From Crambe crambe (lineage: Eukaryota; Porifera; Demospongiae; Poecilosclerida; Crambeidae): 64,000 nucleotides of DNA. A program made the translations under genes and the position numbers. The stretch is from the NCBI GenBank assembly GCA_963924555.1, contig OZ004584.1, forward strand, positions 5,827,001 to 5,891,000. Reading direction: 5' to 3'. The notes under the pieces are model-generated. The model was not told where the DNA came from, did not search any database, and saw only the letters and a program-made list of their open reading frames with translations. Below, piece by piece: positions 1 through 64,000 of the stretch; position 1 is the first letter of the stretch, and the number at the start of each line of letters is the position of its first letter.

Positions 1-190
1 TCATTGAATCAATGCCATGTGCAGTACAAATCACTTTATTCCACCATACATGATAGCAAACCAATTATCAAGTACGTGAATCAATCGATATCATCTGTAC
101 AAATCCTCCTCTAAGGCATAAACTAGTGGTATTACCATTGGTTAAAGGTACTACTCGGAGTTCTTCCCATGAACTTAAGGCATAGTGGGC

Positions 191-415
191 CACTATGCCC
201 TTCAGTTCCCCCTATGCCTTGTATCTTGCCACTATGCCCTTCAGTTCCCCCTATGCCTTGTGTCTTGCCACTATGCCCTTCAGTTCTTCCTCTATGCCTT
301 GTGTCTTGCCACTATCCCCTTCAGTTCTTCCTCTATGCCTTGTGTCTTGCCACTATGCCCTTCAGTTCTTCCTCTATGCCTTGTATCTTATTAATAATGC
401 CCTCCCTCCCTCCCT
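191..415. repeat. Minisatellite, about 40-bp unit
   Basis: About five consecutive copies of a unit containing 'cactatgcccttcag' and 'ctatgccttgt', with small differences between copies (ccccctatg against cttcctctatg). All three reading frames stay open through it, which produces overlapping spurious peptides rich in Cys, Leu and Pro. I read it as non-coding. Confidence 0.85.
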
Positions 416-1718
416 ATGCCTTATTACTGGTAGCTGGCTTCTCTCTCAGACTAACATCATTGGGCCCCTCTTCTTCACAGTGATCATTACGGTCTTGCCT
501 TCAATCCTGGGAAAATCCTGCTATGTATTCTTAGTGATGAAGTACTACTGTTAATAGTGGTATTACTAAGTAATTAAGTTAGAATTAACATTCAAGGGTA
601 TTCTCTGTCTTTTGTTTTGATAATTGCCTCCTCACTGCGGCTGGAGGGAGAGACCTGCATGCTACTGCTTATTGAATTATGTTCCCCCTCACTTCAGCTG
701 GAGGGAGAGACCTGCATGCCATGCAATGGAATTATGTAAATGTTATCATGAACTTGGTGTGGGTCTGGTGTCCCTGTTATTGTGACCCCTAGGCATACTG
801 TTCGCACATTGTGTTATACGATAATCAGAGAATAATAATACTATTGGCTTATAAAAATTGTTTATCTAATCAATAGTCAAAATTATTCCCTTGTAATGAT
901 AATCATCTCCCTTGTGACAGCTAAGGGAATGAAAAGAACTACCTAGCATAATTCATTTGTCTTGGACTTAAGGCCTTGTCTACCTATTAAAACTCAATTG
1001 TCTAATAATCATGGCTATTTGACCCCTGGGTCACATTGTGCAAGGGATGGCTAAACTAACAATAGACCAACTGTTGTGGTGCTTATGAATGCTGTTCATC
1101 CCTTATGCTATTATAATCATTCCCTTGCAGGTAAAATTATATTGTTGACTACTTAAAATCCTCCTATTTAGACTTAAATATCTGGATCACATTGTGCAAT
1201 AGATGATTAGACCAACTGTTGTGGTGCTAATGAATGCTGTTCATCCTTGGAAATTAAATTTATATTTCAAGAGTTCACAGTGCACATATGTCTCTGTAGC
1301 ACTGTATACAGATTATAAGGAATAATTATGAATATCCTAAAATGGTAAGAACTTTGAGATTTTGGAGTAAACATTTTAATGATGTCAACATTAGCTAAGG
1401 CAGTCAGCTCTTTAAATTTGCTATGATTTCACTGCATAACTAAGCTCAAAATGAGTTCACCATTTTGCTTCCACATATGCCATGATATCCGTCTGATAAG
1501 CTCATTCCTCTCCTCCCCCCACGGCCATATCCGCATCATTAGTCACTATCCTAATTAGGAGAATTGTAAACTCATACAGAATTTGATGACAGAGTATACA
1601 TGTGGCAATAATACAGCTAGATTTTTCTATCATAGAATTTGTGCTAAGCTTCCCATAGTTAATTCCAATGCAAGCCTTCCTTATTAAAGAATATTTGACA
1701 CTGTGATCATTCGTTATA
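416..1718. other. Non-coding stretch with short direct repeats
   Basis: No gene recognised. It contains two direct repeats: 'ctggagggagagacctgcat' near 640 and again near 700, and a segment built around 'agaccaactgttgtggtgct' near 1063 and again near 1210, each followed by 'aatgctgttcatcc'. These look like decayed repeat copies. Confidence 0.5.
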
Positions 1719-1719
1719 G

Positions 1720-1806
<87 letters not shown>
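1719..1806. repeat. (CT)n microsatellite
   Basis: A nearly pure CT dinucleotide run of about 88 bp. On the opposite strand it reads as an alternating Glu-Arg string, which is not a protein. Confidence 0.95.
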
Positions 1807-1809
<3 letters not shown>

Positions 1810-4490
1810 CCTCAAAGAGTGGGTGATCAACTCTCTGCTCGTGTTTATATAAATTATAATAGAAAGTCAGAGCAGATTATACAGTGAATGGTCAAAAGAA
1901 CAGACTTGATATTTGCATAGCAGGAAAATCTTCGTGGGTAAATTTTTTTCATGGATAAATGCATTACGAAACCACAAACATCGTACCCCATATACGGTGG
2001 GTAGTTTTTTGTCAATGTCATGCTGAGTAACCGTTTCAGTGGATTGGAATTTGAGCTGTGGTTTCTGCCAATGCTATCTTGTTGGGCATACGTAGCGTGA
2101 CGTACATAAAAGGGAGCGGTACTGCTTCCTATTTTAGGACCCTGACAGATCTCAATGCTTTAATCTCCACGGACCATTTAGCACCAGACTACCGTACCCT
2201 TGCCAGTCTCTGAGCAACAGGCGTGTGCCGCATTCATGCATAAGCTGGGAATCTGAGCAACAGGCATGTGCAGCACTCATGCATAAGAACTGCTACGGTC
2301 AGCTTGACTCTCGAAACTGTTTGCAAATGACCAAGTGGCATGCACTCAGTCAACATCTTATAATATGAAAAGTGATTTAGCTTAGGCCATACCAATAAGA
2401 TTTTATGCCTACCGACTCATTAAAATCAAGATTGCATTCAATAATGATACTCTAGATAAAGCACGCCTAGTTACTGCATTGCAATATTTGCTAGTGAGGC
2501 CTGAAAGTACTATGATAATAATACTGTGGAAATTTCGAATTGTTATATACTGTATATCTTTACTAGCTACTTCACAATAAGTCAGTACTGAGCTTTCAGC
2601 CAAACTTTAGATATTATTGCTTGCATGCCAAGATGAAGAAAAGTACAGTATTTATCCTCCATCACATTCTGTCCATCACTTCAGTGCTTGACATGTCTAA
2701 ACTTTCCTAGTTATTATCATTATCATTTTCAACCCAGACCTACCTACCGCCTGAACATAAAATATCTAATTGGTGTGGCCTTATTATATTCATTGTTACA
2801 GCTTACATGTAACTACTAATAATAGGCTTTATTTTTGCATGGTAATGATAAAAAGCAGTAAGCTGTGAAAATAGACATTGACCTCATTCTGATGATAATT
2901 TCCCAATTTACAGTAATCATACTCACACTCGAGGGAAGTTGTGTCAATTTGGAGGGGGGGAGGTTGAGGGTTGAGCTGTTTGGGGGGAAGCTTCCCCCCC
3001 CCCCCCCCCCCCCCCCCTTAGATGAAGCCATAGGTTTTCTATGCACCCATGCAGTCCTTACGGCCATGGGTAGATCAATTAACACATTCTCAGTCCTTAA
3101 CTATTTCCATGTGAATCAATAACATGATACTCCCTTTTTTCTGCACTGTCCCTGTTCTCATGGGTATTCACGCGTCATTGCGTGATGTTTTGTGTGTGCC
3201 TTCAATATTGTGGGTATCAATTATTAATGGAATTCAATTAGGGCCTACATTCAGTAATGAATGCCATTTGATAAGTATTGGAATTTTGTGACAACACTAT
3301 TGAGATAATTTTTGCTATAATAAGTCTGTAAGAAAGGGTCAAAAAAGGCTTAAAAAAGGTGTTTGTAAAAAAAAAAGGCTGAGAATCTTTAATGCAGCAA
3401 CTGCCAATAAGAGTCGGTTAATTATCCTTTCAGCAAGATTAATCAATGAGCCCATTAAATTCATACTACATACATTGTATTGAACGATAGTGTATTATCA
3501 TCACTACTTTTGAGGGTGGCCTATCATTGATACATTAACGAGCCACAGTGGAGTAGAGATGGCATGATAATTATCATCACAACTTTGTGGAGGTGGCTCT
3601 CATGCATTGTTGTAACAATAACTGTAATGAGGGCAAGGTTCCATTCAGTTATTCTTTTTGTTATTATTGTGCTCTAAAGAATGTACTAATCCCACATCAG
3701 CGAGCCGATAAGACTGATTTGATCAAACAATGATACAGTACATATTTTAGGTACTTAATCCAAGCAGTGTTAGAACATATGGTGCTTAATTTCTAAGTAG
3801 CATAACTTTTGCGATTAGCGAATATTAAGCTCTGCAAAAAATATTTGACCAGATACCAATTGGTGTAAGTACTTTGAATTCATAACCTCCTCTCCTACTG
3901 CCAACTCATAACTTGAATCTAAAGAAATGACATACCACACATCAACAAGCCAATTAAGGTTACATTGATCAGACAATGTCACAATAAGACAATGATTTAT
4001 CACCATAATTATTTCAATAAGTGAACCCGGCTCACCCCCAAGATATCGCATTGTCCTAATATGTCATTGCTAAGTGAAATAGGTCAAATGGTTCATGTTG
4101 ACCATCATGGAGCAGAGGGATTTAGTAAAAGAATGAAAATTAAATTATAATGATATTCATAGGTCAACCTTTGCCCCCTCCCTCTCGGTTGTCAGGGTGA
4201 TTGGAATGTGGTGTTTTTTGAATCTGAGCTTCTCTCTCAGGTCACGGCAGGTGGAGCGAGTGCGCGTTTTCTTATGATGATGTGAGCTCACTTGGGAGTA
4301 CATAGAAACTTGTGTTCTGCAACTGTTTTGCACACGATGTCAAGATTCTTAAGAGACGAGTTCTTAGTGTGAAAGAATGTGCATCTTATTGCAGGTGCAG
4401 GGCTGTTCCATATGGAACTGTTTATTCATATATAGTTCCTATCCTACAAATTATGATAATTAGTATAACTAATTGTAGTAGCCATAGCAG
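1810..4490. other. Non-coding stretch
   Basis: No coding exon, tRNA or element recognised. Noted inside are a near-duplicate of about 45 bp around 2215-2290 ('gagcaacaggc...catgcataag'), and a G-run followed by a C-run at about 2950-3018 that makes a strong G/C palindrome. Confidence 0.45.
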
Positions 4491-4497
4491 CATTAAT

Positions 4498-4745
4498 GCA
4501 TTACTACAGTATCCATTCTAGTATACTACAGTTTGCATTCTAGTATACTACAGTATGCATCCTAGTATACTACAGTTTGCATTCTAGTATACTACAGTAT
4601 GCATTCTAGTATACTGCAGTATGCATCTTAGATACTGCAGTATGCATCCGCATCCTAGTATACTACAGTATGCATTCTAGTATGCATTCTAGTATACTAC
4701 AGTACACATTCTAGTATACTACAGTTTGTATACTACAGTTTTGCA
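4498..4745. repeat. Minisatellite, about 22-bp unit
   Basis: Around ten copies of a unit near 'attctagtatactacagt' with changes such as cagtttg or cagtatg. The unit is itself partly palindromic (gtatac). Confidence 0.85.
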
Positions 4746-5070
4746 TTATCATTTTAGGTAGTAGAGTATTACAGCAGAAATTGATTCCTGTACCTATACA
4801 TAGCCATGGCTGCCTATAGTTGATGTGTGTGTCTTATGGTTAATAAAGTGAAATCAAATAGGTAACTAATACTTTTCTCAGCTATTTATTACTACCCGAG
4901 GTGGAAATATTCCATGTTGTGGCCGCAGGAATAATAATCAAAATTATGATTTTTGTTCCAATTTCCCAACTGCCACTCAAAACTGTCCGAGATGGGAATA
5001 GTATTCCACGAGGTTGAGCTGCAGGATTAATGAACATGTGAATTATGTATCTTCCGAACTGCCATTCAAA

Positions 5071-5162
5071 ACTATTATGGCTAAAGTCTATTTGCATTCA
5101 CCTTGCCCCTTGATCATTCACTATAACTGCTATAACTTTCCCAAATCAAATTTCAGACACCA

Positions 5163-5220
<58 letters not shown>

Positions 5221-5308
5221 ATCAGTTCTCTGTTGATGAGTAAGTTATAATAGTTATAGTGAAAGATCAAGGGGCAAAGTGAATGCAAATGGACTTTAGT
5301 AATAAAAT
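5071..5308. mobile_element. Palindromic MITE with (GA)n core, copy 1
   Basis: The left arm (about 5071-5140, with 'tctatttgcattcacc' and 'cccttgatcattcactata') is the near-perfect inverse of the right arm (about 5240-5308, with 'gatcaaggggcaaagtga' and 'gaatgcaaatggacttta'). The centre holds a (GA)n run at 5163-5218. A related copy lies at 14669-15045. No coding capacity is seen, so it would be a non-autonomous element. Confidence 0.7.
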
Positions 5309-6110
5309 AGTAAATATTCAGCCTTTCCTTGTAGACAGGAGTAAGGGAATGAATGGAAAGAATGTCCAAACAATGCATTCTTCTCAACCATACTGTATAA
5401 CAGGTGATTATCAATAAGGAAGTTTGTATAATTGGTGATAATTATATTAGGCACTGTGTACATGGCTTTGACAGTTGCGTGTGAGTGTTACTTCTAATTT
5501 GATCAATCTAATTATTATTAAAATAATTATCTGCAGAGGGGGAAATTAAAATAGTTTCCGACTTAATCATCCAGCACTGTGGGTATGATTTTAATTAACT
5601 AAACAAAATTGTGAACATATTTGATCAGAGTTAAAAACAACAGGTAGAGATGGCTGTGTGGGTTTTTTTCTTTTCTTTTTTTTTTGTTTTTTTCACTAAC
5701 AAGAAACTTATAATAAGTGACCCCTTACCCATCACCCATATCCCCCCCTGTTATTATCATACAGTTGTATGACTATTGTAGCTCTTATAAAGATTAATCT
5801 CCATGGCTAGCTGAGAAGGTTCAGTGAAGTTTTATAGTTCACACAATTGTATGGATCGGTAATATTATTCTGTATAATGTTATGACCATATCTGAACAAC
5901 CATTCCTAATACACTGTAGATTCATCATGAGGGGAACAGGTGGACAAAAATCTACAGTATTATTGGGTTCCAAAGAATTGTTTAGTGATACCTTCATTAA
6001 AATACTTCAGAACAATTGCTTGCCAATACCCTACACTCTTTGGAAAATGCTTCAGAACAGTTTCTGGAAGTTAATTATCTGCAACAGAACTGGTGACACA
6101 TAAAATTAGT
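5309..6110. other. Non-coding stretch
   Basis: AT-rich with a T-rich run near 5665-5695. I recognise no gene, RNA or element. Confidence 0.4.
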
Positions 6111-6114
6111 GTAT

Positions 6115-7190
6115 GGTGTGTGTTGTAGCATTAGCTCTAAGAAGGACACTTATGTATTCTTGTCTATTGATGCAATTACAGTAAAGGTCCCGATGACACA
6201 CTTCACATATGCACTTATTAAAGTTTGAAGGACAGTTCTTGTTCCACATGTGACTAACACAATTACAGTGAAGGTCGTTATGGTGCTGACAACACTTCAC
6301 ACATACGTACACTTATGACTGTGAGACTGTGACATTTCCTAAACGGACAATTCTTGTCCACACATGCTAACACACTTACAGTGAAGGTTGTTATGGTGCT
6401 GACAACACTTCACACATACACTTATGACTGTGAGACCCTAAATGGATAATTCTTGTCCACACATGCTAACACAATAGTGAAGGTTATTATGGTGCTGACG
6501 ACACTGCACACATACACTTATGACTGTGAGACTGTGACGTTTCCTAAATGGACAATTCTTGTCCACACATGCCACTATAACACAATTGCAGTGAAAGGTC
6601 GTTATGGCATTGTGAAGAAGAGCGTTTCTTGTCCACATGCCACTAGCAGGAATTACAGTGAAGGTCGTTATGGCACTGTACATGTCATTAAACTATGATC
6701 ATGATGTTACCTCAAAGAAGGCTAATTCTTGTCCACATGCCAGTAGTAATATGATTAGTGTGGAGATAGTTCTGGTGCTGACATGCTACTTGATGTGACC
6801 TCCAGGAGAATGCCAATTCTTGTCATGCAGTGAAGGCACTGTACGTATGTGTGCACTTTTCAAAGAAGTACAATTCCTGACCACACAATTATGAAGATAG
6901 TTCAGGTGCAGACATGCACTTGATGCCAATTCTTTGTCCACACGCTTCTAACATGATTATACAGTGAAGACACTGTGTGTACACTTTTCAAAGAAGTAGA
7001 ATTCTTGTCCACATGGTATGATTCCATTAGCAGGACAGGAATGAAGATTGTTAAGTGTCTTTGTTTGAGATGCTGCCATGATATGAGTCATGACGACTTT
7101 TCCTGTAATCATGTTAGAAGTGCATGTGGATAGGAATTGAGGTAACATTGAGTGCATGTCTGCACCAGAACTATCTTCATTGCTATTACT
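6115..7190. repeat. Degenerate tandem repeat, roughly 110-bp unit
   Basis: A decaying array in which 'aattcttgtccaca' alternates with 'acagtgaaggtcgttatgg', 'gctgacaacacttcacac' and 'cttatgactgtgagac'. Six or more units are discernible and become increasingly diverged towards 7200. The Cys/His-rich peptides it yields on either strand look like by-products of the repeat. Confidence 0.65.
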
Positions 7191-8089
7191 GGTAAAGGAT
7201 GCCAGTCATTAAAAAAAGGAAACATAATGATGTAGGATACCATGAGGTTAGTTCTTGGAATTTGATTCCTCTTCCTTCCTTACTTCGTTAAAGACACTAA
7301 TTGAGGAGGTTCCTAGAAGAGAGCTTTGTAATTGGACTACAGACTTTTTTGGGGGCATGTCTAAGGCTCAAGTGATATCATTAATGTGACGTACATCCCG
7401 AGTTAACAAATGTCACATGTTAACAGATGAACAGATGAATGCGGTATTATTTTAATTGATGAAAACTTTCAGCTGCAACAACAAAAATGTATGTAGAATT
7501 CTTATAAGTGATAGAAACAACGAAAATAGTGTGGGTGGATCTGGAAGAGATTGGAGTCAGCTGACTATAAGATGATGCACTACATTGTTAATGACTGTAT
7601 AGTTTTTTGACCAATGAAATCAGCAGGAGAATAACTTAGAGATCTGGAATTGGAATTAGCTGGAAAATTAGCAGATATATGGTTGGATAGCAGATGGTAC
7701 AGTATTATTGCTTATGACTGTACAAGTCCTGACTATGATATTGACCAATGAAATCAGCAGGATTTACTTTAAACTGATGTGGTTCTTACCGATAGGATTC
7801 TTAAGCATTGTTGGTATTTGCTTTTGCTGTAATGGAGAATGACAATATTTAGGAGTAGTAACTGGTATCATATTAGCCATCTGTAAAATCATACCACTCT
7901 CTGACGCAATTAGGGCACCAAGCCTGATTGATCAATAAGTGACTATTGATATTCTATTTAAGACAGGATTGTCAACTATTTAGTTGAATTCCTCACTGTT
8001 TACTTCCTCAAGCATGGCAATTCCCCCCCACCCAAAAAAAAAATTTTTTTTTAAATGAGGATACCTCGACTCATATCCCATTTAATTAG
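7191..8089. other. Non-coding stretch
   Basis: No exon recognised. A short direct repeat 'gaccaatgaaatcagcagga' occurs near 7610 and again near 7742. This may include introns of the downstream FERM gene, whose upstream exons I could not find. Confidence 0.4.
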
Positions 8090-8262
8090 AAGGTTCCACT
8101 GTGCACGAATCAAACCTCTGAAGAATAGACACACTTGGGACCCAGACTTTAGTCCTTCGTAGAGAGGTTGTCTTCTTATTTTTTTGATAGAGAGTGTGCA
8201 TACAAAAGTACTCTAAATTGTCCTTCATCCTCTTTGAAGTGTTAGAGGTTTCACTTACTGTA
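8090..8262 (+). mobile_element. MITE, 'acacttgggacc' family, copy 1
   Basis: Begins with 'aggttccactgt' and ends in 'gaggtttcact', with an internal 'agacacacttgggaccc', 'gtagagaggttgtc' and 'ttcatcctctttgaa'. Related copies lie at about 12730-12860 (inverted) and 54675-54845. This copy sits immediately upstream of the first recognised FERM exon. Confidence 0.55.
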
Positions 8263-8314
8263 CACTTATTAATAAGATGGATTCACGTTAATGATCGTGC
8301 TTCTTTCACTGCAG

Positions 8315-8393
8315 CTGATCTTGGTGACTATGAAAGCACTTCCAGAGATGTGGAATATATTACCGACCAAAGACTCCTGCTGGATCAAGTAAA

Positions 8394-8431
<38 letters not shown>

Positions 8432-11400
8432 CTTCTGCTAAATCAAGTATATGTAATAAAGTTGTAGAGTACATGAGTTGTTGCATTCCAAGTATGAGTT
8501 GTTACTGTTGTTGTTACTGTTGTTATTACTGTTGTTGTTGTTACTATTGTTGTTACTGTTGTTGTTGTTTTTATTTATTGTTGTACTTTTAACTGAAAAG
8601 TTGTGTGTACTTTAACTGCACTATTTCAAACACAGTCCACAGATCTTTATGAAGAAATTTCAAGATTCCATCAATTATACAGGTGAGAAAACAGCATTTA
8701 CCAATGCTATACAGTGGACAATGCAGGACCAGATAGAAAGTTCCCTGATTATAGATGTATGTATGGTGGACCCAAAAGTTCCCTGATTGTACAGTGAACC
8801 TTCTCAATATAGGACCAGGAAATTCCATGTATGGACCCAAAAGTTCCCTGATTGTAGGACCGGATAAAAACTTCCGATGTATATACAGTGAACACTGTAG
8901 ACATATAGTGAACCCTTTCAATTTTGAACCATCAAAAAAGTAGAGGTTGTCTCTGAACATACGAATGTACATGCACCGAGATAATTAAAGGGTGGGTGGG
9001 GTGTATGTGGGGAAAGGAATTCTTCTCAATAATTAATATCATTGGAAAGCTCTTTTAAGAGCCGAGTTAATTAATGAAAAAATCCTGTCCAAGGACCATA
9101 ATTTGCTTTTAAAATATTTTCTTACACTTGTACATGTACCGAAAATTATTTACAACTGAAATGTGTAAGTAGTATTAGAGCTTAATACAAGCTAGTTGTA
9201 TTGTAGGAAATTGAACATTTATTACAGGAATTATTTTAATATTAGCAAATTATGCTATGTCATTCTTACCAGGGGAATGAATGCTCTTGAGGCTGTGTCG
9301 GGATTTCTGCGTAAAGTTAGAGAACTGGACACATATGGTACCCGACTCTATGATGTGCAGTACGAAGAAAGCAGCTGCCAGTTTGGAATCTCCCCTGGAG
9401 GCGTGGCCATCTTTAGACGCAATCGGAGGATCGTATTCCAGGACTGGTCTGTAGTGAATGAGGTGTCCTTTAAAAACAAGAAGATCTTGATCGTTATATC
9501 AGGTTCAGGGGTAAGTACAATAGGCACGGCGACCCTTTTCCTAACTCTGATAAGTTATGTTTGTGTACATGGCTACCCTTTACCAAATGATTTGTATGAA
9601 CCCTTTACCAAACTTAGGCTGTGTTGTTACCGAAAATGACAATAATTGTCTTTCAGTCTTCAGGGACGACTCTGGTTTTGGAAATGGAATCGGCAAAGGT
9701 GTGCAAGGATGTGTGGAAGATTGGTGTGGACTTTGCCTCCTTTTACAGGTGAACTGATTATTGCATGGAAATTAGTGTGTTAGTGCATGTTGACCTGGGA
9801 GCAATATCTGAGGGGAAACTTATGGAAGCAGACTACATGTACAGTGAAGGCCCGTCTATAGCAACCACCTCTGGGCCATGCACTAAAATGTAGTATGGTC
9901 ACTATAGCAACCACCTCTGGGCCATGCACTAAAATGTAGTCTCTTAATGGTCACTATAGCAACCACCTCTGGGCCATGCACTAAAATGTAGTCTCTTAAT
10001 GGTCACTATAGCAACCACCTCTGGGCCATGCACTAAAATGTAGTCTCTTAATGGTCACTATAGCAACCACCTCTGGGCCATGCACTAAAATGTAGTCTCT
10101 TAATGGTCACTATAGCAACCACCTCTGGGCCATGCACTAAAATGTAGTCTCTTAATGGTCACTATAGCAACCACCTCTGGGCCATGCACTAAAATGTAGT
10201 CTCTTAATGGTCACTATAGCAACCACCTCTGGGCCATGCACTAAAATGTAGTCTCTTAATGGTCACTTTACGTCAAAACAAGCACTATTGGGACATAACC
10301 AAGTGGTCTTTAAAGAGAGGTGGTCCCTGAATAGGGTGGTCTCTTGATACAGGTTTCACTGTACAATCGATCATTATTATAACTGTTGTACTCAATTATA
10401 GTGATCCAACCAGACAAGTGAGGGAGGAGCCTGAAAGTGAGTAAATCCCTACAAATTAGAATTATAAAAAATAATGCATGCACTACATCAGTATATTAGT
10501 AGTATACTAGATGAACTTAGCTATACTAGGAGAATACTGGCAATATCCCAAATCACTTGCAGATGTACGTACCCCAGGTGCACAGGTCCCCACCACAGAA
10601 TCCCGGGGTTCTCTGAAGTCTCCCTTCATAGACGAGAGTTCCCCCATCTCCAAGAGTATCGAGAAGGTTATGAGTCTCCCTCATTCTTCTTCATCAGGCA
10701 ATGACCCCATTTCAACAGATAGAAATGAAGGTTAGTGCACAGAATAATTATAACAGGGGCAATCGTAGCAGTCTGACACAGCACGTGATTTCTTGTACAG
10801 AACTGGTAATAACTGCTGGTCACTGGTCATTTTTTGGAAATGGCCCACCAAATTTCAATATCACAGGATACTGAATGTCTGACTGATCAAATTTGAGCGT
10901 CTTATTGCTCTGCTTGTAGGTCTGATACATTGCAAGTTTATATCAAATGTCAGGTCAAAGGTCAAATGTGATTTGTTAGCTATAATAATTGGCCCTGTAT
11001 AAGTTAATATTCTAATAACAACGACAACAATAATAACAACAGCAACAATAACACTGAAAGTCTTTGGCACTCTTTTCAGGTGGAACATTTGGTGACACTC
11101 CTACCAGTCCGGGGGACTTTACAAGCCTGTCCACATCGGCGAGCGAGACTAACAAATCCCCCCTTCCTCCCTCACGAGAAAGTGGAGAAATGGACCTCAT
11201 CTTGCCAGGATTTCCCAATCTAAAAAATGGAGAGGATTTTCCCCAAAATACTTTGCAAGAAAAAATTTCCCCTCAATTTCAGAAGGAGGGTGGCTACCAA
11301 TACAAAGATTACCGATCTCATGTAATTGACTCAAATTCAAGGGAAGGGAGGGATAGAAATGAAGAAAAATTCAGCTTTTCTGATCAAGTCACTGGAGAAA

Positions 11401-11497
11401 GAAGCAAGATCTCTACTCCACCTCAAATTCCCCCTCGTAACTACAATAGTGAATATCGGACAAGGTTTCACTCGATGTCAAAACCTGGTAGCAGCCA

Positions 11498-11528
<31 letters not shown>

Positions 11529-14500
11529 CAACAACAACATCAGCAGCAGGAAAGTCCCGGAAGAGAATCTCAAGGTAATTAAAGATAACAGTAGCTCCTT
11601 GAGGGAAGGGGGCTTTTTTACTTTCAGGAGGAAAAAAGAGAGACTAGGGAAGAGGGGGAATACAACACGTTGCATGGCATGTGCATACATGTTGCATGAC
11701 ATGTACATACATGTTGCATGGCATGTACATACATGTTACATGGCATGTACATACCTGTTGCATGGCATGTACATAAATGCTGCATGGCTGCAAACTAATG
11801 GCTGTACTGTTTTTATTTCATACTTTTAGCCCGTACAAGTCAAAGTAACAGCAATGCCAATCTTGGAGATCTATCGGATGGGTCTCTATTGGACCTTGCC
11901 GATGAGTTGGGGGGAGGGAACAGTTCAATATCCATGCATTCCAGTTCTGGCAGTCGAAATCGGAGTCGAAGTCAGACCGAAGGGGGAAGAGCTTTGGGCT
12001 ACTCCAGGGCAATGCAAAATGGAAAACTTAGTGTAAGGTTCCAAAGTAATCGCCATCACCTCTTCATCAGAGATGAGTGAGGTTGTTTTTTAAGTTAGCA
12101 AGGGGGAGGTTCACACTGTTAGTCTCACTTGTCCTTGTCCTACTAGGAAAGTGCACAAAGCATTGTGGGGTGTTATATGCAGGCACAATTTACCCAATGG
12201 TCATCATAAGAATAAACTACAGTGTTAGAATTCATGCTAACTGGTCATTACAGAAAATGTTTACCCAATGGTCGTCACAGAAATAAACTAGTTTACCCAA
12301 TGGTCATCACAGAAATAAACAAGTTTACCCAATGGTCATCATAGAAATAAACTAGTTTACCCAATGGTCGTCACAGAAATAAACCAGTTTACCCAATGGT
12401 CATCACAGAAATAAACAAGTTTACCCAATGGTCATCACAGAAATAAACTAGTTTACCCAATGATCATCACAGAAATAAACCAGTTTACCCAATGGTCATC
12501 TCCATAAAAAATATTAAACACGTATTAGAACATGTACACGTGATGATAAAATAGAATTCCTTGGCCAACTCCCAAAGTGTGGGACTCGTCCTAATCACAA
12601 TTATACAGACCATTGAACACAACAGACCTCATTATACGGAGCATTAAACAGATCTCTCTTGATCATAATTCAATTATAATCACAGACACTGGCTGACCAC
12701 TAACTACGTAGCACTATGTAGCTAATACTGTGGAATCTCTGATAAAGGATACTCCGAAAGAGGACAAACCATCTCAACAAATCTATACAAAATAAGAGTA
12801 TAACCTCTCTACTAAAGACAAAATGATGGGTCCATTATTCAGAGGTTCCATTATACTGTTATAATATACGTACACATGGAGCACATGGACTGGTTTGCTA
12901 ATTAATTTTCATTCTCACCTACAGCCTCATAATTCCTCCACACTCCCTTCCTCTTTCTACAAGGACCGCTCGAGTGGGGGCACGCCCCCTAGCCACTCCC
13001 CTCACACGGCAGAGTATCCACCCGATAGGTCCCCCGCTTCGTCCACTGGTTCCCACGACCATATAAGGAAGAACAGAACCGGAAAGAGTCTTGTGAGGAC
13101 ATGGGTCCAAGAACAACAGCTTCGGTGAGAACAAAGCTGGGGAAGAATAAAGAAGCTTATAATTACCTATTTGTTCCCTTTTGGTTCAAGTGGAGCCTTT
13201 TCCTGTGTGACTTGGCTGCCACAAATCCTAGCTAGCTTCTTTGTAACAAAAGAGGCATTATGGATTATGCAGCCAGTACAATAATATAAGTTTTATTTTA
13301 GACTTCAAACAATACCTAAACTCATAATAACCAGTGAACTATGCCTAGGCAACCTAAAAATAAATAAAACTTGTGAAAGGGTTATACATATATAGCTATA
13401 TGTAATAGCTGGTGAGTGAGATGAAACCATACATTGACTGTCGAATGATTATTTTGTTGCCACTGTTGTAATGCACAAAGAAAACATCTGCTCAAATCTT
13501 GCCAAAAATATTTACCCATAGCACTTGAGAATCATTAATTAGATTATGGGACCAGCTGTTTTTCTTACCCCATGTGGAGTGCACACATGATTACATTCTT
13601 CTTTGTACCGTGCAAATCAACTAACAACCTGTTTCTCGGCATCGAGTGTTCATGTTCTGGCTGTGGTAAACGTCAGTTATCACTCTCTACACACACCTTA
13701 GTATAGCTATTGTGATATAATGCTATTTCAGACATGATAAAATTATTAATGGGCATTAATTCTTTTTATAGACAGTAGCATTAGTAATAATTGTTATTAT
13801 GGCAATTAAGGAATTTCAATTTTAAACAGATACACAATTTGCCAAAAAGTCTCTCAATTCCTCTCCCTGTTGACTAGTTACTTACCAGGTCTACTGGCTT
13901 CATACCAGATCTCCCCCCCACTATTGCATAAATATAAGGCATAGTTGAAAAGCAGTCATGCCCAGTTATTGGCACAACACAAACTTTCCCACCCAATACT
14001 TAGGCAATTAGAAACCTGAAATGTTTGAAATGCCATTGACCATAAAGCAACTGTTTTGGGTGCGTTTGGTGTATGGTCTGAGTGAGCATAGTGTTACAAT
14101 GTTGATAGTATTGTAACATTATAACGATTATCGTGTGCAGGATCCTAATAGAGTCTCGTGTTACAAAACTATCAAAGTCGTGTTCTGTCATGCAGAAAAA
14201 CACTGCGATGTTGTAGAAGCTACAAAGCAGTAGAATTCTTAAGTTTTGTGCAGCAATCACTTTTTTACTCTCTTAGACTAGACATAGATGTGAGGTTAAG
14301 TGGAATTTTAAGTCAGTATCATGTTATCACTTCTTTCAGTAGAGATGTGGTAATTGTATTCTATTAGTAATAGCTGCAGTATGCATAATGATATGTGCAA
14401 TAGCTATAGTCAGACTCAAGTACAGCATTAGCTATAGCATTGTATAGCTAGTCAGTTGAAGACTTTCAGTTGTGGAGAATTGTCATCTTTAGTTCGAAAA

Positions 14501-17500
14501 ACCACCTATTATGGAGTGGAGTGGATCATATCAGCACAAGAATCATAATCATAACAAGATCACAAACTTCAGATCAAAGATTCTGTGAGGGAAATGGAGA
14601 TAATATATTATAATATGAATTAATGACTTCAGTGAAACAATAGTAATACGTGACTGTATGAGCATGATTGTCATAAAAGTTTACTTGCATTCCCTTGATC
14701 GTTTGCTATTATCTGCTCTAACTTTCTCACTTCTTGACCAAATTATTTACAGCATCAGATCGCCCACGGGTTAAGAATTGGCACTATGAAAGATCCTGTT
14801 TTCCAAGAAGTGTATTTTTTTTCCTTTTTTTGTTTTTTGTAGGATATAGCTACAAGAGCACAACATATTTCAATAATAGGAAGCAAGAGGAAAAAAAAAC
14901 AAAAAAAAACAAGGAAATGCCGTGCCCTTGTGAATTTCTTTCTAGCTACAGATTTCAGGCTAGGATATCTATAGTGTGAGAAAGTTATAGCAGTTGTAAT
15001 GAATGATCAAGGGATCAAGTGAATGCAAGTAGACTTTCCATAATATTTCTAGGGCTAGGTCTACTAACTTGCAAGTTTTCAACATAACTGATTATTATAA
15101 AGCTCTTTATTTTGCACTATACTACTACTCTTTGCAGAATGTACCAGTCAAGTCCCTCGCAGCATTCACTGGAGAGCAGCAGCAGTCAAGAGCTGTCTTC
15201 TTCCTCCCGCTCTCACCATCATGTACAATCCTCTCCCGACATGAAATCATCACAGCCCTCTCAGGGAAGCTACCTCCAGCCATCCCCAGACCTAAGGGCA
15301 TACCAGCAGGGCCAGACTAACGGCAGATCAAGTGCAGCTCTCCCTCATGGAGTCCATGGTCAAACAACTGCTGGCAGATCAAGTGCATCTATCCCTCATG
15401 GAGTCCAGAGTGCTCAGGTACTGCAGAGAGAGAGAGAAGCAGAGCAAGAAAGACAAAGAAGAATCAAAAAGGAGAAAGACTTCGATTCACATGATTATTC
15501 CTACCCGAGGAGTTCCCAGTCGATGCAGAGAGCAAGAGACATGGAACAAGAGGGCCTGAGGAAAATTGAGGATGAGAATATGATCCACACACATGATCAA
15601 TCTTCACTGAGAGGCCGAGCGTTCAGTGACCATGTACTAAATGGAAACATTGCAGCAAAGGGACGCCAAAATAAACCACAACCTTTGAAGTTGCATGACC
15701 CACTCCACTACCAACACCAACACATTGAAATTGAATCAGCAGATCAGAACGAGTACCCTCTCCCGAACTCGCCAGCCCCTCCTCCTTATAAATCCCCGTC
15801 ACCGGATAACCAAGTGCTCCAGCAGTTAGAGCACACCACACTCCTCCCTCCACCCTCTCAGTTCAGCTACTACGCTAGCGCTCTTGGAATGGAACCTGAA
15901 ATCACCACAGACCTGAGCGAAAGCGACCAAGGGAGGAGAGGTAGAGGGATTTTCGATGTTTCTCCGAGATTACAACGTCGTTCTCGCTCCCCTCGAAGGC
16001 AAAGAGCTGCTACATATTCTCCGAACACTCGGTCCGGAAATGAGTCTCACTTCAGTGTCCGACCAAATGCCAAACCTGTGAAGTCTTTCAGTGAACAGAA
16101 TATGAGGAATGGGAATCTGCAAGTGCTGAATGAGTCTCGTTCTAAAACCGCTAAGCCTGTCAAATCTTCCAGTGAACAGAATATGATGAATACAGAAGTA
16201 TTAGATGAGTCTCATTCAAAACCATTCCAACCAAATGCTAAGCCCATCAGCGACCAGTTTATCAGTAATGGGAATCAAGAAGAATCACAACCACATTCCA
16301 ATGCTCCAGACCTCTTGAAAGAACTGGATGAGCTCATGGGAGGTGTTGAGGCAATGGTTTCCGAAGTTAGTGCTCAAGAAAGCGAATTTCAATGCAGTAG
16401 TGCAGCTGCACTTGTACCTGACTTTGAACCTAATGTCACTGGACATAAAGACAGTAACTTAGATGTCACTGAACAGCAAGACTCAAGCAACTTACAAGGT
16501 GTGATATCTGAGAGGGCAAAGGTCAGACAGGTGGTGGAGTCTGATTATGAGAAGAAAGAGGACCCGAGAAAGAGAAAAGACCCTAAAATTGAAATTGTCG
16601 ATCGTGTCCAGGAAAGTTATGGCACAAATGAACTGAGCAGTGTTCCTGACGTTGCCTCTCCACAGAATGATAAGTTTGATCAGTCACCAGTGGATGATGT
16701 CGGAACTGATTACGCAGATGGAGCTGGAGGTAGTAATGCATTTACCAAGTCTGAGATGATGGAAGAACATTTTGAACGAGGTAATGCAGTGTCAGCTAGA
16801 AATGAAGACAATGATGATACGGCGGTCAATTCAGAGAACTTGTCATTTCATGACCAACGAAGTAAAGACTTCCCTCCACCTCGACTTGAAACTGACGACA
16901 GCCTTACAGATGTAAGTAGCTATTAAGATGCATTTACATATTGTAGACATTCAAAACGTTCTTTCTCCCGACTGCTGAAAGCATGAAGGGTTGTAGGAGA
17001 ACTTGTATACATGATAACCATTACTAACACATGCACACTATTTTTCATTGATCTTTGATAGATTTTGCAAGAGGTAATGGCAGCAGATAACCTTCCACCT
17101 CCTCCAGCACATCTCATGGCTCTCTCTCAGGAATTAGAGGTGAACTTTAAAAATGGAGTGACATTAGATAGAAGTGTCTCTTTAGGGGTATCAGAGGTAG
17201 ATTTTTAATGTAAGGAGGATAATTTTTAGCTGAATCCTCCATAATGAATGAGGCAAGTATGAATGAAGGAAGCACAAATAAATGGGAGAATTTCCAATAA
17301 TTTTTCTACTTGCTATTATTATTCTTATAGAGTCTGAGCCAGAGTCAAAAGAATGAAACAAGTCTATCAGAAAGTCGACTCCGAACCTCTAGCACCAAGA
17401 CACACACTATATCACCCATTGCCAAATCATCCATGAGTTCCTCGGGCCAGCAGGAGAGACACGCTCACCACGACTGGCAATCCAACCAAACCAAAAAACT

Positions 17501-19819
17501 CTTCTCCCAAAGGAAAATCGAACATCCTTCCTCGTATGAGAACATGAACCCCCAACAGTGGTCCAGTTCAGCAGCTCATCTGCCTCCAGAAATTGCAAAC
17601 TTTATGAATCGTGTGCGTAATCTTTCAATGGATGGTTCAGACAATCAGTCACAAAACAGCTCATCCCATCACTTGGATATTGCCGAGAGCACTCAAAATG
17701 ACACCAGCAGTAGAGTTTTGAATGATTCTAGTGATATTAATGTGTTGGATGCGAACCAGCCTACGAGGAAGCAAGTGGTAAAGCCTCAAGATTCCCCGAT
17801 ATATGACTCGCTGAGTCGTGTGAAGGTTTCAGAATCTGTCATAGAACCCAGTGAAGCGCCTGCTGTTGAGAGAGTTATGATACATGCTGAAGGCTCTCCA
17901 CATTCAAGACACACAGGCTACAACTACAAGTCTGGCAGGAGATACTCTGACGATCTTGATGACTCAGTTCCTGCTTCAAGACAAACCAACCTTCAGAAGT
18001 CGGGCAGGACGTATTCCGATAAACTCGATGGCTCTCTTCCTGTTTCAAGACACACCAGCCTTCACAAGTCGGGAAGGACGTATTCTGATGAGCTTGATGG
18101 CTCTGTTCCTGTTTCAAGACACACCAGCCTTCACAAATCGGGCAGGACGTATTCTGATGAGCTTGATGGCTCAGTGCCTAACTCAAGCCACTCCCCTCAG
18201 AGGAGTGGTTACCCTAGAGATGTTCCCTCCTTCCCCCAGAGGAACGGTCGCAGAGATGAGTCTAAGTACCGCCGTGCAATATCCTCTGAAGAAACTTCTC
18301 GTAGTGGGAAAGAAATCACACATCCACAGTCCAGGAACAGTGCTTCAGAAATGAGATCAGATCGAAATGAAAAGAACATGCCTTCTCCTTCACATCAGCC
18401 ACCACTCCAGACAAAGGCCTTTAGCTTGCCTCGAGGGCAAATGCCAAGTGATGCCCGTCATCACCATCATCACCTGCATGAAAGTGAGGATTCCTCGTCT
18501 CCCCACGGGGGATCCACTCCTGTCCACACGCAGAGTGACCCCGTGGCCCCCATTTACCCACTGCACGTTCAGGGGATGGAGAGAGGGAGGTACTATGATG
18601 CGGGTTTGTCCTCCAGGGCTCCACAGAAACAGTTTTCAGTACCGGGGAGGTCTGCCATGGACACGAGTGACAGTAGGAATTCTGAGGTGAGTTCCTTAGT
18701 TAATAAACTGAAGTGTTAGCTATAAATCGAATACAGTGTGGGTATTATTTGGGCTCTGGTTTCGTAATTATAGAAAAAGTCTGACTCCATATTCTTAATC
18801 TTTGGCTTGTATCTGAGTAACACGTAGAAAAGTTTGACCCCGTATATTTGGTGGATATAAAAATACTTGTGCTTTTTCCTAAGCTTTATTTCTGAACTTT
18901 GGGACTCACATCTAATAATTTCGATTATGGTAGTAGTATGATATTCTTTCTGTTCCTCTCCTCCCTCCTACCTAAATTCCTTCCTCCATCCTCTCTCTCT
19001 ATCTCTTCTCCTTCCCTCTCCCTCCCTTTCTCTCTTTCTTCCCTCCATCAGTTTCCAGAGAAGAAAAGGGCTCAGACCTTCAGCTCCTCAAACAGCAGAC
19101 CTTCGTCGGGAAGACAATATCTCCCACCAACCCACCGACCACTACAAATCCCAATGGATGATGGCGATTCTCTTCCGAGTTCTCCAACGTACTTCATGCA
19201 GAATCGCTCTGAGGACCGTGAAACCCCTTCTCCCCACACTCAAATGGTGAACCAATCATTTCAGGAGCACCTAGAATCACTCGATCCTCAGTCAAAGGTG
19301 AGGAAGAGGAAAGTGCTGGACTGGATACAGCGCAGTAGCAACGAGGCCTGGGAGAAGGAGAATTCAAAGAAAGAAAATGACGACCAGAGCCGACTGAAAT
19401 TGGATCCAATGACTCACTTACCGTCTAAGCAATATTCTAGACAGGTACCAATCTACGCTACTGCTGACAATCCGGATTTTGCAGCAGAATCAGGTAACCA
19501 TCCACGGAGTAGAACCATCGGTTCAGCATCCACTCAGAGATACAATTTGGAATCGAATAGAGGAATGGGAGAACTTAACACAGGAATGGGAAATCAGAGG
19601 TACAGAACAGACCCATGGCAGAGAGTAGCGAGTGATTCAAGAGCTCACCACATGGAACAGAGACAATACCCCCCTCGGACCACTCACAGCTTGGGAGCGG
19701 GGCAAGCTAGAGTAGGTAGTGCAGGAAGACAAAGGCCCCCTCCCCCTCAGCAGAATGCTGGACCAGTCAGTTATCCCAGTGCTAAATTTGGAAAAGATTA
19801 CTATGTACTTGATGTCTAG
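8315..19819 (+). CDS. FERM domain-containing scaffold protein (5' end not found)
   Basis: Thirteen exons join in phase: 8315-8388, 8636-8682, 9273-9510, 9657-9748, 10402-10436, 10563-10730, 11080-11574, 11830-12032, 12925-13124, 15138-16911, 17062-17139, 17331-18686 and 19052-19819, giving 1841 visible residues. The first four encode the end of FERM lobe F2 (GDY...ITDQRLLLDQ, EEISRFHQLYR) and the PH-like lobe F3 (LDTYGTRLYDVQ, CKDVWKIGVDFASFYR). FERM F3 lobes bind membrane-protein tails, so a role under the plasma membrane is expected. F1 and the start of F2 are missing; their exons must lie further 5' or were not recognised. The remaining ~1650 residues look disordered: a poly-Gln tract (about 11491-11550), a PPPY motif (15778-15789, a WW-domain ligand type), four 23-residue repeats around SGRTYSDELDGSV (17930-18200), and a C-terminus ending VLDV, which fits a class II PDZ ligand. 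FRMD, Expanded and PTPN14-like FERM proteins are all possible relatives; I cannot choose between them. Confidence 0.85.
8395..8585. repeat. (GTT)n microsatellite tracts in FERM intron
   Basis: Two GTT-rich runs, about 8395-8430 and 8498-8585, directly after the splice donor at 8389. They read as Val or Cys runs in an open frame but lie in intron sequence. Confidence 0.85.
8690..8945. repeat. Repeat with 'ccaaaagttccctgattgta' units
   Basis: Two or three units containing 'ggacccaaaagttccctgat', flanked by 'acagtg' motifs ('tatacagtggac' left, 'tatacagtgaac' right). It resembles the inside of the acagtg-ended MITEs nearby. It lies within a FERM intron. Confidence 0.45.
9838..10365. mobile_element. 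TIR element with internal 52-bp tandem array
   Basis: The ends are inverted copies of each other, tgtacagtgaa at 9838-9848 and ttcactgtaca at 10355-10365. The inside is an array of about eight 52-bp units built on 'caaccacctctgggccatgc' and 'gtctcttaatggtcac', with almost no divergence between units. The right part 'aaagagaggtggtcc' is the inverse of the unit's 'accacctct'. I read it as a MITE in a FERM intron whose inner repeat has recently expanded. Confidence 0.65.
11673..11795. repeat. About 21-bp minisatellite
   Basis: Five to six copies of 'catgtacatacatgttgcatgg' variants in the intron between FERM exons 11080-11574 and 11830-12032. Confidence 0.75.
12188..12505. repeat. 32-bp minisatellite
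   Basis: About eight near-identical units around 'gtttacccaatggtcatcac' followed by 'agaaataaact', in a FERM intron. The first two units are diverged and spaced out, as if the array grew from its left edge. Confidence 0.8.
12730..12860 (-). mobile_element. MITE, 'acacttgggacc' family, copy 2 (inverted)
   Basis: On the reverse strand it reads 'aatggaacctctgaataatgg', then 'agtagagaggttata' and 'tttgtcctctttcgga', matching 54675-54845 and 8090-8262. It lies in a FERM intron. Confidence 0.5.
13125..15137. other. Large FERM intron
   Basis: The intron between exons 12925-13124 and 15138-16911. Apart from the palindromic MITE at 14669-15045 I see no gene in it. The donor at 13125 (gtgaga) is chosen because it leaves two bases that complete an Arg codon with the next exon and keep the 591-codon exon open. 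The earlier gtgagg at 13093 would give the wrong phase. Confidence 0.7.
14669..15045. mobile_element. Palindromic MITE, copy 2
   Basis: Left arm 'agtttacttgcattccc...ttgatc' (14678-14700) and right arm 'gatcaagtgaatgcaagt' then 'agacttt' (15012-15037) are inverted copies and match the arms at 5071-5308. The centre has T-rich and A-rich runs near 14815-14920. Confidence 0.65.
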
Positions 19820-21755
19820 GAATCAAATGGGCACACTCACTTTGTCTAGAGCATTTAGCTATTAATTATAGTCACTTTATTTATTATGAAGGTAATTTTT
19901 TATGCACTTTTTGCCATTCTGTGTAGATCTGAACATATCACATTATTATGATCAATATTGTATACGTAGGGCAATGTACAAGTATTCCTATAGGCTGTGC
20001 TTCAACTCATTAGGAGATTTTGCTGTTGAGTTATGTAAGTGGCAGGCAGCCAGAAAACCGCCTCATTCGATCAATTGCGTAGATGCAGAGCCTAGCGCGC
20101 GCCTGGGCTACAATTAATTGAGCGCGCGGCGGCCGGCCCGGATCGGAATAACCAACCTACCGACCCGTACCCGTTACTATAAGGGTCGCATTGCCAATAT
20201 CCATAATTATAATATATAATTATAGTTTCTGTGGACAATCCGACATTGGTGTCTAGGGATTATTAATGGCATGCTCACCTTATGCCTAAAGCATTATTGC
20301 CTGTATATTATATTGACCGTACTTCTGAAGTCACGACGTCATGTCAGTCTATAGCATGCACCATAGATATAAGAGGTTTTACGGGATTGGAAACGCCCAA
20401 TGAACTGCACAACCGAGGCGCGTTGACAGATGCGCACGCACATGCAGCATTAATTATATTAATGGCCGTGAAAGGAGATCAATATTCACTCCTTTCAAAG
20501 CAGTTAAAGTGATGTTCTGCCCCTACAGCTCACAGAATAGTACAAGTAAGCTAAGGGGAAGGTATTGAAGAAGTGAAGAGTCAGAGAGTTGAAGTTGGAG
20601 AGTCTGAGGAAGGAAGTTATTAATTATTCATAACTTTTTTCCTTGTAATTATAACTATGAGTACCTATCATTGCTCATTATACATTAATTTTATGTGATT
20701 GATTTGAAAGAAAGGCCAGAATGACTTTTGGTATTAAAATTATCATTATTATTATAGCTAGATAATTTTGCCCCAAAGTTATCCGCCAGTTTCTGCTCAG
20801 TTCTCCCTCATCAGCATTATTGCAATACTTCCAGCTTTTGGCTGTTGGATTTTGACACCATCCATCTCAAGAATTCGGCTCAGTCAGCTGTCCTGTGGAC
20901 CCTATGGATATTAGGGAGGAAATATAGTAAGCTTGCCATCTCCATAGGATGACTATTGTATAGAAAACGAATGCACCAATTCCATTTACTGTTCTATCCT
21001 TTCCCTGAAACTACTAATACAGTTGCAATATTGTTAATCTATTCCTTGGGAGAGGGATTACAGTTTTAACACCACTTGCAAATGCTAGAGACAATATACG
21101 TCAGCTAATACAAAAACTAACATTACTATTCCATGTAGCTAAAGTTTACATGCCTTTTGATCAGAAAATGAGCAACAGCAATTGATTCCATCAAGCGTGA
21201 GAGGGATTACAGTCCCATTAACCACCACAGTAGTATTTGTAGGAATAAACTTGAAAATCTGAGCTAAAATTTATTTCATACAGTAAATCTATGCCCTAGT
21301 GTATTATAGTATCATTGGCATAAGTCTTACCTCACGGATCTTGTCAGAACAGCAACTTTGACAAAAGTGCTGTCATTCAGCTGTCAACGCGCCTCGGTTG
21401 TTAGCCCTTTGGCTTCCAAAACCGTGCATTTTTGCACATCCAGTTATCCGGGAGAAAAACGGGAAATATCCTGCTGATGAATATTCATTGTCGGCATGTC
21501 GGCACTATCAGTAAATAGAGATCTCAGTGAACAATAGAAAGATCGATAAGCGCTTTGATTCAAGTGCTTTTGCTTTGAAGAAGCTTTGATGTTTGCTTTC
21601 ATCACTCCTTTTTTTTTTTTTTTTTTTTTTAAGGAATGACTAGACATGCATGCCTCTACTTGCCTACGTAGCCTATAGTTGTTTGGAGGTCTTAGCAGGA
21701 GAAGAAGCGGTGGAAAGGAGTGGCTCGTGCAGCTCGAGCTGCAAGTCAGGTTGCC
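19820..21755. other. Intergenic region with inverted repeat arms
   Basis: No gene recognised. One arm at 20363-20429 contains 'atagatataagaggttttac' and 'aaccgaggcgcgttgacag'. The second motif recurs inverted at 21380-21398 and the first inverted at 21874-21908, on either side of the first ankyrin-gene exon. A GC-rich patch lies at 20090-20140, and a poly-T run of about 22 at 21610. Confidence 0.5.
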
Positions 21756-24700
21756 ATGGGGAGCATTGATGACGTAAGATTGGCCGTCCAATTTGCCACT
21801 GGTGTGTCGATCCTTTCTCGAGAGAAGAAGACAGCACTACTGAAGGTAAAGGGTTAGTTGCTAACGAGAGCACGTGATCCGTTTCCAATCCCGTAAACCT
21901 CTTATATCTATGCATGCACACGGCTGGCTATGCGCATGCGCATGCAAACTGGTGAATTCCCTGGGGGATTACCTTAGTATCAAGATGTCTATGGCCCGTT
22001 ATGAAGTCTCTGATGCTTTATCAATCTTGCTCGTAAAATCTCGTGTTTTTCGTGATCATTCACAAGATGAGTTTGAGAGAAAGTTATCCCATATAATGGG
22101 TGAAAACTTATACTTTCAAGAAGAAAGACAAAATGGGTTCTTAGTATTTAGCTTTAATGCTCAAGATCATGGTACCCTTAACTTTCCATTAAATCATGAT
22201 CAAAAAAATTATCTTTGGCAAAGAATTGGGGTGTATGAACTGAGGTATGGCTCATAATTATACATATGAAAGAAGTGATTCCTATCAACAGCAACTACGT
22301 ATACCTACTCTTCAAATTTCAAACTCTACTGCTGCAGGTAGTTGTGCGTTTATAGCTATAGCTAGCTTAATCTGGCGGTGGTACCGCCAGACTATAGCTA
22401 TATAAGATCATTGCATCCATGCACACTCTCCATTATTATTAATCCCAGATATCTCAGGAGGGCCATCAACTTTACCAACACTGCCGTCATCCCCAGATGT
22501 CAAAAAGTATATTGTTCGTGTAATGATGAGGTGTGATTGGCATCCCAATATCATGGCTTTAAAGGAACAGTTATCTGAACTACTGAGTGTAAAACTGGTG
22601 TTTATTGGGGAATACCCATCAAGTAGTGGCACAATAGAGGAGTTTGAAGCCGATGCTGATGACTTAGCCAGGGGCGTAAGAAGATGTTTTCTGGTGGGGG
22701 GGCTGATGTATGTGTGCTGATCTGCGCACTTGCGCGCGGGAAAAATTTTGCTGACCACGCCCACTTTCCTTAACCACACCCATTTTTGGATACCAGTACA
22801 GTGTACCATCAACTGGCTCAACAGTGCAGAGGTGTTGGAAGCAAAATTCGATTGGTCAAGCCCAAAATTGAAACATAATTCCCCAGAACACCGAAGTTCT
22901 ACAGTTTGCTATACTTGAGCATCATATGTATTTAAGTTATTGATTGATAGCCACATAATAATTAATCCCAAAATATTTTATTATTGATTGATAGCCACTT
23001 AATAATTAATCTTGTTTTTCCCAAAATATTGGTCAGACCTGGGCCTGACTGGCCTTACCTGTTCCACAGCCTATGCAGTGGCGTCAGTGCTTGTGATTGA
23101 GGTCTCTGAAGATGGACCAGCATCATCACTTGCAAATACAATAATTTATAATGTACATATGCAATCTTACAGCGATAGTTAATTTGAGAACTGAATTGGA
23201 GCGATGAATTCTCCTCTGTGCCATAGAGCCAAGCTAACTGCTGAGTTAGGTGTTACTAATACTTAATTAACCAATGTCATCTCATTCTGTGATGTTAATA
23301 CTTAGCTAGTAGGTGTTATTAATACTTAGTTGACATGCAGCATCTATTTTGCATATACTAATGCCTATGTGCAGGTACTATCCATTTTGAGTGGGGGGGC
23401 TGAAGCCCCCCCAGCCCCCCTGCTTCTTACGCCCATGTTAGCTAAGGTACTATCACTATCCTCTGACCAGAAAGACAAACTATTCAAACTTCGGGTTCAA
23501 ATGCTGCAGTTTGGTGATTTAACATACCACCTTCGTTCAGCACTGTCAGGTATTTATTTTACCCATCATTAGAGAATCTTACTGGTATGTAGTTATCTTG
23601 AATGATGCCACTTGTGTTTAATGTACGTAGCTATCTGGAAGGGCAGTACCCCAGTACAGTACGCTCTTAACTATACATAAATTTGAATTGTTGTAACACA
23701 GGACAAAATAATGGAGATAAGAGTAGTGAAACAGATGGAAGTACCAAAGAGGGAGAGGTATGACTTTGCTAAGTTATGAAAATTACTAGCTATATGTGTG
23801 TTACGATCCCTTGTAGAATGAAGGTGGCAAAGGTGGCAGATCAAAATCAATGAGTGGGAATTTGGAAACCAAACTTGTGAGTATAATACGTTAAACATAC
23901 AACACACCCTTCATTTATTCTTCTTCTTTTAGATGCGAAGTGCCAAGGAGGGAGATTATGATGAGGTAGTAAAGCTGTTGGAGAAGGGTGCTGATCCAAA
24001 TTGTATGGATTTGGATGTAATAAAACTGACATTGATCGTTGAAATGTGTGTGTGAGCTAATTTCTTTGTAGCAATGGACACCACTGATGTGGGCAAGTTA
24101 CAGTGACCACGTAGAATGTGTGAAGATACTATTGAAATATGGAGCAGATCCCAATAAAGCTGCATCTGTACAATTAATACTGTTATTACACAGATTTACT
24201 TAATTTTTTTTTTCTTAGGATGGTTCTACTGCTCTTATTTTGGCTGCCAAACTTGTGAGTATAATACGTTAAACATACAACACACCCTTCATTTATTCTT
24301 CTTCTTTTAGATGCGAAGTGCCAAGGAGGGAGATTATGATGAGGTAGTAAAGCTGTTGGAGAAGGGTGCTGATCCAAATTGTATGGATTTGGATGTAATA
24401 AAACTGACATTGATTGTTGAAATGTGTGTGAGAGCTAATTTCTTTGTAGCAATGGATACCACTGATGTGGGCAAGTTACAGTGACCACGCAGAACGTTTG
24501 AAGAAATGTGGAGCAGATCCTGATAAAGCTGCATCTGTAAGTACAATACTAAATTAATGCTGTTATTACGTAGATTTGCTCTTTTTTTTCTTTTTCTTCT
24601 TAGGATGGCTCCACTGCTCTTACCTTGGCTTGCCGCAGAGGAAACTGTGAGGTTATTGGAGAACTTTTGGACCACCTAGCAAATTCCATCAAAACTGATG

Positions 24701-24934
24701 TCACCAGAAAAGTAAGATAAGGGCTAATTTTAGGTGGTGAATAATAGGGCATTTAAGAACTTGTATTTGATCCCATTTGTGCTATAGCTAGTCACATTAT
24801 AATATTAATGCAGACCAGACTTCTTCTTTTATTTGTTTGTTTGTTTGTTTGTTTGTTTTTAGGATGGTTTCACTGCTCTTATATTGGCTTGCCACAGAGG
24901 AAAAGTTATATTGCATTCCATCAAAGCTGGATAG
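21756..24934 (+). CDS. Ankyrin-repeat protein, partly resolved
   Basis: Supported exons: 21756-21845 (start MGSIDDVRLAVQ), about 22449-22675, 23447-23549, 23702-23757, 23817-23876, 23933-24016, 24072-24167, 24219-24254, 24311-24394, 24450-24536, 24604-24711 and 24863-24934 (stop TAG). From 23447 on they join in phase. A further open segment at about 21988-22240 (MSMARYEVSDALS) may be an exon, but its junction to 22449 does not resolve. The C-terminal half is ankyrin repeats (AKEGDYDEVVKLLEKGADPN; TPLMWASYSDHVECVKILL; DGSTALTLACRRGN), which usually bind other proteins. The N-terminal part is not recognised. The repeat exons at 23933-24254 were duplicated in tandem with a 378-bp period. The second copy lacks nine bases in frame, and the last repeat is cut short by TAG, so the protein may be decaying. 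Confidence 0.65.
22371..22391. repeat. Short perfect hairpin
   Basis: 'tctggcggt', a three-base loop, then 'accgccaga'. It lies in an intron or unresolved part of the ankyrin gene. No function can be assigned. Confidence 0.5.
23871..24626 (+). repeat. 378-bp tandem duplication within ankyrin gene
   Basis: The sequence from 'aaacttgtgagtataatacg' at 23871 recurs from 24249. Each copy carries an exon starting MRSAKEGDYDEVV, an exon starting QWTPLMW or QWIPLMW, and an exon starting DGSTAL. The junction falls exactly at an exon end (AAACTT before gtgagt). Confidence 0.9.
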
Positions 24935-25198
24935 GCTGTAGGATTTGCTGGCTAATTTTCCCTGACATACTCACTTTGGCCTAGAGCTATAGTCATAAAG
25001 ATACTGTGATCATATGTATATATATGCTTTTTTTTATCCAGACTTATATTAAGTTATCTCTTTACCCTTTACCAACCTAGCTCTCTAGCTATTACCAACC
25101 TAGTTGGTAAAGGGTTACATCATACACTCAAACTCCATCTTGCAACATGGTGTGAAAATCACTTGTACTCGTACGTGGATCTGCTGCTGTGACCGAGC

Positions 25199-27953
25199 AT
25201 GAGCGAAGGGGCTTCAACTGACAGCTTACCTGTTAATTTGGCTCAAGAGTATCGCGTGAAACTCGGGAAGACCTTCACCTTCCCCCAGCAAAATGCCTAT
25301 CACACTCTCAAATGTGAGTATTGTAGCTGTAGTACTGTCCCCATGGCATCATAACTAAGTTAATAGGATAGTATGACAGAGAAATAATGCCCTATATCAA
25401 GATTGTTTATGTACCCAGTTTCAGTTGCTCAATCAAAAAATATCTTGGAGGCTGAGCTTGAAATAGGGTCATAAGCAAGCTTGGTCAGACACACACAGCA
25501 CTCTGTGGTCATTTATTTCCTCAAAATGGTTTCAAAATGACCAATGACTTTTTTACAGATGACTTCAAGCCTCTCTCTGTGGACTCCAGTAGACCAGGCC
25601 GCCTCAAGATCACAGAAGAGGATACGGTCAATGTTTCCCTCCCGATTGGTCAGGTAACCAAGCGGGTGGGCTATATTTAATGTAATGTGATTATGTTGAA
25701 CTGCTGCACATGATAGTAGCATTAATTGAACACAGAACTTGCAATTAGTCAGCCTCCATCATAATTTATACAGTATCCTTCCATGTAAAAGAAAGTCATA
25801 GGAAGGATATGTACCCAAGTTATTCATCCTTACCTCTCAAGCATAGAAAGTGATGGGGTAGTTTTGTCCTGTCTTGTAGGACAAGTTATATTTTGTCCCG
25901 TCCTATACTATTGTAGGACGAATCAGTGGAGGGTTATGCTCAGTTTCGTGGTCCCAAGAAGAACTGTACGAAGGAGTGCATATTGATCATTGATAGGGTA
26001 ACAGGGGAGGCCAAATTGGAACGAATCAGTGATACTGTCCAACTTAAGGCCATAAGGTATGTATGTATGTATGTATGTAGTATAAGATTAGGTGCCATCG
26101 ACTGTATACATAGCTATATATAGAGCTACAATAGTTTTCAATAAACGACCCTTTACCTATTTTACCCTTTACCTATTTACGTCGCTTTACCCAGAGATGG
26201 CCGTAAACCCATGGTGAATCGAGATCGCTCCATCTCTCCTTCCCCCTATCTCACCCAAACCAAGACCCCGCCCATCAAATCGTCTTTCAAATCCACCTCC
26301 TCAACTCATCTCACACCACAAACCAACAAACCCCCTCAGCAAGGAGGAAGCAACCCACCTTCCTCTTCTACAAAGATACCCAAGATCACTCAAAAGGCAC
26401 CAAAGGTATCCAAGCACCAGTTGGCTCCACCCTCAAGAGGTGGTGGATCTTCTGGAACCAAGAATGAGAAAAAGGCGAAATCAAAACTGGTCAAATCTCA
26501 TTCTCAGCCCATCAAACCTTCGTCCTCGTCACATAGCAGGCCTGGTTCCAGCTTGTCCAATATCGGATACAATCCTCAGCCTAAATCCATTGCTATGGAT
26601 GATATCATGATGGATCTACAATCATCCGGTCAAGAAATTAGTCCGATTCAATCAACCAATCCCACGCCTGAACCCATCAAGGTGGGAACTTTATCTAGCG
26701 AATCATCAAGTTCTTCTTCCTCATCCTCAGAATCGAGTAGCTCTGAAAACGAAAGCATGGAGGAACAAACTCCTGTATCAACTGTGAAAACAGTTACGTC
26801 TGTCTTTACTGAAGCATCCAAAGGAAGTGGAGAGAGGTCTTCAATGCAGTCTTCACAGCTCCTGACATCTCAGAGACCCAATTCTTCTCTGGGAAGTGTC
26901 AGTATCAGTCGTACATCATCAGGTGGAAAGACAGGTCATAGGTCACTTCAATTCATGGACCAGCGTTCTATGGAATTACTAGGACGTGCTAGTCAGCCTT
27001 CTTCCCATCGTCCTGCTAACCAGCCATCACGTCTCACTGATCATTCCACTGAGCTACAGTCGTTTGTGCGACCTGCAGGTCATGGAACTGACCAGCGTCC
27101 TATAGGCCATAGAATGGACCCACAATCAGTAGGACATTCTGTAGGTCATGGAAATGACAAACATTCATTGGGACACCCTGTAGGTCATCCTTTAGGTCAT
27201 CCTGTAGGTCATCCTGATTCGAGACCTTCTAGCAAGTCTATGTCTCAGGTTGCTCAAAGTCGCAAGAGAAAAAGTCGAACTAGCAGTTCCTCCTCTGGCA
27301 GTGACAGCAGCTCGGGCAGCTTCTCCTCTGATTCTTCTTCTGATAGTGATGAAGAAAACGACAGGGAAGTGGTGAGTTCTAAATGAAGCATGCTATCCCT
27401 CCTCCCCTCCCTGTTTAAATCTATAGACTTGCAACGTTAACACCACTGTTATTATGTTCTATCTTTTACTATTTGACATTTTAGGCAGATGTATTTAGCC
27501 ATCCTTTAGAGCCAGCCAGACATACCTCCATTTCTCTTTTACGTACGTAAGGCTACACTAGGTATTACTTACCTTCCCAAATGTGTTCTATTATGGTTGC
27601 ACAACCAAATTCAGCAAGTTATATAAATCAAGAGCAAGAGCTTAACGAGTGTGTGTCATACTCCCCTACAGGGCATTGAATTATATTCATGAGAATATAA
27701 TTCAATTAGTGCCATAGACCCAGCCCACTTTCTTTGAAGTTCTATATCCAAACAGGGTGGCCCGCCCTGCATTTAGTATACTGGGGGAAACATTGTTAAT
27801 AAATTAAGCTGATAATGAAGGCTATATACACCCTCTTGTATTGAGCCCCAGGGCTACTAACATGGTGTATCAAGAAGGACTAGTTACATTGTGGATTTCT
27901 GTTTTATAGGTAGCGACTTGAACTTGAGTGAATCTGGCTCCGACAGTGACTAA
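25199..27953 (+). CDS. EAF: ELL-associated factor (EAF) transcription elongation cofactor
   Basis: Six exons join in phase: 25199-25313, 25559-25653, 25917-26056, 26195-27371, 27485-27542 and 27910-27953, giving 542 residues. The first ~120 residues match the EAF N-terminal domain (VKLGKTFTFPQQNAYHTLKY, YDFKPLSVDSSRPG, KKNCTKECILIIDRVTGEAK), which binds ELL and stimulates RNA polymerase II elongation in the nucleus. A long low-complexity middle follows, rich in Ser, Pro and His, with GHPVGHPLGHPVGH repeats and Ser/Asp/Glu blocks; acidic Ser-rich EAF tails act as activation domains. The last two short exons restore the conserved end LR-SDLNLSESGSDSD, close to the LRNDLQLSESGSDSDD end I recall for vertebrate EAF1. 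It is longer than vertebrate EAFs (about 260-270 residues) because of the middle. Two AATAAA signals follow, the first at 27964. Confidence 0.93.
27670..27800 (-). repeat. Dispersed repeat, copy 1
   Basis: About 115 bp here ('tagtgccatagacccagccc...tttagtatactggggg') recurs in inverse orientation at 50956-51066, where a transposon interrupts it. Only a few mismatches are visible. It lies in the last EAF intron. Confidence 0.75.
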
Positions 27954-28258
27954 AGAAAGATCTAATAAAATTCACCATATCAACAGTGACTAATAAAATT
28001 GCACCATGAAAAATCACCATATCGTTTATCACCATTTTCATGCAATTATATTCATTTTTCAAAAGGTCACGTCATCATACGATAAGGTCATCATGCCATT
28101 CCGTAAAACGTAAGATTACGGAATGCACGTGCGTGACATGGTGATCTAACAAGATAAGTTTTGTGGGATTTTGACATTACCACTTTTCATACCGACTGAG
28201 GTGCAACTAAGCTAGCGTATCTACCACAGGGGGACCCTAGTATACTTTTAGTGCAAAC
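27954..28258. promoter_or_regulatory. EAF to ATP-citrate lyase spacer with palindrome
   Basis: A 305-bp head-to-tail spacer expected to hold the lyase promoter. It contains a perfect 10-bp inverted repeat, cattccgtaa at 28097-28106 and ttacggaatg at 28116-28125, next to 'gcacgtgcgtgac', and upstream 'ggtcacgtcatcat', which fits a bZIP or E-box type site. No TATA box is evident. Regulatory use is inference. Confidence 0.4.
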
Positions 28259-30447
28259 ATGGCTAAGCCTATACGAGAGGTTAGTGGAAAGCGTATGCTT
28301 ACACGCCACCTTGAGCACTTACTTGCCGAGAATGGACTGGGAAAGGACTTATCTTTTCCAATGAAGACCGCCACAGTTACTCCGACAACAGACTTCGATA
28401 AGCTAGTGAAAGATAACCCGTGGCTTGCAACTGAGGTGAGTGTACAAAAGCCTAAAAGGCTAAGAGCCAAGCAGGTTTACTATTTAGTGGGTGTGTCATG
28501 CTGTGATATCCCCTCCTTCCCCCCCCCCCCCCCCCCCCCCCCCCCCAGCAACTGGTTGCTAAGCCTGACCAGTTATTGAAAAGACGAGGGAAGCTTGGAT
28601 TAGTGAAGGTGAACGCTAACCTTGGGGAGATTCAGAACTGGATTAGTGAGAGAATGAATAAGGAATTTGCGGTCGACAGTGCCTGTGGGAAGTTGAATAA
28701 TTTCATAATTGAGCCATTCCTGAAGCACTCCTCAGAAGAAGAATTCTATGTCAGGTATGAATTAATAAAATTATCATACAGGAGTCAGTGATGCTATGAG
28801 TCACGCTAGCTAGGCCTTTTATTAAAAATTAGTGTCCAATAGTATAATAATAATGCAAATTTTCCTTCATAGAGACATAAATAGGTATCCAGGTTTTTCC
28901 CTGTTTAGATTTGTGCTAAGCATATTTTCAGCTTTAACCACTTGTTTTCACCCACCCACTTATTCTGTAGTTAAACAATACGTAATGTGGTGTACCACTT
29001 CATTCGCATGTACTTTTCAGTCAAGCAAAAGTCTATCTTTGTATTGAATTTCACAGCCAGTCAGTTAAGGTACCTGCTATACTTCGAATACCTCCTGTAC
29101 TATAGTCATCAGAGATTTCATTATGGGATAACCTCTCTACAACTTCCTACTGCAATTCATTGAAAAGACTCACTGCTATAATATTATTCCTGCTTGAAAT
29201 ATAATCTCATAAATACCTTGAATGGTCCAATAGTGTATTGGAATTAATCTGAAAACTTTCTCTGTAGCTGCTAAATTAATACCTTAAAAATTGAAAAACT
29301 GCTAAATTTCGTACCTGTAAATAATAGTTATCTTAAAGTATTTGTAAATCAATGCAAATTCAGTGCATATGCCAGGTGAATTGTAATTGGCCTTCTTCAT
29401 TTCTTTCTCACACATACACCACACAGTATTCTGGCCAACAGGGATGGAAACAGGGTTCTTTTCCATCATGAGGGTGGAGTGAACGTAGGTGACGTGGACT
29501 CCAAAGCTGCTCATGTTGATGTGGACATCAAAGAGATGCTGACTGCCGAACAGGCCAGGAGTCTGGTGAAGGGAGCACCCATAGAGAAACAGGAAGTCTT
29601 GGTAGAATTCTTGCAATTACTCTATAGGGCGTACTCTGACCTTTATTTCACACTGCTGGAAGTCAACCCTCTAGGTGAGTCTGTATAATGTAGTGTGGAA
29701 GAGGAAGGAAATAAAGAGGATGTCATGTAAACAGTGTGAATGGTGTTGATATACACTAAGTCTTATAAGTGCATGCCTCTAACCTGCTTCTTCCACTTTG
29801 AATATACAGTAATAATTATACTTTCCTTCCTGTCTGGCCATGCCAAGCCATACACAAATGGCAGGTCTATTGACAATATGGCCTGTGACATCATTATGAT
29901 AAACAAATATTGCTCTATATAGTGGACACATAGGACCAGCTATATTTTCCTTAATGGAGATTTGTATTAGCAATTTGATTCCTTGAAAAATAGTTTTTTG
30001 TATTGCGTCCCGAATATAGAGAGTTTTTTTACTAAGAGAGCTTCCACTGTTGTTACACATAGCTGATAACTTTTTGATCACTAACATCTTATCTTCTATT
30101 TTCCTTTCATTATCTTCTCCCTCTGTGTCTGTGTTAGTGGTCCAGGGTAAAACTGTCAACATTCTGGACCTAGCTGCCAAGCTGGACTCCACAGCCGAGT
30201 ACCTATGCAAACCTCAGTGGGGGGACATGGAGTTTCCTCCCCCCTTTGGACGGGATGCCCTCCCCGAAGAGGCCTACATTGCGGACCTGGATGCCAAGAG
30301 TGGGGCCTCTTTGAAGCTGACTGTGCTCAATCCGCAGGGCCGCATCTGGACTATGGTTGCAGGGGGTGGGGCTTCGGTGGTATACAGTGATACTATCTGT
30401 GACTTGGGACAAAGTGGCGAGCTGGCCAATTATGGAGAGTACTCTGG

Positions 30448-30481
<34 letters not shown>

Positions 30482-33400
30482 TGTATGTATGTATGTATGT
30501 GTGGCAGTTAGTGGTTTGCGCTCTGGGCTTGTAAGTGTGAGACCGTGAGTCTCATCAGTGAATTAATTTGCTAGTCAATATAATTATGCCACCAGTCCAC
30601 CCATGCTAGAAATGGGTACCTGGGTGCAAATCAAACTGGCTATCTCTCCAATATGTACACACTGTATAAGTAAGCTGTAGATACTAAAATAAGCAAGGTA
30701 TTCATCATTCATTTGCAGGAGCTCCCAGCGAGAGTCAAACATTCGAATATGCCAAGACCATCCTGAAACTAATGACCAAGGAGAAACATCCTCAGGGCAA
30801 GGTCTTGATCATAGGCGGAGGGATTGCCAATTTCACCAACGTTGCTGCCACTTTCAAAGGCATCGTCCGTGCTCTGACGGAATTCCATCACCAACTTATA
30901 AGCAACAATGTAAGCATCTTTGTCAGACGAGGCGGTCCCAATTACCAGGAGGGCCTACGTGTCATGCGGGAAACCGGAACCAAATTGAATTTGAAGATGC
31001 ACGTGTTTGGACCCGAAACGCACATGACCTCCATCGTGGGAATGGCACTTGGAGCACGTCCCATTCCGAAAAGTGAATCAGCAACGTCTGCACATCCAAA
31101 CACTTTGCTCCCTACCAATGTAAGTTGGCAAGAGGATTTAAGTGGTATTAACCACTATGTTTATAAGCTACAGTAGGATACAGTTGGTTTAGCACAGGAA
31201 GTCTTAACCACAAACACTCATTGTCTCTTGAGTTCTTTCTAGAAACAATGGGCTTGTATAAGCTGTGGTTCATGGGACCTTGGGCTCTAATTTTTGATTG
31301 ACAATGCATGAGTATAACTCTGTTTGCACTGTTTATGTGAGCATTCGGATTGAGTTGGTGTAAATGTTTTCATAGCTCAACATGTAACACGTATGAATTA
31401 AGCACTTGCCAATAGTAAAGTGCCTTCAAACCATCGTGTGAATAAGGCCTATACTGTTACATCTAGATCTCAGCAGTGGGCAAGTTGACTTGTCCTGAAA
31501 TATGAGTCTAATCATAGTTATGATGCCTGACACCTGACATTCTCCAGCCAATATTGGCATGTGTCTGGTCAATTATTTGTTTGTTAGGACAAAAGTACTG
31601 GTCAGAATGCATACTGATGTAATGTGCAGTTAAATGTTAGGACAACCTATAGTTTGTGGGGACATCATGTCCGGTAAATAGCAATTTCTTATCATAAGCA
31701 CTGTAGTACAGATTCCATTTAACTTTCTTTCTTTTTTTTAGGCTCTCTCAGTTCTTCCTTCTTCTCAATCATCATCCACCAATTCCATGAATGAAGATTC
31801 CGGCTCAACACAATCTTCCTCTCCAAGGCTCTCTCGTAGCGTCAATGTAAGCCACACCCTCTCTTTGGAATCTGTATCTCCCACTGATGCATACAAGAAG
31901 CCAATTTTAATTTGAAATAGAATTTCATTGTGTATTAATAGTGAGAAAGTGGCCAATTGGATTTGTGGCTGTGTGCTTTTGTGTGATAAAACCTCAACCC
32001 TCCAGTTTTAATTTTGGATAATGGGGCAATACACTCTGTATGTGCACTTTGAACTTTTGGTTTAGTATTTACTATGCTGTACTACTAATTGTATATCTGT
32101 AGAGTGAACTTGTTTGTGACCCCTGTAGTATTTTTAAAATCCACTTTTTAAAACTTGATCTACATCTAGGTGCACATATGGACCCCTAGCCAAGAGTCTG
32201 CTTTGAAGCCCTCTCCAATGCTCTTTTCCAACTCCAGTGTGGCTATCATATGGGGCATGCAGCCTAGGGCAGTGCAGGTTAGCAAAATTCAATATAAAAA
32301 TAGGCCACAATTACAAAAGGTAAGTGCTTTCTCAATTCTGAATTTCAAAGATGAGGAGATAGCTAGCTAATTTTGTGATGTTCCTCCTGGTGGTGTCTTG
32401 TCTGTTATCATCATTCAACATAGCTCAGTTACTTTAGGTAGCTATACCAAGTGAACATAAAGTGACTGGATTGACGTAAGTGATGAGATGCCAGACTAGT
32501 GTTAGTGATGGTGTGGTGGTGGTGAGGTGAAGGGAATGCTACTGCGCATCTGCAATTGTCTAACTCACTCATTGGGCATATCTAAAGTCAGTGTTAATTC
32601 ATCTCATATTGTTAATGGGATATGGGAATGGGATATACACTGAGAGACAGATAGCTATCAATTATTATACTTTAACTTCAGCTAGTATAATGTAGCCTCG
32701 TCCCCAAATAATTGTGTGTGGAATCGCCTGGGGAGACGAGGACAAGTATAATGCATGTGTAGCTATATGAAGTGAGCAAGGCAGAGCTATGTTCCCCTCC
32801 TCGATTATCACATTCAAGTGTGCAAAGTGGAGCTGCACACATCCAAGCTTGCATGCTCCAGTATTCATCAATTCTTGATCTGTATGCACCCTTGCATACT
32901 CCAGTATTCCAATCGTTTGCATTCAAGTACGCAAAGCGGAGACACCCTTGCATACTCCAGTATTCCAACCATTCTGATATCGCTCACATTCAAGTGTATT
33001 ATACACCCTTGCATACTCCTCACTTCAGTTGCTCAAGTATTCCACAGAGCTGCTTGCACCCTTGTATATACTCCAGGGCTTAATTCAGGATTTTGCTCGA
33101 GGGGGATCAAATGCCTAGTGAAAAAATTTGAGGAAGGGCAACTACAAACCAGTACAGGTATGTGGAACTCTATGATAATCTCATTACGAAAGCTAACTAA
33201 TTCCTAGGGGAGGCAAGCCATCGTTCAGAGGGGGCAGAAGCCCCCTCTTGCCCCCCCCCCCCCCCTTGAAATAAACCCTGTATGCAAGTGTTAGTGACAC
33301 ACCTATTCAGTTGCAGGAACTTTATGCGCAATAGCACAATTATTTTGTATGTGGTACTGTTGCTTATATAGAGTTTGACTGCATCATCATTATCACAACG

Positions 33401-36209
33401 TGAATATCCCTTGCTACAAACACACATTCAGCTAGGCTGGCATAGTTCCAGCTCTATGATCAGCCATTATGGGTTATGGCTACTCTGTTTACTGAAGGGA
33501 ATATTTTGTCTTCATTCACAGGTTGCATGTATATCCATAGCTCTATGGTTGTATCTGATACCAAATCATTTGATTAGTAAATCATTCATTGAGCATGTGC
33601 AATATACATACTGTATAGCTATTAAAGGTCAGTATTACTCATAATATGGTAGCTACGTAGTTGCAAAATTTTAATAGAGAAGTCTCTTCACTACAATAAT
33701 TATGGAAGATGATGATGTGTATGAATTGATGGAACATACTGGAGCTGTCTCATCCATGGATAAGAATCCATGCTATAGTATTCCCTCAAGATTTCAACCG
33801 AAAAATCCGTCTGCATCTGTGATTTCTTGTAAAGTCGAGACCAAGTCGAAGAAGCCTGTTTGGAGTTGGGTATGCATAGGCTTACTTGTCGGATTCGTCT
33901 TGATAGGCAATGCAGCATTCATAAGCATTACTATTAGATATGGGAGGGCATTACAACAGCTTCAGGCTGAACATCATACTGGTAATTCAAAAATAGATGT
34001 ACTGTTAACTACGATTGGACAGAACTCGATCAACCCTGCTGCTTCATGTTCCCAAATCTCGCTACTTAATCCCTCTTCCCCATCAGGTCACTACTGGATC
34101 AGGTTTCCCAATCGCTCTATTGTACGTGTGTGCTGTGACTTTGACGGACAGTGTGGTTGTGTTGGACCAGTATCTCTTGGTCTCACTAAATATAACCCTG
34201 CCAGGTCTTGCAGAGAACTTGCTGCATGTAACAGCAGTCTTTCTGATGGTTACTACTGGATTCGTACACAAGGATCTTCAGTCAGGGTGTACTGTAATTC
34301 TTGGAATTTGACACAAGGATGGATGAGGGTGGCCTACATAGACATGAAGAACACCAGCCACCAGTGTCCAAATGGACTGACATTATTCTCAAGGAGTTCA
34401 CCACCAAGAAGAGTGTGTAATGTAACAATTACTAGTGGATGTGTTAGTACTACCTTCACTGTCCATGGGGTAGAGTACAGTCACGTGTATGGAAGAATCA
34501 TTGGATATCAGCTTGGTGCACCTGCTGCTTTTTACTATCACACTTACACCATCGACCAACCATACATCTATGGAGTGAGTTTGACTCATGGACAAAATCC
34601 CCGCAAACATATTTGGAGTTTTGTGGGAGCACGTGATGAAGCATCAGACAATGGACAATTGAAATGTCCTTGTAGCAACATGAATATCTCTCCACCACCA
34701 ACTGTTCCTAGCTATGTTGGTAATGATTATTTTTGTGATGCTGGAGTCAGATCATTTGCTAGCCAGGGATTCTTCTCTTCTGACCCCCTCTGGGATGGAG
34801 TGGGATGTGGCCCCACCAGTACTTGCTGTTCCTTTAACAACCCTCCATGGTTTACCAAGAATCTTTCTTCTCCCACCACTGATGATATAGAGATGCGGTT
34901 ATGCTCGGAGGATACAGCTGGATCCACACCAATTGAAGTAGTGGAACTCTATGTACAGTAAACTACAAGTAGCTATTAAGTAGGAACTATTGTATAATAG
35001 ATAGATTATTAGATTGTTTGTTTGTGTGCATCATTGTAGATTCAATTGGCCTATAGCTAATTGCCAGTGAGCATGGTAAATCCAAATTATCGTATGCTAG
35101 ACCAGTAATATTTTTCAGCGAGCGAGCTGACTCTCAGGTCATGACTCATAGAAATTGGGTCTACACTCCAAAATGCTCCCCGGCCCCAGGCATACGTACG
35201 GTACGTATGTACATGTCCCGAATTAGTAGGATCAAGAGTGTAGAAAACTGATCTTGATCCTTTAGTTTGTTTGTGTATGTGTGTTATTTGTTTTTTTGTT
35301 TGTTTTTTGTTGTTTTTTTGTTTGTTTTTTAAGTGTAGCTTTACCCAATTAGTAGCGCTGTGCGTGTGCATAATGCGCATGCTCCAATTGTAATCAAGCT
35401 AGATTGTTTTCTACACCCTTTTGTCTAGAGGCACTAGTTTTATCTAAGTGGATTGTAGGTACTTGTGTAGGTGCTTGGCTTATCTAAGTGCTTGTGGTAA
35501 GTATTTACAGCTTTCTATGTATGGAGCTTTCTGGTTGAAACCACAACTTACATGACTCTTATCTCTGACAGTAATATCAAGCACTGGAGCCTATCAGCTG
35601 CTCACTTGCTCACTGTCAGTAGTTGTTGTAGAGGCTCTAGGCTTATTGAAGCTATGTTACATATGAACTCAACAGCAAAATCTTCTAAAGAGCACTAACT
35701 TGCTTGCTCGCTCGCTGTCAAAAATAATATTGCACATTGCCCTAGTAATATTCAAAATTGTACTCCCTAGTTTTATTTATTAAGCTAGCTACTATACTGT
35801 AGCATGCTTGATAGTAGTGCGTGGCTAGCAGCTGCCGTATGGATTTTTGGTTCTATACTTCGTCTCTCCCTGACCAGAAGGGGCACCAGGGCTGCTAATA
35901 GAGTCATAACAGAAGTAAGCCAACATTTGAATTCTTCGAAGTACGGCAAGTTCATGCCTGAATGACAACTTGCATTGTGGAACATGTCACAAGTACCTTC
36001 AAACTCGAGAAGAATTTTCAGAATTTTACGTATAAGATTGATAGTGCAATTCCTTGGATGCTTAAATTGCAATTAAAGGCATTTGAACTTGAAGGAAGAA
36101 TGATGCGGATTCAAAATTCTTTTAGTATCTAATCACTTGAACTTCAATCAAGATTATTGAACTCAGAACAGTTGAACCCTGCTGCTTCCAGTTTCCGTGA
36201 ATTCAACCC

Positions 36210-36241
<32 letters not shown>

Positions 36242-39200
36242 ATATATATATATAAAAATCAGGTCACTACTGGATCAGGTCCTCCAATGGCTCGATCTGC
36301 TGTGCATGTGTACTGTGAATTCAACAGGCAGTGCCACTACTAGAGGTTTTAATGAACTAGTTACCAGAAATGAAACAATTGATGGACCATATGTTGATGG
36401 TGTCTCTCTGACTCATGGCAGTGTGGGTTCTTGACAGCATATCTGGTCCTTTGCTAGTGCTATGGGAGAAGCAAGGTATCATTACATGGCAGCTGACTTG
36501 TGTGCATGTAGCAACAGCGATTCCTGGCCTTTAACACATCTTAATTAGATGCATGTCAATTTATTGACAGTCTAGATCTCGATCCAGCTGTTAGTAAAGT
36601 TAGACAGGACAGAATCTAGCTATTATTTTTTGAGCATAGCTAGCTACACTTGATGAGACTGGTATCAATTCAAAATAATTTGTATATAGCTTATCGTAAT
36701 GCTCAGCTATAGTTAGCCATGCACAGGATATCTCTCAGTTGTGATAACAGTACAAAAGGCTATGGTTCCAATCTCTATTAGTTAACAAAAAAAGTTCTAC
36801 AACACAAATGAAGATTTATTATAATTTGAGTTACTGCACATAAAGTTCTAGAAACTGAATAGGTGTGTCTCTAATATCTCCACTGTCACAGATCCTAACC
36901 TCTAGGTCATCAGTTGTGGACTGGGAGAGGGTCTTATAGAACCATGGAGGGTTGTTGAACTGGCAGCAGGTGCTGGAGGAACCACACCCCTGACCGTCCC
37001 ATTGAAGTAGAATGTATGAGGACTAGTAGTTGCATGGTTAATTTTGTTCACATATGCAGCAAAGCTGTAACTATATTAATTCTTTGAGGTAAGCTGCTGA
37101 ATTAGCATGTAGCTAGCTACTCATATCAGTTGGGCTTTGACTTCCTTTGATCAGTGACCATCAGTTGGGCTTCATTGGCCTGTGACTTCAGTAGACTTTG
37201 CAGATCAGTAGCTAACCTTCATTTCCTACTATAATCCTTGGCTCTTCATATCAAGAACCTACTGAGAGAGTAAGTGTTGCTGCTCGCGCGCATGCTTGAG
37301 CGTACGTGCCGTTTTTTTTTGAACGCTAAACTGCAACGTAACGGACCGCTACAAGTGTACGTGATGGGACGTCGTAGACATTCGCATCATAAGGGTCGGC
37401 AAGCTGATTCTCATCAAGCTGATTCTGATTATCGTAAAGCTGATTCTGATTATCTTCCCGATTCTCGTCCTGATTCTCGTCGAGCTGATTATCGTGATTC
37501 TGATTCTCGTAGAGCACATTCTCGATCTCGTAAACGTTCTCGTAAAGCTAAGACCAAATCAAGCAAATCAAGCAAGACTGTTTGTACTTGTATATGCATG
37601 TCCTTACTTTTTGTATTGATATCGATGGTCAGTGGAGCATTCATATATATGACAATTAGACATGATAGAGCAATCGGGGAACTTCAGACTTCTTCGAGTA
37701 GGATTAGTAATAATGGTACTAATCAAACAAAATTAGATCTACTATTAAGTACTATGGGACAGAACTCGGTCGACCCTGCTGAATCATGTTCCCAAATCTG
37801 GACGTTGAGGCCCTCTTCACCATCAGGTTACTACTGGATCAGGTACCCCAATCGCAGTATTGTACGCGTGTGTTGTGGCTTTTCCACACATGAATGTGGT
37901 TGTGTCAGACAGGAACATTTGAACCCTGGTCTCACCAGATATAACCCTGCCATGTCTTGCAAACATCTTGCTCCATGTAGCCTTCCTGATGGTTACTACT
38001 GGATTCATATACAAGGTTCCATCATGAGAATGTACTGTATTAACAATGCAACTTCTGTGAAACCAGTACGAGGGTGGACAAGGATTGGTTATATAAACAT
38101 GAATAACCCAGACCACCAGTGTCCCAGAGGATTAACCTTACTGACAAGGAGGGAAGAACCAAGAAGATTATGTGATATGACCGCTATTAGATGTATCAGT
38201 TTCTCTTATCATACATATGGGATAGCTTACAAGCATATATATGGAAGAATTATTGCATATCAGTATGGAGATCTCCCTGCATTTTACTACAACATATCCA
38301 GCATTGATGGGCCATACGTCTACGGAATAAGTCTTACTCGTGGTGATACGAATCTCGGTGATTCACGCCAACATATTTGGACATTTGCGGGAGCACGTGA
38401 TGAAACAGTGGATAATAGACGATGGAAATGTCCTTGTATCAATACCAACTTCTCTCCACCACCGCCTGTCCCTAGTTTCATTGGTAATGATTACTTTTGT
38501 GATACTGGCATCAGCAGATATAGTTTAAATGAACTAGTACCCGACAACCCTCTCTGGGATGGAGCGGGATGTGGTCCTACCAACACTTGCTGTTCCTTTA
38601 ATAACCCACCGTGGTTTGTCAAACACTTACCCTTCCTCAGTAAAGATGATATAGAGGTGAGAATGTGTCGACCTAACTTTGATGGAAGCACACCATTCCA
38701 AATTATCGAAATCTATGTATACTGACATTTTAACAGAAACAGCACCGAAATTGTGTCTCCAAATAATTATATGAAGAGTATAGTACAAGAGTTATGTATA
38801 CATGCATGTACATGGACATATAACTTGGCTTATTTAATTAACTATGTGTAGTTATGTAACTCATATTTTTGCTCTATTTTATATATTGTTGCTGTACCAT
38901 AGCATTTGTGGACCATCCAGGGGTCCAGGGATTTCCCAGGTCCTCATGTCCTTGGACCTTATACCGTAGAGCGGGTAGGAAAAAATTCCATCATATCCGG
39001 AATCGTTATACTAATGAAAAAAATTGAACGGATAAATCTTCACACATGTACATTGAAGACGAAATTTTTCCCCCGCCCAGTTTCTGTTGAAGCACAAAGG
39101 CAGGTGGACTAGCTATTTCGAGAGAGACACTTGCATTTGTGGCTATCATGAATACAAAGCTATTTGGGCTGCTGCTGTAGGAGAGGAGCTGGAGTGTAGG

Positions 39201-42200
39201 CGAGAACCAACTAACCTCGTTAGACATCTTAAATGTATGGACCTCTCTTTTAATCTGAGACTCTTCCTGCATCTCTTCAACTGCACAGCACTGTTAGCCG
39301 CTTCTATAGCCTTGATGGTGTTAAAGCGGACAATGGTCCAGATGAGCATTATAAGCTTCATTATGGTGATTTCAACATACAATTCACTAGAATTTAATGA
39401 ATGTGATGCAAAAACTAGAATTGTGCTGTTCGAGCATTCAAACCCAAGATGTGTGGAGCACACCTCTTGATCCTGACAAATGTCCTGTAAGAATTTTTGA
39501 AAAAAAGAGACCATCAGAAATGGGTGAAGTTGGCTCACCTTTTTATTTACCAATCAATTAACAAAGCCTCTTGTGATGATCTGTGGTACAAACAGCAGAG
39601 AATGGGAAAAGATAGAATTGGTTCTATTACGAAGAGAATGGCATGTAACTGTAACCATTCGGCACGAAAAAACATGGTTACAGCACAAGCACAAAAAACC
39701 ATGGTTACCAACAAAAACGTACCTGAGACTCAAATCATTCAGCTCACTGGTCACAAAAACCTTCAGAGTCTAAATTCTTATAAAAAGACATCCATGGAAT
39801 AGCAAAAGGACACATCAAGTCATGTACTGAGTTCATATTCAGCTCCAGCTAAGACTCCCACACCCTCTGGCCTTGGAGATGTGAATGACCAATCTCACCA
39901 GTTTTCCAGTCCTTTTTTTTACTACAGGTTATACAATAAATGTTTGATTACCATCGAGCCATACACAGACCCAACAGAGCGTTTCTAGAATGTATATCTG
40001 AACAGTTATGACTTATCATTAGAGTAACTGCAAAATAGTGAACTTTATTATCTTTAAAATTATGCAAAGATTTCCTAAGGGGACGTAATATGACTTTGCA
40101 ATGTGGTAATATATCACCCAGTTGTGATACTACTATTCTCTATGGAACATACTCAGTAGCTACATAATAAAGTGTTTTATAAACAGATTTAGGCAAAGTA
40201 TACATAAGTCCCAATGGAAAAATTCCAATGTATACGGTATACGTAGCTCACAAAAGATCAGGAGGCATATACAGTAGCTATCAAAGAATTGTGTCTATTG
40301 AACCATGCAAGAGGAACAGACTTATGAAGTACCAGATTTTAAGGGACGTGATGAAAATCCAGAGTATGATATTCCATCGAAGTTTACACCAGCAAGTGTG
40401 TCCACATCAGTTACTCATCGTCAAGATAAGTCCAAGTTGAAGAAGCCTGTTTGTAATAGTTTGTGCATGTGTGTACTAGTTGGATTCATCTTAGTAGGTA
40501 GTGCAGCATTTGCTAGCTTGGCTCTTACAGTGTGGAATATCTCACAAGTCAGCCATCAGAATCCTTCATCTGGATTCAACGATAGAATCGCAATTATTGT
40601 GAATGATAGCATATCAGAATTTGAAAGAAAGGTTCAGTCAGTTATGAATGGGAGCATTTTCAAACTTGAAAGAAGAATATCTCAACTCCAATATTCAATG
40701 GATGATCATATTGAACTTCAGACTAACATTTCAAGGTCACTGGATTCAAGAATAAGTATCATACATCAGTATTTGAGTGATCAGTATTCAGACTCTCCTG
40801 CTACTTCATGTTCCCATGTCTTGCTGTTGAATTCCTCCTCCCCATCAGGTCACTACTGGATCAGGTCCTCCAATGACTCTGCTGTACGTGTGTACTGTGA
40901 GTTCAACAGGCAGTGTGGTTGTAATGGACCAAGTACGTGGACTCGTGTGGCCTTCCTCGACATGTCAGACCCCAACCACGTCTGTCCCAGCAACTGGACC
41001 ACCATCGCTACCCCAGTGAGGGCATGTGGGAGGGGACAGAGCAGCAGAGAAGGTTGTGATTCTGTATCCTATTCCACTTTTGGACTGACTTATAGTCGTG
41101 TGTGTGGACGTATAACAGCTTTTCAAGATGGTATTCCCGATGCCTTTAGACCATTATTTTCTGAAGTAAAAATCGATGGAGCATATTTAGATGGCGTCTC
41201 TCTGACTCACGGTGAAAAGGAATTTAGACAGCATATCTGGTCATTTGCTGGTGCACCAGGGGAAACAGGAAACGTTGACTCTCGAAGGGTGTGTGCTTGC
41301 AGCAATAACAATAGCTGGCCACTTTCAACATCTTTTGTCGGCAACGACTATTTTTGTGATTCTGGCAGTCGTGTTGTTGACATCAAGCGAATATTCTACC
41401 CTGGTGATCCCCTCTGGGATGGCCAGGGATGTGGTCCCTCCAGCACCTGCTGCCAGTTCAACAACCCTCCATGGTTCTGTAAGACTCTCAACCAGTCTAC
41501 CACTGATGACCTGGAGGTCAGGATCTGTAAGAGTGGAAGTGACGAAGATACACCTATTCAATTGCTAGAAATTTATATCCAATAGATTCAGCTGATAGAG
41601 TTTTGTATCCAGTAACCTCTAGAAACCTGCATAATAAACATGTACTCCAAAACACATTACATAATGTTATTAATTTCACAGTCATGAAGTTTATTTGTAG
41701 CTGTTACTATTGAAAATGCGTAAGTGATTTTTAGTTTTTGTGAACATTTACAGAGTTGTTAATCATATTATATATACTTATTACCTGTTTAGTAACTTTA
41801 TCTCATTCTTGAATACTAAAACAGTAGTAGCAGCTTAACAGTTATTTGAATCTTTATCTAATGTTGGTGTAGTAGTGGATGAATTCCTGTGGCCTTCCTC
41901 AACATGTCAGGCTCGCATATAGCAGTTTTCGTGAACACGCATCAAAATTATGCTGCCTTCAATAATAATCCCTACATCACTGCCTAAACCAAGCAGAATA
42001 CTTTTACACTGACATGAACAATTAAAGCAGCTTGGTGGGAGGCAGTGATGTGGTTGAAAGTGTTTGTGTTTGAGTTGTAGTAGCTAAAAAAATTACATGT
42101 ATTCCTGTTATCCTTACAAGTGAAGGGAAAAAATTCATACCAAATAAGAAGGCCATGTAGGGTTAGTTATCTATAGCAGTTTCTGTGAGCATCAACATTA

Positions 42201-45200
42201 TGCTGCCTTCAATAATAGTCCCATAATCTATTCAGCTGGTTTTCATTTGCATAATTATAATAATAAGGAGTAAATAGAGTACTTTTGCTTCATATGCAGC
42301 CCCAAAGACGAGTTTTCATCATTAATATTATAGTTATGGAAACTCATGGGAAACTCTGCCAAACAAAAAGTCCATATTTAGAAAGTTCCTTTTCTAAAAT
42401 TGCATAATACTAAAATATTAATGGACTAACAGTCGCTAGGGAGGCAGATTTCCTTCTTCATGTTAAACCATGGAAGAGGAACACACTGAACACGCTTACG
42501 AATTACTTCTCAAGGAAGCTGTCACATCTCGGGCTCAGTATGAAAGTCCTTGCAATTGTAGTTCAGTGAATGTGTCTACATCAGTAACTCCTCATCAAGA
42601 TAAGTCCAAATTGAAGAAGCCTATTTGTAGTTGGTTGAAGATGTGTGCACTAGTTGGATTCATCTTAGTAGGTAGTGTAGCATTTACTAGCTTGGTTCTT
42701 ACACTGTGGAACATCTCAGAAATAAACGAATTACTGAGTGGACGATATTCAAACTTACCTGCTGCTTCATGTTACCACATTTTTCTCTCAAATTCTATCT
42801 CTCCATCAGGTCACTACTGGATCAGGTCCTCCAATGGCTCTGCTGTGCATGTGTACTGTGACTTCAACAGGCAATGTGGTTGTGATGGACCGAGTACGTG
42901 GACTCGTGTGGCCTTCCTCAATATGTTGGACCCCAACCAGGTCTGTCCCAGCAACTGGACTACCATCTCTTCCCCTGTGAGGACATGTGGAAGAGTGAGA
43001 AAGAATGGACGTGGTTGCAATTCAGTGTTCTATTCCACTTTTGGACTGACCTATAGTCGTGTGTGTGGACGCATAATAGCCTATCAAAATGAAAACACTG
43101 ATGCCTTTAAGGGACTAGTCTTCTACTCTGGTATAGATCGACCGTATGTTGATGGTGTCTCTCTGACTCACGGCAGTGTGGGGTCTCGTCAACATATCTG
43201 GTCCTTTGCCAGTGCTATTGGTGAAGAAGGTCCCTTTCAACCATATTGGCTATGTGCATGCAGTAACAGCAATAACTGGACAAATTCAACTTTATTTGTT
43301 GGAAAGGATTACTTCTGTGACTCTGGCAATCATGATGAAGTTGTTCCAGGTATTTTCCAATCCAATGACCCTCTCTGGGACGGCCAGGGGTGTGGTTCTG
43401 ATAGCACCTGCTGCCAGTTCAACAACCCTCCATGGTTCTGTAAGACTCTCCCCCAGTCCACCACTGATGACCTGGAGGTCAGGATCTGTAATGGTGCAAA
43501 TTCAGATACACCTATCCAGCTATTGGAGCTTTATGTACAGTAGAATGTAACTCATCCTCCTGTTTTACAAATAATGTTGCATAGCTTTTTGTTGATATGT
43601 GCAATCATTTTTATTTAATCCAATAGCTGTTTATGTTGTTTGAGATTCCACGTGTGTGCACTATGTAGTTGGATTCGTCTTAGTAGGTAGTGTAGCTTGG
43701 CTCTTACAGTGTGGAATTCTTCATAAGTCAACCATCAGAGTTCTAGTGCTGCTAAACTCGAGCAGATGATAACAATGCTTCAGAACAGCACATCAGAACT
43801 TGGACAAAGAATACTGCAGCTTCAGAACTCTGTGAATGAATTCCAGGGTGATGTTTCTTCTGAACTAGATATCATCATTCAATCATTAATGAGTGGAGTG
43901 TACTCTAATGCACCTGCTTCATGTTCCCAAGTCTTGCTGTTGTATCCCTCCTCCCCATCAGGTCACTACTGGATCAGGTCCTCCAATGGCTCTGCTGTCC
44001 ATGGGTACTGTGACTTCAACAGGCAGTGTGGTTGTGATGGACCAAGTGGGTGGACTCGTGTGGCCTTCCTCAATATGTAAGACCCCAACCATGTCTGTCC
44101 CAGCAACTGGACCACCATCACTTCCCCCTTGAGGGGATGTGGGAGGGAGAGGCTATGGACAGAGGTTGCATTCTATTCCACTTTTGGACTGACCTATAGT
44201 CGTGTGTGTGTGGAAACACTGACGCCTTTAAGGGACTAATTGAACTCTCCTTTCTTATCGATCAACTGTATGTTGATGGTTTCTCCCTGACTCATGGCAG
44301 TGTAGGATCTTGTCAACATATCTGGTCCTTTGCCAGTGCTATCGGTCCCTTTTGGCTGTGTACATACAGTAACAGCAATGACTGACCACATTCGACTTCT
44401 TTTGTTGGAAATGATTACTTCTGTGACACCGGCAACCATGGTGGTAATGCTCCGCATCGTATTTTCCACTCCAATGACTCTCTCTGGGATGGCCAGGGAT
44501 GTGGTCCCTCCAGCACTTGCTGCCAGTTCAACAACCCTCCATGGTTCTCCCAATCCACCACTGATGATTTTGGTGGTCAGGATCTGTAAGAGCTTGGAAT
44601 GTTTTAATTATGCCATGACGTTTTATGACTAACATAGCACGCGCGTGGTGATTCGCAACTGAAAAATCAGCACATGCGCAGACAGTGGCAACCAGGCTCT
44701 CTTTTCCTTCCCCCTCCCCCTTCCTGAGAGCCTGGCGCAAGGCTATGGTTCATAGTGCCTGCTTAGTGCACAGGCTCCTGGCTTGACCAGGTGCGCGTGA
44801 CCGCTCAGTGGCAACTATTATGATTTCCATTGCATTGCATGCAGTTTGTGCATATTTGCATGCATGCATTGCATACATATGTATATAATTATTGTGTGTG
44901 TGGTATTGTGATCATGACTGAGTGGACCACAAACATGACTGTGATTAGAAAACTGATCATTGACTGAGATTGGAAAAACTGACTGAGATTAGAAAACTGA
45001 TCATTGACTGAGCATGAGATTTAGCAACTAGCTATTCAAAGAGCCACATAGCTACTGCCTTATGCATGACAAGAATACCATTGGTTGCACAAGCATGTTT
45101 GTTGTTATAGAGTTGAATTACTCTCAGCAGTATCTAACACAATATTTATAATAGTTATTTGGCATAAAAGTGAGTGGATTTGTTTAGTGTACACTGTTAA

Positions 45201-48200
45201 CTGGTTAGCTACAAAGTCATGGAAGAAGCAAATGCTTATGAATTGGTAGATGCAAAATGCATCACAACGCTAGATCTTAATCCTTCCTATGAAGTTCTTT
45301 CAACTTCAAATCAAATTAAAAGTGTTGTCACATCTGAAAAATCTCAGCAAGTGAAGTCACAGTTGAAGAAACCTACTTATCGTTGGGTATGTTATACATT
45401 TGCACTAGTTGGAATCATCTTAGTAGGTAGTGCAGCATTTGCTAGCTTGGCTCTTACAGTAAGGAATTCTTCACAAGTCAACCATCAGCGTTCTAGTGCT
45501 GCTAAACTCGAGCAGATGCTAACAATGCTTCAGAACAGCACATCAGAACTTGGACAAAGAATACTGCAGCTTCAGAACTCTTTGAATGATTATAATGAAT
45601 TCCAGGGTGATTCTGCTTCATGTTCCCAAATCTTGCTGTTGAATTCCTCCTCCCCATCAGGTCACTATTGGATCAGGTCCTCCAATGACTCTGCTGTCCG
45701 TGTGTACTGTGACTTCAATAGGCAGTGTGGTTGTGATGGACCAAGTACATGGACTCATGTGGCCTTCCTCAACATGTCAGACCCCAACCACGTCTGTCCC
45801 TGCAACTGGACCACCATCACTTCCCCCTTGAGGGCATGTGGGAGGGGAGAGGATATGAACCGAGGTTGCAGTTCAGTGTACTATTCCACTTTTGGACTGA
45901 CCTATAGTCATGTGTGTGGACGCATAATAGCCCATCAAAGTAGAAACACTGACGCCTTTTTGGGACTAATTCAACACTCCTTTCTTATCGATCAACCATA
46001 TGTTGATGGTGTCTCCCTGACTCTTGGCAGTGCAGGATCTCGTCAACATATCTGGTCCTTCGCCAGTGCTATCGGAGAAGAAGGTCCCTTTCTAACATCC
46101 TGGCTATGTGCATGCAGTAACAGCAATAACTGGCCACATTCAACTTCTTTTGTTGGAAATGATTACTTCTGTGACACCGGCAACCATGGTGATAATAATC
46201 CATATCATATTTCCCACTTCAATGACTCTCTCTGGGATGGCCAGGGATGTGGTCCCTCCAGCACTTGCTGCCAGTTTAATAACCCTCCATGGTTCTGTAA
46301 AACTCTCAACCAGTCCACCACTAGTGACCTGGAGGTCAGGATCTGTAAAAATTCAGGTCCTGATGATACACCTATCCAGCTTTTGGAACTTTATATACAG
46401 TAGAATGGAAATTAACCTGTGATGCTAAGCTTATTGATAACAAACTTCTTACTCCTGATACATTTCTGTAGTGTTATGTATTTGACAATAATGACGACAT
46501 ACCTGCCAGCTATTTTCAGTACTATTAATTAAGCTGAGTGTTATTTTTATAGCACTATTATAGGGTGTTGTACAGAGTTTTTTTTTTATGTCTATGTGCT
46601 TCCATGTACTTTATTTTTTGCTTCCAATGTCATTAGTGATAATTACTATACGAATAATGACCCATTACTAGACAAAAAATCAAAGTGGCAAAGTGTCCCT
46701 AGACCACTCTGAGCTGGATTTCCTTCTTCAAGATAAACCATGGATTCTGAAAAGGAACACCTCAATTCTCAAGGAAGCTCTTACCGTGTGGGATATTACA
46801 AGAGTCGATCTTCAAAAACACTTCAATGATAAAATCGTAAATAATAGCATATAAAGATTCTGACAGTTATGAATGGGAGCATAATATTTTCAAACTTGAA
46901 AGAACAATATCTTAACTAGTATCAATGGACTATCATATTGAAATTCAGACTAACATTTCAAGGTCTTGATAAGTATCATTCATCAGTATTTGAGCAATCA
47001 GTATTCAAACTCTCCTGCTACTTCATGTTCCCATGTCTTGCTGTTGAATTTCTCCTGCCCATCAGGTCACCTCCAGCAACCCTCCATGGTTCTGTAAGAC
47101 TCTCAACCAATCCACCACTGATGACCTGGGGGTCAGGATCTGTAAGAGTGGAAGTGATGAAGATACACCTATTCAATTGCTAGAAATTTATATCCATGCA
47201 GTAGATTCAGCTGATAGAGTTTTGTATCCAGTAGCTAAACAACCTTTAGAAACCTGCATAAAATTAAACCATTTATTTACACTGTTATCATACCAAGAAA
47301 CACAACACTATGTAATGATGATGTGATTAATTTCACAGTTATGACAACTTTCATGAAGTTTATGTAGAATGTGAAATCTTAGCTGTTACTAGCACCATGT
47401 TTATCAAAATGTGCAAGTGATTTTTTAGTTGTTTGCGCACATTCTGTTTACTATTAGGACTGTATCTGATTCTCAGATACTAGAAGTAGTGATAAAACAA
47501 TAGCATCTCAATGTAGTGCATAGTAGCAGCTATTCGAATCTTGATCTTTATACTTTTCTTTCCAAGTAATGAACAGACGTACGCCACATAGATTGGTGGA
47601 TGGGAAAGAAGTTGTCGCATCTATGAACAAGAACCAATCCTACCATATTCCAAGATACAGACAAAGTTCATCCGTACCTTCTGAAACTTCCTTTAAGGAT
47701 GAGAAATCCGAGCCCATGTACATTGGTTTTTTTGTGTGTGTGTTAGTTGGATTCGTCTTAGTAGGTGGCGCAGCGTTTATCAGCATGGCCATAATGTCAT
47801 GGAATATTTCACACATGAAATATCAGATTTCCAAGCTCAAAGCAGTAACTGCACAGCTTCAGGTTTTCGTGAATGAAAATATGTCCAGGCTTGAAAAGAA
47901 AACTCAAACAACTACAAATGATAGTGTGGATAAACTTGAAGGAAGAATAATGATACTTGAGAATCATGTAGAGAATGCGGTTGAACTTCAAGCAATGGCT
48001 TTGAGGTCATTAGATTCTAAAATTAACGATGTCGTTTTTCAGATGATCCATTCTTCTTCGTGTTCCCACATCTCGTTATTGAATCCCTCTTCTTCATCAG
48101 GTTATTACTGGATCAGGTCCTCCAATGGCTCTGCTGTGCATGTATACTGTGACTTCAACAGGCAGTGTGGTTGTGGTGGACCAAGTACATGGACTCGTGT

Positions 48201-51200
48201 GGCCTTCCTCAACATGTCGGACCCCAACCAGGTCTGTCCCAGTAATTGGAACACCATTTCTTCCCCCGTAAGGACATGTGGGAGAGGACTGAACAGTAGC
48301 ACTGGCTGTACTTCAGTATTTTATCCCATATTTGGTATTCCCTATATCCGTGTGTGTGGACGCATAGCGACCTTTCAACATGGTTATACCTATGCTTTCC
48401 AGCCATCCTTTACCACAGCAGTGGGGATAGATGGGCCATATTTAGACGGCGTCTCCCTGACTCATAGCAGTAAAGGATCTCGACACCACATCTGGTCGTT
48501 TGCCAGTACAGCAAGAGCTGTGAGACTCTCCAATAGCGATGTTTGCGATTGCACCAACTGCAATAATAGGCCATCGTTTGTTGGAAATAATTTCTTTTGT
48601 GAAACAATCAATCATAATAGTACTTTCTCCACTAACATGCACTCTGATGACTCTGTCTTTGATTGTGATGGGAGTTGTATGTCCTCAAAGACTTGTTGCC
48701 TGTTCAACAACCCTCCATGGTTCTGTAGGACGCTCCCCCAGTACACCACTGATGACCTGGAGGTCAGGATCTGTAAAGATGGCAACGACAAAGATATACC
48801 TATTCAGCTGCTAGAACTGTATATCCAATAGAAATGTCATCATGATAATTATTATGAATTTGCATAAAAATAAGACAGCTACTTTAGCTCTGATTGGTTG
48901 TACGTTATTTCAAAGGTATAGAGCCAGCAAAGTGTGATCAATGTAGTGTCATTCATGATGAAGAAGGTTAAGGGAACTGCAAGCGTTGGTAGGACCATGC
49001 CCCAGATCAGGATGCAATTAGCTACATTTGCTGGTCTTTGAAATTCAAAGAATTGAGAAGTACTTTCAGGGCCATTACATACATACATGCATGCATGCAT
49101 GCATACATACATACATACATACATACATACATACATACATACATACATACATACATACACACACTCCTGATAATAATTATTAATGTGATTAATTGTAGGG
49201 GATGTTGGATTTTGACCACATCTGCTCCAGAAAAACACCATCAGTGGCTGCTATGGTTTATCCCTTCAGGTGAGGTCATTTTAAGTCTATAATATGTGAA
49301 GGTACTCTACCTCTCCTGTTGTTTCTCAAACAATTACTTACTTCAAAATTGTTCCACATAATATTATGATAGTTGGACTAAGGTAAATGTATTATGGAGG
49401 GCTAAATCATGAGTACAATTTCAACCTGGTACTGTTACTTTATGATGACAACACCTTTTTGTTTTTATAGTGGGAACCACAAGCAGAAATTCTATTGGGG
49501 GCACAAAGAAATCATGATACCTGGTAAGGCACAGTCAACTAACATGATAGTCATGATAATTGATAATGCATGGAATTTCTCACAGTGTATAAAGAGATGT
49601 CAGAAGCAGTCAGTAAGCACACTGACGCTGATATCCTTGTCAATTTCGCTTCTCTCCGATCTGCTTATGATGCCACGGTGGAAGCCATTGGGTATGGACA
49701 GGTATGTGAGCATTGTATTCAAGAAAATCTCCTCCCCTAAAAAATCTGATATTATGATTTCCTTATGTTTTATAGTTTAAGACGATTGCCATTATAGCCG
49801 AAGGGATTCCAGAGAACAAGACCAAGAAGCTAAACAAGATGGCCAATAGCGAAGGAGTTACTATCATAGGACCTGCCACTGCAAGTCAAGCTAATCTTGT
49901 TGTTGTTGTTGTTGTTGTTGCTGCTGATGCTGTTGTTGTTATTGTTTTTTGTGTAATACTGCTCTGTAGAAAATAGTGATCTTGCATAATGTGCTTATCT
50001 CTATCGTTACACTAGACCTTGTGTTATCACATGACTATCATGTGACTTGCAGGTTGGTGGCATAAAGCCAGGCTGCTTCAAGATAGGCAATACTGGAGGT
50101 ATGATGGACAACATAGTCTCGTCTAAACTGTATCGCCCAGGAAGTGTGGCATACGTGTCCCGATCTGGAGGCATGTCCAACGAACTCAACAATATCATCT
50201 CCAGGACCACCAATGGTGTTTATGAAGGTGTGGCCATAGGAGGAGACAGGTTTGTCCTTTAAAGTACACTTAAAAAATTGTGTGTGATTTTGGGGGTTTT
50301 ACATGTTGATAATAATGAGAACTAATTTTTCACATAATCATTGTGTGGGGGATATCAACAAGCAGCATAATTAATTTTTAACAAAAATGAAAGCTTAATG
50401 GTATGTAATCGATTTTCATGTTCCTTGTTCAATAAGACTAATTAACAAAAAATTTCCTCCAATTAATTCATATTAGGTATCCTGGAAGCACATTTATTGA
50501 GCATGTGAGACGTTATCATGATGACCCTAATGTGAAGATGATCGTTGTACTGGGGGAGGTAAGTACAAAGCTGGGTTATGGAAGATACTTTACCCAAGCT
50601 GAACTCTCACCCACTCACCTTTTTGTGACAGGTTGGAGGGATAGAGGAATATGCTATCTGTGATGACATCAAGAGTGGTCGCCTGTTCAAGCCAGTGGTG
50701 GCGTGGTGCATAGGCACCTGTGCCCGAATGTTTACAGCCGAAGTTCAGTTTGGCCACGCCGGAGCTTGTGCCAATGCAGACAGAGAAACTGCTCTAGCAA
50801 AGAATAAGGTGAATACAAGCCACCATCTATGTATGGATGGAGGATGAATGTTTAACTATTAATTCATGTAGGCTTTGCTTGAAGCTGGAGCCCATGTTCC
50901 TGATAGCTTTGATACTTTGGGCACAATCATAGGGTAAGCTTGTATGCACTACTCAGTGTTTCCCCCAGTATACTAAATGCAGGGCAGGCCACCCTATTTG
51001 GATATAGAACTTCAAAGAAAGTGGACTGGGTCTATGGCACTAATTGAATTATATTCTCATGAATATGTGACCCAATTTGAGAAAAGGGACCACTTCACGC
51101 AGAATTTTAAAATGGAGTTATTAGTACCACGCTATAGCTCATTGCCTTAGAAGTTCATTGATACTACGCTTGAAGCTAGATCTTAAACCGCCGCGGAGCT

Positions 51201-54200
51201 ATAAGCGCTAGAAGTGCATCGCCTCAGAGAAAGATTCAATAAGCGTTTTGCAATAAACCGCGTCTAAACATTGAACTTCCGGTCAATACCCAATTCTCCG
51301 TAAATCTCTACGTGAGTCCGTATAATACGATGACATCATTCAATTTTTCTTACCTCGTGTAGCAGCTGGGCAGAGAAGAAGTAGACTTAGCTTTACTGCG
51401 TTCTTATCTTTGAGCGTTTGGGTGATCTAAGATATACAAGACATGGGACAAGCTCTAAACAATGATCAGGTAAAGTTTGGGTAGATAGCTGTTTGTAAAT
51501 GCATAGTGTACAGTAGTTGTAAAATACTGGTAAGTTTTATTATCCTATCTCTATGTTTTAAGCTTTATTAGTTGATTCGTATGGAAGCAGTGTTTGTCTG
51601 GGTTGGAATCTAGACACTGGTGTGATCAGGGCTGTGTTTTTCATTGTCAACAGGCCTGGAGTTTAAGGAGACAGATTAACTTCATTCAGCACCTCCAGAT
51701 CGGGATTTTCTGACCTGTGAAGTTGGATGGCTTCTACCACAGCCTCTTCCTATCTGTAGCTAGCTAAATATGTGTAGCTAAGTTGTGTATTCAGTAGAAA
51801 CAATCGATATGAAAATTCATTATTATGTGGGGATTTCCCCTTATTTCCGCGCACTATGCTCTTACGTCCTCCGTAATTGAACATTAAAATTTGGGCACGT
51901 AGGATGTGAAATAAGTTCCGGGTGAGGTAGCTCTCTTCAACTCGAGCGCTTGCCTACTTCAAAGCCTTCCCACTTCCTGAAATTTGGCAGGAAGTTAGAC
52001 AAAGGACTGAAGATACTGTGGAGGCAATAAAAAAGAAGTGAATAAAAAAATTAATTTTACCTAAGGCTAACTTTAAACGCGCATATCTCAAAATTAAATC
52101 CTGCGTGAAGTGGTCCCTTTTCTAAAATTATATCACATATACTTAACCACCCTATTTGAAAGTACAGCTAGGGGAGACTCTGACTACTCTTATTGAATAA
52201 ATATATACTTATAGTGAAATTTATTACTCTATTCGTTTTATTAAAATGGGTAAAGATGCTTGAATGCTGCCGTCTTTTCCTTTAATATAGTGAAGTGTAT
52301 GATCAACTGATAGCAGCAGGTCTGATAGTGCCGCAACCGGAACGAGACCCCCCGAAAGTCCCAATGGACTACAAGTGGGCGCAGGAGCTGGGACTCATAC
52401 GAAAGCCTGCTAGCTTCATGTCCAGTATCTGTGACGAGAGGGGGGAGGAGCTACTCTATGCAGGCATGCCCATATCTGACGTCTTTAAGGATGATATTGG
52501 AATTGGTGGGGTTCTGAGTCTTCTGTGGTTCCAGAGAAGGTATTATTATTATCCATGTCATCCCAAAATTAGACTCATCTAAACAGACTGTCCTATAAAG
52601 AGACCACCTCTCTATTAAGGCCTCTGCCATATTCCAGACCTCTTTAAAGAGACTACTCTCTGATAAGGGCAGTCTACCGTGTCCCAACAATACCTATTCC
52701 AGACCTCTTTAAAGAGACCACTCTCTGATAAGGGCAGTCTACCATGTCCCAATAATACCTATTCCAGACCTCTTTAAAGAGACTACTCTCTATTAAGAGC
52801 AGTCTACCATGTCCCAATAATACCCTTTCTAAAAAGACCACTCTCTAATAAGGGCAGTCTACCATGTCCTAACAGTACCTATTCCAGACCTCTCTATAAT
52901 GGAAAAGGATATCTCAGTTGACCTAATAGAATATCCCCTCAATGTGTGGCTTGCTCCTGCCAATTATCAACATTCTCTATCTCTTGTTAGATTGCCAGAT
53001 TATGCTTGCAAGTTCCTTGAGATTTGCCTGATGGTGACAGCAGACCACGGACCGGCTGTCTCAGGTGCCCACAACACCATTGTCACAGCCCGAGCCGGCA
53101 AAGACCTCATCTCTTCCCTAGCCTCTGGAATACTCACCATTGGAGACAGATTTGGAGGGGCTTTGGACGGAGCTGCAAAGATGTTCACTGAAGCTTATGA
53201 CTCCAACATGATCCCAATGGAGTTCGTTAACTCCATGAGGAAACAGCATAAACTGATCATGGGAATAGGCCACAAAGTCAAATCGGTATGTGATACCAGT
53301 ACTCTAGATTTTGGTGCCATATGATTCTATAGGGCGGGCCATCCCCTAACATTTCTATTTAGTGCACTCACTTGTGCATGCTGAGTCATCATTTTGATTG
53401 TAAGCTAATGTGGTATGGTAGGAGATACATAATAATAATAGTGTAAATTTTGTGGTGTAAACCTTTTCGTGGGTTTACAGGCTTATAATGAATCCCTTGT
53501 ATTAATTATTTTTCAAAACTGCAAATCCACGAAAATTTTATCCCACACAAATTTCACACTATAAGGATATGTTCTGGTGGGCATAATGTATCATACCCAT
53601 GAAAGTACTTAATTATGTGACATTGTGCAGTTGAATAATCCGGACATGCGAGTAGAAATCATTAGGGACTATGTTAAAGCCCATTTCCCAGCCACACCCA
53701 TTCTCGACTATGCTCTCGAGGTGGAAAAGATCACCACATCAAAGGTAATATGAAACTTATTAATTAAAATCACATACGTATAATAATTATCCTTTGTAGT
53801 AGAATTTTTCATTTCTGTTCCTCTTTGTATGTTTAGAAGCCCAATCTGATCCTGAATGTTGATGGTGTGATTGCAACCAGTTTTGTTGACCTTCTGAGAC
53901 ACAGTGGTGCTTTCACACGGTAAGTTGATCAGTAATGGTAACCAACATAACATGTTGGCACTCCGGTTTGATGAAATCGTCCCATAAATTTCTATGACCA
54001 GTTGGAATATTGTAAAGAGCCACAATAGCTTACAAGGTCACTCATATTGCATATAGTTGCTTTTATCCAGTTATAGACAGATTGATGACTGATATTTGAT
54101 TTCAGCCTAGAACTGGATTTTATGGTCTATATGACTATTACAGTGTTATTATTTTGTTTTACAGGGAAGAGTGTATGGAATACATTGAGATAGGGTCACT

Positions 54201-54476
54201 GAATGGGCTTTTTGTCCTGGGAAGAACAATAGGTTTCATTGGTGAGTACATATAGACTGTAGTACTATACATGCATGCTGGTTTCAGTGGAATCTGAACC
54301 TCGGGGTTATGTGAACAAGAAGTCTAACGACCAATCAAGCTATAACTAATACCTCAAGTCACCTCTTTGATGTCCTTATTTGTACAGGTCACTATTTGGA
54401 CCAGAAACGATTGAAGCAAGGACTGTATCGACACCCTTGGGACGACATCTCTTACCTCAATCCTGAGAACTTCTGA
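28259..54476 (+). CDS. ACLY: ATP-citrate lyase (ATP-citrate synthase)
   Basis: Cytosolic enzyme that makes acetyl-CoA and oxaloacetate from citrate, CoA and ATP. Twenty-one exons join in phase: 28259-28435, 28549-28754, 29427-29674, 30138-30446, 30719-31119, 31742-31846, 32170-32277, 49199-49269, 49471-49523, 49586-49701, 49776-49880, 50053-50249, 50477-50558, 50632-50808, 50872-50933, 52291-52539, 52991-53285, 53631-53744, 53837-53919, 54165-54241 and 54388-54476; the start of exon 15 could be off by one. Total 1107 residues, against 1101 in human. Landmarks: ATP-grasp part ([34 protein letters not shown]), CoA-binding part ([18 protein letters not shown]), catalytic phospho-His in QFGHAGA near residue 768, citrate-synthase-like end ([26 protein letters not shown]). 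Exon 11 ends at a GC donor. Intron 7 is 16.9 kb and holds the receptor cluster. No broken exon is seen. Confidence 0.96.
28519..28546. repeat. Poly-C tract abutting a splice acceptor
   Basis: An uninterrupted C run of about 28 bases is followed directly by the AG at 28547-28548 of ATP-citrate lyase exon 2, so it forms the whole polypyrimidine tract of that acceptor. Confidence 0.9.
30450..30500. repeat. (ATGT)n microsatellite
   Basis: About 12 tetranucleotide units start right after the exon 4 donor at 30447 (the donor 'gtatat' leads into the run) and end where the SINE-like sequence begins. Confidence 0.9.
30501..30690 (+). mobile_element. Possible tRNA-derived SINE
   Basis: 'gtggcagttagtggtttgcg' resembles a tRNA A-box region, and 'gtgagaccgtgagtctcat' some 30 bp later a decayed B box. 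Further on, 'aaatgggtacctggg' matches a motif I recall in tRNA-derived SINEs of several invertebrates. It lies in ATP-citrate lyase intron 4. The 3' end is not sharply defined. Confidence 0.45.
32808..33075. repeat. Degenerate minisatellite 'cttgcatactccagtattcc'
   Basis: Four to five diverged units combining 'cattcaagt', 'gcaaag(t/c)ggag' and 'cttgcatactccagtattcc'. It lies within the giant intron ahead of the first nested gene. A G/C-rich palindromic element with a poly-C run follows at about 33220-33267. Confidence 0.6.
33702..34961 (+). CDS. Type II membrane receptor-like protein, paralog 1
   Basis: Single-exon gene, 419 residues, nested in the giant intron. A cytoplasmic tail (1-55) carries YELM (7-10) and NPCYSIP (22-28), then KSKKP just before a membrane segment (about 56-78, [16 protein letters not shown]). 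No signal peptide precedes it, so type II topology is likely. The stalk is short (80-112). The ectodomain starts with two tandem modules: [10 protein letters not shown]...[11 protein letters not shown] (129-153) and [10 protein letters not shown]...VYC (183-198). The family block follows: [74 protein letters not shown] and a C-terminal [10 protein letters not shown]. The GYYWI...VYCDF start is like the front of fibrinogen-related and contactin-associated domains; the rest matches no named domain I know. Many Asn glycosylation sites support an extracellular location. Ligand unknown. Confidence 0.85.
   Translation: MEDDDVYELMEHTGAVSSMDKNPCYSIPSRFQPKNPSASVISCKVETKSKKPVWSWVCIGLLVGFVLIGNAAFISITIRYGRALQQLQAEHHTGNSKIDVLLTTIGQNSINPAASCSQISLLNPSSPSGHYWIRFPNRSIVRVCCDFDGQCGCVGPVSLGLTKYNPARSCRELAACNSSLSDGYYWIRTQGSSVRVYCNSWNLTQGWMRVAYIDMKNTSHQCPNGLTLFSRSSPPRRVCNVTITSGCVSTTFTVHGVEYSHVYGRIIGYQLGAPAAFYYHTYTIDQPYIYGVSLTHGQNPRKHIWSFVGARDEASDNGQLKCPCSNMNISPPPTVPSYVGNDYFCDAGVRSFASQGFFSSDPLWDGVGCGPTSTCCSFNNPPWFTKNLSSPTTDDIEMRLCSEDTAGSTPIEVVELYVQ
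34962..35964. other. Spacer after paralog 1
   Basis: No gene recognised. It contains a T/G-rich tract at 35270-35335. Family-like sequence begins again near 35965. Confidence 0.4.
35965..37010 (+). pseudogene. Receptor-family pseudogene with inverted 3' end
   Basis: Fragments in family order on the + strand: a post-membrane piece ('cattgtggaacatgtcacaa', 35972 on), a stalk piece near 36088, a C-run/A-run/TA-repeat insertion at 36208-36253, then the [10 protein letters not shown] module from 36260, and VDGVSLTHG and HIWSF regions to about 36540 with stops and gaps. The C-terminal part lies on the minus strand at about 36840-37010 (reverse reading gives [28 protein letters not shown]), so the 3' end was inverted. 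Confidence 0.75.
37364..38725 (+). CDS. Type II membrane receptor-like protein, paralog 2 (Asp/Ser/Arg tail)
   Basis: Single exon, 453 residues from the ATG at 37364; an in-frame ATG at 37292 is possible but would add a Cys/Arg/Phe-rich stretch no other member has. The cytoplasmic tail (1-73) is unlike its relatives: irregular repeats of [16 protein letters not shown] and SRSRKRSRK, no NPxY, ending in a strongly basic [11 protein letters not shown] stretch before the membrane segment (about 74-97, [20 protein letters not shown]). The ectodomain follows paralog 1, with two tandem YYWI modules ([10 protein letters not shown] and [10 protein letters not shown]), then [60 protein letters not shown] and DDIEVRMC. 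Paralogs 1 and 2 form the two-module subgroup. Confidence 0.83.
   Translation: MGRRRHSHHKGRQADSHQADSDYRKADSDYLPDSRPDSRRADYRDSDSRRAHSRSRKRSRKAKTKSSKSSKTVCTCICMSLLFVLISMVSGAFIYMTIRHDRAIGELQTSSSRISNNGTNQTKLDLLLSTMGQNSVDPAESCSQIWTLRPSSPSGYYWIRYPNRSIVRVCCGFSTHECGCVRQEHLNPGLTRYNPAMSCKHLAPCSLPDGYYWIHIQGSIMRMYCINNATSVKPVRGWTRIGYINMNNPDHQCPRGLTLLTRREEPRRLCDMTAIRCISFSYHTYGIAYKHIYGRIIAYQYGDLPAFYYNISSIDGPYVYGISLTRGDTNLGDSRQHIWTFAGARDETVDNRRWKCPCINTNFSPPPPVPSFIGNDYFCDTGISRYSLNELVPDNPLWDGAGCGPTNTCCSFNNPPWFVKHLPFLSKDDIEVRMCRPNFDGSTPFQIIEIYVY
38726..39100. other. Spacer after paralog 2
   Basis: AT-rich 3' flank, then unassigned sequence containing a short repeat-like 'ccaggggtccagggatttcc'. No gene seen. 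Confidence 0.35.
39105..39240 (+). pseudogene. Fragment of a HIRAN-like domain
   Basis: The open frame reads [20 protein letters not shown] then [11 protein letters not shown], which I recognise as the start of a HIRAN-like repeat domain frequent in sponge predicted proteins (typically continued by ...RYAVAV). Here the continuation is lost. A remnant carried in with, or beside, the recombinase fossil. Confidence 0.4.
39300..39845 (+). pseudogene. Crypton-like tyrosine recombinase fossil
   Basis: Pieces in at least two frames resemble the DUF3504/Crypton recombinase family: [12 protein letters not shown] (about 39390-39425), [17 protein letters not shown] (about 39501-39550), [15 protein letters not shown] (39575-39620), NHSARK (39652-39670, fitting the HxxR catalytic motif) and [16 protein letters not shown] (39735-39780, with the following His and the candidate nucleophilic Tyr). 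Stops and frame changes separate the pieces, so no protein is made as it stands. Crypton elements move through a tyrosine recombinase; related genes were domesticated in animals (QRICH1, ZMYM). This copy sits between nested paralogs 2 and 3. Confidence 0.65.
40305..41585 (+). CDS. Type II membrane receptor-like protein, paralog 3
   Basis: Single exon, 426 residues. Cytoplasmic tail with YEVP (7-10) and NPEYDIP (18-24), then KSKLKKP before the membrane segment (about 54-76, [19 protein letters not shown]). A long stalk (80-165) with coiled-coil-like spacing ([34 protein letters not shown]) follows, then one YYWI module ([10 protein letters not shown]...[11 protein letters not shown]) and the family block [81 protein letters not shown] and [11 protein letters not shown] likely polyadenylation signal AATAAA lies near 41634. 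Its 3' flank is shared with the pseudogene at 46740-47220. Confidence 0.85.
   Translation: MQEEQTYEVPDFKGRDENPEYDIPSKFTPASVSTSVTHRQDKSKLKKPVCNSLCMCVLVGFILVGSAAFASLALTVWNISQVSHQNPSSGFNDRIAIIVNDSISEFERKVQSVMNGSIFKLERRISQLQYSMDDHIELQTNISRSLDSRISIIHQYLSDQYSDSPATSCSHVLLLNSSSPSGHYWIRSSNDSAVRVYCEFNRQCGCNGPSTWTRVAFLDMSDPNHVCPSNWTTIATPVRACGRGQSSREGCDSVSYSTFGLTYSRVCGRITAFQDGIPDAFRPLFSEVKIDGAYLDGVSLTHGEKEFRQHIWSFAGAPGETGNVDSRRVCACSNNNSWPLSTSFVGNDYFCDSGSRVVDIKRIFYPGDPLWDGQGCGPSSTCCQFNNPPWFCKTLNQSTTDDLEVRICKSGSDEDTPIQLLEIYIQ
41586..42469. other. Spacer between paralogs 3 and 4
   Basis: It holds two diverged direct copies of a segment with 'attatgctgccttcaataat' (near 41948 and 42198), and an imperfect hairpin at about 41971-42056 whose arms are 'catcactgcctaaaccaagc' and 'gcttggtgggaggcagtgatg'. 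No gene. Confidence 0.5.
42470..43543 (+). CDS. Type II membrane receptor-like protein, paralog 4 (stalkless)
   Basis: Single exon, 357 residues, the shortest intact member. The tail keeps YELL (10-13), but the NPxY position is degraded to RAQYESP. The KSKLKKP and membrane segment (about 64-86, [20 protein letters not shown]) are retained. Almost the whole stalk is missing: the membrane segment is followed by only some 20 residues ([20 protein letters not shown]) before the ectodomain. The ectodomain is complete, with [84 protein letters not shown] and [20 protein letters not shown]. It would therefore sit close to the membrane. Confidence 0.84.
   Translation: MEEEHTEHAYELLLKEAVTSRAQYESPCNCSSVNVSTSVTPHQDKSKLKKPICSWLKMCALVGFILVGSVAFTSLVLTLWNISEINELLSGRYSNLPAASCYHIFLSNSISPSGHYWIRSSNGSAVHVYCDFNRQCGCDGPSTWTRVAFLNMLDPNQVCPSNWTTISSPVRTCGRVRKNGRGCNSVFYSTFGLTYSRVCGRIIAYQNENTDAFKGLVFYSGIDRPYVDGVSLTHGSVGSRQHIWSFASAIGEEGPFQPYWLCACSNSNNWTNSTLFVGKDYFCDSGNHDEVVPGIFQSNDPLWDGQGCGSDSTCCQFNNPPWFCKTLPQSTTDDLEVRICNGANSDTPIQLLELYVQ
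43650..44590 (+). pseudogene. Receptor-family pseudogene, sister of paralog 5
   Basis: Begins within the membrane segment ('gttggattcgtcttagtagg', 43670), with no tail or start codon. The stalk ([20 protein letters not shown]) is almost that of paralog 5. The ectodomain is broken by a stop after RVAFLNM (44078-44080), a frameshifted CGR region, a deleted stretch, and a further stop at SNSND (near 44385). The 3' part retains [13 protein letters not shown] and NNPPWF. I infer duplication from paralog 5 followed by decay. Confidence 0.88.
44591..45218. other. Spacer with hairpin and small tandem repeat
   Basis: A 10-bp perfect inverted repeat (ccaggctctc and gagagcctgg, about 44693-44734) flanks a pyrimidine-rich loop. 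Near 44935-45010 a 30-40 bp unit with 'gaaaactgatcattgactga' is repeated two to three times. No gene. Confidence 0.5.
45219..46403 (+). CDS. Type II membrane receptor-like protein, paralog 5
   Basis: Single exon, 394 residues. The tail has YELV (7-10) and NPSYEVL (21-27), then QLKKP and a membrane segment (about 62-84, [21 protein letters not shown]). The stalk (85-132) has a heptad-like segment ([20 protein letters not shown]). One YYWI module and the full family block follow: [100 protein letters not shown] and [10 protein letters not shown]. The usual SLTHG reads SLTLG here, and one otherwise conserved Pro-Ser before NWTT reads Pro-Cys, adding a cysteine. Confidence 0.85.
   Translation: MEEANAYELVDAKCITTLDLNPSYEVLSTSNQIKSVVTSEKSQQVKSQLKKPTYRWVCYTFALVGIILVGSAAFASLALTVRNSSQVNHQRSSAAKLEQMLTMLQNSTSELGQRILQLQNSLNDYNEFQGDSASCSQILLLNSSSPSGHYWIRSSNDSAVRVYCDFNRQCGCDGPSTWTHVAFLNMSDPNHVCPCNWTTITSPLRACGRGEDMNRGCSSVYYSTFGLTYSHVCGRIIAHQSRNTDAFLGLIQHSFLIDQPYVDGVSLTLGSAGSRQHIWSFASAIGEEGPFLTSWLCACSNSNNWPHSTSFVGNDYFCDTGNHGDNNPYHISHFNDSLWDGQGCGPSSTCCQFNNPPWFCKTLNQSTTSDLEVRICKNSGPDDTPIQLLELYIQ
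46740..47220 (+). pseudogene. Receptor-family pseudogene with internal deletion
   Basis: The 5' end ('ttccttcttcaagataaacc' then ATG) matches the start region of paralog 4. Stalk pieces ('caaacttgaaagaacaatat') and the 3' end ([10 protein letters not shown]...) match paralog 3, including the 3' flank 'tcagctgatagagttttgta'. The membrane segment and most of the ectodomain are gone, and frames are broken. Confidence 0.82.
47569..48831 (+). CDS. Type II membrane receptor-like protein, paralog 6 (divergent)
   Basis: Single exon, 420 residues. The tail (1-54) starts [12 protein letters not shown], so the YxxPhi motif is lost, and NPxY reads NQSYHIP (22-28). Membrane segment about 57-79 ([21 protein letters not shown]). 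Long coiled-coil-like stalk (80-160; [20 protein letters not shown]). One YYWI module ([24 protein letters not shown]), then [23 protein letters not shown] and RHHIWSFAS. The late cysteine block differs from all relatives: [11 protein letters not shown], and [17 protein letters not shown] where others have [16 protein letters not shown]. The end [10 protein letters not shown]...DDLEVRIC is normal. The conserved open frame argues that it is functional but specialised. Confidence 0.82.
   Translation: MNRRTPHRLVDGKEVVASMNKNQSYHIPRYRQSSSVPSETSFKDEKSEPMYIGFFVCVLVGFVLVGGAAFISMAIMSWNISHMKYQISKLKAVTAQLQVFVNENMSRLEKKTQTTTNDSVDKLEGRIMILENHVENAVELQAMALRSLDSKINDVVFQMIHSSSCSHISLLNPSSSSGYYWIRSSNGSAVHVYCDFNRQCGCGGPSTWTRVAFLNMSDPNQVCPSNWNTISSPVRTCGRGLNSSTGCTSVFYPIFGIPYIRVCGRIATFQHGYTYAFQPSFTTAVGIDGPYLDGVSLTHSSKGSRHHIWSFASTARAVRLSNSDVCDCTNCNNRPSFVGNNFFCETINHNSTFSTNMHSDDSVFDCDGSCMSSKTCCLFNNPPWFCRTLPQYTTDDLEVRICKDGNDKDIPIQLLELYIQ
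48832..49198. repeat. Spacer with (CATA)n microsatellite
   Basis: The run is at about 49078-49160. The rest is AT-rich and without a gene. The branch-point and acceptor of the giant intron follow at 49196-49198. Confidence 0.85.
49881..50052 (+). other. GC-AG intron in ATP-citrate lyase
   Basis: Exon 11 ends IIGPAT and exon 12 begins VGGIKPGCF, an invariant junction in this enzyme. The intron starts GCAAGT, not GT, and ends gcag. A (GTT)n run (49898-49945) lies inside. Confidence 0.85.
50956..52180 (+). repeat. Dispersed repeat, copy 2, split by a transposon
   Basis: 50956-51066 is the inverse of 27670-27800 ('gtttcccccagtatactaaa' on). The match stops at ATAT, where the TIR element at 51067-52136 begins. 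After it 'ctaggggagactctgac' appears to resume the repeat. It lies in ATP-citrate lyase intron 15. Confidence 0.7.
51067..52136 (+). mobile_element. 1.07-kb TIR transposon with captured mini-gene
   Basis: Termini are inverted copies over about 45 bp. The left starts gtga and contains 'gagaaaagggaccacttcac'; the right contains 'gtgaagtggtcccttttcta' and ends tcac. ATAT flanks both ends (51063-51066 and 52137-52140), fitting a target-site duplication. No transposase is seen. Inside, ATG at 51444 opens MGQALNNDQ up to a donor gtaaag (51471), and an acceptor near 51654 opens [19 protein letters not shown] followed by TGA; the two pieces join in phase. It looks like a non-autonomous element carrying a promoter and exons taken from a gene. 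Confidence 0.7.
52612..52895. repeat. About 65-bp minisatellite
   Basis: Around four units with 'ccagacctctttaaagagac', 'gggcagtctaccatgtccca' and 'ataatacctatt', in ATP-citrate lyase intron 16. Its vocabulary (agaccacctct, taaagaga) is like the inside of the acagtg-ended element at 9838-10365, so it may be an expanded MITE core. Confidence 0.75.
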
Positions 54477-54993
54477 CACTGATCTTCGCTAGCTACTGCA
54501 TGTGTAACATAGTCTTACACTGATTCTTTTAGATCATCACGGTATTAACTTCTAGAAATATCGTACATCCCTAGCTACGTACTTGCTGTATAATTAATTT
54601 GTATTTTTTATTCGTACAATAGCTGAGTTTGAATTCTTGTCTTCTTTACATGCTGAAATTACATACGTACCACTAACACCGAATAATGGACACACTTGGG
54701 ACCCGTAGAAAGATTGTCCTCTGTAGAAAGATTGTCCTCTTTTGGAGGTTATTTTATAATAGAGTGTATTATTACAAAGGTACTTTCGATTGAGAGGTTT
54801 GTCCTCTTTCAGAGCATCCTTTACCGGAGATTTCACATGATATTGATAAGCCATCATTATTGTAGCCTAAACCAAGAATGGTAAATTGTGTATTGACTCT
54901 GTGGTTTACACAAACCTATTACGTATTATGGTGCAACTATAACTCATTAACATGGTATGGTCTGTGGTAAGAATTAACTTAGAAATCGTTACA

Positions 54994-55027
<34 letters not shown>

Positions 55028-55079
55028 TAAAAAATTATGTGAAAGATCTACTGTATACATAGCTAAAATTTACATACTA
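54477..55079. other. Spacer between convergent genes
   Basis: The 3' flanks of ATP-citrate lyase (+) and the seven-membrane-segment gene (-). It contains a MITE (54675-54845) and a (CA)n run (54992-55025). No other gene. Confidence 0.7.
54675..54845 (+). mobile_element. MITE, 'acacttgggacc' family, copy 3
   Basis: 'gaataatggacacacttggg', two 'tagaaagattgtcctct' units, and 'gaggtttgtcctctttcaga'. It matches 8090-8262 directly and 12730-12860 inversely. Confidence 0.55.
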
Positions 55080-56804
55080 TCAAAGTGATACTTTGAGTAC
55101 GACACTCATGATTCCAACAAAAATAGAAAAATATGCAACATTAAAGCCAAATGATAACTTTGCACACAATATCGATACTTTAAAGGTGCAGTCTTGATCC
55201 TTCAAGTACTGGACAAACAACTGCTTTTGTGCAATAGGAACTTTTGGCCAAGTGGCACTAGACACTTTTTTTATCAATGTGTAACGTGCAGCTGTTACAC
55301 TGGCAGCTCGGAAGCAAGGGTATAAGAAGAGAATACAGTGGTTAGCTGAAAAAGTGATTATATAAGCAAGCGTCATTTGACATTTTGTATTATGTTCACC
55401 ATGACATTCCAAATCAGATTTTTCATTTCCATAAAGTTCCATCAATGCAGCTTCTGTAACATATGCTATTGACAAGAATGCTGTAAGAGTGTAGAGAAGC
55501 CAGTGAAAAGCAAACCATGTGCCGTAAGGATGAAGGGAAGACTTTACCGTATCAGTATACCATTTGTCGATCACTTTTAAGCAATCAATGTAAGAGGAAC
55601 GAGATTTCTTAAAGTCATCTTTGAACTGAGTTTTATCTCTCCAGTATTTATCCATTAGGTTTGGGAGTACACTCTCCACTTCTAAGCATTTTAAGTTTTT
55701 TTTTGTCTGGTTAGCAATATGGTCGAAACATGCAAAAAGATGTGTGTCGCATATGTTGACTATGGCATAAGCAACTTTGGAAAAAATGAAACAGCTTAAA
55801 GTGGCACAAAACCAAGAGTAGAACTGGCATGTCAATCCTATAATGTCAATATAATGTTTCACTGACTTATCACTGTAGTCCAAACGTGCTCGGAATAACC
55901 AGAAGAAAATAACGACACTTGAGGAAAATAAGATTATGTTGAAATAAAATACAAAATAATAGTAACAACTCTGTCTGCTTTTCAACGGAGTGGATTTAAA
56001 TTTCCAATCTAAATCTTTTATCTTATCATAAAAAGGATTTAGTACTATAATTTCATCCTGGTCTTTCCCCTCATTTTTATCAATAGTATCAACTCTATTG
56101 ATTTGGTCACATGCTTTCCACATTAGGGATAATCCTTTCTTTGCTTTAGTACAACAGCACCCAACCTTACTGTACTGTGAATATAACACAAACGTGATGC
56201 ATAAATATGATACTAAACCAGAGAGTGATGCAGAAGTGAAAACGAATTTTTGAAAATCATCAAATTTATCACGGCTGTCCGGTGTAAGGCTTAAAGAATA
56301 ATTATTATCACTGCTATAGTTGGATGTGGCCACATCAATATAACCACAGTGATGATAAGGGCACCATGCTATGACATAGATGTTGAAGGCTAATGAAAAG
56401 ACATTTAGTGCAGGAGCAAAGAATAGCATGATCAGTTGTAAGATCAGTCCCCATATTTCATTTCGTACAAATTGGCCACTTAAAATGCAGAAGAAATAAA
56501 ATGGGATGCGTGGAATAATATGGCAAACTCTTACACAGTAGTGTAGAATCTTGTATTTTGATTGCAATCGACTGCTTGAATTACCAAGTAAATCTAAAAA
56601 GATAATCCAATGTTAGCTAGTAAGAGTCAAAATACATAGCAAGCTAGCTTGCTATAATGCAAGGACAAGTAATAGAGGGGACATTTTCTTTTAGCTGCAA
56701 GCAAGCAATGCAATTATTATGAGTAAACTATTTTGTAAGTCAGATAGCTAAATACCTTGTCTCTCTGCAGCCTGAGTGTCCTCATTATTTGCTATTTGCT
56801 CCAT
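55080..56804 (-). CDS. Unrecognised protein with about seven membrane segments
   Basis: Two exons on the minus strand: 56756-56804 (MEQIANNEDTQAAERQ, start at 56804) and 55080-56593 (continuing DLLGNSSSRLQSKYK). They join in phase for 520 residues, with donor gtattt and acceptor tttttag. Hydrophobic segments in order: about 51-78 (LILQLIMLFFAPALNVFSL), FVFTSASLSGLVSYLCITFV, YFVFYFNIILFSSSVVIFF, FYSWFCATLSCFIFSKVAY, AFHWLLYTLTAFLSIAYV, LAYIITFSANHCILFLYPC and FNVAYFSIFVGIMSVVL. Loops hold YIDVATSNYSSDNNYS and a Lys/Asp-rich stretch between segments 2 and 3. I recognise no receptor or transporter signature such as DRY or NPxxY of class A GPCRs. Function unknown; a plasma-membrane location is likely. 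Confidence 0.8.
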
Positions 56805-57691
56805 GTAGCTAGCTACACCACTCGAGTACTCTGGTACATGGTAGCATGCAAAATAATAAGAATAGACGCGCGTGCGAAAATGGCGCTCAAATATGGTAAA
56901 GGATCAACGATTAAAATAAGATGCTAAGTAAGGTCGAGGGCGTATGGATACGCCCTTGGTAAGGTCCCAATCCTTCAATGATACCTATTGATCTAGATGC
57001 ATTTATGATATGCCAAGTTCTGAGGTATTCTTTACTGTTACGGCAGCATAATTATAAATCAGCTCTGCTACCCATCCAAAGTGTAGCTAGTCTCTGTGTT
57101 GGCGACACCGTAGGCTTGAGGATGTATATAGCTAAAAGACGTAAGCACTGAGGTTGATAACCAACTTGTACCATGGCCACAGGTAAACTTAAATCAGCTA
57201 TTTTATTGGTCAATGGTCAACTCCCTTGATGGTTAACTAGCTCCCATAGTCCCTTAAGCTATTTTATAAAATCAACATTAAAAATAAAAATAAAAATAAA
57301 AAAAAATAACAACACAATAACAATGACAATATCAACAAAAAGCAGCAGCAACAGCAACAAAACAACAGCAACAGTGGGTGTGGTGTGAGTTGGGGGGAAA
57401 AGACACTCACACACACACACACTCACTCATTCACGATTTGTAGAGTAGCTACTACGTACATACGTAGACATGTGCTATAGCTACATATATAGCAGTGCCT
57501 GGAGAAAGTAAAGTGGTCAGGCCAGGAAGTGACTGTACTAACACTGAACATTTAGGATTGTTGACAATAGTACTGACACTTGGTGTTATGACAATTATAG
57601 CTAATAATAATTATAGTTTAATAGAATATCTTAAAGCCAGCTACGTATTTTGTAAAATCGATTAGCTATTATGCATAGCTAGTGCTTTATT
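56805..57691. other. Spacer upstream of truncated receptor copy
   Basis: Shared promoter space of the minus-strand membrane gene and the receptor array. It contains an 8-bp palindrome 'gggcgtatggatacgccc' (about 56938-56955), A-rich and CAA/CAG-rich tracts (57285-57370), and the left part of a tandem duplication starting near 57134. Confidence 0.5.
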
Positions 57692-57953
57692 ATGGAACTG
57701 CCAGTAGATAATATCTATGAGTTGATTGATAGGTGTTGCGCCTCTTGACACATCCATGGAGTATAACCCTTGCTACCAAGCAGCTCCAAAGAAGCCCACA
57801 TCAAGCTCAAAGAAGTCGATTTGTACTTTGGCTTCATCTTGGTAGGTAGTGCAGCATTTGCTAGCTTGGGTCTCACACTGTGGCACATATACTATCAGAG
57901 TGTTGAGATTAAGATGGATTTAATGCAGCTTCAGGCTTCTATGATAATCACAT
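57692..57953 (+). pseudogene. Truncated 5' copy of receptor paralog 7
   Basis: Starts MELPVDNIYELID like paralog 7, then loses 8 bases (frame change and TGA) and later 22 bases, which together restore the frame for [20 protein letters not shown] and the first stalk residues (LMQLQAS). It ends abruptly at the duplication boundary, so it has no ectodomain. Confidence 0.88.
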
Positions 57954-58242
57954 AAAGACGTAAGCACTGAGGTTGTACCATGGCCACAAGCAGCTATTCT
58001 ATTGGTCAATGGTCAACTCCCCTGATGGTTAGCTCCCTTAGTCCCTTAGCTAATAATTATAAAAATAAATTAATACAAAACATAACAACAAAGATAATAA
58101 TTTATCAACAAAAAACAGCAGCAACAACAAAACAAGCAAACAAAACAAGCAAGAAATAAAGGGTGTGGTGTGAGTTGGGGGAAAGACACTCACACACTCA
58201 CTCAAAATTTGTAGAGTACTACAATGTGCAATACATAGCATG

Positions 58243-58458
58243 CAGGGCTGGAGAAAAGTAAAGTGGCCAGGCCAGGAAGTGGGTGTGTCATCATTCTAAT
58301 ATTTGAATTTTATTTTCATGCACAAACAGTTCTCCAGTGATAGCTAAATCTGTGGGTGTGTAGTGATTTAGCTAAGTCATTTTCCCTGTAATTTTGGTAT
58401 ACATTCTCTTAATTTTTCTATCATGGCCTGACTGGTCTGACCACTTCCTCTGGCCCTG
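58243..58458. mobile_element. Small CAGGG...CCCTG inverted-repeat element
   Basis: The left end 'cagggctggagaaaagtaaa' with 'gtggccaggccaggaag' and the right end 'tggcctgactggtctgacca' with 'cttcctctggccctg' are imperfect inverted copies. CAGGG ends are typical of hAT-type elements. No clear 8-bp target duplication is seen. The first duplication unit retains only its left end. Confidence 0.45.
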
Positions 58459-58675
58459 CACAGACTACGTACTAACACTGAACATTTATGGATTGTTGAC
58501 AATAGTACTGACACTTGGTGTTATGACAATTATAGTCAATTCATCCATATGTGTGGGTCTGTTATTATAGTGGTCCATGTATAGCTATAGCTAATATAGT
58601 TTAATAGAATATCTTAAAGCCAGCTATGTATTTTTGTAAAATTGATTAGCTATTGTGTATAGCTAGTGCTTTATT

Positions 58676-59923
58676 ATGGAACTGCCAGTAGATAATGTCT
58701 ATGAGTTGATTGATCGCAATAAAGGTGTTGCACCTCTTGACACATCCATGGAGTATAACCCTTGCTACCGAGCAGCTCCAAAGAAGCCCACATCAAGCTC
58801 AAAGAAGTCGATTTGTACTTGGAGATGCACATGTGTACTCTTTGGCTTCATCTTGGTAGGTAGTGCAGCATTTGCTAGCTTGGGTCTCACACTGTGGCAC
58901 ATATACTATCAGAGTGTTGAGATTAAGATGGATTTAATGCAGCTTCAGGCTTCTATGTCTGAAAATGTACTGGGAAATTCTACAAACGAAAATTTTTCTG
59001 ATCTTGAACAACAACTTATACAACTTCAGAAATCTACAACTGATCGTGATGAAATTCTAAGTAATATTTCAAGATCTTTGGACTCGGATATAAACAATAT
59101 CATTCAATCACTGAGTGGACAATATTCTAACTTACCTGCTGCTTCGTGTTCCCATATCTTTTTGTCTAATTCTTTCTCCCCATCAGGTTACTACTGGATC
59201 AGGGCCTCCAATGGGTCTGCTGTGCGTATGTACTGTGACTTCAACAGGCAGTGTGGTTGTGATGGACCAAGTACGTGGACTCGTGTGGCCTTCCTCAACA
59301 TGTCAGACCCTAGCCAGGTCTGCCCCGGCAACTGGACTTCCATCTTTACCCCTGTGAGGACATGTGGGAGGGGGCAGACCAGCAGCGGTGGTTGCAGTTC
59401 GGTTTTTTATCCAACCTTTGGACTGACTTATAGTCGTGTGTGTGGACGCATAATAGCATATCAAGATAGAAACACTGATGGCTTTTTGGGACTGGTCTCT
59501 TCTTTACCAATTGATGCACCATATGTTGATGGCGTCTCCCTAACTCATGGCAGTGTTGTATCTCGGGAACATATCTGGTCCTTTGCTAGTGCTATTGGAG
59601 AAGAAGGTTCTGCCTTTCGCTCATATTGGCTGTGTGCATGCAGTAATAACAATAACTGGCCACATACGACTTCTTTTGTTGGAAATGATTACTTCTGTGA
59701 TTCTGGCAACCATAATGATACTGTTCCAATTATTTTCCACTCCAATGACCCTCTCTGGGACGGCCAGGGGTGTGGTCCTTCCAGCACCTGCTGCCAGTTC
59801 AATGACCCTCCATGGTTCTGTAGGACCCTCCCTCAGTCTACCACTGATGACCTGGAGGTCAGGATCTGTAGTGTCAGGAGTGATGACACACCCATCCAGC
59901 TATTGGAGCTCTATGTAACATAA
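58676..59923 (+). CDS. Type II membrane receptor-like protein, paralog 7
   Basis: Single exon, 415 residues, outside the ATP-citrate lyase gene. The tail has YELI (9-12) and NPCYRAAPKKP (28-38). Membrane segment about 52-74 ([21 protein letters not shown]). Stalk 75-155 with coiled-coil-like character ([33 protein letters not shown]). One YYWI module ([24 protein letters not shown]) and the full block: [101 protein letters not shown] and [10 protein letters not shown]. Its 5' end was duplicated to make the truncated copy at 57692-57953. Confidence 0.86.
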   Translation: MELPVDNVYELIDRNKGVAPLDTSMEYNPCYRAAPKKPTSSSKKSICTWRCTCVLFGFILVGSAAFASLGLTLWHIYYQSVEIKMDLMQLQASMSENVLGNSTNENFSDLEQQLIQLQKSTTDRDEILSNISRSLDSDINNIIQSLSGQYSNLPAASCSHIFLSNSFSPSGYYWIRASNGSAVRMYCDFNRQCGCDGPSTWTRVAFLNMSDPSQVCPGNWTSIFTPVRTCGRGQTSSGGCSSVFYPTFGLTYSRVCGRIIAYQDRNTDGFLGLVSSLPIDAPYVDGVSLTHGSVVSREHIWSFASAIGEEGSAFRSYWLCACSNNNNWPHTTSFVGNDYFCDSGNHNDTVPIIFHSNDPLWDGQGCGPSSTCCQFNDPPWFCRTLPQSTTDDLEVRICSVRSDDTPIQLLELYVT

Positions 59924-60475
59924 AGCAAACTGTTGTCATGTCTTATATACTGCAAACTGTGTGCGTGATGTATTGACTAGACTACCATTGCTTTAAATAA
60001 TTATCGTCCTCAAGATGCTTATCTATTCAAAACATAGTGCCCCTTCCCACTAACAAAGAATCAGTTATGTACATAATGGTACAATATTAAGCATTTAAGT
60101 ATACTTGCTATAACCGCTCTTTATAAATTCATCATAGCTCGAGGTGACCTTTCCAGGGACCTTTCAGCCAAAATGACTTTGGTTGGCTGGGCAGTATGGC
60201 AGAGGATTTATAAAGAGTTGATTGTGACCTGTATAGCTACTACTAGCAAGCTACTTATGTAATCACACATGCATGTATGTATTATAATAAGGCCTATTAT
60301 AGCCACTTGAGACAATGGTTTACAAATTCACTTCTCAGTTTATGGTATAGATAACTACTGATTAGTTATGCATTTATATGCATAGTGAACCATTCTTTAT
60401 AACTAAGGGCTCCTTGCTTCTGTGTAGCTATGTTATCCTAGTACATTAGAATCTTTTATCCAAAGAACTGAAAAC
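59924..60475. other. Spacer with inverted-repeat element
   Basis: 'gctctttataaattcatcat' near 60116 and 'ggatttataaagagttgatt' near 60206 are inverted copies bounding about 110 bp, fitting a tiny MITE. No gene. Confidence 0.45.
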
Positions 60476-61750
60476 ATGGAAGCTGATTGTGCCTATGAAT
60501 TAGTGGCTGGCAATGAAACTGTCACATCCTTTGATGCATCACTGGAAGAGAATCCTTGCTATGGACTCACTAAGTTTGAAACAGAAGTTAGAGCTCCATA
60601 TAATCGAGATAAGTCCAAGTCAAAGAAGCATACTTATAGTTGGTTGTGCATGTGTGCACTAGTTGGATTCATCTTAGTAGGTAGTGCAGCATTTGCTAGC
60701 TTGGCTCTTACAGTGTGGAATATTTCACAAGTCAACCATGAACTCAAAGTGGCATTGATACAGCTTCAAATCTCTGTGAATGATAACATATCTAAACTTG
60801 AAAGAAATGTACAGTCTTCTACAAATAATTTTACAGCTGAACTTGAAAAAAGAACAATCCAGCTTCAGAATTATGTAAATGATGGTGATGAACTTCAGGG
60901 AAATATTTCGAGGTCTTTGGATTCAGAAATAAGCAATATCATCCAATCTCTGAGTGGACTATACTCTAGTCTTCCTGCTACTTCATGCTCACAGGTCTTG
61001 CTATCAAATCCATCAGGTTACTACTGGATCAGGTCCTCTAATGGCTCTTCTGTGCGTGTGTACTGTGATTTCAACAGGCAGTGTGGTTGTGATGGACCTA
61101 GTATGTGGACTCGTGTGGCCTTCCTCAACATGTCAGACCCCAACCAGGTCTGCCCCAGAAACTGGACCACCATCTCTACCCCTGTAAGGACATGTGGGAG
61201 GGGACGTAACAGCAGTAGGGGCTGCAGTTCAGTGTTCTATCCCACCTTTGGACTGACTTACAGCCATGTGTGTGGACATATAACAGCTTATCAAGATGGT
61301 GCTCCTGATGCCTTCGATCGTCTGGTTTTTTATGATTATCAGATCAATGCTCCATACATTGATGGCATTTCCCTAACTCATGGCACTAGACAGCATATAT
61401 GGTCATTTGTTGGTTCTGCAGGAGAAATGGGCAACTTTATGACAAATTGGGTGTGTGCATGCAGTAATAACAACACCTGGCCACATGACACAGCATTCGT
61501 TGGAAATGATTACTTTTGTGATTCTGGCAACCATGGAACCTTTGCCACATCCAATGCATTCTACCCCGATGATCCCCTCTGGGATGGCCAGGGGTGTGGT
61601 CCCTCCAGCACTTGCTGCCAGTTCAACAACCCTCCGTGGTTCTGTAAGATCCTCACCCAGTCCACCACCGATGACCTGGAGGTCAGGATCTGTCACAGTG
61701 GAGGAGTCGAAGACACTCCTGTACAACTGATTGAGCTGTATGTGCAGTAG
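60476..61750 (+). CDS. Type II membrane receptor-like protein, paralog 8
   Basis: Single exon, 424 residues, 552 bp after paralog 7. Tail with YELV (7-10) and NPCYGLT (26-32), then KSKSKKH and the membrane segment (about 60-82, [21 protein letters not shown]). Long stalk (83-157) with ISKLERNVQSSTNNFTAELE and [14 protein letters not shown]. One YYWI module ([24 protein letters not shown]) and the family block: [101 protein letters not shown] and PVQLIELYVQ. The tail, stalk and ectodomain make this the most typical full-length member. Confidence 0.87.
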   Translation: MEADCAYELVAGNETVTSFDASLEENPCYGLTKFETEVRAPYNRDKSKSKKHTYSWLCMCALVGFILVGSAAFASLALTVWNISQVNHELKVALIQLQISVNDNISKLERNVQSSTNNFTAELEKRTIQLQNYVNDGDELQGNISRSLDSEISNIIQSLSGLYSSLPATSCSQVLLSNPSGYYWIRSSNGSSVRVYCDFNRQCGCDGPSMWTRVAFLNMSDPNQVCPRNWTTISTPVRTCGRGRNSSRGCSSVFYPTFGLTYSHVCGHITAYQDGAPDAFDRLVFYDYQINAPYIDGISLTHGTRQHIWSFVGSAGEMGNFMTNWVCACSNNNTWPHDTAFVGNDYFCDSGNHGTFATSNAFYPDDPLWDGQGCGPSSTCCQFNNPPWFCKILTQSTTDDLEVRICHSGGVEDTPVQLIELYVQ

Positions 61751-62475
61751 CAAAACTGATTTAGTTATTTTTTTTTATTTCCTTGCGTTTGTGATATTTT
61801 CTAATTATATACGCTCCATGCATGTGTTGGCTATAGCTAAGATGACCAAGTGTTCACTTATTGCAGATGTAAAGCTATGCATGCTTGCATCCCTTCTTTC
61901 TTTCTTCCTTCCCTTGCTACTGTACATCAGTGGAGGCTGTAGCTAGCCACATCTTTCCTGTTATGCAAAACACAAACCATTGTAGGTTGCCCAAGTACGC
62001 ACAGGCCTGTTGTTATAACAGTACTATTAAAAGGAAATTATTACAGAGGTGTCACGTCCAAGCCCAGATATAATGCAATTGAATACTTGATAATTAGAAA
62101 CATTTGCTTGCTGTACTTGCCCAATATGCTAAGGTATTCTAGTATTTTGTCTGCCAGTGTCTGCATATTTTGTTTTATTTTGTGTACAACTAGTGCACGC
62201 ACACACGTGCATGCCTGCAAAGGTACAACAACCGGATTGTATTTTGTCCAGCTTGAGACCTTAATCCCCTAGGCTGTATCAAGAGATTCGATAAAGTTAT
62301 TTAGAAGAATGCAGAGTACTCTTGAACTGGACAAAATACCATTAAGTTTGCTAGAATTGACCCATAATAATGCCTCTCCTTCTATAATAATATAGCTATA
62401 TATCGTCTCCAAAATATTTTATAATTCAGTTAAGAAGTTCTTTCACAATACCTCTAGCACATGTACAATTGCCCC
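61751..62475. other. Spacer upstream of beta-helix gene
   Basis: AT-rich, with a Ct-rich patch near 61890-61920. No gene or element recognised. Confidence 0.4.
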
Positions 62476-62483
62476 TATATAAG
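62476..62483 (+). promoter_or_regulatory. TATA box of beta-helix gene
   Basis: TATATAAG lies 92 bp before the ATG at 62568, giving room for a start site around 62505-62510 and a short leader. It also shows that an upstream in-frame non-ATG extension from 62469 cannot be coding. Confidence 0.55.
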
Positions 62484-62567
62484 CAATCTAGCACTATTCA
62501 CCTCAGCACAAGTTACGATTCTAAATTTCTGAAAAAGATTCTTCAAAGGCTTATTGTTATTAAAGTC

Positions 62568-63734
62568 ATGACTGAAAGATCAATGCAAAAATTAGCATTA
62601 GCTGTTTTTCTTGTGGTGAGTTGGATCTCTTTCTGCTCTGCTCAAGTGCAGTGCAGTGGAACTCTCACTGGCACCATCAACAACAATGTCGCATGCAATG
62701 GAGACTGTGTCCTAAATGGAGCAACGATCAATGGCAATGTTCAATGCTCAACAGGCACACTTGTAGCTAATGGAAACACAGTTATCACTGGTACTGTGAC
62801 AATCAGTGGCAGTGCAACAAGTGCTACGTTGGAAGATGTCATAGTTCTTGGTGCCACATCTGTCACCAGTGCTTCGTCACTCGTACAATTTACCTTGACA
62901 TCTTCAGCAAACCTCACTTCTGTGACAGTCACAGACACACCTGGTGATACAGTCTTAGCTGGCACCATAACGAGCTTCTCCCTCACTAATTCTGGTGATT
63001 TATTTGTGGATGGCCTAACAACGACTGGAAGCATTACAGTCACAGGAGGGAACGGAGTTGTTGAGATTTGCGGGTCTACCATTGGAAGCTTGCTGTTGGA
63101 TCAGCGTACAGGGGATGTGGACATAGACGCAAGTGTTTCAGGCTGCGCTGCAACAACTCTGAATGTGGGATTCACTGCAACTAAAGGCACTGGTGCTGTG
63201 ACACTGAACGGTGCCACCTTATCCAATGGTGATTTCATCGTGTCAGAATACAATGGCGATGTCATTTTACAAGATACTGAAATTAGTGATCTCCTCATTT
63301 CCAAAAGCAAAGGCTCCCTCACAGTGACCAATGTGGATGCTGATAGTGACACAAGTATCACTGAACAGGATGGAAGTGTCACTTTAACTAACTTTGACAG
63401 CCTTGGCGATTTCTTGATCAATGACGTTACTGGAAACTTGGAATTCAAAGACAGTGATTCTGGTTTGGAAGATGTCATTATTTCTTTCGTTGATGGCACA
63501 GTGACCGTTAAGAATAATGTAAACCTGAATCTTGAAGTCAAAGAGACTGGTGGCATGGTTATGATCGCTGATAATACCGTCACCAATAGCAACATCAGCA
63601 AGAATACAGGGGGAGTGAGCATCGTGGGAAACACTTTTAATTCTCTCTCCTGCTCTGACAACACACCTGCCCCCACTGGGAGTGGAAACACCGTCACTTT
63701 CCCTGATGGACAATGTGCAAGTGGATTTCCCTAA
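62568..63734 (+). CDS. Secreted repetitive protein, probable beta-helix
   Basis: Single exon, 388 residues from the ATG at 62568. The N-terminus MTERSMQKLALAVFLVVSW then ISFCSA is a classical signal peptide, with cleavage likely before QVQCSG. The mature part is almost entirely short alternating Thr/Val/Ser/Gly/Asn/Asp strands such as NGDCVLNGATINGNVQC, TVTISGSATSATLEDVIVL, GDFIVSEYNGDVILQD and NLEFKDSDSGLEDVIIS, at about 20-22 residues per turn with frequent T-G-x-V, as in right-handed parallel beta-helix folds. Cysteines are confined to the first ~55 residues, two central ones (EICG, SGCAA) and the end (LSCSDN, DGQCASG). No catalytic motif is recognised. It could be a structural extracellular-matrix or surface protein; bacterial beta-helix proteins look similar, so transfer is possible but unproven. 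Coding GC looks higher than that of flanking DNA. Confidence 0.8.
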   Translation: MTERSMQKLALAVFLVVSWISFCSAQVQCSGTLTGTINNNVACNGDCVLNGATINGNVQCSTGTLVANGNTVITGTVTISGSATSATLEDVIVLGATSVTSASSLVQFTLTSSANLTSVTVTDTPGDTVLAGTITSFSLTNSGDLFVDGLTTTGSITVTGGNGVVEICGSTIGSLLLDQRTGDVDIDASVSGCAATTLNVGFTATKGTGAVTLNGATLSNGDFIVSEYNGDVILQDTEISDLLISKSKGSLTVTNVDADSDTSITEQDGSVTLTNFDSLGDFLINDVTGNLEFKDSDSGLEDVIISFVDGTVTVKNNVNLNLEVKETGGMVMIADNTVTNSNISKNTGGVSIVGNTFNSLSCSDNTPAPTGSGNTVTFPDGQCASGFP

Positions 63735-64000
63735 AGAAACAGTCTCTTTACTCTATTAAAAGTCTTGAATGTTAATAGATAATTATGGAATAGGAACATG
63801 ATGTCTAAATAAATAATAGTACATTATAAGTTGGTTATTCTTTAAATTGTGGAATGGTTTGGTGGTGATAGCTAGTTAGTGCTAAATATTATAGCCATAG
63901 TTAGCCTAGCTGTTACTAACTATACTTTTCTGCACGTGAATATGCACTTATTCATCAGTTGAAGTCATTGCTATCATCTTATGAATAAGCAGTTTTATAG
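63735..64000. other. 3' flank of beta-helix gene
   Basis: AT-rich 3' flank with AATAAA in 'taaataaataatag' near 63807-63820, a likely polyadenylation signal. Nothing else is seen. Confidence 0.5.

Follow-up and report, generated by a model that had tools for sequence, protein, structure and literature searches.

The gene for ATP-citrate lyase (ACLY) in the sponge Crambe crambe (assembly GCA_963924555.1) is complete and carries receptor-type genes nested on the host strand inside one of its introns. Across the window, by which we mean the whole 64,000-nucleotide stretch of contig OZ004584.1 that was analyzed (positions 5,827,001 to 5,891,000), intron 7 holds six intact receptor open reading frames (R1 to R6) and four fragments between complete host exons on both sides, and the array extends past the 3' end of ACLY as two further intact members on the same strand (R7 and R8) and one fragment. 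The features are listed here by position within the window.

28259 to 32277, plus strand: ACLY coding exons 1-7 and introns 1-6, residues 1-518 (exon model, human ACLY match).
32278 to 49198, plus strand: ACLY intron 7, 16,921 bp, hosting the receptor genes (donor CAG/GTTAGC, acceptor TTGTAG/GGG).
32278 to 32319, plus strand: possible 14-codon extension of ACLY exon 7, if the donor AAG/GTAAGT at 32320 is used.
33702 to 34961, plus strand: nested receptor R1, 419 amino acids, subfamily A (intact ORF; PF01410 COLFI 48.8 bits; tree).
36055 to 36536, plus strand: receptor fragment (tblastn).
36834 to 37001, minus strand: inverted fragment, the C-terminal end of a receptor gene (tblastn; inverted repeat pairs).
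37292 to 38725, plus strand: nested receptor R2, subfamily A, 477 amino acids from ATG 37292 or 453 from 37364 (intact ORF, tree).
40305 to 41585, plus strand: nested receptor R3, 426 amino acids, subfamily B (intact ORF).
42470 to 43543, plus strand: nested receptor R4, 357 amino acids, subfamily B, with flanks homologous to the 6.3-6.4 Mb cluster (intact ORF).
43646 to 44571, plus strand: broken receptor copy with a frame change (tblastn in two frames).
45219 to 46403, plus strand: nested receptor R5, 394 amino acids, with a subfamily A type tail and a subfamily B ectodomain (intact ORF).
46741 to 47197, plus strand: receptor fragment (tblastn).
47569 to 48831, plus strand: nested receptor R6, 420 amino acids, divergent subfamily B (intact ORF, tree).
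49199 to 54476, plus strand: ACLY coding exons 8-21 and introns 8-20, residues 519-1107 (exon model, human ACLY match).
57692 to 57943, plus strand: R7-like gene fragment downstream of ACLY (tblastn).
58676 to 59923, plus strand: receptor R7, 415 amino acids, downstream of ACLY, not nested (intact ORF).
60476 to 61750, plus strand: receptor R8, 424 amino acids, downstream of ACLY, not nested (intact ORF).

The initial annotation had counted six open, related genes and three wrecks in this intron; the six genes stand, and tblastn brings the wrecks to four fragments. It had also placed everything except one inverted fragment on the host strand, and our map agrees, with only 36834-37001 on the minus strand.

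We consider it highly probable that intron 7, taken with all that follows here, is the seat of an autonomous block of single-exon receptor genes. By this explanation, the RNA polymerase transcribing the host would read across the block, and the 16.9-kb intron would be spliced out whole, so that 32277 (or 32319) is connected with 49199. Each of the six nested genes would be a separate, constrained protein-coding unit, presumably with its own promoter and end. DNA of two receptor subfamilies would have been duplicated into, or exchanged with, the intron as whole genes or as tail and head modules, the exchange partners being clusters about 0.1-0.2 Mb away on one side and about 0.4-0.6 Mb away on the other.

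The host gene was reconstructed with a hand-built exon model, which yields 21 exons and 1,107 amino acids with no internal stops. Its product aligns with human ACLY over residues 34-1106 (human residues 28-1098; 1717 bits) as one fused chain comprising both synthetase parts and the citrate-synthase-like part. Exon 7 ends in RAVQ at 32277 and exon 8 opens with GMLDFD at 49199, in phase 0, and human ACLY carries RAVQGMLDFD unbroken, identical to the predicted joint; the exon model and the human sequence therefore agree on the joint, split by 16.9 kb, that had been proposed at the outset. The other 19 introns of the gene measure 62-1,357 bp, and the donor (7.5 bits) and acceptor (7.3 bits) of intron 7 both score inside their range. 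An in-frame alternative donor at 32320, whose use would add 14 amino acids as a possible extension of exon 7, scores 12.2 bits compared with at most 10.8 for the other ACLY donors, and it counts against our explanation that the human-type joint does not use the strongest donor at this place. ACLY is single copy: profile searching locates the citrate-binding domain PF16114 in this genome only at C6:5857251-5858053, and exon 17 is found once.

The position of the intron within the protein bears on another arrangement, wherein the two halves of ACLY are transcribed as separate genes (or are trans-spliced) and the receptors merely lie between them. The match to the separate B subunit begins at ACLY residue 499 and intron 7 follows residue 518, so that the break falls near the subunit junction of split ATP-citrate lyases; the 16.9-kb gap and an in-frame ATG at 49202, the second codon of exon 8, which could start a B-like protein, would also suit this arrangement. 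However, neither splice site is damaged, the phase is kept, splicing at them would restore precisely the human sequence, and the B part has its initial 20 residues on the 5' side of the intron, all of which makes a split gene very improbable.

The 3' ends of the nested genes are harder to account for. AATAAA or ATTAAA occurs within 800 bp after the stop codon in one of six nested genes versus 36 of 44 others (p=0.003), and within 300 bp in one of six versus 21 of 44 (p=0.21), and when each of the 25 flank clusters is represented by a single member the corresponding values are p=0.002 and p=0.185, these two lengths having been picked after looking at the data. Because five of the six nested genes lack either signal within 800 bp past the stop, their 3' ends are unexplained. 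The non-nested R7 is likewise without such a signal. Intron 7 as a whole contains 10 sense and 20 antisense signals (0.95 versus 2.16 per kb in its non-coding part); the remaining 9.3 kb of the ACLY gene contain 11 on the sense strand. Intron-wide purging of poly(A) signals was tested and is not supported, since a near-identical asymmetry exists upstream of non-nested relatives (1.03 sense versus 1.94 antisense per kb; downstream, 1.73 versus 2.35); what is left is the contrast past the stop codons.

These data also bear on the idea that the intron acts as a switch, with ACLY transcripts ending in intron 7 or splicing to a nested gene, thereby coupling enzyme output to receptor transcription. 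The product would be a truncated N-terminal ACLY of about 550 amino acids, similar to the N-terminal chain found as a subunit of its own in two-subunit ATP-citrate lyases. The frame past exon 7 does remain open for 30 codons before a stop, the intron sits 20 residues inside the B-homologous part, and human sense nested genes are described as inducing exonization, intron retention and cryptic polyadenylation (PMC3192792). Although the sense-strand signals noted above do exist in intron 7, their scarcity after the nested stops is the opposite of what is expected of used terminators, and we judge such a switch to be distinctly unlikely.

A more mundane concern is that a fragment of a receptor array was misplaced into ACLY during assembly, as tandem arrays with high heterozygosity assemble poorly and this family is large and partly near-identical. 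The window, however, is free of gaps, without any N. Moreover, in a second, independent assembly source, ACLY exon 5 (P0241, 100%) and the exon 17 ORF (P0121, 98%) both come with a contig size of 826,340 bp, as do close alleles of R3, R4 and R5 (P0002, P0037 and P0033), contigs being equated by this size and not by name, position or gene order. That exons from both sides share a contig size with three receptor alleles answers the objection of an assembly error, as named in the initial annotation, to the extent that contig sizes can, and an artifact is accordingly extremely improbable.

The nested receptors are part of a family that exceeds 100 genes; of the matches listed, most lie on the same chromosome as ACLY. 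No description of the family was found in titles or abstract openings among the literature matches listed. For comparison, 63 loci were reduced to 42 by dropping eight (window repeats or non-receptor) and 13 without an intact frame, and these 42, the top matches of R8 and R1 and not a random sample of the family, were combined with the eight window genes. R1 and R2 form a group (support 98/87) within a larger one (100/99) that holds 15 outside genes (subfamily A), and R3-R6 join R7, R8 and 25 outside genes in a group with 100/100 support (subfamily B), in a tree that carries a long-branch warning with R2 and R6 among the branches concerned. Our conclusion rests on this tree, as the label count ('nested', two changes) sets only R7 and R8 against the nested genes. 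A recent expansion in place from one founder is not supported, since R1-R2 and R3-R6 sit in two well-supported groups that contain outside genes. Median identity to the nearest sampled relative is 71% for nested and 86% for outside genes. The suggestion that the family is expanding inside ACLY is not supported as put: both subfamilies have many outside genes, the family is far larger outside, and it is the nested genes that differ more from their nearest sampled relatives. The family may still have arisen in the intron long ago and spread outwards afterwards.

Nor does the shared strand of the nested genes need a host-related cause, because clusters outside ACLY are about as uniform. All 18 places at 4.85-4.94 Mb are on the minus strand, all 14 genes at 5.43-5.65 Mb are on the plus strand, and the cluster at 6.25-6.45 Mb is on the minus strand save three exceptions. 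A strand bias imposed by the host was therefore set aside as unneeded.

The coding parts of R1-R6 are uninterrupted by introns. Retroposition of spliced mRNA is rejected for R4 at least: its 5' flank is homologous to that of members at 6.3-6.4 Mb (68% over 216 bp), as is its 3' flank (89% over 148 bp), and copying therefore took place at the DNA level. A family-like 5' flank was not found for R1, R2 or R6, and R3 has only a short one of 59 bp. R5 is chimeric, with a tail that matches a locus at 5.70 Mb on C6 (L041) at 87.5% and a head that matches one at 6.43 Mb (L026) at 76%. DNA exchange has taken place between the nested genes and clusters to either side of ACLY. Haplotype differences are seen in receptor genes, and the putative allele of R3 carries a different cytoplasmic tail. 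Swaps of tail and head modules between haplotypes and paralogues are less expected than nesting itself, and so is the shortage of canonical poly(A) signals behind the nested genes.

A more ambitious reading would make the ACLY intron both a shelter and an exchange hub for demosponge recognition receptors. Unequal crossing-over with outside copies would break an essential enzyme, and therefore old receptor lineages would persist in the intron; gene conversion would move signaling tails and recognition heads, each as a module of its own, among haplotypes and clusters; the host would have stripped strong poly(A) signals from the nested ends; and the chromosome around ACLY would form a linked, polymorphic locus for immunity or self/non-self recognition. 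Taken jointly, these propositions strike us as rather unlikely. The simpler proposal of an autonomous block includes constraint on the nested genes, and ectodomain dN/dS (last 285 residues) is below 1 in every one of 19 pairs, of which 14 include a nested gene (0.23-0.51 by NG86 and 0.23-0.64 by YN00), values that for paralogues average over long times and do not prove the present function of each gene.

Judged from sequence, each receptor resembles a type II membrane protein. A short tail on the cytoplasmic side, in most cases bearing paired tyrosine motifs, would lead into a single membrane helix and a coiled-coil stalk, which would carry a cysteine-rich head of collagen-propeptide/fibrinogen-like type. 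A hydropathy maximum follows an N-terminal tail of 52-75 residues in all eight window genes, and the structure model of R8, of modest confidence, has a helix at 60-136. At least two YxxPhi/P motifs are present in 29 of 48 tails (shuffle mean 4.8, maximum 11, in 500 shuffles), including those of four of the six nested genes, with pairs spaced more loosely than in an ITAM and many motifs ending in P. The R2 tail is charged and lacks a YxxPhi/P motif, and R6 has one. In Pfam searches of the eight window genes, COLFI (PF01410) is the sole family above a cut-off; it exceeds its curated value of 26.2 in R1 (48.8 bits), R2 (26.4) and R7 (27.6), where the best stretches align only 42-69 of 233 positions and hence part of the head, and it falls below the cut-off in R3-R6 and R8. 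PDB profile searches of the head return collagen propeptide and fibrinogen, with the sequence matches in its N-terminal part, and intelectin and angiopoietin-related protein only above E 0.001. Foldseek ranks procollagen C-propeptides first for the head, as weak fold matches, none of which reaches E 0.001. We infer that these are oligomeric surface recognition proteins (immune or self/non-self) that would signal by tyrosine phosphorylation, their membrane topology, oligomerization, ligand recognition and signaling all being predictions.

As a separate observation, a silicatein-like CGSSYAF motif occurs in one peptidase C1 frame at C15:865500-866000, silicatein being a cathepsin-L-like protein in which serine replaces the active-site cysteine. 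Silicatein is tied to demosponges (PMC10282587), and the genome is very likely that of a demosponge.

To find fast-changing receptors of a recognition type grouped within one intron of a basic metabolic gene makes a striking case, and one that lends itself to testing. It offers a clean natural instance of how a central-metabolism gene survives same-strand genes in one intron, and it also raises the question of whether an intronic seat alters the turnover of a fast-evolving receptor family. To our knowledge, sponge self/non-self receptors are poorly known, and this family, with its more than 100 genes, paired tyrosine tails and modular haplotypes, is a concrete candidate for sponge recognition.

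Mammals have a cluster of type II immune receptors whose tails bear tyrosine motifs, the natural killer complex. The sponge array resembles it, by prediction, in being a tandem family with an N-terminal tyrosine-motif tail, a membrane helix, a stalk, a C-terminal recognition head and haplotype diversity, but the head is COLFI/fibrinogen-like rather than a C-type lectin, and the immune role and ligand are putative. Likeness to fibrillar collagen C-propeptide (COLFI) and fibrinogen-related proteins lies in the N-terminal profile of the head and in weak procollagen C-propeptide fold matches, whereas a membrane anchor and coiled coil are predicted to carry the sponge head.

Human single-exon coding genes within host introns, such as CHML in OPN3, are like the ACLY block, and sense-strand nested genes in human cause transcriptional interference (PMC3192792). 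Compared with the cases described there, ACLY has a tandem block instead of one gene, and canonical poly(A) signals are scarce after its nested genes. Interference, premature polyadenylation and co-regulation, as raised in the initial annotation, may occur at ACLY. Nesting as such, which the initial annotation had called unusual, is common in animals: nested genes account for about 10% of exonic bases both in human and in a ctenophore, and their counts run into the thousands in some, though not all, sponge annotations (PMC8527503, PMC10282587). Nested genes being normal in animals, the ACLY block is striking but its nesting is not new. Hormiphora californensis (PMC8527503) and Aphrocallistes vastus (PMC10282587) have whole genes within an intron of an unrelated host, in many cases on its strand, and a host may hold several, such as the four nested in one gene of the former. 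The ACLY intron differs from these examples in that its six intact nested genes, with fragments besides, all come from a single tandem receptor family, and that the family continues beyond the host.

The host animal has a fused ATP-citrate lyase (ACLY), and a model of 21 coding exons, placed by eye, gives a product of 1,107 aa with no internal stops; human ACLY aligns with residues 34-1106 at 1717 bits (phmmer). The initial annotation had described an intact RAVQ/GMLDFD exon joint, and the human chain indeed runs continuously as RAVQGMLDFD at the position of the 16,921-bp intron 7. The remaining 19 introns measure only 62-1,357 bp. The intron 7 splice sites lie inside the scoring range of the other ACLY sites (donor 7.5 bits versus 2.5-10.8; acceptor 7.3 bits versus -5.8 to 10.4). 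At 32320 there is an alternative in-frame donor (12.2 bits), use of which would add 14 residues (32278-32319); it sits just past the human-type exon 7 end, as a possible insertion near the ACLY subunit-fusion region. Intron 11 (window position 49881) is apparently GC-AG. ACLY is single copy in this genome (143 Mb in 119 contigs), as judged by both the citrate-binding domain and exon 17. One peptidase-C1 frame in the genome reads CGSSYAF in place of CGSCWAF, which we take to be the silicatein hallmark and to point to a demosponge.

The possibility had been raised that the two lyase halves do not share one contig. The window contains no N, and in an independent assembly source the best protein matches to exon 5 (P0241, 100% over 83%, 2 contigs) and exon 17 (P0121, 98% over 87% of the query) both have as their longest contig one of 826,340 bp, which supports a single contig on the basis of size. 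This protein database is clustered at 90% identity, and its contigs are known by size alone, without names or positions. P0121 differs from the window ORF at three positions, all in intronic read-through and none in exon 17. The same contig size recurs for close alleles of the receptor genes R3 (P0002, 94.6%), R4 (P0037, 99.4%), R5 (P0033, 97.7%) and R7 (P0003, 89.2%). Contigs of 443,541, 391,627 and 756,013 bp carry proteins that include 100% matches to copies in our genome. The 13 sampled loci best-matching the 826,340-bp contig do so at 100% once (L013), at 76% once (L016) and at 91-99% in 11 cases. From these sizes and identities, the latter contig looks like it comes from a different haplotype or from a conspecific individual.

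Intron 7 holds six single-exon receptor ORFs (R1-R6; 357-477 aa), as initially annotated, together with four fragments. Two further intact receptor genes and one fragment lie 3' of ACLY. The features located are:

32278-49198: ACLY intron 7, with R1-R6 on the host strand
40305-41585, host strand: nested receptor gene R3
45219-46403, host strand: nested receptor gene R5
55080-56612, minus strand: open frame of ~510 aa directly 3' of ACLY, apparently multi-membrane by eye
58676-59923: receptor gene R7
60476-61750: receptor gene R8
62571-63731: single-exon ORF adjoining the array, matching DUF4097 (toastrack) only weakly and under the cut-off

Pairwise protein identity among R1-R8 is 31-78%. All 19 pairs tested, 14 of which include a nested gene, have dN/dS below 1 over the last 285 residues (0.23-0.51 by NG86; 0.23-0.64 by YN00). 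These values fit maintained receptor genes, being paralogue averages rather than proof of each gene's present function. The R6 start codon is preceded by a pyrimidine tract and AG (47545-47568), which may be the acceptor site of an intron in the 5' UTR.

Most likely, the host is read through the nested block and intron 7 is spliced out whole, with the receptors acting as separate genes. In human, nested genes are known to cause exonization, intron retention and cryptic polyadenylation (PMC3192792). AATAAA/ATTAAA is absent within 800 bp past the stop in five of six nested genes versus 8 of 44 outside genes; within 300 bp the contrast falls short of significance, and intron 7 as a whole has no unusual content of these signals. 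Their sparseness after nested stops may hint at adaptation, as a lead only.

The family extends well beyond this locus. An R8 query gave at least 117 genome matches (99 of 724 candidates scored), some of which belong to a single gene; almost all lie on contig C6, which carries the window, and those listed cluster at 4.85-4.94, 5.43-5.65, 6.25-6.45 and 6.54 Mb. An R1 query gave at least 204 (100 of 742 scored), those listed including another subfamily (C6 5.68-5.78 Mb) as well as relatives on C10, C12, C15, C17 and C19. In a tree of 50 ectodomains, for which the program warns of long branches including R2 and R6, R1 and R2 pair (98/87) within a larger group (100/99) that also takes in 15 outside genes, located at C6 5.70-5.78 Mb and on C10 and C15 (subfamily A), and R3-R8 fall within a 100/100 group holding 25 outside genes (subfamily B). 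Nested genes are less similar to their nearest paralogues (median identity 70.9%, n=6) than are the 42 other genes sampled (86.1%, inflated by near-copies; Mann-Whitney p=0.006). The best-scoring genome-wide matches are 54% for R6, 55% for R2 (to R1) and 68% over its length for R5. Near-identical copies ~10 and 64 kb apart at C6 6.33-6.44 Mb (L003/L004, L008/L010) point to segments of the main cluster having been duplicated recently. Six of the eight C15 relatives whose frame is intact (L043 and L045-L049, ~5.24-5.40 Mb) begin their hydrophobic segment within residues 1-6 with no preceding tail, and thus resemble secreted versions of this receptor.

By its sequence, R5 is chimeric, with a tail of subfamily A type (predicted cytoplasmic part; 87.5% to L041, C6 5.70 Mb) attached to a subfamily B head (C-terminal ectodomain part; 76% to L026, C6 6.43 Mb). 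Tail and head neighbours fall in different subfamilies in three of 45 genes with both known (R1, R5 and L041), R1 having a weak tail match (45%) and L041 being merely R5's partner. Both R4 flanks are homologous to 6.3-6.4 Mb members, which argues that nested copies moved as DNA plus flanks. R3 and P0002 have different N-terminal stretches (~60 residues) and otherwise match bar a single substitution; R7 and P0003 show no difference up to residue 128 and diverge in the head; P0029, the R8 counterpart, ends early and has an additional coiled-coil block. We infer from contig size and identity that these are allele pairs, and the opposite patterns of the first two suggest tail/head module exchange between haplotypes.

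A tandem surface-receptor family expanding inside a central-metabolism gene had been considered unusual; nesting as such is common. One glass sponge has 12.4% of its genes nested, and annotation-dependent counts in other sponges range from 0 to 5,032 (3,358 in Amphimedon) (PMC10282587); in a ctenophore, nested genes make up ~12% of exonic bases, many parallel to the host (PMC8527503). Since nested genes are thus ordinary, and searches of open-licence papers for tandem or multi-gene nests listed none describing an intron that houses a receptor array, the ACLY array is a striking instance of an already known phenomenon.
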